In this document: positions 1 through 32,867 of the stretch, one piece after another
Position numbering within the stretch: position 1 is the stretch's first letter
Layout of the letters: each line of letters starts with the position of its first letter
Virus record (IMG/VR): IMGVR_UViG_3300034418_005312
Location: 1-32,867 of that record
DNA from: a virus
Reading direction: 5' to 3' (one strand)
DNA: 32,867 nucleotides
Position numbers and translations under genes: made by a program
Notes under the pieces: generated by a model
Told to the model about the DNA's origin: nothing
Databases searched by the model: none
Seen by the model: the letters and a program-made list of their open reading frames with translations, nothing else

Positions 1-258
1 CTTCCATGGCCTATTTGAGTCCAGTGCCAGCGTCTTGAACATCTTCATCTGGGTTGGCTCATCGTTGAATATAGTCGTGATAGTTGACTTATACTGAGTT
101 CCATAAAAGTTATTCCTGGTGCTGTTTGTATTGTGCTTCCATATAGATCCATCCTTGAATGTATAGAAGCTGCTATTAAGACCGACCATCCAGTCTGGCT
201 GATACGACCAGAAGGACGTCCAACCCTTGCTCCATATTGAGTATGTTATAGTCGCCAT
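1..258 (-). CDS. Probable virion/tail protein, N-terminal fragment (cut by window edge)
   Basis: An open frame starts at ATG 258 and stays open for 86 codons to the window edge, so the C-terminus is missing. The visible part begins MATITYSIWSKGW and is rich in Trp, Tyr, Phe and Asn, with segments such as FWSYQPDWMVGLN, FYTFKDGSIWKHN and TTIFNDEPTQMKMFKTLA. I recognise this type of Trp/Asn-rich segment from large virion proteins of marine Bacteroidota phages, but cannot name a domain. It follows the glycosyltransferase-like gene with an 18-base gap that holds a TAnnTTTG box, so it may have its own promoter. A tail or cargo protein is most likely (inference from position after the muzzle and adhesin genes). 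Confidence 0.7.
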   Translation of the reverse strand, partial: MATITYSIWSKGWTSFWSYQPDWMVGLNSSFYTFKDGSIWKHNTNSTRNNFYGTQYKSTITTIFNDEPTQMKMFKTLALDSNRPWK

Positions 259-262
259 AATA

Positions 263-270
263 CAAATTTA
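263..270 (-). promoter_or_regulatory. Possible Bacteroidota-type -7 promoter box
   Basis: On the minus strand this reads TAAATTTG, matching TAnnTTTG. It is preceded by AATTAG (271-276), as at two other sites in the window. It ends only 4 bases before the ATG at 258, so any transcript from it would be nearly leaderless. No clear -33 TTTG is seen at the usual spacing. Confidence 0.35.
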
Positions 271-276
271 CTAATT

Positions 277-1206
277 TTAAAGCAAACAGCTGTCGACAGA
301 CTTCATCTCCATGTAGTACATGTAAGAACATCTCTGGTCCGATATGTCTAAATCCTCCATATACGGAAGTTTATGTGCATATGCAGCCTTGTAGAACATT
401 CGTTGATTCATATTGGGCACGCCAGCATTATGAAAGAAATACATGTCTTTCCATCTCTCTATCGGACATGTAGCCCAACAGAAATCAAACTCTCTAGGTA
501 CGACAATATTTCGGCCTGACAGCCAGCCGTTCCAAAGCTCTGCCCACATGCTTGCTGTCCATGCCTGTATACCGTAAGGGTCTCCCTCCCTCTTTACATG
601 TTGAAGTTTTGTCATGGTGTCGTACAGCATTATACCGTCCCTCTCTACCTTCTCCCAGTACTGAGATGTAAGTCCCTTCATCAGCTTCTGTGCACCACCA
701 CTGTTCTCTTGGTTTGCCTTAACAACAGCCTTATCTATACCCACAACCTTACACATAGCATCCAGCACCTCCTCTCCCTTACTAACTATGTAGTCGTGAC
801 CGATATAGCTTATGGTGTCTGAAAAGTACCAGTTGTGGTCGTTAAGGTATGGCGTGAAGTCTAGTGGTCTTGTGAATATAAAGTCAGCGTCATGGAAGAA
901 GAAAGCCCCATTGTTAGGGTTCTCGTCGAAGTGTTTCTTTAGCAGGTGTGCCTGTATCGCAGGTATATACTTAACCTCTCCCATTGTATCCTCATAGAAG
1001 TGAAAGTCAACCACATTACCATACCTTGACACCAGCTTGCCCCAGGATTCAGGTATCTTTCCTTGAAATCCTGACACCACATCTATATCTGTGTATCCGT
1101 TCCGTATGAAGTTGTTTATGTAGACCTCAACCTGCCATGCGTAGTAGTCAGTGGCTGGCTGTGCAGATATAAATCTTAGGGGAGTGTTTTTTGACAGTCG
1201 AAGCAT
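277..1206 (-). CDS. Glycosyltransferase-like protein (DxD motif)
   Basis: 309 aa, probably a cytoplasmic nucleotide-sugar-dependent transferase. The core is a hydrophobic strand followed by an acidic motif, FFFHDADFIF at residues 102-111, where D106-A-D108 fits the metal-binding DxD of GT-A fold glycosyltransferases. Later conserved-looking pieces are YIGHDYI (134-140), ENSGGAQ (167-173) and FFHNAG (257-262), the last resembling the C-terminal metal/donor-binding His region of such enzymes. The first ATG overlaps the end of the preceding adhesin gene by 31 bases; the next Met is residue 74, inside the fold, so the long overlap is real. Its position among tail adhesin genes suggests that it glycosylates a virion protein or modifies a host surface glycan, but that is inference. 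No signal peptide or membrane segment is visible. Confidence 0.5.
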   Translation of the reverse strand: MLRLSKNTPLRFISAQPATDYYAWQVEVYINNFIRNGYTDIDVVSGFQGKIPESWGKLVSRYGNVVDFHFYEDTMGEVKYIPAIQAHLLKKHFDENPNNGAFFFHDADFIFTRPLDFTPYLNDHNWYFSDTISYIGHDYIVSKGEEVLDAMCKVVGIDKAVVKANQENSGGAQKLMKGLTSQYWEKVERDGIMLYDTMTKLQHVKREGDPYGIQAWTASMWAELWNGWLSGRNIVVPREFDFCWATCPIERWKDMYFFHNAGVPNMNQRMFYKAAYAHKLPYMEDLDISDQRCSYMYYMEMKSVDSCLL

Positions 1207-3749
1207 GAATTATATATAAATGTAATTTCAACCAGAAGAGGTCCTCCTGGAGTAGTTGTTCCGCTAACCTTATAACACCCATATATACCTCCATATAAAC
1301 CCTTAAATGGCGTACCAACTGCTAGTACTGTATCACCAGCAAGAAAAGCCTTTCCTATGACAGGGACATCATTACAGTCTGTGAATGTATAGTAGTTTAC
1401 AGGTAGGGTTGTGGTTGTGGTAGTGGTTGTCACACCAGCACACGCCCTTACATTTAGAACCTGACCTGTGTGTGATATATGTATGGTGTACGCAGTACCA
1501 CCGTCATCTACATAGTACCACTTGAAGACCCCGTCAAACAGGTTTGCACCTAATGCGTCTGTGTAAACGAAATCGTTAACGGCAGGAATCGAACCACTGC
1601 CGTTGTGGTAGTATGTTGAAAGAGAGGGGGTAAGTGAACATGCATTAAAATCTGACGACTGGGCACTTGGATCCATACTGAATGCTGAGATAACGGGTGC
1701 TGTAGTAGTCGTTGTAGTTGTTGTGGTTGTAGTTGTTCCAGTACAAGTTGTGCAGTCTGCATATATAACGACGGGGTTTTCGATTAGATAATATGGGTAT
1801 GATCCTGTAGTTGTTCCGCTGATCTCAAAACAGTTCCCATCGTCCGTCTTTACAATATTACCTGGAACTATAGCTGAAAGTGTTGTATCTAAAAGAACAA
1901 CCTGAGTTGAAGGCGTAACACATGTCCTTGCCGTGTAATAGTTACCGACAGCTGGTACTGTTGTAGTCGTGGTACTTGTGGTTGTGGTTGTAGTACCTGG
2001 ACATGCATAAACCTCTGCCACATATCCGTTTTTATCTATCTTAATAACCTCCTGTGAGTTGTCTACAAAGTACCACTTATCTCCACCTGAAAATACACTC
2101 CTACCATCTTGATCTGAATATATCCTATCCCTTAATGTAGGTACAGGGTTAGGACCATTGAAATACATTGTCGTAAACTCAATACTGGATACTGGACTTA
2201 TACTGCATGCATCAGAAGACTGAGTCTTAAAGTTCTTAACATCCACAAGGAATGGCTTGTAATCTGAAGAGGATTTTATATCCACATTTATAGTTCTGTC
2301 TGGACTTGTTCCAAAGCAATTGGTTGCGTTGATTGTGAAAGAGAATGATAACTCCTCCACTGGATTTCCAATTATAGCTCCCTCTGAAAAACTAATACCT
2401 TCTGGGAATATATGTGAAAGACATGTTCCGTTTGAAACGACAGATCCATCACCCCTAACTATTATGGGTGTTGATAGTGCACATATATTTCTTACCAATG
2501 TAGCACCAACAGTTAAAGTGACAGCGTTAGAATTACAGTCTGTATATGTTATTAATGTAGATGTTGTACCTCCATTTACAATATATTCAACACAGTTGGA
2601 TACAACACTAAATGACTCAGGATTACCAAGTGTCTGTATTGGAATATTTACAGGATTTAAAGAATCTATGGATATATTTTCTTGATATATAAATGGCTCT
2701 GCATACTCAAAGCAGTCACATGGATTTATAGATACCACATTTCCAGATGTGTCTACACCTACAAAAGACTTTCCTGCAGATGTTGGAACAGTACATAAAG
2801 CAGTATCTATCATATGCAATGAATTATTACCATTATATATCTGAGACCCATCTGAAGTAATATATATCCTATCATTAACAGCTGGAAGAACACCTATACC
2901 ATTATGATAGTACTGTCTTGTTGGACACTGTGTACAAGCATTAGCCTTTGTGTCAGCGTCTACTGTATCAATATAAAAAGGTTTTAAGCTTGGACTAACT
3001 CTATTTAATATCCATATAGTGTTTGCTAATGGAGAGTCTACAATAACTCTTGCGTCATCAACAGATGAATACTTATCAAACAATAAACTTCCATTTCCAT
3101 TATTTACCAATCCATCAAGAGGCTTGTGTAGGCTTATATCATCCTCACTCACCCCAGCAGCTATAAGTGCATTATAGTTAGCTACAGAGTTTAGACCTAT
3201 ATATCCAGTGTCTAAGATTACAGCTCCATTCCACTCCACCTTAAACCTTGTGGGTTCATCTATAACCTGATGAGATACACCTGCAAGACCTATATCACTA
3301 CCTAAATTTAAGGCTATCGATCTTTCTTTAGATATACCGTTGTACGATACTGTGCCTGTACCTATGCTATCCTCATAGTCCCACATTAGGTATAGGTTTT
3401 CATAGTTGTTTGGGTTATTAAATACAAACTGACCTTCAAAGTCTGTACCATTAAAATATACAGGTATAGGTGTCGCTAAAGATTTTATCGTAGCACTATC
3501 CTTCTCTGTGTATTCTTGATCACTTACTAGGTAATATATAGTATTGTTTAGTCCTGGCTCGAAATCTAGGTATTCTGATGAAGGATCTCCTGCCTTTACT
3601 GTTACTGTAGATCCATCATACGGAACATATCCTATACCGCCAAGTCCAGTGACCTTATCAAATAGTGCTATACCATTAGAACTAAGTAAGACATTATCAT
3701 ATGTAAACTCCCCACTTCCTGTATACTCGTATGACTGCTTTAATTTCAT
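1176..3749 (-). CDS. Modular tail adhesin with poly-threonine linkers
   Basis: 857 aa, probably an elongated virion surface or receptor-binding protein. Residues 1-250 form a unique N-terminal part that may dock on the tail. From about 250 the protein is built from repeated modules. Module A occurs three times (about 256-347, 498-585, 684-772), with a shared pattern of Cys, YYHNG-like turn, VNDRIY-type strand, WYYVD-type strand and a closing G-x-V...C. Module B occurs twice (603-669 and 786-852), starting YYT...C and ending in a C-x2-C motif. Modules are separated by pure or nearly pure Thr tracts (586-597, 672-683, 774-781). The abundant Cys is unusual for a phage fibre. Its ATG overlaps the muzzle stop by 4 bases (ATGA), so the two are probably translationally coupled. 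Function is inferred from architecture and location; no known domain family was recognised. Confidence 0.65.
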   Translation of the reverse strand: MKLKQSYEYTGSGEFTYDNVLLSSNGIALFDKVTGLGGIGYVPYDGSTVTVKAGDPSSEYLDFEPGLNNTIYYLVSDQEYTEKDSATIKSLATPIPVYFNGTDFEGQFVFNNPNNYENLYLMWDYEDSIGTGTVSYNGISKERSIALNLGSDIGLAGVSHQVIDEPTRFKVEWNGAVILDTGYIGLNSVANYNALIAAGVSEDDISLHKPLDGLVNNGNGSLLFDKYSSVDDARVIVDSPLANTIWILNRVSPSLKPFYIDTVDADTKANACTQCPTRQYYHNGIGVLPAVNDRIYITSDGSQIYNGNNSLHMIDTALCTVPTSAGKSFVGVDTSGNVVSINPCDCFEYAEPFIYQENISIDSLNPVNIPIQTLGNPESFSVVSNCVEYIVNGGTTSTLITYTDCNSNAVTLTVGATLVRNICALSTPIIVRGDGSVVSNGTCLSHIFPEGISFSEGAIIGNPVEELSFSFTINATNCFGTSPDRTINVDIKSSSDYKPFLVDVKNFKTQSSDACSISPVSSIEFTTMYFNGPNPVPTLRDRIYSDQDGRSVFSGGDKWYFVDNSQEVIKIDKNGYVAEVYACPGTTTTTTSTTTTTVPAVGNYYTARTCVTPSTQVVLLDTTLSAIVPGNIVKTDDGNCFEISGTTTGSYPYYLIENPVVIYADCTTCTGTTTTTTTTTTTTAPVISAFSMDPSAQSSDFNACSLTPSLSTYYHNGSGSIPAVNDFVYTDALGANLFDGVFKWYYVDDGGTAYTIHISHTGQVLNVRACAGVTTTTTTTTLPVNYYTFTDCNDVPVIGKAFLAGDTVLAVGTPFKGLYGGIYGCYKVSGTTTPGGPLLVEITFIYNSCFDCQKTLP
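1407..1430 (-). repeat. Poly-threonine codon tract (8 Thr)
   Basis: Eight consecutive Thr codons (residues 774-781 of the 857-aa adhesin) form a low-complexity ACN triplet run between the third A module and second B module. It is a likely flexible linker. Confidence 0.85.
1701..1736 (-). repeat. Poly-threonine codon tract (12 Thr)
   Basis: Twelve consecutive Thr codons (residues 672-683 of the adhesin) use a mixture of ACA and ACT codons, so the triplet repeat is imperfect at DNA level but perfect in protein. It separates module B1 from module A3. Confidence 0.9.
1959..1994 (-). repeat. Poly-threonine codon tract (11 Thr, 1 Ser)
   Basis: Residues 586-597 of the adhesin read six Thr, one Ser, five Thr. 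The tract separates module A2 from module B1 and is very similar in length to the tract at 1701-1736. Confidence 0.9.
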
Positions 3750-6700
3750 TTTTTAGTCGGTTTATTTATAACAATAGGTCTCACAATTATAGGTCTACCT
3801 ACAGACTGTGTAAGTGTAAATATCTGCGTGATCGATGTGCAGTATGTAACAACAAAATTAACACTTCTTGTGGAACCTGTGGTATTGTTTGCAATATTTG
3901 CATAAATATTAGCCGAACCATTTCCAGATGTTGTAACAGGACTTACCCAATCCGTGCCATCTCCTGTGTCTACAAGAGTTATAGTCCATGGCTGCTGAGT
4001 GTCTATGTTAAACATAAAGAATGATAGCCCACCTGAATTACTTGTCACGTTCCTAGCTGAAGGTCTTATAGACAACGTGCATGGATTTATGTTTCTTGTA
4101 TTCTCAGTCGCTACAGTATACCTGTTTGAGTATGGATCATAGGCACCTAGCTTCTGTGCATTTGGACTACCTTTGAACTCATCTCTAAAATAGTCTGTCA
4201 TACCTAGGGACGATATCTCAGATACATTACCCTTCTCCATACCTACAACGGCACCCCTCCTTGCGTCTGTGAAATACATGTTTCCAGCATTCGTGGCAAA
4301 ACTCTCTGGGTTGTTACTTATACCATAGTCCACAGGGAACGGAATCTCACTACCTAAAACTTCTGGTATAGAGGCAACCGTACCTCCACCTACAGCGTCA
4401 TACAATACATTCTTTCCGAACATCACCTTGTTTATCTTGTCCTGGTGAAATACAAATATATCTCTCTCCCTTGAGTAAAGCTTTTCGATAGGTCCAAAAT
4501 CTCGATCTAGATCCTTAAAGTTTGCAAGAGATAGGTTAAACTCATTAAGTCTGTTTATAGAGGTGTCGCCCCTAAAAACACCGCTGTATGTAAGAGAGGC
4601 CTCCTTTCTTTCATTCTCGTAGTCCTCAATAATACTTGTCACTCTTGGACTGTATTTCATCTGTGGATCATTAAAGTCATCCTTTATCCTGTAAGACTCA
4701 ACACCATTACCGAATGCAAATGAGTTGTATTGAGAGTTATAGCTTGTGGTGTCATTTATCTCTATAATAGCACCATTGTTATTAGCAGACTGATCCTGCT
4801 CCCAATCCTCTTTAAATACTGTTGCTGGCTCTGATGGTGCAGATCCTGGCCATGCAAGGTCTATAATTATAGAATACTGATTTGGCACAGCTAAGACTGT
4901 ATAATACCCTTGAGGTACGCTAGATGTTCCAGATGCGTACACACTCTGACCCACACAGAAAGAATGAGGGCTGTCGGTAGATTGAGGATTATTAGGATCT
5001 AGTGGCCCTAAAACCGTGTATCCCAAACCTACTGGTACCGTAGGAAATACATCTGTAGAGTATGTAAAGTCTGCATAGTCCCATCCAACTTTATGAAGGT
5101 TGTTTGTGATGTCGTAAGAGTCTGTTACCTCGTGGTAAACCTCTAAATCTTCTTCCTTAGCGTCTGTTTCACAAACCAATGGTTTTTCGACTTGCCTTAG
5201 TGTAAATTTTGTCCCTACCCAGTTTCCAGGATTGTTTATACTATTAAAACCAAATCCTTGAATTATCATTCTTACAGGATAATTTCTTTGAGTTGTAGCT
5301 AGATCTATAAATGGTAATCCATTAGGATATCCAGTCCTATGATCTACACCTGGTTGCACTACTTCATATTTTGCCCTTCTAAATGTTATACCTTGTGACC
5401 CTATATCATTACCATTATGATCGTGCTGTATAAAATTTTTATAAGCCCCAGACTCCACAAACCATTCCTCTATATTTTCATACCTCTCTGGAGATATAAA
5501 TGATTGCTCCTCTGTATATGCATTCTGATTATTTGAATCTCTCCATAACTTTATAGTTATTTGAGCACCTGGCTGTATTATTCTATCTATCTCATCTCCA
5601 TTACTATTAGTCTCTTGCTCTCCTCCATTTACTACGGCCATTCCACTATATAATGCACCATTTAAATTTCCATCTATTTCACTTAACTGACTTGAATATG
5701 GAAAATCTGTATCATACTGAGGTGGCGTATGAAAAACAGATTCTGCAGGGTATGTGTTTTGAGTAAAGTAACCAAATGTATCTGGAAAGTTACCGTCAAA
5801 AGCTCTAACCATTACCTTCCATTTGTCTCCAACCCTTACATCTGGAGATATATATTCACCTGTTGAGGAATTAAATGAAATTGGAAACTGTATAGTAAAT
5901 AACTGTACAGCTTGAGAACTTCCTGAAGAATTAAGCCATTCTAATGTATTTACAGTATATGTATCACCAGCGTTTAATAACACATTATCATTCCAATATG
6001 ATAGATCTAATGAATCTGTAATTCTAAAACGAACATCACCAGTATTAAACTCATCCTTATCAATAATCTCTACGGTATACCTTTTATCATGTCTTAATAA
6101 TCCCTGTCCAGGGACGTTCCCAATTTGAGAAGCCACCATAGCATTTGCACTTCCCTCTCCATAGAATATAACCTTATCTAAACCTATGAAGAGTTTATCC
6201 CATATAGGTGGTAAAGTTGAGAAGTTTTCTCCTTCCCATCCTTCATTTGAAAGTAATTCATAATTAAATTCAGATGTACTATCAACCTTAATCTTAAAAT
6301 ATAATCCTGATACCTCTTCATTGTTTAAAAATCCAGTAGACTTAAATTCAAACTCAAGTATTTTATATTTTTTATTTGAAAATGTAGGACCTGTACCGTC
6401 AGCCTTAAATATAACATAGTCTCCTACCGCAAACTTATCTCTGTCTGATTCATTTATTCTAAAATATCTATATGAACCATCTGCATAAAACCATATGGGA
6501 AATATATTGTAGTACTCCTTCTTAGCCTGCTTTATGACCAGTCTGTAGTTTGTAGCCCATTGAGGAGGATTATTCTTTATGTTAACCTTTAAACTGTTCC
6601 CTTTTGCAGATTCAGAGCTAGGGATATATATAGAGTTTTGGTCACTTATTAGAGCCGTGGTCATCCTACCGTAGTCATCTCCATATATGATACCAACCTC

Positions 6701-7876
6701 ATAATCTCTGTCCGTTCTGAATGTCTGTATCGGGGTATTCTCTGTTGTGGATGTTGATACATAGTCCACGCTAAAGTCCATGTCTATATTATTACCGTCA
6801 GTGTCAATGATATCTCTAAACTGAGTATAGTTTCCATATACAAGCCTGTTCCCTATAAGTTCCTGTGACTTAGCAAGAAGAGGTACATTGTCAAACAGTC
6901 TGGTAACCTGATCAGACGTTAGGGGTGCATATATCTTGTTATTGTCAAACACATAGTCAGACACGCTGTTGGACTCTATAAGGTTGTTATTGTCACCGTC
7001 CTTGTCTACAGACTTGATTATCTTTACATTTAGACTTCTGGTGTCAAATGCAAGAAGTTGAATTTCCTTGACAAACTCATTACCAGTCTCAAAGACTATC
7101 CTACACTGATTGTACTCATTGATCATGGCCTTGTTTATCCCAGCCAAGAAATCTATACTGTAGTCTGAAGGTTTGAATGCTACGGCTGAAAATGGAGACA
7201 TCGAGCTGTACTCGTTATCTACATACTTGTACCTATATGCAAAGTACAGGAATCTCTCCTCCATGTTGTTGGAAAGGACCTCATCACTCTTCACTGGATA
7301 TATCACTGGAGCCTTTAATGGCGGTCTCAGTATCACGTCAATATCTATATCTATACGACTGTCGTCAACCGAGTAACTCTTGGCTCTCTTTATGTTTATT
7401 TTTCTAGGTGGGTTGTAGTTGTCTGTCCAAAGTAAAAGTGCACCATTGTCCTTGTGACTAGGTAGGTAGTTTACCCCTGTTATAAGGTGCTCCTTACTTA
7501 GGTTCAGCTTACTTGGCGTGCTTGCTGTGGCCTTTGTACATATAAGTACCTCTTCCAAGGTGTTCGTTATCTCGCTGTACTCAAATATTGCGTCATACTC
7601 ATCTGCAGCTACAAACCAATATATAAGGTTCAGTGGCTCGTATGCAACCGCACCTATAGCTCTTGCGTTTGTCGATCCTATTGAGTATGTGTTTAGGATT
7701 GTCGTTATATTCCCAACCACAGTATTACCAAGTGAGTTTGTTATAGACCCTATGTTTGATCCCTCAGACGTGTCTATCGTGATGTTTAAGGCATCCTCGT
7801 ACTGACCTCCAGACAGAAGTCTCTCGTCAAGGTCCTTGTTCATCTTACCTGCAAGGAAAGTCTTCTTTAATTCCAT
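3746..7876 (-). CDS. Tail stabilisation / muzzle-type protein with C-terminal BACON-like domain
   Basis: 1376 aa. The N-terminus carries the pattern FLAGKMNKDLDERLL followed by YEDALN and SEGSNIGSI (residues 7-45), which I recognise as the start of the large tail stabilisation or muzzle proteins of crAss-like and related marine podoviruses; about 1300-1400 aa is usual for them. In those phages the protein forms the distal part of the short tail. The C-terminal ~110 residues differ. From about 1275 to 1358 there is W1297, W1310, a Ser/Gly/Asn-rich middle, a STRSVNFVV strand near 1335-1343 and a final TLTQS (1354-1358). This pattern fits a BACON-type immunoglobulin-like domain, associated with carbohydrate or mucin binding in Bacteroidota. 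A basic tail, KPTKK, follows. The stop overlaps the next ATG by 4 bases and the gene starts 2 bases after the ring-protein stop. Residues encoded by about 5.3-6.4 kb are more AT-rich than the rest. Confidence 0.75.
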   Translation of the reverse strand: MELKKTFLAGKMNKDLDERLLSGGQYEDALNITIDTSEGSNIGSITNSLGNTVVGNITTILNTYSIGSTNARAIGAVAYEPLNLIYWFVAADEYDAIFEYSEITNTLEEVLICTKATASTPSKLNLSKEHLITGVNYLPSHKDNGALLLWTDNYNPPRKINIKRAKSYSVDDSRIDIDIDVILRPPLKAPVIYPVKSDEVLSNNMEERFLYFAYRYKYVDNEYSSMSPFSAVAFKPSDYSIDFLAGINKAMINEYNQCRIVFETGNEFVKEIQLLAFDTRSLNVKIIKSVDKDGDNNNLIESNSVSDYVFDNNKIYAPLTSDQVTRLFDNVPLLAKSQELIGNRLVYGNYTQFRDIIDTDGNNIDMDFSVDYVSTSTTENTPIQTFRTDRDYEVGIIYGDDYGRMTTALISDQNSIYIPSSESAKGNSLKVNIKNNPPQWATNYRLVIKQAKKEYYNIFPIWFYADGSYRYFRINESDRDKFAVGDYVIFKADGTGPTFSNKKYKILEFEFKSTGFLNNEEVSGLYFKIKVDSTSEFNYELLSNEGWEGENFSTLPPIWDKLFIGLDKVIFYGEGSANAMVASQIGNVPGQGLLRHDKRYTVEIIDKDEFNTGDVRFRITDSLDLSYWNDNVLLNAGDTYTVNTLEWLNSSGSSQAVQLFTIQFPISFNSSTGEYISPDVRVGDKWKVMVRAFDGNFPDTFGYFTQNTYPAESVFHTPPQYDTDFPYSSQLSEIDGNLNGALYSGMAVVNGGEQETNSNGDEIDRIIQPGAQITIKLWRDSNNQNAYTEEQSFISPERYENIEEWFVESGAYKNFIQHDHNGNDIGSQGITFRRAKYEVVQPGVDHRTGYPNGLPFIDLATTQRNYPVRMIIQGFGFNSINNPGNWVGTKFTLRQVEKPLVCETDAKEEDLEVYHEVTDSYDITNNLHKVGWDYADFTYSTDVFPTVPVGLGYTVLGPLDPNNPQSTDSPHSFCVGQSVYASGTSSVPQGYYTVLAVPNQYSIIIDLAWPGSAPSEPATVFKEDWEQDQSANNNGAIIEINDTTSYNSQYNSFAFGNGVESYRIKDDFNDPQMKYSPRVTSIIEDYENERKEASLTYSGVFRGDTSINRLNEFNLSLANFKDLDRDFGPIEKLYSRERDIFVFHQDKINKVMFGKNVLYDAVGGGTVASIPEVLGSEIPFPVDYGISNNPESFATNAGNMYFTDARRGAVVGMEKGNVSEISSLGMTDYFRDEFKGSPNAQKLGAYDPYSNRYTVATENTRNINPCTLSIRPSARNVTSNSGGLSFFMFNIDTQQPWTITLVDTGDGTDWVSPVTTSGNGSANIYANIANNTTGSTRSVNFVVTYCTSITQIFTLTQSVGRPIIVRPIVINKPTKK

Positions 7877-7878
7877 AC

Positions 7879-8787
7879 CTATTTAATCCATTTAGCTCTA
7901 CCTCTCAAGCTCATTAAAAGTCTTGAAGGGTGTAGATTGCTTAGTCTAATCTTTGCATTCCTTAGGGTTGCTATCTTCTCCTTCCTAACCCTGTTTATGA
8001 TGTACTCCTGAACCCCATACTTATTGTTAAGTAGTGCCCACTTTAGGTAACTGTATATGTACTCCTCAGCAAGCTTGTTAACGCTTATCTTGGAGTCGTC
8101 ACCGTTCTCCATACCGTCAGATATATACTCAAGAACTATGTGCTTGTTCTCTATCCCAGATGAGAAGTCTATAACCCCTGCTGCCTTGTTTATACTGAAC
8201 TTAGGATTGTTATTGGCATCCTCTGGATCCAAGCCATAACGCCCTCCCATAGTGTAACCAAAGTACCAGTCACCGTTGTAGTTCCATCCATAGCATCCGC
8301 TATATATACCACCTCCAGTGTATAAGGTTTTGTCCTGTCTAAGTATATCTACCTTTGAGTCACCTGTAACTATCTCTCCATCTGCGTCAAATATAATGTC
8401 CAGGTTATTGTCCTGAAGATATCCTGTGGCAGACATAGGTCTCCTGTTCTCTGTCAATGGAAGTAAAAGGTTTCCACTAAGTACAGATATTCTCACATAG
8501 TTTATATAGTCTGGAGGCATGACCATCTTTAGCTCGTCACCCATCTCCTGCTCTATGACCTTTATGTTTCTAAGTGCGTCATAGTTGAGCTCCTGTATCG
8601 CTCTCTTTGCATGAAATATAACGGTATATCTGTCGACATTATTTACAAGCTTGTCGTTACCTACATACATCAGCATGAAGTTGTTCACTATGTCAGACAT
8701 TGAGACATACTGATATGAACCCCAGTTGCTGTCTTCAGGTATAACCCCACCATTTGTATAGTACTGATAGTTAGTAATGTATCCCAT
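7879..8787 (-). CDS. Tail ring/adaptor-type structural protein
   Basis: 302 aa, no membrane segment. It starts MGYITNYQYYTNGG and contains DIVNNFMLMYVGNDKLV (32-48), AKRAIQELNYDAL (60-72) and MVMPPDYINYVRISVL (88-103), a helical block followed by a beta-rich part, then a helical and strongly basic C-terminus (RVRKEKIATLRNAKIRL). I recognise this pattern from structural proteins located between the capsid and muzzle genes of crAss-like phages, which form connector or tail rings. It lies between the 232-aa gene (3 bases upstream) and the muzzle gene (2 bases downstream), clearly one operon. The exact ring it forms cannot be told from sequence alone. Confidence 0.6.
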   Translation of the reverse strand: MGYITNYQYYTNGGVIPEDSNWGSYQYVSMSDIVNNFMLMYVGNDKLVNNVDRYTVIFHAKRAIQELNYDALRNIKVIEQEMGDELKMVMPPDYINYVRISVLSGNLLLPLTENRRPMSATGYLQDNNLDIIFDADGEIVTGDSKVDILRQDKTLYTGGGIYSGCYGWNYNGDWYFGYTMGGRYGLDPEDANNNPKFSINKAAGVIDFSSGIENKHIVLEYISDGMENGDDSKISVNKLAEEYIYSYLKWALLNNKYGVQEYIINRVRKEKIATLRNAKIRLSNLHPSRLLMSLRGRAKWIK

Positions 8788-8790
8788 TGT

Positions 8791-9489
8791 CTATTGTTTT
8801 TGTTGTGCGTCCTGAAGCTCTTCAGATTTAGCTGCCTTTATAATGTCATCCTCTCTTATAGAAACTCCAGAGTATTGTAATATCTTTATAACTAGGTTTG
8901 AAAAGTCACTCTTAGGTAACTCAAAGTCCTGATAGTCAGGTGCGGACGGGTAGAACAAGGGGTCAGAGTCTGTAGCACTTGTAGCTATATACGTCCACTT
9001 AGGATCCAATGGATACCTTATGTAGTCTATCTGCACGTTTGATGTTATACTTGTAGGGTACACATTGAAGCCATTATTGTCAAGCGTGTATACTGGGTAT
9101 GCAACCGTAGGTGCAGTAAGGTTTGATGATATTAGGTTTAATATCTTTCTATGACTCACCTCCTCTATCTCTACAGAGTTGTTGTATATCAACTTATCTA
9201 CAAAGTAATAGTCTGTCGGTGGAGTAAACTCAGATCCAGAATACGTAAGACTTGCATTTATAAAGAATGTGTCTAATACGTCTGATATCTTTTTAGGTAT
9301 GTCTGCATATCCCTCTCCATGAAGCCTAGCATTCTCCTTAACTATAGCATTGCTATAGGAGTATATGTACTGCTCAAATATCTCAAGCTGTGCCTGCTTT
9401 GCAAACAGATTGAACTCAAATGGAGTAATGTATCCCCTGTTGTCCTTGCTTATTATAGATAGTACGGTATTTCTTACTTCGTTAATCAT
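8791..9489 (-). CDS. Head-tail connector / ring-type structural protein
   Basis: 232 aa. The N-terminus MINEVRNTVLSIISKDNRGYITP and the helix FNLFAKQAQLEIFEQYIYSY (26-45) match a recurrent protein of crAss-like and marine Bacteroidota podoviruses that sits between the capsid gene and the muzzle gene. A beta-rich middle (YYFVDKLIY, VYTLDNNGFNVYP, VQIDYIRYPLDPKW) and a helical acidic/Gln-rich end (AAKSEELQDAQQKQ) follow. Such architecture suits a connector or ring subunit binding under the portal. It is the first gene after the terminator at 9511-9544 and is preceded by a TAnnTTTG box, so it starts the tail operon with the 302-aa, 1376-aa and 857-aa genes. Confidence 0.6.
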   Translation of the reverse strand: MINEVRNTVLSIISKDNRGYITPFEFNLFAKQAQLEIFEQYIYSYSNAIVKENARLHGEGYADIPKKISDVLDTFFINASLTYSGSEFTPPTDYYFVDKLIYNNSVEIEEVSHRKILNLISSNLTAPTVAYPVYTLDNNGFNVYPTSITSNVQIDYIRYPLDPKWTYIATSATDSDPLFYPSAPDYQDFELPKSDFSNLVIKILQYSGVSIREDDIIKAAKSEELQDAQQKQ

Positions 9490-9503
9490 CCGTGTCGTTT
9501 TAA

Positions 9504-9511
9504 CAAAGATA
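9504..9511 (-). promoter_or_regulatory. Probable -7 promoter box of the tail operon
   Basis: The minus strand reads TATCTTTG (TAnnTTTG), 14 bases before the ATG at 9489 and directly after the terminator T-tract at 9511-9520. Terminator followed immediately by promoter is a clean transcription-unit boundary. No obvious -33 TTTG is present; that position falls in the terminator hairpin. Confidence 0.5.
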
Positions 9512-9544
9512 AATAAAAAAAGGCACTTCGATTAAAAAGTGCCT
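9511..9544 (-). terminator. Intrinsic terminator after the 95-aa gene
   Basis: An 8-bp perfect stem, AGGCACTT (9521-9528) paired with AAGTGCCT (9537-9544), has an 8-base loop and is followed on the minus strand by TTTTTTATTT (9520-9511). It ends transcription of the 253-aa/95-aa unit, upstream of the tail operon. Confidence 0.85.
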
Positions 9545-9567
9545 CATCTTGATCGTTAAAGATAATC

Positions 9568-9855
9568 TTATGCGATAGCAATTCCGCTTACTGCTTTAGA
9601 AGGAGAAACAGAAGTAACAACATTGTGCCACACAGAGCTGTGTGCGTCAACAACTGCGTTTTGAATAACGTCTCTCATCTCTTCAGATCCTGCAGCAACT
9701 GCAGCATGAGTAATAGTAATAACATCTTGTGCAGCAGCACCACCGTAAGTGATTGTCACTGTAGTTGTAGATGCCTGCTCGATAAGTTTAATGCCATCTG
9801 CAGAAACTAATTGATTCCCTTCACCTGTTACAGGTATAGATAAAAACTTTGCCAT
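9568..9855 (-). CDS. Small probable virion protein
   Basis: 95 aa, no Cys, beta-prone and Ala/Thr/Val-rich: MAKFLSIPVTGEGNQLVSA, then VTITYGGAAAQDVITITHA, then SSVWHNVVTSVSPSKAV. The start MAKFLSIPVTGEG is a style I know from small head- or tail-associated proteins of marine phages. It lies after the 253-aa gene, has its own TAnnTTTG box at 9887-9894 and is followed by a strong terminator, suggesting that it can be expressed as a one-gene transcript at high level. A capsid decoration or tail-associated role is possible but unproven. Confidence 0.55.
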   Translation of the reverse strand: MAKFLSIPVTGEGNQLVSADGIKLIEQASTTTVTITYGGAAAQDVITITHAAVAAGSEEMRDVIQNAVVDAHSSVWHNVVTSVSPSKAVSGIAIA

Positions 9856-9886
9856 TGTTAAAAAATTTAATGGGTTAATAATACCA

Positions 9887-9894
9887 CAAATATA
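9887..9894 (-). promoter_or_regulatory. Probable -7 promoter box for the 95-aa gene
   Basis: The minus strand reads TATATTTG, preceded by AATTAG (9895-9900), giving the same extended motif as at 263-276 and 13276-13289. It lies 31 bases before the ATG at 9855, at the stop of the 253-aa gene. Confidence 0.5.
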
Positions 9895-10656
9895 CTAATT
9901 ATCTGATATCTTTTCATCCAAGAACTTGAACAGCTCAAGTCCATCATTAGACTGTAGGTATGAGGCCAATACATATACTGGATCCTCTCCAAAAGGTATA
10001 GTCATAAGCTTCTTCTTGTTCTCCTTCAAATTGAAGTATATATCCTTCTTGTTATTTCTTAGTGACAGGTATCCGTCAGATATAGCTCTAGATGCTATGT
10101 TGTTTACACGTAGAGATGGATCATTAACTGTCTCCATAAAGTCCTGTGGATATCTCTTGGCATAAAGCATAATATCTCTCTTGATCTCGGCACTTGTCAT
10201 CTTTGAAACCTTGCCTCCAAGTAACACTTGTGCCACAGCCTCCATCATTCCGAAGTCCATATCCCTAGCCATCAACTGAGCGTCAAGCTCGCTATACATA
10301 AAATCTACATCCTCCTGTGCATCCTTCTCATTGTCAAACTCATAGAACTCTATACCATTCTCTGGATGGTAGTGCAAGAACTCCTGTAGAACTGGATTTG
10401 TCTTTGGAACCCTTAATACTCCGTCCTCAAAAACAACAGGCTCAAGAATTACATTCTTATCCTGCTCATCAACGAATGGTGAGTTTGAGTTACGTGCGTA
10501 ACGAAGAGGTCTACTCATATTATTCTCCTCATCGTAGTACAGTAATCTTTTTCTTGGTGTGTCTTTAGAAGCAATAAAGTATGAAAGTGGTTGCTTCTCT
10601 CCCTTTAATAGATATATTCTATCCTTGGGCTCTAGTATTGATTTTCTCTTTTGCAT
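9895..10656 (-). CDS. Capsid-adjacent conserved phage protein, function unknown
   Basis: 253 aa, soluble, charged. Recognisable segments are KDRIYLLKGEKQPLSYFI (12-29), RLLYYDEENNMSRPLRYARN (37-56), SPFVDEQ (59-65) and LQEFLHYHPENGIEFYEFD (90-108), then a helical C-terminal half. I know this N-terminal pattern, including the DEQ motif, from proteins encoded just after the major capsid gene in marine and crAss-like phages, but know no assigned function. It follows the capsid terminator at 10674-10705 without a visible TAnnTTTG box, so it may rely on read-through. A role in head completion is inference from position only. Confidence 0.55.
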   Translation of the reverse strand: MQKRKSILEPKDRIYLLKGEKQPLSYFIASKDTPRKRLLYYDEENNMSRPLRYARNSNSPFVDEQDKNVILEPVVFEDGVLRVPKTNPVLQEFLHYHPENGIEFYEFDNEKDAQEDVDFMYSELDAQLMARDMDFGMMEAVAQVLLGGKVSKMTSAEIKRDIMLYAKRYPQDFMETVNDPSLRVNNIASRAISDGYLSLRNNKKDIYFNLKENKKKLMTIPFGEDPVYVLASYLQSNDGLELFKFLDEKISDN

Positions 10657-10673
10657 TTTATTTTATTTTAATT

Positions 10674-10705
10674 TAACAATAAAAACCAGGGGCCGAAACC
10701 CCTGG
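10674..10705 (-). terminator. Intrinsic terminator after the major capsid gene
   Basis: A 7-bp perfect GC-rich stem, CCAGGGG (10686-10692) with CCCCTGG (10699-10705), and a 6-base loop are followed on the minus strand by TTTTTATTGTT (10685-10675). It sits 18 bases beyond the capsid stop. Confidence 0.88.
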
Positions 10706-10722
10706 TATATTAATAGTCTATA

Positions 10723-12126
10723 TTATCCTTTGAATAATACGAAGTTATTAGCTCCCATAACACAAAGTGCTCTTTCTGACAAGAAGTTAACCTGCATTTT
10801 GTCGATGTCGTTAGTCATCGCACCACCTGCAGAACCTGTCATCCAAGTTTTGTATCGACGATCTTCAGCCTCAGAAGCTCGGTAACGTACATGTAAGAAT
10901 GGACGTTTAGCGTTCTTACCAAGAACTTGATCGTAAACTGTAGTTGTACCAGCAGGCACAAGTACACCGTTGATAGCTCCACCAACTAAACCTCCACGAA
11001 GCGTAGCATCGTTTAAGTATTTCCAGTCAGTCTTATAGAACTCATACCCTCTCTTGAATCCAGAGAATCCAAGGTTAAGTGCCATCTCCTCAGAGTTGTC
11101 AAACAATCCGTAAGATGTACCACCAGCTCCGTAAGAGTTTTGAGCAGCCAACATGTCATCGATATCGAAAGAGAACTGACGGTTCAAGAACAATACGTTC
11201 TCAGCGATAGCTCCCTGCTTGTCAAGACGTTGTACAATAGTATCAAAGTCAGCCAATGCAGATGGGTTACCACCTGACCATACGTTACCTCTATCCTCGA
11301 TAGTGTCAAACATACCCTGAGTACCAGCGTTAACAACACCAGCAGCAGAGTTATCAGACAGCTGACTTTCAGCAGCAGATCCTACCGCAGCAGGAACACC
11401 TTCTACCATAGCCATCTCTAAGTAGTCCTCAAATCGTAGACGAGTCTCGTGCTCTGACTTCAAGTACCAAAGGTATCCAGTCGCACCATTTTCAGTTGTA
11501 ACCTCAACCCATCCAACTTGAGCCATGTCAGATCCTGACACTTCGTAGTTGTCTTTGATGATGATTGGTTTACACTCGAAGATATCGTCCTCAGCCTCTA
11601 AAGATCCTGACATTCCTGCAGATCCTTTTTTGAACTCAGAACCGTAAACAAATGCAGTTACAGTGTTTGATCCAAAAGGGTTAGATGCTTCAACACTGTA
11701 GTAAGCTACATCAAATGTAGATCCATCAGAAGCAACTGCAGTAACTAAACCTTTTTTAGCTACAGAAGCACTTTCGTCAGACAATAAAACTGTCTGATTA
11801 ACTCTAAATACACAAGCACCAGATGCAAGTGTGAATGTTTGAACACCTGCAGAGAAAGCACCAGGAGTTAATCCTTGGTATTTAGTATGTAAACGTCCTT
11901 GCTCTGCCCATTTAATTAAGTCAGAGTTTGTAGGAAGTTCTGCACCGACCATTCTCAAGAATGATGAGATTGATCTGTTTCCATATCGCTCAAATTCAGC
12001 TTCATAAGTATCAGGAAGATACTGTGTCAAGAAGTCGAAATTGGTGATATAATTCGTAGGCAATGTTGCCTTTACCGAGCTAGGTGTTATAGCTACACCT
12101 GGACTCGTTTGTAATGATCCAGCCAT
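10723..12126 (-). CDS. Major capsid protein (crAss-like, HK97-type fold expected)
   Basis: 467 aa, the shell subunit. The N-terminal part has the motif ERYGNRSISSFLRMVGAE (46-63) followed by SDLIKWAEQGRLHTKYQG (68-85), which I associate with major capsid proteins of crAss-like and related Bacteroidota phages. Length (about 470-500 aa), position after portal and scaffold, and the tight 5-base gap to the scaffold gene all agree. The middle (about 95-215) is a beta-rich Ala/Gly/Ser insertion and the C-terminal half contains long strands and helices typical of an HK97-like core. Codon choice is less AGA/AGG/ATA-heavy than in neighbours (for example CGT for Arg), as expected for the most abundant virion protein. 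A strong terminator follows. No protease gene is seen in the window. Confidence 0.82.
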   Translation of the reverse strand: MAGSLQTSPGVAITPSSVKATLPTNYITNFDFLTQYLPDTYEAEFERYGNRSISSFLRMVGAELPTNSDLIKWAEQGRLHTKYQGLTPGAFSAGVQTFTLASGACVFRVNQTVLLSDESASVAKKGLVTAVASDGSTFDVAYYSVEASNPFGSNTVTAFVYGSEFKKGSAGMSGSLEAEDDIFECKPIIIKDNYEVSGSDMAQVGWVEVTTENGATGYLWYLKSEHETRLRFEDYLEMAMVEGVPAAVGSAAESQLSDNSAAGVVNAGTQGMFDTIEDRGNVWSGGNPSALADFDTIVQRLDKQGAIAENVLFLNRQFSFDIDDMLAAQNSYGAGGTSYGLFDNSEEMALNLGFSGFKRGYEFYKTDWKYLNDATLRGGLVGGAINGVLVPAGTTTVYDQVLGKNAKRPFLHVRYRASEAEDRRYKTWMTGSAGGAMTNDIDKMQVNFLSERALCVMGANNFVLFKG

Positions 12127-12131
12127 TTTTT

Positions 12132-13259
12132 CTAATTTTTACGTTTTTTAATAATTAATCTATTGCTGCGATCTGCGTCTATGTTTCTGACCTGAAACCC
12201 TTCCTTTTTGATAACCTGTGTAGACTTACGAGTCATGTCAATGTTTTTAGACTCCTTAGCCACATCACTTACCGCATCTGCCATACCCTTCTCGTAGAAA
12301 TACTTGGCAAACTTTTCAGGGTTTGAAGCCACAGCTATAGAACGATGGAATCCCTCGATATCTTTAATAAAACCGTCGTCACCTGTAAACTTATTAACAA
12401 AGTTATTAAGATCAGACTGTTCATTAAGCAAGGTCTTGCTGTCAGCTGGCTTATAGACAAGCTTCTTATCCTCCGATACATTGAATCCGAAACCTTCGAA
12501 ATTCTCAGAAAATAACTCTCCCGTCTTACTTGAAAAGTATTGAGCCCTCTTAGCAAGCTCCTGATCGTTTGCAGTCGCTGCCTCTTTTTCTTTCTTGTAG
12601 GCATTAAACTCCTCCATATCCTTCTCAGAAGCAAAGCCTTCCCTTGACTCAAGTGGAACCTTGTACTGCTCCTTCAACTGATTGAAGTGGTCTCTTGCCT
12701 TAGCAAGCTCTTTCTTTTTTGCTACCTTTTTTAATCTGATATCTCTCTCTTCATCGAGATCCTCGTCATAGTGGAACCTGTCCTCTATCTCAAACTGAAC
12801 ATCCTCTAAGTCTAGATCCTTGTTCTGGTCGAGATAGTATTCACGTAGTAGCTGGTCGTCGTCAACATCATTATAATCCTTATTGATCTTAATGAAGTCA
12901 TTTATACCACGGCCTGTCTCCTTTTTGTACTTCAGGAATGCAGAAACATCCTCAGGAAGCTCTTCATTAGCATTACGCTGTTCGAATAGCTCGTCCAAGG
13001 AGTTTATCTCCCTGTCGTACCTTTTACCAATATATGAAAGAACGTCTTCGTCTTTTATTGACAATTCTTGTGCTTCGCCTTGCGGCTGTATATCTTCTTG
13101 CTCTTGTGGGGCGGAGGCACTCTCAGTGCTTTCTTCCACTCTGTCCACGTTAGCTTCGTCTTCTCCAGAGTTTTCATTTTCTACTTTGTCTAATAACTCC
13201 TTCTCAATCTCTTGTGTCGACTTCTCTTCAAAGTCAACTGCTTTTACTTTAATTTCCAT
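12132..13259 (-). CDS. Capsid scaffolding protein
   Basis: 375 aa, highly acidic and mostly helical. Residues 1-70 are Glu-rich and probably disordered; 75-240 are charged helices (DREINSLDELFEQR, KKVAKKKELAKARDHFNQL); the last 50 residues are basic, ending RLIIKKRKN. An acidic coiled body with a basic C-terminal tail that contacts the shell, placed between portal and major capsid genes, is the classic layout of phage scaffolds. No protease motif is apparent. It begins a transcriptional segment with its own TAnnTTTG box (13276-13283) and is 5 bases from the capsid ATG. The family was not recognised by name; the call rests on composition and synteny. Confidence 0.7.
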   Translation of the reverse strand: MEIKVKAVDFEEKSTQEIEKELLDKVENENSGEDEANVDRVEESTESASAPQEQEDIQPQGEAQELSIKDEDVLSYIGKRYDREINSLDELFEQRNANEELPEDVSAFLKYKKETGRGINDFIKINKDYNDVDDDQLLREYYLDQNKDLDLEDVQFEIEDRFHYDEDLDEERDIRLKKVAKKKELAKARDHFNQLKEQYKVPLESREGFASEKDMEEFNAYKKEKEAATANDQELAKRAQYFSSKTGELFSENFEGFGFNVSEDKKLVYKPADSKTLLNEQSDLNNFVNKFTGDDGFIKDIEGFHRSIAVASNPEKFAKYFYEKGMADAVSDVAKESKNIDMTRKSTQVIKKEGFQVRNIDADRSNRLIIKKRKN

Positions 13260-13275
13260 TTAATTATATTTTTTA

Positions 13276-13283
13276 CAAAGTTA
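13276..13283 (-). promoter_or_regulatory. Probable -7 promoter box for scaffold and capsid genes
   Basis: The minus strand reads TAACTTTG, preceded by AATTAG (13284-13289), one of three sites with this extended motif. It lies in the 41-base gap between portal stop and scaffold ATG, 16 bases before the ATG. Confidence 0.5.
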
Positions 13284-13300
13284 CTAATTATATTTATATC

Positions 13301-15730
13301 CTATTTAGGACCAAACGACTCTAAGTCAAAACCATCTAGAGTGTCTTCAGTGCTTTCAAAATTTTGTGTAGGTAGGTTGTTCTTTCTTTGAGTTATAAGT
13401 GCGGACTGCCTACTGGCCTGCTTGTCTATACGGTCATCCTTAGCCTTCTCCTTCTTACTCTCTCTATCCATAAGGCCCTCTACCTCTATACCCTTAAGCT
13501 GCATATTGTACTGGAACTCTAAATCCATCAGCTCTCTCTTGGCCTCAACCTCAGCCCTCATCCTCTCTATCTCATACATAGACTCGGCCTGCTTAACCTG
13601 TGCCTTAGCCTGAGCCTCAAGCTGTATAATCTGAGCCTTCTGCTCTGCCGCAGACTGCTGTGTCTGTAAATTAGACTGAAGCTGCATCTGAACCTCTTGC
13701 TGCTTCTGCTTCTGCTGCTGCTCCATACGTCTTCTACGCTTAACCTTAAGCATCTCGTTTGCGAGCTTGATATTGTTTATGTTTCTTATATCTATAGCGT
13801 CCTCAAGGTCTATAGTCTGCTGCTGCAGTGCTATGGATATATTTGCCTCAAGTGCTTGCTGCTGCTCCTCGTCTGGAGACAATTCTATAAATATACCAAA
13901 GTCATGAAGGTAAAGATCCCTTACATCATCAAGTATGGCTATATTATACTTACCTATCTGCATTGCAAACTCCTCCCTGAAGTCTGCATACTCAAGTATG
14001 TCTGCAACCCTTAGAGATACACTCTCAGCCATCCTCTTTGTAACATTGAGACCTGAGTTTAATATATGTCTAGTCGCAGTGTTTGAATTTAATGCCGCAA
14101 GCTTCTGAACTCCTACCAGTGCGTCTGGGTTTGGTGTAGATGCATCCCTAGCCTCATTGATACCCGTCACGTCCCTAATCATGTTTAGGTAGTGATTGTA
14201 GTTTGCTATGAGTGCAGACATCTTAGACTGTCCACTGTTTGAGTTTAGCTCCTGTATTGGAACCCTTGCATTATTAAAGTCTCCATCCTGCGTGTAACTC
14301 CTACCGACAACACTACCTGTCTGGAAGTATAACTTCAAAGCATCCTCAGGATTATATGCAGCACCATTTCCAAGGTCTACCTCATTCAATCCATCGGCAT
14401 CTATAAATACACCGTCAGGCACAACCCTAGACATAACCTGCTGTAGCTTTAAGTGAGTCAGTTGTATCTGATCCGCAAATGGAACCATACGTCTAACCAA
14501 TGACTCAATATTACCCTTGTACATCCTAGGTGCATGTGCAACATAGTTTGGCATAGCCTTCTGAGATGCTGACTTAGGTCTGACCATGTTACGCATCATC
14601 TCCCACTTCAGCAGTATGTTAGATCCACCTACAAGTATACCGTCATACCACACCTCTCTAGGTGCCTCTATAACCTCAAAAGGTACGCCCTCTCCCATCG
14701 GTGGGAAGAACGTATCTCCTTTACGTATTACTCTCTCCCCTCCATTCTCCAACAACTTCTTCTTCCAAACAAATCTCTTTGTGGTCTTGTAGTTGAAGTA
14801 TAGAAGTGTAACAACCTCATTCAAAAATGTATCGTCCTGATAGTTTCTAACTATAGGGAAGTATTCATACCATGCAGAGCTAGCGTTCTTTATCTCTGTA
14901 AGCTGCTCATCTGTAAGGTCTGGATTTATCTTCAATAGTTCTGTATAGTGAACCTGCTTTACCTCTCCGAAGTAGTAGCAGTCAGAGAAGTCCTCCTTTT
15001 CTGTGTAGCTGTGTATCCAGTTTGCTGGATCTACATACTCTATATTTACACCGTCATTCACAAGGAACTCGTGCTTCATAACACCGACACCTATGGTCGT
15101 GACATCGTAATCAAAAAGTTTCTTAATCTCTGGGTAGTCTGACATCTTGAATATTGTGTCTATCGCTACCTCTTCAGCTATCTCTATGCTTGGCTTATAC
15201 TTAAGCTGCATGTATAGCGAAAGTTCTTCATCATCCTCAGGAAGCTGATCTGGGTCCATGTTACTCACATCGATACCAAACTCCTGCTTTGTCAGGCTTA
15301 TAAACTCTCTGGACACCATCTCCTTCTCGATCATGTCCTGGAATGCATTCTTCTTCTCTGCAGACATAACATCTTGAGCCTCAGCCTTAACCTTGTAAAG
15401 CCTGTCATTCATACCGTTAACCACGATATCGACAAACTTAGGTATGATTGGTATAGGACTCCAGTCAAGGTTCAACATAGACATATCGCCATTTATAGAC
15501 AGCTCATCCTTGTACTTCTGTACGGGTTGTTCTCCCCTAGCATAAAGCCTTAGTCTATGATACTCACCCCATTGGTCGTAAAAACGACAAGAGTTTCCTT
15601 TTCTTCTAAACCATTCTCCTTCTATAGATTTTGCTACCTTTAGTCCATACTTCTCGGAAGACTTTTCTTCGTCCGAAGCCATCTGGTTTGGGAAGGGTGA
15701 TTGATAAATTGCTACTGAAGATTTCTCCAT
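13301..15730 (-). CDS. Portal protein (crAss-like)
   Basis: 809 aa, the dodecameric ring through which DNA enters the head. The N-terminal half has portal-like elements: DQWGEYHRLRLYARGEQPV (52-70), LNLDWSPIPIIPKFVDIVVN (87-106) and, later, a region of aromatic strands (YFGEVKQVHYTELL). A central part with LNMIRDVTGINEARD and LAALNSNTATRHIL resembles the helical stem/clip of large portals. The C-terminal ~150 residues form a Gln/Glu/Lys-rich coiled coil (RRRRMEQQQKQKQQEV onward) that fits the barrel extension of large portals; this tail is usual in crAss-like portals. The start overlaps the terminase stop by one base (TAATG). Residues 1-30 look flexible. Identification by pattern, length and synteny is strong. 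Confidence 0.82.
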   Translation of the reverse strand: MEKSSVAIYQSPFPNQMASDEEKSSEKYGLKVAKSIEGEWFRRKGNSCRFYDQWGEYHRLRLYARGEQPVQKYKDELSINGDMSMLNLDWSPIPIIPKFVDIVVNGMNDRLYKVKAEAQDVMSAEKKNAFQDMIEKEMVSREFISLTKQEFGIDVSNMDPDQLPEDDEELSLYMQLKYKPSIEIAEEVAIDTIFKMSDYPEIKKLFDYDVTTIGVGVMKHEFLVNDGVNIEYVDPANWIHSYTEKEDFSDCYYFGEVKQVHYTELLKINPDLTDEQLTEIKNASSAWYEYFPIVRNYQDDTFLNEVVTLLYFNYKTTKRFVWKKKLLENGGERVIRKGDTFFPPMGEGVPFEVIEAPREVWYDGILVGGSNILLKWEMMRNMVRPKSASQKAMPNYVAHAPRMYKGNIESLVRRMVPFADQIQLTHLKLQQVMSRVVPDGVFIDADGLNEVDLGNGAAYNPEDALKLYFQTGSVVGRSYTQDGDFNNARVPIQELNSNSGQSKMSALIANYNHYLNMIRDVTGINEARDASTPNPDALVGVQKLAALNSNTATRHILNSGLNVTKRMAESVSLRVADILEYADFREEFAMQIGKYNIAILDDVRDLYLHDFGIFIELSPDEEQQQALEANISIALQQQTIDLEDAIDIRNINNIKLANEMLKVKRRRRMEQQQKQKQQEVQMQLQSNLQTQQSAAEQKAQIIQLEAQAKAQVKQAESMYEIERMRAEVEAKRELMDLEFQYNMQLKGIEVEGLMDRESKKEKAKDDRIDKQASRQSALITQRKNNLPTQNFESTEDTLDGFDLESFGPK

Positions 15731-17949
15731 TATTTTATTATTTCGCTTCTATTTCCACGATTGTCATATCTTACAAATTTAATACTTATTTTTGATTCTT
15801 TTTTCTGATTGTCAAAAACATACTTTTTGTTAGCCATAATCGCAAGCCCTGAACTTATAGAGGCATCGTATTTTGTCCTGTTATTTATCTCAAACTTAGC
15901 CCAGTCTTCAAGTGTCCTCGTAAAGTACATACTACCTATCTCTCCTGGCTGCCTGTATACACCCTCAGAATCAAAGCCTACATACTCCTCTATATAGGAC
16001 TCAATAGCTGACGCATGAGCCTGTTTAACATCCTCACTGGAGTTAGGTATACCGCCTATCTCTAACTCTGTCTTAGACAGTCTCTTTTTATGCTTATCAG
16101 GCCTGTTCATAGAAAATCCTCTGTATCCCCTGTTCTTGAAATGGTACAATAGCCTAGCCTTGTTATTCTCAGCAAGCATAGGCATACCATAAAATACACA
16201 AGCCATAAGAACATCCTCAAAGAATATCTCTGCAGTCTGAGGCCTAGCTACATACTCCAAGAAAAACTCATTAGACGGAGCATCCTCCATATGAAACTTA
16301 GTCAGGCCATGAAGAGCACCGTTTGAACCTCCACCTCCAACAACCCCAGATATATCATACGGGTCACATCCAAAAGATCCCATGTGTTCATTCCCAGGAT
16401 ACTTTACACCTCCCCTCTCTATAACATTATTCCTGTGCTTTGAGTCTGGTATCCAGGAAACAATAAACCTGCCCTTCTTGTCTGGTGTCCATATAACCTC
16501 GGTATCTTTCTCCCCACCTCTCCAGTGGAAGTAACCCCTAGTTATAACCCTGTCTCTTATTAGCGAGTCATTATAATCAATCTGCTGGTATATCTTAGTG
16601 AGGTTAAATATAGACTGCCTTGACTCATCCCTAAATGCGTGAGACTCTGTCCTAGGGAACTGTCTATAGTACTCGTTCAATGCATCTGGATCAGACTTCA
16701 GTGAGGCCACCTCATTATTCCAGTATGTTATCACACCGTTATGTATGGGCTCACCATCAACTCCTGTAACCTCAGACTCTGGATCCTCAAAAACTGGCCA
16801 ACCAAACTCATCTATATATCCCTCATAGTTCCATTCCATAGGTATGAATAGCGAATATAGACCACTCTTCGTCTGTCCATTGGCAGACCTAACATTTGGG
16901 TCGCTATCCATGTATAGCTTCTTAAAGTTACCACCACCCTTTGATAGTGCGTTTGATGTAGATCCCATCATGCACTTACCTATAATCTTACTACCCAGTC
17001 TTAGACATGTCTTTGTAACCCTCCAGTTGTTTAAAATATTTTCAGGCTTCTCCCACTTACCACTCTCGTCATGCACAAGAAGAAGAAGCTTCTCACCGTC
17101 ATAGCTGTTGTCAGATGTATTCTTCCAGTCTATGGTGGTGTCTAGTCCATCTATATCGTCATCCTTCTCCTCATCCATATTTCTCCTGGTAATCTTACTG
17201 GCAGGAACCCTAAACGCAAGTTCAGTCTTAGGATTGTCCATACCGTCCTGAATAGGCTTGAAGAAGAACGGGTAGTTCCTAACGATAGGAACCACCTTGT
17301 CCGTAAACATCTTCTTGGCATCTGACCCTGTCTTTGACAGTATTCCAATCCTTGAGTCCCTAACTATTGTTCCTGTGTTTGTAGCCTCAGAAGAGGACAT
17401 AAAAGAAAAACCAGAACGCCTGTTCTTTAGGTAGCACATACCAAAGCATCTACTGTCTGCCTTGCATGCCTCCCAGTATATAAAGAATATCCTATTAGAT
17501 TCCCTAAAGTCTGGCTGCCCCACATCTATCTTTGTCCATTGCAGGTACATATAGTGTGTCCCTGTCATATATGTATGCCTGCCATTATTATTGAACCAGT
17601 GCCCGTAATCCCTCTTATCGAACTCTCCCTCTATGTAGTCCACATACTTTGACTTGAACTTATTATCCTTCCTGTTCCAATCAAATATTGTCCTAACCTT
17701 TGAAAGCTCTCTAGGGTATTCATGAGGAACCCATCTATCGTTCTCTGTATCTATATCTTTTGGTGCCTTTGGTATGGCTATCTTTAGACCATTTATGTCA
17801 TATATGTCGCCTATAGTGCCGTCCTTTGATATTACAATAAGATCGTAATCCTTGTCATAACCGTAGACCCATTTCTTTGCCCTGTTCCTTGCATTTAATG
17901 CGTTCTTACTTATATGATCATTCGATATTTTATATAGATTATTTTCCAT
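15730..17949 (-). CDS. terL: Terminase large subunit
   Basis: 739 aa from ATG 17949 (MENNLYKIS). An in-frame ATG 13 codons earlier (17988) would overlap the previous gene by 50 bases, so the later start, with an 11-base overlap, is preferred. It is the ATP-driven DNA-packaging motor and headful or cos nuclease. The ATPase domain shows a Walker A-like KNRRSGFSFMS (175-185) and a Walker B LLLLVHDE (288-295) with the catalytic Glu, then a coupling-type segment TSNALSKGGGNF. The RNase H-like nuclease domain shows Asp529 in FGCDPYDI, acidic residues near 578 in FFEDVLMA, and Asp695 in TKYDASISSGLA. The size is in the crAss-like range and larger than typical 450-600 aa terminases. It is followed with a one-base overlap by portal. 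Confidence 0.88.
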   Translation of the reverse strand: MENNLYKISNDHISKNALNARNRAKKWVYGYDKDYDLIVISKDGTIGDIYDINGLKIAIPKAPKDIDTENDRWVPHEYPRELSKVRTIFDWNRKDNKFKSKYVDYIEGEFDKRDYGHWFNNNGRHTYMTGTHYMYLQWTKIDVGQPDFRESNRIFFIYWEACKADSRCFGMCYLKNRRSGFSFMSSSEATNTGTIVRDSRIGILSKTGSDAKKMFTDKVVPIVRNYPFFFKPIQDGMDNPKTELAFRVPASKITRRNMDEEKDDDIDGLDTTIDWKNTSDNSYDGEKLLLLVHDESGKWEKPENILNNWRVTKTCLRLGSKIIGKCMMGSTSNALSKGGGNFKKLYMDSDPNVRSANGQTKSGLYSLFIPMEWNYEGYIDEFGWPVFEDPESEVTGVDGEPIHNGVITYWNNEVASLKSDPDALNEYYRQFPRTESHAFRDESRQSIFNLTKIYQQIDYNDSLIRDRVITRGYFHWRGGEKDTEVIWTPDKKGRFIVSWIPDSKHRNNVIERGGVKYPGNEHMGSFGCDPYDISGVVGGGGSNGALHGLTKFHMEDAPSNEFFLEYVARPQTAEIFFEDVLMACVFYGMPMLAENNKARLLYHFKNRGYRGFSMNRPDKHKKRLSKTELEIGGIPNSSEDVKQAHASAIESYIEEYVGFDSEGVYRQPGEIGSMYFTRTLEDWAKFEINNRTKYDASISSGLAIMANKKYVFDNQKKESKISIKFVRYDNRGNRSEIIK
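15774..15781 (-). promoter_or_regulatory. Possible -7 promoter box upstream of portal
   Basis: The minus strand reads TAAATTTG inside the 3' end of the terminase gene, 43 bases before the portal ATG. It matches TAnnTTTG but is in coding sequence and may be chance. Confidence 0.25.
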
Positions 17950-18208
17950 TTCTAGCCCTACCTTCAGCGAAACCCTGCTTGCCAGCATCTATCTCTTTAA
18001 CTTCCTCTTTGGCATTCTCTTCGTCCTCTATCTTGTGAAGCATAGCCAAGGCATCGTCGAATGCTAGCTTCTTAGCAGATGCAGCGTTCTTCATCTTATC
18101 AGCCGTTATATCGTCCTCGGCATGAGTTATTATTGGCTCCTTTAGAACCTTTATAAGCTCATCAATCGCCAACTTAGCGGCCTCTAATATTTCTACCTTT
18201 TTAGACAT
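17939..18208 (-). CDS. Small helical protein before terminase, function unknown
   Basis: 89 aa, helical and charged: KKVEILEAAKLAIDELIKVL (3-22), then DKMKNAASAKKLAFDDALAM (37-56), ending in a Gly/Arg tail (GKQGFAEGRARNGK). It overlaps the terminase start by 11 bases and the 185-aa gene by 16 bases. The position directly before terL would suit a small terminase subunit, but I see no clear helix-turn-helix and the protein is short for that role, so I leave function open. The helices could form a coiled-coil oligomer. Confidence 0.6.
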   Translation of the reverse strand: MSKKVEILEAAKLAIDELIKVLKEPIITHAEDDITADKMKNAASAKKLAFDDALAMLHKIEDEENAKEEVKEIDAGKQGFAEGRARNGK

Positions 18209-18750
18209 ATATTTCTGTTGTACATTCTATACAGTATCTCATCACCTATCCTGAACTCATACTCACTATCAGGAGTGAACGATATAATGTCTCCACAAGA
18301 TACGTAATCTATATCATCATTCTTAAACACCAATTCACCCCAAAGCTGCTCAAGTGAACCTACCTGTGTGAACATATGATCCTCAGACTCTATAGGTCTA
18401 ACGAAACAGAACGGAGAAGGTGCGTTCCACTTACCGCCCCTCATATAAAGATACACCTGATCAGGCTCAACTATAAATACATTGTCCATCACATAGTGCC
18501 AGCTACTCTTCTGCTTACCTTTAATATCGTAATAATACCTAAACACGTTGTGATGAACGATAACTATGTCTCCCTCTCTAACAGGTCCAGAATAATATGT
18601 AGGTATCGATACAACCTTTGCAAGTCTGTTTGAGACCGTGTGATCCTCCTGTGACGAACTTATTATAAATGCGTTGCCATCGTATACACGTATATTGTCA
18701 TACCTACGTCCAGATACAGGTTCAACTATGAAGCAATATGGAGACTTCAT
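18193..18750 (-). CDS. Phage protein with GroES-like fold signature
   Basis: 185 aa, beta-rich. The C-terminal half reads GELVFKNDD...YVSCGDIISFTPDSEYEF...GDEILYRMYNRNICL (138-183). This aligns by eye with the GroES core: the G-x-V strand, the x-GD-x-V-x-F strand, a polar stretch with E/K-V, a GEE-type turn and a terminal DILAV-like strand. The N-terminal half has a similar beat (AKVVSIP 44-50, VREGDIVIVHHNVFRYYYD 57-75). The protein may therefore be two cpn10-like beta-barrels in tandem, with conserved aromatic and His residues (HHN, WHYVMDN, CFVRPI). I recall similar proteins near the terminase of Bacteroidota phages, without assigned role. A true GroES gene is at 25758-26015. The GroES-like reading is inference; a capsid or tail barrel protein is the alternative. 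Confidence 0.5.
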   Translation of the reverse strand: MKSPYCFIVEPVSGRRYDNIRVYDGNAFIISSSQEDHTVSNRLAKVVSIPTYYSGPVREGDIVIVHHNVFRYYYDIKGKQKSSWHYVMDNVFIVEPDQVYLYMRGGKWNAPSPFCFVRPIESEDHMFTQVGSLEQLWGELVFKNDDIDYVSCGDIISFTPDSEYEFRIGDEILYRMYNRNICLKR

Positions 18751-18968
18751 TAGAAATCTATTTTAAACTCTAAAGACATAGGGAGTGTGTTCAAGAACTC
18801 CTTCCACATGACAACCTCGTCATCCTTTTTTATCCATATACATACAGAATGATCGGTCTTTAATATGGACTCTATGACATAGCTCCTGTTAAGAACCTCC
18901 TGGCCGACCACGTAATGCATACCCTTTGTGTAGTCTGGCCCTATAGATATCTTTCTAATTATATTCAC
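18750..18968 (-). CDS. Small conserved-looking phage protein, function unknown
   Basis: 72 aa, no Cys pairs or membrane segment. It starts MNIIRKISIGPDYTKGMHYVVGQEVL, followed by short strands (SVCIWIKKDDEVVMWKEF). The GPDYTKGMHYVVGQ motif is one I recognise from small proteins near the terminase region of marine Bacteroidota phages, with no known role. The gene overlaps the coiled-coil gene by 14 bases at its start and shares one base (TAATG) with the 185-aa gene at its end, so it is firmly embedded in the operon. Confidence 0.6.
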   Translation of the reverse strand: MNIIRKISIGPDYTKGMHYVVGQEVLNRSYVIESILKTDHSVCIWIKKDDEVVMWKEFLNTLPMSLEFKIDF

Positions 18969-19191
18969 CAGTGTGAAGATTTATATGTACATCGCCATAC
19001 TTCTTCTGTATCTCATCCTGGTATGAGGAAAGATCATGTGCACCCATCTCTAGGTTTGCAAGCGTAGTAATCTTTTGATTTTTTAATCTCTCGAAGGTCA
19101 TCTCTATGTCAGCTATCTGAAACTTGAGATCCCTGTAATTCTTGTTAAGCTCAACCAACTTGTCGAGCTCCTCTTTCTCTAATTTTTTCAT
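18955..19191 (-). CDS. Small coiled-coil protein
   Basis: 78 aa. Residues 3-62 form one long charged helix with heptad-like Leu/Ile spacing (LEKEELDKLVELNKNYRDL, FQIADIEMTFERLKNQ), and the end folds into GDVHINLHTGEYN. That combination, a coiled coil plus a short G-D-V-x-I-N...T-G-E motif, is frequent in Bacteroidota phages and of unknown function. It starts 10 bases after the stop of the 83-aa gene and overlaps the 72-aa gene by 14 bases. Confidence 0.65.
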   Translation of the reverse strand: MKKLEKEELDKLVELNKNYRDLKFQIADIEMTFERLKNQKITTLANLEMGAHDLSSYQDEIQKKYGDVHINLHTGEYN

Positions 19192-19201
19192 TAAATTTTA
19201 T

Positions 19202-19453
19202 TTACCAAGTAGCTATGGCAACCCTCTTCCATGTATCTGTAGCCACACATACATAGATATAGTCAGAGTCATATGCCAACTGTCCAGCCGTCCCTGTAGA
19301 ACTTGCAGATACTGGTGCCGAGGATGTTATAATAAAATCCTTCAACGACTCTACGGTAAAGTTCTTTGTAGAGTTTGCCGAATCAGAGTCGGTACCTAGC
19401 AGCAAATCAGCCAGTGCTGGTGTCGCAGTTGAATATGAATCTATCTTTGCCAT
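19202..19453 (-). CDS. Small virion-associated protein (fibre-end type)
   Basis: 83 aa. It begins MAKIDSYSTATPALADLLLGTD, continues with a Ser/Thr/Asn-rich linker containing NFTVESLKDF and ends STGTAGQLAYDSDYIYVCVA...WKRVAIATW. I recognise this pattern from marine phages, both as small stand-alone proteins and as the end of tail fibres, where the STGT-x-G...YIYVCVAT...WKRV segment recurs. No enzymatic motif is present. A TAnnTTTG box lies 15 bases upstream, so it may be the first gene of the unit running into terminase. A role as a virion or fibre accessory protein is likely; exact location is unknown. Confidence 0.6.
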   Translation of the reverse strand: MAKIDSYSTATPALADLLLGTDSDSANSTKNFTVESLKDFIITSSAPVSASSTGTAGQLAYDSDYIYVCVATDTWKRVAIATW

Positions 19454-19468
19454 GTCTTATTATTTATA

Positions 19469-19476
19469 CAAATATA
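19469..19476 (-). promoter_or_regulatory. Probable -7 promoter box for the 83-aa gene and packaging operon
   Basis: The minus strand reads TATATTTG in an AT-rich 29-base gap between the 41-aa gene stop and the ATG at 19453. The spacing to the ATG (15 bases) is like that at the scaffold, GroEL and 232-aa genes. Confidence 0.5.
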
Positions 19477-19482
19477 ATAAAT

Positions 19483-19608
19483 TTATTTTCCTTGGCCATT
19501 GTAAGGCTTCTTATAGTTCACAGAACTCTTCAACCTAGAGTTGTTCTTGCTGTGTATACCTGACCTCTTTTTCTTAGGCTTCCTAAGTGTGTTTGTATTA
19601 TTCGCCAT
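19483..19608 (-). CDS. Small very basic protein (41 aa)
   Basis: 41 codons from ATG 19608: MANNTNTLRKPKKKRSGIHS, then SRLKSSVNYKKPYNGQGK. It has 12 Lys/Arg, no acidic residue and a GIHSK motif followed by YKKPYNGQG, a pattern I know from tiny proteins near the lysis/packaging genes of marine Bacteroidota phages. It overlaps the amidase stop by 11 bases. It is probably nucleic-acid binding or virion-associated, but nothing shows which. Confidence 0.55.
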   Translation of the reverse strand: MANNTNTLRKPKKKRSGIHSKNNSRLKSSVNYKKPYNGQGK

Positions 19609-20272
19609 TTTCTATCTGTTGTATCATCTCAAAATGAATCTTAGCCACCCTATCTCTTCCTGACTCGCTCATGAGTACCTCGTGGCATTCTTTAGAGTTA
19701 GTCATGAAGAAGTTCTCTGAAAGTATAGCAGGCATAGATGTATCCATAAGTACGGTAAACTTTGCCTCCTTAACTCCCCTCATCCTGTACTCCTGAAACT
19801 CTTTCTTTGCCTTTTCATAAAGAACTCTTGCTATAGAGTCAGACTTCGTCTCTCCTGGAGATGTAAACACCTCCCAACCGTTTGCAGACTCGTCACTAAA
19901 ACCATTTGCATGTATGCTTACATATATACATGGTTTTTCAGAAGACCTTGCCAGCTTGTTAGCCATCTTAGGTCTTTCCTTTAGAGCTATATCCTCCTGC
20001 GTGTCTACAAGGTTTACGTGATCTATATTGTTTGACTTACATAGGTCGACCAATCTATTTACGATAGACCTGTTGAACTCTCCCTCAAATAGCTGAGATC
20101 CATCAGGCCATACTGGAGACCTCTTTCCAGGTGTCTGATACACACCGTCAATTATACCTCCGTGACCGTTGTCGAAGATCCATAGATACTTTGACTCTGG
20201 GTTTGGACATACAGGATCGATTGATATATCGTACTTTGTTTTACAGTTTGGGCATGTAACTATCTTTGCCAT
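19598..20272 (-). CDS. Endolysin: N-acetylmuramoyl-L-alanine amidase with N-terminal zinc-ribbon-like segment
   Basis: 224 aa. It cleaves the bond between muramic acid and the peptide stem of peptidoglycan at lysis. The Amidase_3-type catalytic domain (about 29-222) has the zinc His37 in WIFDNGHGG (31-39), an acidic ligand in the EGEFN segment (Glu63 or Glu65), His121 in SIHANG (119-124) and catalytic Glu186 in AILSENFF (182-189). The first 25 residues contain CPNC (7-10) and Cys22, which looks like a small zinc-binding knob, unusual for this enzyme family. No signal peptide is present, so release depends on the holin encoded just upstream (57-base gap). The u-spanin lies beyond the holin. 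It completes a spanin-holin-endolysin cassette. Confidence 0.88.
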   Translation of the reverse strand: MAKIVTCPNCKTKYDISIDPVCPNPESKYLWIFDNGHGGIIDGVYQTPGKRSPVWPDGSQLFEGEFNRSIVNRLVDLCKSNNIDHVNLVDTQEDIALKERPKMANKLARSSEKPCIYVSIHANGFSDESANGWEVFTSPGETKSDSIARVLYEKAKKEFQEYRMRGVKEAKFTVLMDTSMPAILSENFFMTNSKECHEVLMSESGRDRVAKIHFEMIQQIENGE

Positions 20273-20329
20273 ATTCTAATTATTATTGAAGCAGCTATAT
20301 AAGCTATAGACATAACTAATATTACCCCA

Positions 20330-20758
20330 TTATCTTGATAGGTCTTTAGCCTCGTTCTTGGCTCTTGTTATGAATTGTCTTAGGCACTGAAGCATGTTCT
20401 TTCCAGTGACATCCTCCACAGATTCGTTTATTGACTTAACCTCAACCACCACACAGAAGAAGGCAACTACTTTCGTCATCACAAGCTCTATAGATATAAA
20501 GTGAGCTATCAAATCTCCTGCTATAAACTTCTCGACCAAGAAGGTCAATATTATAGCCAAAGAATAAAGTAGAGATTTACTAAGGGTTGCTGAAAGTCTT
20601 CTGCTCTTGAATGATATCCATCCATTCTTCTTTACACTTCTCCAGATCCCAAAGCAGGTATCTAGAAAGATAGCAAATAGAGCTATATAGATCATAGGTG
20701 CTACTGGGGATAATACAGCTATGATAGATGCAGCTGCTATTGATATATATGTTTTCAT
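20330..20758 (-). CDS. Holin (phage_holin_4-like)
   Basis: 142 aa from ATG 20758 (MKTYISIAAAS). The frame is open further upstream with an ATG at 20833, but that start would overlap the spanin by 79 bases, while ATG 20758 gives the usual 4-base ATGA overlap. Hydrophobic segments are at about 6-32 (AASIIAVLSPVAPMIYIALFAIFLD), 62-74 (SLLYSLAIILTFL) and 90-104 (LVMTKVVAFFCVVVE). Between them is the family-type sequence LDTCFGIWRSVKKNGW followed by FKSRRLS and a Lys before the second segment, as in phage_holin_4 proteins. It forms the timed inner-membrane hole that lets the amidase out. It has a basic cytoplasmic tail (FITRAKNEAKDLSR). Confidence 0.78.
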   Translation of the reverse strand: MKTYISIAAASIIAVLSPVAPMIYIALFAIFLDTCFGIWRSVKKNGWISFKSRRLSATLSKSLLYSLAIILTFLVEKFIAGDLIAHFISIELVMTKVVAFFCVVVEVKSINESVEDVTGKNMLQCLRQFITRAKNEAKDLSR

Positions 20759-21213
20759 TCCGTGTATTTCTTTATTAATCTGTACGTGGTATATACTAGA
20801 AACAAAGTTAATAAAATAAATAGAATAATCCATAAAGGTTTATTATACCAGTAATTACGCTCGTAGTACTTTACAGGAATCTTCCTCTCTACAAACTTCT
20901 CTACAGTTATGGTGTCGCACTTGCCCTCTATATACACCTTCTTCTCCCTGTCCACATAAACCTTAACCTCAAGCTGCTCCTTCTCTAGAAACACGGTGTC
21001 ATGAAGCTCACTAAACTCAACAACTGTGTCCACCTCTACACTGGGGACCAATACCTCTACAGTATCATGAATAACCACGGTGTCTGTCGTTAAAAGATAT
21101 GGATGTTTATCTATGAGTCTAGTAAACCTAGTCTTAGGGCTGCATGAGCATATAAGTATAGCTATCGCTATATAGATCTGAATGTGTAGTCTCGCTTTAT
21201 TTGATATCCGCAT
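20755..21213 (-). CDS. Unimolecular spanin (u-spanin)
   Basis: 152 aa. The N-terminus has basic residues, a hydrophobic stretch and a lipobox-like ICSC (21-24), so Cys24 would be lipidated and anchored in the outer membrane. The C-terminus has one transmembrane segment (about 126-143, PLWIILFILLTLFLVYTT) and a basic cytoplasmic end. Between them is a beta-prone periplasmic domain with repeated DTVV/HDTV strands (44-75) and further strands to about 115. A lipoprotein signal plus a C-terminal membrane segment in one chain is the diagnostic layout of u-spanins, which fuse inner and outer membranes in the last lysis step (as T1 gp11). It is followed directly by holin and amidase. Its start overlaps the 40-aa zinc-ribbon frame by 46 bases. 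Confidence 0.75.
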   Translation of the reverse strand: MRISNKARLHIQIYIAIAILICSCSPKTRFTRLIDKHPYLLTTDTVVIHDTVEVLVPSVEVDTVVEFSELHDTVFLEKEQLEVKVYVDREKKVYIEGKCDTITVEKFVERKIPVKYYERNYWYNKPLWIILFILLTLFLVYTTYRLIKKYTE

Positions 21214-21290
21214 TTAAGGCATTTTTTTTTATTCTGCATCGTAAACTCAATACAGTTCGGGCAGTAACCCTTCCTTATGTCTTTCTTCAT
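21168..21290 (-). CDS. Zinc-ribbon miniprotein (40 aa)
   Basis: 40 codons from ATG 21290: MKKDIRKGYCPNCIEF, then KKKCLKCGYQIKRDY. Two C-x2-C knuckles (Cys10/Cys13 and Cys24/Cys27, ten residues apart) make a classic zinc ribbon. It starts directly after the 85-aa gene stop at 21291 and overlaps the spanin start by 46 bases in another frame. It contains a run of nine A on the coding strand (codons 20-23), a possible slippage site. It is too short for an enzyme; an accessory or nucleic-acid-binding role is possible. Confidence 0.6.
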   Translation of the reverse strand: MKKDIRKGYCPNCIEFTMQNKKKCLKCGYQIKRDYTFRSI

Positions 21291-21548
21291 CTACTCTACA
21301 GGATCTGGCTCTGACCAAGCTGGTGTAGCCATTAACTCAAGTATTGCATGATGGTCGTATGTACCAACAGGGGTTACACTTCCATCAAGAATAAATGTAG
21401 GGTCATGTCCTTCTGCCCACTTTAGTACAAACTCTGTCTGAGCTAGATTTCTTCTAACTGTCTGAGCACTTGTTTGTGCTACCTGAGAAAAGTCTATCAG
21501 ACTCATATCTGATAAGTTAATTACTGCGTATGTTCTTGTATTATGCAT
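21291..21548 (-). CDS. Small fibre-associated protein, function unknown
   Basis: 85 aa, acidic, no Cys: MHNTRTYAVINLSDMSLIDF, then TSAQTVRRNL, FVLKWAEGHDPTFI and a C-terminal HHAILELMATPAWSEPDPVE. I recognise this arrangement (TYAVINLSD..., SAxTVR, FVLKW, ILxLMxTPxW) as a small protein accompanying tail fibre genes in marine phages. It sits 10 bases after the triple-LamG fibre gene, so a fibre chaperone or assembly role is plausible but unproven. Confidence 0.55.
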   Translation of the reverse strand: MHNTRTYAVINLSDMSLIDFSQVAQTSAQTVRRNLAQTEFVLKWAEGHDPTFILDGSVTPVGTYDHHAILELMATPAWSEPDPVE

Positions 21549-21558
21549 TTTTTATTAT

Positions 21559-23718
21559 TTAAGGTGTATCTTCTACTATATCTGCTTCTTCCATATTGAA
21601 ACTTACTGTGTTATTCTCACTATTTGGAGCATCTCCTACTCTATCAAATATATCCATACTGTCTGATATACCTCCACCATAGTATTGTGGTGAATCACCT
21701 ACTAGAGTTTCTAACAACATAGTATTAGAGCTAGTACCATTATTACCTCCGCTTCCTTGATCAGGAATTGTAAATTGATTTAAACTACCATCATAGGTTG
21801 CTTCTTCTCCCATTCTCCACCAACTAACTGGAGAAAATCCTGATAAATCTTTTGGTTTACCTCCGTTATATATAGCTGTTACTGCACCTGCAGAAAGTTC
21901 AGAGTCCCATACTGCAACTTCGTCAATATTGCCATTAAAGAAATTACTTGCTCTATATTCTCCAATTATTAAGTAATTTGTACCGCTACCTTGTATAACA
22001 ACAGTTCTATCAACGCTATTGTCTAAAATTCCGTCTATATATATTTTTAAATTGTTAGTTGCTAATGATGTGTCGTATGTGACTACTATATGATGATAAT
22101 TATTATCTAAAATAGATGTATTTGCAGTAAGTCTTGTTCCGTTATTCATTCTAACTTCACCACTACTTGTTAAACTAAATGCTTCTTGTGTCGGTGTGCT
22201 TCCTACTCTAATCGCTAAAATTCCTTTACCACTTGTAGATGTTTTAACCCAACAACTAACAGATAGTGTATTGCTAAATTGTAAACTTGCACTATTACCA
22301 CAATTTACATAATCATCAAGACCATCAAAGTTAAAGCTGTACTTTGAGAAGTTATTTAATGCTGAGTTAGGTACTAGCCAGTTGTCTGTAAACTTAGCCT
22401 CTTCACCTAGCTTCCAATATCCTAAAGGAGAGTAGCTAGATATATCTGTAGGAATACCTGAGTTATATATAGCCTGCACAGCTGATTGCCCAAGATCAAA
22501 ACCAAATACTGCAGCTTCGTCTATCTTTCCATTTGCATAAGTCGAGGTAACGTCTTGATATTTACCTATAGTAAGAGGTGCATTAGTATTAAGCATTGCA
22601 GCATATACACCCACATTAGAAGTAGTGTCATCTACACGATTACCGTTTAAGTATATCTTTAAACCTGTGGAACTTCCGCTTCCATCATAAGTTGCTGCTA
22701 AATGTATCCACTGTCCTTCATAGCTTGTTAAAGTAGCAGAAGTATAACGCGAGATTCTATTAGATGTACTATTGGTATATAATACAAAATATAATTGATC
22801 AGCTGCTGAAGTATAAAATGCATATTCAGCATTACTACTACTATTTATTTTACTTAAAACTCTAAATCTTGTAGCATCGTTCATATATACCCAAGCAGAA
22901 ATACTAAATCTAGAGTCTGCTTTACCACTAGTAAAACTAAACTCATCAGGATCACCGCAGTCTACATAGCCTAATCCATCAAAAGCAAGAGAGTATTTAC
23001 TTACTTTATCTTTGTTAGTATTTTCTGGCATTAAGATTTGTGGGTATGCAAATGTAGAGCTCTCACCTGCTCTATACCAAGATGTAGGGTTTAAACTAGT
23101 TAAATCTGCAGGCTTACCATTGTTATATATAGTTGCTACATCATTACGTAAATCAACACCACTCCATATTGCAAATTCGTCTATCAAACCATAAAATGGA
23201 TTATATTGACCACTTTGTTTTTCTCCAATATATAATGAACCTGTTGCGCTTGAAAATGTACCGCTGACTGATGTGGCAGATGTTGAATCCACTCCATTTA
23301 TAAAAACTCTACCTCTTTGTGTACCTACACCTTGTGTTGTGTCAATACAATACATAACGTGAGTCCAAACATTTAAATTTATAGGTGTAGATGTTGCTCT
23401 TATGTATTTAGAGCCTGAATCCATTGAAAACTGCAATGTATTTGCTGTTGTTAATTCAATTTGAAATTGATGATTAGATGTAGTAGCGTTTCTAATTACT
23501 GATGCGATTATTTTATAATTTGGTATGCTTATTGGTTTTATCCAACACGAAAAAGTAGCCTTTATTTGACCGTCTAATTCTGAATAAACTTCTTGTGTAC
23601 TTACATAGTCATCAACACCATCAAAAGATAGTGACTTTGTTGAGAAATCTGCAGCAGGTCCACCTCCATTTATGATGAAACCCTTTATAGCGTTAGATAT
23701 AGAATTTTGTATCGGCAT
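21559..23718 (-). CDS. Tail fibre with three LamG/concanavalin-like domains
   Basis: 719 aa, probable receptor-binding fibre. After a short N-terminus (1-26) there are three tandem LamG-type jelly rolls: about 27-218, 241-438 and 459-638. Each shows the same landmarks: a FDGVDDYV/FDGLDDYV-like opening, SCWIK/SAWVY/SCWVK, a VTYD-type strand, FINGVD/YLNGNR/YIDGIL, YIGE/TIGK/IIGE and a final GLIDEFAIW, GKIDEAAVF or GNIDEVAVW followed by an IYNNGKP-type turn and a Trp-rich strand. The family binds glycans. The C-terminal 80 residues are Gly/Ser/Asn-rich and acidic, with no intramolecular chaperone recognised. Its DNA is clearly more AT-rich than flanking genes, pointing to an exchanged module. 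Its domains resemble the single-LamG genes at 31291-32034 and 32046-32795. Confidence 0.8.
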   Translation of the reverse strand: MPIQNSISNAIKGFIINGGGPAADFSTKSLSFDGVDDYVSTQEVYSELDGQIKATFSCWIKPISIPNYKIIASVIRNATTSNHQFQIELTTANTLQFSMDSGSKYIRATSTPINLNVWTHVMYCIDTTQGVGTQRGRVFINGVDSTSATSVSGTFSSATGSLYIGEKQSGQYNPFYGLIDEFAIWSGVDLRNDVATIYNNGKPADLTSLNPTSWYRAGESSTFAYPQILMPENTNKDKVSKYSLAFDGLGYVDCGDPDEFSFTSGKADSRFSISAWVYMNDATRFRVLSKINSSSNAEYAFYTSAADQLYFVLYTNSTSNRISRYTSATLTSYEGQWIHLAATYDGSGSSTGLKIYLNGNRVDDTTSNVGVYAAMLNTNAPLTIGKYQDVTSTYANGKIDEAAVFGFDLGQSAVQAIYNSGIPTDISSYSPLGYWKLGEEAKFTDNWLVPNSALNNFSKYSFNFDGLDDYVNCGNSASLQFSNTLSVSCWVKTSTSGKGILAIRVGSTPTQEAFSLTSSGEVRMNNGTRLTANTSILDNNYHHIVVTYDTSLATNNLKIYIDGILDNSVDRTVVIQGSGTNYLIIGEYRASNFFNGNIDEVAVWDSELSAGAVTAIYNGGKPKDLSGFSPVSWWRMGEEATYDGSLNQFTIPDQGSGGNNGTSSNTMLLETLVGDSPQYYGGGISDSMDIFDRVGDAPNSENNTVSFNMEEADIVEDTP

Positions 23719-23719
23719 A

Positions 23720-23989
23720 CTACCACAGTGCTATAATCTCACGTACGCTTGTGCCTGTAGAGAAAACTTGAACAACCTGTACAGGTATGAATGTCCCAGC
23801 CACAAGTCCTTTGAATGTAACTTCATCACCGCCAGCTGTCTTAACCTTGAGGTCTGTACCTCCAGAGACATCTCCGACATATAGTGTGCACGGCCATTCT
23901 CCAGTCCCACCACCAACGTAAGGGATCTCTGCCGTGTCGCTTGGTGTTACCGATGCAGCTCTACCTGCTTGTAATTTTTGATAAGGCAT
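23720..23989 (-). CDS. Small virion protein
   Basis: 89 aa, beta-rich with a single Cys: MPYQKLQAGRAASVTPSDTAEIP, then GGGTGEWPCTLYVGDVSGG, then GTFIPVQVVQVFSTGT and a final IIALW. The MPYQKLQ...PSDT start and the FIPVQV...STGT...IIALW end form a pattern I know from widespread small structural proteins of marine phages (head or tail associated). The gene is one base from the LamG fibre ATG. Its likely role is a virion surface or spike component; its exact place is unknown. Confidence 0.65.
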   Translation of the reverse strand: MPYQKLQAGRAASVTPSDTAEIPYVGGGTGEWPCTLYVGDVSGGTDLKVKTAGGDEVTFKGLVAGTFIPVQVVQVFSTGTSVREIIALW

Positions 23990-23995
23990 ATCTTT

Positions 23996-24256
23996 TTATT
24001 TTTTAGTACTTTTTCCATCCGCACCATTCCTAGCTCTGTTCCTGTAGGGGTGCTCAAGTACAAATTTACCATTTTTTTTCTTACTGACATCCTTGCCGCC
24101 CTTTCCATCGATACCTCGACGACGACGCTCCTTCGTGTGCTCGGCACGATACTTCTTCTGCTTCTCAGTCTTATTGAGCTTACGCTGATACTTCCTACGC
24201 TTCTCTGCAGCCTCAGGATTCTCGGCATAGTACCTTGATGTCTTACTTTTTCCCAT
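23996..24256 (-). CDS. Small basic protein, marine-phage type, function unknown
   Basis: 86 aa from ATG 24256 (MGKSKTSRYYAENPEAAEKR). An in-frame ATG five codons earlier (24271) would add MIYFL and lengthen the overlap with the upstream 56-aa gene, so the later start is preferred. It is extremely Lys/Arg-rich, with a helical first half (KRRKYQRKLNKTEKQKKYR), a RRRRGIDGKGGKDVSKKKNGK middle and RNRARNGADGK near the end. I recognise the GKSK-x-S-x-YYAENPEA start from small proteins common in marine phages. Nucleic-acid binding or packaging inside the head is a fair guess. Confidence 0.6.
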   Translation of the reverse strand: MGKSKTSRYYAENPEAAEKRRKYQRKLNKTEKQKKYRAEHTKERRRRGIDGKGGKDVSKKKNGKFVLEHPYRNRARNGADGKSTKK

Positions 24257-24413
24257 AAGGAAATAAATCATTTAGTTTCTTCTTACGCTCATCACAACCG
24301 CATGGCTGATTGAACGCCTTAGCTCCAGCCTTGACGATCTGTTGGATACCCGTGAGCCTTGTCATAGCCTCTACCGTGTCTCCCAAACCCTTGTGTCTCT
24401 TTATCTTTATCAT
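24243..24413 (-). CDS. Small CGC-motif protein (56 aa)
   Basis: 56 codons from ATG 24413: MIKIKRHKGLGDTVEAMTR, then TGIQQIVKAGAKAF, then CGCDERKKKLNDLFPYGKK. The combination GLGDT-x-E...TGI...VK followed by CGCDERK-x-KLN-x-LFP is a pattern I know from short proteins of marine phages, with no known function. The gene starts 2 bases after the 99-aa gene stop and overlaps the 86-aa gene by 14 bases. Confidence 0.65.
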   Translation of the reverse strand: MIKIKRHKGLGDTVEAMTRLTGIQQIVKAGAKAFNQPCGCDERKKKLNDLFPYGKK

Positions 24414-24415
24414 AT

Positions 24416-24715
24416 CTAATATTTTCCTTTTCTACCCTTTGGTGAGCTCTTTGTCGATCCACCCTTTCCAGCCCACAGGTTTTTGCAGGCCCAATATCTT
24501 GCAGTAAGCTTAGAGGTAGCGGTACCACACTTGTGTCTAGCCTTGAAAGACTTACGTGCAGCAGCAGAGTAGTTGTGACCGTAACCCTTCGCACCGAAGT
24601 GTATGATCTTCTCCTTGCCGCCCTCGCACGCCTTGACCATCTTCTTCTTGCCAGGCCTTGTGGATGCCCTAGGCTTGTTGCAGGCCATCTTGCTCTTGTC
24701 TACCCTCTTTGCCAT
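24416..24715 (-). CDS. Small basic Cys-containing protein, marine-phage type
   Basis: 99 aa with strong positive charge. It has four Cys (12, 30, 63, 77) and a recognisable central pattern: GKEKIIHFGAKGYGHNYS (33-50), ARKSFKARHKC (53-63) and ARYWACKNLWAG (72-83). I know this signature from short proteins of marine phages and some large viruses; His and Cys spacing may bind zinc. The C-terminal tail is Gly/Ser/Lys-rich. It is one of a tight set of five small basic genes (24.0-25.2 kb), with 1-2 base gaps or overlaps on both sides. Function is unknown; a DNA-condensing or virion-internal role is inference. Confidence 0.6.
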   Translation of the reverse strand: MAKRVDKSKMACNKPRASTRPGKKKMVKACEGGKEKIIHFGAKGYGHNYSAAARKSFKARHKCGTATSKLTARYWACKNLWAGKGGSTKSSPKGRKGKY

Positions 24716-24716
24716 A

Positions 24717-24899
24717 TCAATAGCTTGTGCTTGTCATCTCCTGACCGTAACCAGGATTATCTTTCTTTACAATCTTAGCACCCTTGTTTCTTGGGTCTCT
24801 CATAAACTGATCAAGCTTAACCTTCCCAACCGCATTGTACGGGAACTTCTTGATCATCTCCTTGCCCGAATCTGGACATTTAAACTTTACTGTAGGCAT
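24717..24899 (-). CDS. Small basic phage protein (60 aa)
   Basis: 60 aa: MPTVKFKCPDSGKEMIKKFPYNAVGKVKLDQFMRD in overview, ending KKDNPGYGQEMTSTSY. The KFPYNAVGK and NPGYGQE motifs are shared with small proteins I know from marine phages. It has a single Cys, so it is not a zinc ribbon by itself. It is 2 bases from the 115-aa gene and 1 base from the 99-aa gene. Confidence 0.55.
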   Translation of the reverse strand: MPTVKFKCPDSGKEMIKKFPYNAVGKVKLDQFMRDPRNKGAKIVKKDNPGYGQEMTSTSY

Positions 24900-24901
24900 A
24901 A

Positions 24902-25249
24902 TTATTTTCTTTTTACTGACTTAACCCGTCGACCCATACCTACCCTAGACTTCTCAGCCTTCTTTCTAGCGAGTTCAGACTTGGACATCTCTCCCTTCGT
25001 CTTAGGGGTCTTTGATGACACCCTTCTTGTAGGCCTGCAGTACTCGTTCTTCTTACCTGCACCGCATGCCTTTCCTGTACGTGTGTCTTCCCATTTCTCC
25101 TCCTCCCATCTCTTAAGACTGGCACCCTTGGATGACTTCTTAACCTTGCCCTTCTTCTTCCTACACTTAGCTATAGCCTGGGATGCTCTCGCAGATGGAA
25201 AGACTTTGTAACTAGCTTTAACCTTCTTGTAGCATGCGTCTTTAGGCAT
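24902..25249 (-). CDS. Small basic DUF5872-like protein
   Basis: 115 aa, very basic. The first part is MPKDACYKKVKASYKVFPSA (1-20) followed by ASQAIAKCRKKKG, a pattern common in marine phages. The second part, SLKRWEEEKWEDTRTGKACG (44-63) with NEYCRPTRRVSSKTP, resembles DUF5872, found in phages and giant viruses; the assignment is by eye. Cys at 6, 29, 62 and 71 could bind metal. It is the first gene of the leftward cluster and is transcribed away from the plus-strand regulator, with a TAnnTTTG box 23 bases before its ATG. Confidence 0.6.
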   Translation of the reverse strand: MPKDACYKKVKASYKVFPSARASQAIAKCRKKKGKVKKSSKGASLKRWEEEKWEDTRTGKACGAGKKNEYCRPTRRVSSKTPKTKGEMSKSELARKKAEKSRVGMGRRVKSVKRK

Positions 25250-25256
25250 AAATCAG

Positions 25257-25280
25257 TATATTTGTCTAAATACAAATATA
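25257..25280. promoter_or_regulatory. Palindromic back-to-back promoter or operator between divergent genes
   Basis: A perfect 9-bp inverted repeat, TATATTTGT (25257-25265) and ACAAATATA (25272-25280), with a 6-base spacer, lies between the minus-strand 115-aa gene and the plus-strand regulator. Each arm is itself a TAnnTTTG -7 box pointing outward to one gene: the plus box ends 21 bases before ATG 25286, the minus box ends 23 bases before ATG 25249. It could serve as an operator for the dimeric regulator next door. Confidence 0.5.
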
Positions 25281-25285
25281 ATAAA

Positions 25286-25792
25286 ATGATTCCAAAGATA
25301 AAGAGAAAGAGATTCACAAGGAAGGACAAGATACTGTTCTACAGGGAAGAGAAGTATGACTTCATGAAGCACTGGAGCGTTATACGAAAGTGGGCAGTCA
25401 TAAACTACGACCTCAAGTCATCGTCGGATCTAGACATGCTTTTCTTCCTATACTCAGAGAGATTGTTTAGTAGAAAGAACTTCGACAGGTACGCAAACCA
25501 CATGTCATGGGACAGGTATCGATTCGATAGGTTGCTTAGGGATGGCTTTATAAGAAAGTTTAGAGAGAGACGATGGGGAGAGTCACTACTGTATGAGGTC
25601 TCTCAGAAGGGCAAGAAGATGATAGCAAACATATACAGAAAGCTATTAGGTTTTGAACCACTGCCAGAGTCGTCAAGAAGGAACAAGATATTTAAACCTA
25701 ACGCACCCTTCACTCATAAGACACTGTCTATAGCGGTGAAGGATGTAAACAAGGATCTTAAAGAACGCAAGCGACGTCCTTCTCTTGAATGA
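25286..25792 (+). CDS. Winged-helix-like DNA-binding protein, probable regulator
   Basis: 168 aa from ATG 25286; a TTG eight codons upstream (25262) is possible but overlaps the promoter box. This is the only plus-strand gene in the window. It is very basic. A helical core (29-56, HWSVIRKWAVINYD, DLDMLFFLYSE) is followed by a helix-turn-helix-like stretch (61-87, FSRKNFDRYA...WDRYRFDRLLRDG) and a beta-wing region (89-105, IRKFRERRWGESLLYEVS), then a helix and a basic disordered tail. This order fits a MarR-like winged helix and a family I know from marine phages. It diverges from the small basic gene cluster across a palindrome, so it may control that operon and itself. Its 3' end overlaps the convergent GroES gene by 35 bases. 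Confidence 0.65.
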   Translation: MIPKIKRKRFTRKDKILFYREEKYDFMKHWSVIRKWAVINYDLKSSSDLDMLFFLYSERLFSRKNFDRYANHMSWDRYRFDRLLRDGFIRKFRERRWGESLLYEVSQKGKKMIANIYRKLLGFEPLPESSRRNKIFKPNAPFTHKTLSIAVKDVNKDLKERKRRPSLE

Positions 25793-26015
25793 TGGTAAAC
25801 CTATCGTCACCGATCATCACGTCATGGGCAGACACCCTGTCGAATATCACGCTGTCTCCAGCCGCTATTCCAAGAACATTGAAGCCAACGTCCTTGACAT
25901 TGCCCTTGTGGTAACGCATCTCATTGGTGTCTTCGTCGCTCATTATAAGACCGCTACTGCTGGTCTTCTTCTCGTAAACCCTCTCTAGTATTATAAACTT
26001 ATTTAGAACTTCCAT
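25758..26015 (-). CDS. groS: Phage co-chaperonin GroES (cpn10)
   Basis: 85 aa, slightly shorter than the usual ~95. It forms the heptameric lid of the GroEL chamber. Visible cpn10 features are the first strand FIILERVYE (7-15), a mobile-loop region KKTSSSGLIMSD (16-27) with the hydrophobic GLIM that docks on GroEL, GNVKDVG (38-44), GDSVIFDRVSAHDVMIGDDRFTI (53-75) and a terminal EKDVACVL. The start overlaps the GroEL stop region by 17 bases. The 3' end overlaps the convergent regulator by 35 bases. A dome-region Tyr as in E. coli GroES is not obvious. Confidence 0.85.
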   Translation of the reverse strand: MEVLNKFIILERVYEKKTSSSGLIMSDEDTNEMRYHKGNVKDVGFNVLGIAAGDSVIFDRVSAHDVMIGDDRFTIIQEKDVACVL

Positions 26016-27558
26016 TGTCTCTTATATTTGTTACTATTGAACTTGTGCTCATGATCGTCGTGGCGACAGACACTGCATTGCTGAGTGCATTCCTCGTCAC
26101 ATTGGCAGGGTCTATGATACCCATCTTGAGCATGTTCCCCATCACCTCGTTCTTGACATCGTAACCTACACCATCACCATCTATATCTGACATCACAGAC
26201 ATACTGTTCTTGCCAGCATTCTCAAGTATCTGATTGAATGGTGACACAAGTGCAGCCCTCATGATCTTGCTTGCGGTGTCAGTGCCCTGTACCAGGGATA
26301 GGCAGTTTAGTAGTGCTATACCACCCCCAGGAAGTATACCTCCCTCTATGGCTGCCTTTACGGCACACACTGCGTCGTCTATCCTGTCCCTCTTCTCCTT
26401 CTGCTCTATGTCTGTAAGTGCACCGACATGTATCACACCAACACCTCCAGATAGGTTTGCTATCCTCTCGTTCAAGAAGTCTCTGTCCTCCTTCTTCTCG
26501 GTCGTCCATATGACCTTCTTTAATATATCTACATGGTCCTGTATCGTCTGCTCCATGTTCTCAGAGTGCATCACCACGGCCATATCTCTGCTGACAACTA
26601 TCTTTGCAGCCCTACCGAGGTCTCCCATCTGTATCACAGACAGGTCGTCACCAGTGTCGTCAGAGAAGTATGTACCTCCGAGAGCGACAGCCAGGTCCTC
26701 CAATAACTCCTTCTGCCTGTATCCAAATGATGGTGGTAGTATATTACACACCTTTATCTTTCCCTGCAATGCATTGACATTCAATGTGTTAAGTACGTTT
26801 TGACTCAGCTCACCGATGATCAGCAGGGACTTGCCCTGTGCCACGATAGGCTTCAGGATGTTCTCTATGTTTGCAAGGTTGCTTATCTCGTGGTCCGTGA
26901 TCAATACATACGGGTTGTCCATGACGCACTCCTGCTTCTTCTGGTCTGTAACAAAGTACTTTGAGGTGTAACCACGCTCGATACGCATTCCTTTTATGAT
27001 GTCGACATATGTATCTGAGTTCATGCTGTTCTCAACCGTCACCATCTCTACCTCCTCAAATGCACCAGCGATCAACTCGCCAGTCTTCCTGTCATTGTTG
27101 GCAGATATGGTTGCCACATCCTTCAGCCTGCGTCCGCTGACCTTCTTGCTCTTCTTCTTTAGGTGTGCATCTATACGCTGGGTGATCTCGTTGATCTCCC
27201 TGATCACCTCCGTGACATTTGTATCTCCGTCGATGTACTGCTCTGCGGCATCGATGATGGCCTCTGCAAGTACTATGGATGTAGTGGTTCCGTCTCCTGC
27301 CATCGTTGCGGTCTTCTCAGCGGCCTGACGCATCATTACGACTGCCAGATTTTCAGTTGGGTCGTAAAGGTTTATAGACTTGGCTACCGTCACACCGTCC
27401 TTTGTGACCGTGATCCCACCGACATGGTTCTCTGACTCTATGAGGACAGTACGTCCTCTGGCTCCGAGTGTGCTCTTTACAGCACCAGCAATTTTTTTGA
27501 TTCCAGCTCTTAGTTTCTCTTGGCCGCTGTCGCCAAGGTGTACCTCTTTTACTATCAT
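25999..27558 (-). CDS. groL: Phage chaperonin GroEL
   Basis: 519 aa against 548 in E. coli. An ATP-driven folding chamber. Equatorial ATP-site motifs are present: TKDGVTVAK (52-60, with Asp54), GDGTTTSIVLA (88-98, Asp89 equivalent to E. coli Asp87), ISANND (151-156) and IEGGILPGGGIAL (404-416). The hydrolytic Asp is Asp395 in RIDDAV (equivalent to Asp398). The apical domain (about 190-365) is diverged. The C-terminal Gly-Gly-Met tail that fills the bacterial cavity is absent; the protein ends IVTNIRDNGSSK. The gene is first in a groEL-groES pair, the reverse of the bacterial order, and has its own TAnnTTTG box after a terminator. It probably folds large capsid or tail proteins, as proposed for other phage chaperonins. 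Confidence 0.93.
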   Translation of the reverse strand: MIVKEVHLGDSGQEKLRAGIKKIAGAVKSTLGARGRTVLIESENHVGGITVTKDGVTVAKSINLYDPTENLAVVMMRQAAEKTATMAGDGTTTSIVLAEAIIDAAEQYIDGDTNVTEVIREINEITQRIDAHLKKKSKKVSGRRLKDVATISANNDRKTGELIAGAFEEVEMVTVENSMNSDTYVDIIKGMRIERGYTSKYFVTDQKKQECVMDNPYVLITDHEISNLANIENILKPIVAQGKSLLIIGELSQNVLNTLNVNALQGKIKVCNILPPSFGYRQKELLEDLAVALGGTYFSDDTGDDLSVIQMGDLGRAAKIVVSRDMAVVMHSENMEQTIQDHVDILKKVIWTTEKKEDRDFLNERIANLSGGVGVIHVGALTDIEQKEKRDRIDDAVCAVKAAIEGGILPGGGIALLNCLSLVQGTDTASKIMRAALVSPFNQILENAGKNSMSVMSDIDGDGVGYDVKNEVMGNMLKMGIIDPANVTRNALSNAVSVATTIMSTSSIVTNIRDNGSSK

Positions 27559-27573
27559 TTAATTAAATTTGTT

Positions 27574-27581
27574 CAAATATA
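27574..27581 (-). promoter_or_regulatory. Probable -7 promoter box for groEL-groES
   Basis: The minus strand reads TATATTTG, 15 bases before the groEL ATG (27558), directly downstream of the terminator hairpin at 27589-27605 and sharing its T-rich flank. No -33 TTTG at the usual distance; that place is in the hairpin. Confidence 0.5.
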
Positions 27582-27605
27582 CAAAAAACCCACCATATAG
27601 GTGGG
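27581..27605 (-). terminator. Intrinsic terminator after the 370-aa gene
   Basis: A 6-bp perfect stem, CCCACC (27589-27594) with GGTGGG (27600-27605), has a 5-base loop and is followed on the minus strand by TTTTTTGT (27588-27581). It separates the basic-protein operon from groEL. Confidence 0.8.
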
Positions 27606-27628
27606 AATCTTTGTTATGAAAGTTTGTT

Positions 27629-28741
27629 TTACTTGAAAAACTTGCCCACAGAGTTCCTGTTCAACGGGTTATCTAGCGAGGATCTGTAATTCTCCATCCT
27701 CTCTGGTGTGAAGTACTTTACCTTAGATGTCTTTGAAAGCTGTGACGGCCTGATGTTAGATATGGCTCTCGTGTCGTCAGATACCCCAAGCTCTTCTCTG
27801 TACTTCATAGCACGCTTTACGTTTCGTATATCTTTACCTGTCTGAATTGCTGCACCTAGACCCTTAAGACCTGTCCGTCCTGTTGAGCCTAAGAACTCTC
27901 TTCTTTCCTGTCTTAGTCTTGTATCTCTCTTGGCAAGCTCATCTCTAGATAGGTCCTCAAGGCCCTCCTTATATGTAGACTTAGCTAGACGCTCTTCCTG
28001 TCTGTATCTTGCCCTGTCTCCGCCAATCTTAGCCCTCTCTACAAGGTTAGGTCTACCCTTCTCGTACTTTATCTTGTCGCCCTTGAATCCTCTCCTTACA
28101 AAGGTCCTACCCTTCCCTGGCTTCTTTGGATCTCTGTATGGGGTGCTATCTGTACCGATCATCTCCCTCCTCTCAGATCTAAGTCTTCTAGGAACACCCT
28201 TCAGCTCCATTTCCTCAGTTACTGGGGTTGGTGCCTCTGGCATTGATGGCGTTTTATACTTTGGCTCTACAGGTTTCTTAAAGTATGATTGAACACCAGC
28301 CATACCTCTACCTCTCTTCATCTCATTAAAAAAATCCTCCTCAGTCTCTAACGGATCTCCAAAAGTTGTAGCCACAGCTCTCTCTACCTTGTAAGGGATA
28401 GCCCTTCCTTCCTTTCTCTCCATCTCTTGGTATGTCTTAAGACCCTCATCTGACAGAGTTATACCTTTACCTCCCATCATTGAGTACTCTCTACCTGAAC
28501 TAGATAGCATCTCTGGAGACTCTTTTTTTAGTTTTTCGTATGCCGCAAGGTCTCCCTCGTACTGAGCCATTAGTCTCTCGTTCCCCTCTATCATATCATC
28601 TCTCTCGTCCATACTTCTAAAGTATTCTTGCTCTCTCCTAAGGTTCTCAGCCTTAGCAGCAGCAATCCTCTCCTTCTTAGTTAGGGGACGTGTGGTTGTA
28701 GGGTTGAACCTACTGCTTGTTGAATATCTGTTTATTGCCAT
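27629..28741 (-). CDS. Long basic, low-complexity protein, function unknown
   Basis: 370 aa, strongly basic, Arg/Lys/Glu-rich and probably largely disordered. It has a helical charged N-terminus (KKERIAAAKAENLRREQEYF, 22-41), a Pro-rich stretch (157-175) and a C-terminal KYFTPERMENYRSSLDNPL. A short motif is repeated: RLRSERREMIG (186-196) and RLRQERREFLG (275-285). It has no Cys and no membrane segment. It is the last gene of a three-gene unit ending in the terminator at 27581-27605, and it overlaps the 45-aa gene by 10 bases. Basic disordered proteins of this size in phages are often virion-internal or ejected with DNA, but nothing here proves that. Confidence 0.6.
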   Translation of the reverse strand: MAINRYSTSSRFNPTTTRPLTKKERIAAAKAENLRREQEYFRSMDERDDMIEGNERLMAQYEGDLAAYEKLKKESPEMLSSSGREYSMMGGKGITLSDEGLKTYQEMERKEGRAIPYKVERAVATTFGDPLETEEDFFNEMKRGRGMAGVQSYFKKPVEPKYKTPSMPEAPTPVTEEMELKGVPRRLRSERREMIGTDSTPYRDPKKPGKGRTFVRRGFKGDKIKYEKGRPNLVERAKIGGDRARYRQEERLAKSTYKEGLEDLSRDELAKRDTRLRQERREFLGSTGRTGLKGLGAAIQTGKDIRNVKRAMKYREELGVSDDTRAISNIRPSQLSKTSKVKYFTPERMENYRSSLDNPLNRNSVGKFFK

Positions 28742-28869
28742 ATCAATCCTATTTTTATGATAAATATATTTAGATGAAACTCATAGTCATCGCTCTCCTC
28801 GTCAGGGCTGTAGAACTCAAATCCTACATTTATACCGAAACGTATCCTGTTCTCGATGATTAGGCTCAT
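28732..28869 (-). CDS. Small phage protein (45 aa)
   Basis: 45 codons from ATG 28869: MSLIIENRIRFGINVGFEFY, then SPDEESDDYEFHLNIFIIKIG and a final LIWQ. It overlaps the 302-aa stop by 4 bases (ATGA) and the 370-aa start by 10 bases, which strongly supports translation. I recognise the pattern GFEFY-x-PDE, acidic turn and a hydrophobic NIFIIKIG...W end from very short proteins common in marine phages. It is probably a small beta-sheet protein; function unknown. Confidence 0.65.
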   Translation of the reverse strand: MSLIIENRIRFGINVGFEFYSPDEESDDYEFHLNIFIIKIGLIWQ

Positions 28870-29774
28870 ATCTTGTTCTTCATTGCGTTGTCGTAAACCT
28901 GCTGAGGAAAGTTCTTGAATGTAGAACCTTTTAAGTCATTCTGATACTGTTCATTCTTCTTCATGTTGATGACGGTCCTTGTCTTTACACCCTCGTCCTT
29001 ATACTTTCCAACCTCTATACGCTTGTTACCTCTCTCGATCTCCTTCTCCACGGCACCTGGTTTTTTCGTGACGGTCTTCTTGATATTGCCATCTAAGTCT
29101 TTAACTGTTTTAGTTACATTTCTTCCATCACCAGAATTTACGACAGTCTTTTGTCTCTTATAAAGCCATGATTCACTTCCAGGGGCGGAAACTATTTTCT
29201 TTACCTGTCTTCCATCACCAGATTTTGTGACAGTCTTTCTCTTAAATCTTCCATCTTTTGTCTCCTTGCCCTTACTACGCTCGACACCTGTTGTGCTAGG
29301 CTTACCGCCTCCACTAATGATGACATTTTGTCTATTGTTTACCTTTATAATATTTCCTTCAGGATTTGTAACCTCACTGATTTTATTGCCTTGAGAGTCC
29401 TTATACTTGTAGACTCTATTACCACTCCTAGTATTCCTTGTTTTCGTTACACTCGTTACACCTTCCCTATCAACACTTATTTCTTTAGCTCTTTTGTATT
29501 CAAATGGTGAACCGCCTTTTTTGTACTTAGTCTTGATAGAAGAAGATTTATTACGATTATATTCAGATTTAGGAGCATCTTCTGCAGCACGGAAACTATA
29601 TTTATCTTTAATTCTTTTACCATCTTTTCCTCTAACAACACGGGTTTTTTTAATTTGTCCCCAATCACTGTCTATCTCTGTAATCTTTTGAACCTTCTTA
29701 CCGCTCCTTCTGACTACCTCGTCAACCATTCGACCCCGATCGTCAACATATAATCTTTTTTCCCTTTTTTTCAT
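28866..29774 (-). CDS. Long basic repeat protein, function unknown
   Basis: 302 aa, about one third Lys/Arg, no Cys. It consists of short beta-hairpin-like units ending in D-x-x-G-N/R turns, reminiscent of Rhs/YD-type or LysM-free fibre repeats but not matching a known family: VVRGKDGKRIKD (46-57), YKYKDSQGNKI (122-132), VTNPEGNIIKV (135-145), TVTKSGDGRQVKKIV (181-195), TVVNSGDGRNVTKTV (210-224) and VKDLDGNIKKTV (224-235). The pair at 181 and 210 is nearly identical. The end, FKNFPQQVYDNAMKNKI, looks like a separate helix. It starts a unit with a TAnnTTTG box 19 bases upstream, followed by the 45-aa and 370-aa genes. Positive charge suggests contact with DNA or an acidic polymer; this is inference. 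Confidence 0.6.
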   Translation of the reverse strand: MKKREKRLYVDDRGRMVDEVVRRSGKKVQKITEIDSDWGQIKKTRVVRGKDGKRIKDKYSFRAAEDAPKSEYNRNKSSSIKTKYKKGGSPFEYKRAKEISVDREGVTSVTKTRNTRSGNRVYKYKDSQGNKISEVTNPEGNIIKVNNRQNVIISGGGKPSTTGVERSKGKETKDGRFKRKTVTKSGDGRQVKKIVSAPGSESWLYKRQKTVVNSGDGRNVTKTVKDLDGNIKKTVTKKPGAVEKEIERGNKRIEVGKYKDEGVKTRTVINMKKNEQYQNDLKGSTFKNFPQQVYDNAMKNKI

Positions 29775-29793
29775 AATAAATCTGTTTGATATA

Positions 29794-29801
29794 CAAATAT
29801 A
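29794..29801 (-). promoter_or_regulatory. Probable -7 promoter box for the basic-protein operon
   Basis: The minus strand reads TATATTTG in the 31-base gap between the tailspike stop and ATG 29774. It is preceded by AATTCA, similar to the AATTAG of three other sites. Confidence 0.45.
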
Positions 29802-29805
29802 TGAA

Positions 29806-31272
29806 TTATTCTCGTATCACGACCTGGAAGTCACTGACCGTCATATTGTCATTACTGGCGGTGTTCTCGACATATATCTCTATGTAGTCGTTCTGACTCA
29901 TCAGCACGCCATATACCATAGAAAGGGAACCAGATGTGGTGCTGGCCTCTATAGATGTTCCAGACCCAGTGAGCAGTGCACCGTTCTTGTAGAAGTAGAA
30001 CGTGTACGGATCAGTACCACCGCCCTGCTTGTCATAGCTAAGTGTGGCATGCATAGAGACATAGATGTCCTTCGTGCCGTTGTATGTGCACCGACCGTCG
30101 GCAGCGACAGTGAACCTGACCAATGCCTGTGCCCTAGCACCACCGCCAGTGTTAACCTTGGTAGGGGTGTTTACCGTTAAGCTAGTGGTAGTTGTGTTCC
30201 CGTTCAAGGTCATCACGGTACCGCTCGTAGAGTTAAGTATACCCTGGTTGCTAAATATGTCGTAGTTATACGTAGCGGCCTGAGAGTAGTCAGGAACGCC
30301 TGCACTTACAACTGGAAGGAATAGCTCCCCAGTAGTTAGGTTGGTGTCGGTGAACGTGTTTGCAGATATGGTACCAAAACCAGTGGTCGAACTGGTGTCT
30401 ATATACAGACCGTCCTGCGTGATCTCTGGGTGTATGATAGATGTCGATATGTTTATCACACCATTACCCACACCGACAGCAGAGTCTGCAAGTATCTCTA
30501 TCATCCTGTACGTGTCAAGGTTGCTTGGATTGCCCTCCTCAAACCAGTTGTAGAACTCGCACGAGCTGATCTCAAGATGCCTGTTGCTCTTGAACTGGCA
30601 GCCTATAGTACCGTCAGATATGTACCAGACAAGGCACTGGTTTAAATCTACAAGCTCAAATCCCTCTATCGTCCAAAGGTTTGTGCTGTTGTCGACCTTC
30701 ACGTTTGTGAACTCAAGGACCTCTGTCCTTCCGTAATTATTAGGAGAGCTCGCTGGTGTTATGTTTACAGCGTGCATGATCTTTCCAGTGTTGTGAGTCG
30801 CCCTAAGGCCGACATTCCTCAGACTAAAAGACTGATCTGTCACCGTTATGAAGTTAGAGCTACCTGTATATATAAGCCTGTCTATATTCCTATTGTTCCC
30901 TATGATGGCGTTGTTGCTAGATACCGTGATCTCGCTGCCTCCAGGTATGGTGATCTCTCCGACTATAAGGTATGTCGTGTCTGCCACCAGGACTGACGGT
31001 AGGTCTGAAGCCTGCTCAACCCTGACCACGTTGGATGCAGGGATGCTTGGATTGATACTGCTCTCGAACTGGGTGATCGTCTGGTTGGCCAAAAATGATC
31101 CTTCGACACCATTTAGATAGAACTCAACCCTACCAGTCAGTAGGGTGCCCTCGACCTCTATGTCTACATACTCATGGTAGTTAGCAACCAGGTCCCTGTC
31201 TATCTTCAGGTCTTTATATATATAGCCAGTCCTTCCTTCAACTATGCCTGGTATCTGTACAAATGTCGCCAT
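29806..31272 (-). CDS. Tailspike-like protein: beta-helix plus C-terminal jelly-roll-like domain
   Basis: 488 aa. The N-terminal ~80 residues (MATFVQIPGIVEG...) may attach to the virion. From about 85 to 330 there is a pattern of short strands with regularly spaced Ile/Val/Asn turns (TYLIVGEITIPGGSEITV, NNAIIGNNRNIDRLI, HLEISSCEFYNW, GVINISTSIIHPEI), typical of a right-handed parallel beta-helix (pectin-lyase-like) as in phage tailspikes. The last ~120 residues (366-488) form a separate beta sandwich, resembling TNF/C1q-type trimer caps, with FYFYKNGALL, YIEIYVEN and a final VSDFQVVIRE. The neighbouring partial gene at the right edge ends in nearly the same way. Glycan binding or depolymerisation is plausible; catalytic residues could not be identified. 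Its GC content is higher than that of the adjacent LamG genes. Confidence 0.65.
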   Translation of the reverse strand: MATFVQIPGIVEGRTGYIYKDLKIDRDLVANYHEYVDIEVEGTLLTGRVEFYLNGVEGSFLANQTITQFESSINPSIPASNVVRVEQASDLPSVLVADTTYLIVGEITIPGGSEITVSSNNAIIGNNRNIDRLIYTGSSNFITVTDQSFSLRNVGLRATHNTGKIMHAVNITPASSPNNYGRTEVLEFTNVKVDNSTNLWTIEGFELVDLNQCLVWYISDGTIGCQFKSNRHLEISSCEFYNWFEEGNPSNLDTYRMIEILADSAVGVGNGVINISTSIIHPEITQDGLYIDTSSTTGFGTISANTFTDTNLTTGELFLPVVSAGVPDYSQAATYNYDIFSNQGILNSTSGTVMTLNGNTTTTSLTVNTPTKVNTGGGARAQALVRFTVAADGRCTYNGTKDIYVSMHATLSYDKQGGGTDPYTFYFYKNGALLTGSGTSIEASTTSGSLSMVYGVLMSQNDYIEIYVENTASNDNMTVSDFQVVIRE

Positions 31273-31276
31273 TTGA

Positions 31277-31284
31277 CAAAGATA
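31277..31284 (-). promoter_or_regulatory. Possible -7 promoter box for tailspike gene
   Basis: The minus strand reads TATCTTTG, ending 4 bases before ATG 31272. As at 263-270, the transcript would be nearly leaderless, so this may be chance or part of the translation start context. Confidence 0.3.
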
Positions 31285-31290
31285 ATAAAA

Positions 31291-32034
31291 TTATGTAGGT
31301 ACATCTGTTGACCTTGTTACTCCATTCGTTAATGTTCCGTCATTACCACCACTACCGCTATCAGTAGCCGTTGTGCCTGTTCCTTCAAAACGCCAATAAC
31401 TTACAGGTGAAAGACTACTGATGTCATTAGGCAATCCGCTATTGTAAATAGTTGTTGCATTAGAACTTTGGTCACTATTCCATACTGCAACCTCATCTAT
31501 GTTGCCTTCAAAATGATAAAATGTTGATAATCTTCCTATTTCAAAGTTTATTGCATCATTGTCAATACTTGACGGAATACTTGTCGTATTAATTCCTTCT
31601 TGAACCCCATCAACATATATACTCAATGACGTAGATGGTATAAAACTAACCAAAATATGATGCCAATTATTGTCTTTTATATTTGTTGTAGCATTTACTC
31701 TTGTAGCTGTATTGTTATTAAATATAATAAAACGAGGATTGTTGACGCCAAAAATACATCCCCATAGAGCAAAACATCTTTGAGTTGTGTTGTCTTTTGA
31801 TAGAATAGGAGTTTGGTCGTCTGCCGTAAGTGACATCTTAACCCAAGCTGAAATAGTTAATGCACCCGATATTTGTAAACTTGCTGGATTACCACAATCT
31901 ACATAGTCATCAATGCCGTCAAGTTCTATTGATTTAGTATTGCTAAAACTTGGCGTACTTGCCGTTCCTGTTAAGTTGGTTTCTGGACTCCAACTTGAAT
32001 AATGTATTTTACCCCAATCTATTGTATTGCTCAT
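31291..32034 (-). CDS. Single-LamG-domain fibre/receptor-binding protein
   Basis: 247 aa. A short N-terminus (MSNTIDWGKIHYSSW) leads to one LamG/concanavalin-like domain (about 33-225) with LDGIDDYVDCG, ISAWVKM, IYVDGVQEG, FEIGRLS and GNIDEVAVWNSD followed by IYNSGLP, and a closing YWRFEGTGTTATDSGSGG...GTLTNGVTRS tail. It is a tandem paralogue of the next gene: the last ~25 residues are almost identical, while the glycan-binding body differs. The domain likely binds a sugar on the host surface. It is much more AT-rich than the tailspike gene that follows it. Confidence 0.75.
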   Translation of the reverse strand: MSNTIDWGKIHYSSWSPETNLTGTASTPSFSNTKSIELDGIDDYVDCGNPASLQISGALTISAWVKMSLTADDQTPILSKDNTTQRCFALWGCIFGVNNPRFIIFNNNTATRVNATTNIKDNNWHHILVSFIPSTSLSIYVDGVQEGINTTSIPSSIDNDAINFEIGRLSTFYHFEGNIDEVAVWNSDQSSNATTIYNSGLPNDISSLSPVSYWRFEGTGTTATDSGSGGNDGTLTNGVTRSTDVPT

Positions 32035-32045
32035 TTTATTCGTTT

Positions 32046-32795
32046 TTATGTAGGTACGTCACTACTTCTTGTTACTCCATTTGTTAGTGTTCCATTATTA
32101 CCACCGCTACCGCTATCTGTCGCAGTAGTTCCTGTTCCTTCAAAACGCCACCAACCTAATGGGTTTAATGAAGATATGTCATTAGGTACACCATTATTGT
32201 AAATAGTAGATACATCTGAAGTTCTGTCGTTATTCCAAATTGCTACTTCATCAATAAAGCCATTTATGTAACCATTATAGCCATTACCTAAATAAATACT
32301 TGAAGCGTTTGCTCTATTTGATACAACACCACTATCGTTATACGTTCCGATTGAAGTACCATTTAAATAACAAGTCCAAATATTTGTGCTTGACGTTCTA
32401 ATCAATATAATATTATACCAAGTATTTATGCTTATACTTTGTGTAAACCTATAGCTTCCGTCTGTGTATATTCGTAAATAGCCTGGTAGACTAATTTGAA
32501 AAAGTAAAAATGGCGACCCGCTTGTCAAAGTATTTGCCCATTGAAAAAAACCTTTATCCACACTTGGTAAACTTTGCACTTTGAACCACAAAGACACAGT
32601 TGCATTTATGTCTGTATCAGCACTTGCTAAAACACCACCTGTTGAAGTTCCGTCTACATTTGCAATTACATAATCGTCAATGCCGTCAAACTCTAAACTT
32701 TGTAAATTAGAAAAAGACGAACCACTTTTAGCACCTTGTCCCCAAGCATTTGTGTTATTAACTGAACCTTGTCCGTATCCTATTGTATTTGCCAT
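32046..32795 (-). CDS. Single-LamG-domain fibre/receptor-binding protein (tandem paralogue)
   Basis: 249 aa. The N-terminus is MANTIGYGQGSVNNTNAWGQ; the LamG domain (about 28-228) has FDGIDDYVIANVDG, VSLWFKV, WTCYLNGTSIG, SIYLGNGYNGYINGFIDEVA and IYNNGVP; the closing WWRFEGTGTTATDSGSGG...GTLTNGVTRS tail is shared with the gene at 31291-32034. The ATG is one base from the stop of the partial gene at the right edge. Low GC and the duplicated tail suggest recent copying and diversification of a receptor-binding cassette. Confidence 0.75.
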   Translation of the reverse strand: MANTIGYGQGSVNNTNAWGQGAKSGSSFSNLQSLEFDGIDDYVIANVDGTSTGGVLASADTDINATVSLWFKVQSLPSVDKGFFQWANTLTSGSPFLLFQISLPGYLRIYTDGSYRFTQSISINTWYNIILIRTSSTNIWTCYLNGTSIGTYNDSGVVSNRANASSIYLGNGYNGYINGFIDEVAIWNNDRTSDVSTIYNNGVPNDISSLNPLGWWRFEGTGTTATDSGSGGNNGTLTNGVTRSSDVPT

Positions 32796-32796
32796 T

Positions 32797-32867
32797 TTAT
32801 TCTCTTATTACTATTTGCCAAGATTCTACCGTTATGTTTGCAGTACTATCATTATTAGCTACGTGGA
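32797..32867 (-). CDS. C-terminal end of a fibre/tailspike protein (cut by window edge)
   Basis: The last 22 residues of a minus-strand gene read HVANNDSTANITVESWQIVIRE before the stop at 32797-32799, with the rest outside the window. They resemble the end of the 488-aa tailspike (ENTASNDNMTVSDFQVVIRE), including the final VIRE, so the missing gene probably carries the same C-terminal cap. It is one base from the ATG of the next LamG gene. Confidence 0.6.
   Translation of the reverse strand, partial: HVANNDSTANITVESWQIVIRE

Follow-up and report, generated by a model that had tools for sequence, protein, structure and literature searches.

A phage groEL-groES pair in reversed order, with a variable ring-ring surface in GroEL and a second co-chaperonin-like gene beside the terminase

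The window (the whole stretch of DNA analysed here, a virus record of 32,867 bases) carries two chaperonin genes on its minus strand: groEL (25999..27558), encoding a group I chaperonin of 519 aa, and downstream of it groES (25758..26015), encoding a co-chaperonin of 85 aa. GroEL is recognised by Pfam PF00118 (1.2e-55) and PHROG 5725 (5.4e-125), the Cpn60_TCP1 match being full-length (positions 1-488 of 490); GroES is recognised by Pfam PF00166 (4.8e-10). The end of groEL and the start of groES share bases 25999..26015, so the 17-base overlap read in the first-pass annotation is correct. Upstream of groEL on the same strand lies TATATTTG (27574..27581), a Bacteroidota sigma-A -7 box (TAnnTTTG, consensus from PMC9723704) 15 bases from the groEL ATG; the box comes directly after an intrinsic-terminator-like hairpin (27589..27605, minus strand; CCCACC-TATAT-GGTGGG and six T), which sets the pair apart from the gene preceding it. 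Beside the terminase gene lies another gene, also on the minus strand (18193..18750), for a co-chaperonin-like protein of 185 aa, which had escaped the first-pass annotation.

The terminase large subunit (15730..17988, minus strand; PHROG 6681 1.3e-172) identifies the contig as phage and shows its kin, and the portal and several virion proteins also match phage families. One virion protein of 1376 aa (3746..7876, minus strand) has a crAss-type muzzle match at its N-terminus (PF25731 2.4e-11, 43 bits against a cut-off of 27; PHROG 14478 2.8e-207); a sub-threshold BACON match was seen at its C-terminus. Terminase, portal and muzzle-type genes are shared with crAss-like tailed phages related to Elemovirus and Pervagoviridae, a kinship by genes and not a formal taxonomy. 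Considering that related contigs measure 57-65 kb, the window is probably a fragment of a tailed-phage genome. Among GenBank phages the closest is Podoviridae sp. ctfjg026 (MW202828), with 48% identity in GroEL, 39% in GroES and 70% in terminase; Flavobacterium elemoviruses (45% in terminase) and Cellulophaga phages come next for terminase and GroEL. A Bacteroidota host is likely, since the nearest solved sequence to the window GroEL is an ancestral FCB chaperonin (9rwr, 4.7e-116; an inferred ancestor) and the named relatives infect Flavobacteriia.

Other genes of the window, all on the minus strand, include a lysis pair (19598-20272 and 20330-20833), namely an Amidase_3 endolysin, which may have a zinc ribbon at its N-terminus, and a protein of the holin family; a DUF5872 protein (24902-25249, 4.6e-13); and three ConA-like/laminin G proteins (21559-23718, 31291-32034 and 32046-32795), one with three copies of the domain, which may serve adhesion or decoration.

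We found 27 further IMG/VR loci whose GroEL is 63-99% identical to that of the window. In all 28 records of this clade groES lies downstream of groEL, and the 17-base overlap is kept in each; in one of them (L009) an upstream start codon had lengthened the ORF call, but the homologous groES start is the same. The pair was also present in six of six related contigs above 57 kb in one test. This recurrence, together with purifying selection (dN/dS of 0.03-0.11 for groEL pairs, up to 0.13 for groES), indicates that the pair is not a chance association. Bacterial operons were said to place groES first, and the sampled loci bear this out: groES is upstream of groEL in 78 of 80 and downstream in none, the other two having no groES call (one with little upstream sequence).

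The reversed order and phage GroEL have both been published, and the pair itself is known biology. Gene order is tied to GroEL phylogeny according to Marine et al. 2017, in the citing passage of PMC9611531; GroEL occurs in 36 of 78 environmental genomes of the phi38:1 group (PMC5332604), cpn10 is a core protein of Pervagoviridae (PMC8776804), and Maribacter phage Panino has both GroEL and GroES (PMC11590407). The earlier statement that complete phage chaperonin systems are known thus holds; its addition that they are not common needs softening in view of this survey and of 256 GenBank phage records with a GroEL relative.

The ATPase site of the window GroEL is intact, as had been proposed from its motifs and from D395, which aligns with D398 of E. 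coli. GDGTTT, D52, D87 and D398, which bind or hydrolyse ATP, are present in all 23 distinct clade proteins, and T30, G32, K51, D52, D87-T91, D398, G415 and D495 are invariant among them; the clade-wide departures from bacteria are P33 to A and A480 to V, two changes that may weigh against activity. A Gly-Met-rich C-terminal tail is usual in group I chaperonins and does not define them. It is present in 72 of 81 bacterial proteins and, as the first-pass annotation observed for the window (whose GroEL ends in IRDNGSSK), in no clade member.

GroEL trees were built by FastTree and by IQ-TREE with a mixture model. IQ-TREE groups the clade, ctfjg026 and Elemovirus, all with groEL first, outside all sampled bacteria (support 98/85), and FastTree is concordant. 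The ancestry of the lineage is phage-only within this sample. Deeper in the tree, in the direction of Calle and cr108_1, the branches are long and weakly supported, and the program flagged elemoF and ctfjg026 as a point where long branches meet, so any deep origin read from it would be tentative. Among the sampled bacteria the genes do not sit inside a recent host lineage. An example of how a captured operon appears in the tree is given by Bacteroides phage DAC19, which has the bacterial gene order and is nested in Bacteroidales. For the window, recent host capture is rejected on trees and synteny, and we give practically no credence to the pair being a recently captured host operon or an assembly artefact due to bacterial contamination: such an origin can draw on nothing beyond general GroEL homology and is opposed by the presence, alongside the pair, of genes for terminase, portal and virion proteins, the tree position, the best bacterial identity of about 41% and the repetition of the arrangement in many independent contigs. 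No bacterial genome was found in which a highly identical GroEL stands in the bacterial gene arrangement.

The apical domain had been described as diverged; it is not selectively so, its identity to the bacterial consensus being 40.5% against 41.0% for the equatorial domain. What does distinguish it is the groove that binds peptide and GroES, where two polar changes, L234 to E and V263 to N, are fixed in all 23 distinct clade proteins, with F204, L237 and N265 fully retained and L259 mostly. In E. coli, GroEL mutants at positions 234 and 263 lose substrate and GroES binding, and the pairing of the phage GroEL with GroES is therefore probably altered. The two changes remove hydrophobic contacts and could mean a weak affinity for substrates and GroES. 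They also lend backing to the earlier proposal that the substrate range and the co-chaperonin pairing of this GroEL may be phage-specific.

The GroES of the pair has a roof segment of 9 residues, where E. coli has 18 and the majority of the bacteria in our Bacteroidota-rich sample have 13, and a mobile loop 2 residues longer than that of E. coli. Its AlphaFold2 model (pLDDT 78; loop residues 18-23 of low confidence) is matched by Foldseek to Cpn10 structures including gp31. Judged from its sequence it is roofless in the manner of T4 gp31, the roof hairpin missing; an equally short roof in 4 of 79 bacterial GroES means that the trait is not exclusive to phages. T4 gp31 likewise has no roof and a longer mobile loop (PMC6318259), but its partner is the host GroEL.

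Working lists of ring-ring and intra-ring sites were based on the GroEL structure, and eight ring-ring sites were scored. In the clade their mean entropy is 2.13 bits against 0.58 for the equatorial domain, a value reached in none of 20,000 resamples; in 22 Bacteroidota GroELs the same sites have 0.57 bits against 0.67, with R452 and E461 conserved in all 22 and K105 in 21. The signal held in two alignments, and the intra-ring control sites are highly conserved in the clade (0.11 bits). Stretches at about 104-110, 434-448, 452 and 462-472 form the most variable part of the clade equatorial domain; E461, mostly Asp in the clade, is the exception among the variable sites. In the window GroEL the positions that are mutated in single-ring SR1, four in number, read N452, N461, M463 and S464. 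Testing the retention of ring-ring residues by Fisher's method proved underpowered (0 of 3 retained, p=0.07-0.09), which is why per-site entropy was preferred.

These data point to a loss of constraint on ring-ring contacts in the clade and, taken with the invariant ATP site, suggest a single-ring GroEL working with its own roofless GroES. The main competing reading is a canonical double-ring GroEL/GroES in which the gene order is merely swapped and the variable surface reflects another stacking geometry. The GroEL of phage EL is a double ring when apo, stacked through 1:1 ring contacts unlike those of GroEL (PMC7185714), so the loss of GroEL-type contacts alone does not exclude stacking; any stacked interface should nevertheless be constrained, and here the ring-ring stretches are the most variable equatorial part. 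We hold the double ring to be rather unlikely, if well worth keeping in mind.

GroEL relatives also occur in phages EL, OBP and AR9, and those of OBP and AR9 are single-ring; all three chaperonins act without a co-chaperonin (PMC9598537). The AR9 chaperonin is about 21% identical to the window GroEL, and the presence of a cognate groES argues against assigning the latter to the co-chaperonin-free OBP/AR9 type.

Expression probably relies on the -7 box TAnnTTTG of flavobacterial sigma-A (PMC9723704): all 16 representatives have it in front of groEL, at a distance of 23-31 bases, where dinucleotide shuffles predict 0.97. Such boxes also stand shortly upstream of other minus-strand genes of the window (e.g., 31277-31284, 29794-29801, 19469-19476, 13276-13283 and 9504-9511), which suggests that host RNA polymerase may be used generally. 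No CIRCE heat-shock element was found, and a scan for E. coli-type sigma-70 promoters around the pair gave no excess over shuffles.

We consider it probable that the pair forms a functional group I chaperonin operon which has long been part of a lineage of podovirus-like phages that infect Bacteroidota; its activity, cognate pairing, clients and single-ring working are what we infer. Transcription would probably start from the phage's own host-type promoter before groEL. Translation of GroES would begin at its start codon inside the last bases of groEL and is probably coupled to that of GroEL, so that the two proteins are made in matching amounts. GroEL heptamers would hydrolyse ATP and be capped by the open-topped phage GroES, and the clients may be phage proteins, for instance those of the head or large subunits of the virion.

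The terminase-adjacent 185-aa protein is assigned by PHROG 13932 ('co-chaperonin GroES', 3e-16) and has at least 349 relatives in IMG/VR. Its C half is Cpn10: HHalign gives 94-97% against GroES profiles (94% against bacterial GroES), with 0.2% for a shuffled control. The N half, at 9-11%, is just above controls and may be a second, divergent Cpn10. The AlphaFold2 model (pLDDT 66) aligns best with the 194-residue chain 7ekq_R of the Chlamydomonas ClpP complex (Z 9.4, 152 residues), which we take to be a tandem Cpn10 chain; when PDB sequences were searched with the profile of the 185-aa protein, chance matches alone came up. The protein is possibly, on this model, a tandem Cpn10. In size and predicted fold it resembles chloroplast Cpn20 (PMC5780408), but sequence profiles identify only the C half of the phage protein as Cpn10.

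Along its whole length the protein is homologous (96.7%) to a 'cpn10' of 200 aa in the Cellulophaga phages phi18:3, phi19:3, phi13:2 and phi46:3 (Pachyviridae), which have two Cpn10 genes each and no detectable GroEL; as these genomes are closely related, they represent a single event. Gundel has neither Cpn10 nor GroEL. The simplest reading suggested by these comparisons is that the 185-aa protein would be an older co-chaperonin for host GroEL, similar to T4 gp31.

The Cellulophaga phages with Cpn10 and without GroEL also speak for an alternative in which the main role of the phage GroES is to redirect host GroEL, as gp31 does, and the phage GroEL is a co-chaperonin-independent holdase, as would fit EL, OBP and AR9 (PMC9598537). 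We regard it as improbable, because the overlap joining the genes in all 28 records argues for joint function and the groove residues F204, L237 and N265 (fully) and L259 (mostly) are kept.

Returning to the operon as a working chaperonin, it is tempting to combine a single-ring GroEL that needs its own roofless GroES with a tandem, Cpn20-like Cpn10 passed down from ancestors that lacked a GroEL and relied on that of the host; we propose this combination tentatively, as a possibility that falls short of an even chance. If true, these viruses would have a folding system in three parts, of a kind not described in the papers that we consulted. The single-ring reading and the second Cpn10, as predicted here, are the new and testable parts. 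In this lineage nature itself tests which surfaces a GroEL requires, since the ring-ring surface drifts freely while the ATP site is fixed and a dedicated lid is kept. Single-ring action, if confirmed, would make this a naturally small GroEL-GroES machine whose lid, open at the top, would suit large clients, and the relatives that have Cpn10 genes but lack GroEL hint at a route from a borrowed host GroEL to a phage-owned one.

Among known systems, Elemovirus (Flavobacterium phages elemoA-F) is similar in the groEL-groES order, the absence of the Gly-Met tail, the 9-residue GroES roof, the promoter box and a second Cpn10 gene beside the terminase. It differs in that its overlap is 1 nt, its GroEL is 38% identical and keeps the apical L234, and its chaperonin pair is on the strand opposite to the neighbours. 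Podoviridae sp. ctfjg026, the closest named genome, shares the gene order and L234 to E but keeps P33 and has Ala at V263. Cellulophaga phages phi38:1, phi40:1 and Calle (Pervagoviridae) also have GroEL, a separate GroES and a terminase-adjacent Cpn10, with groES, unlike in the window, upstream and one gene between; no TAnnTTTG box was found within 80 bases of their groEL. The related phage GroEL gp054 of phi38:1 was detected as protein during infection (PMC13288928). In the gut crAss phage cr108_1 the ORF adjacent to GroEL, considered as a candidate, is not GroES; a weak Cpn10-like ORF, annotated as hypothetical, lies at about 5.4-5.9 kb, some 1.4 kb after GroEL.
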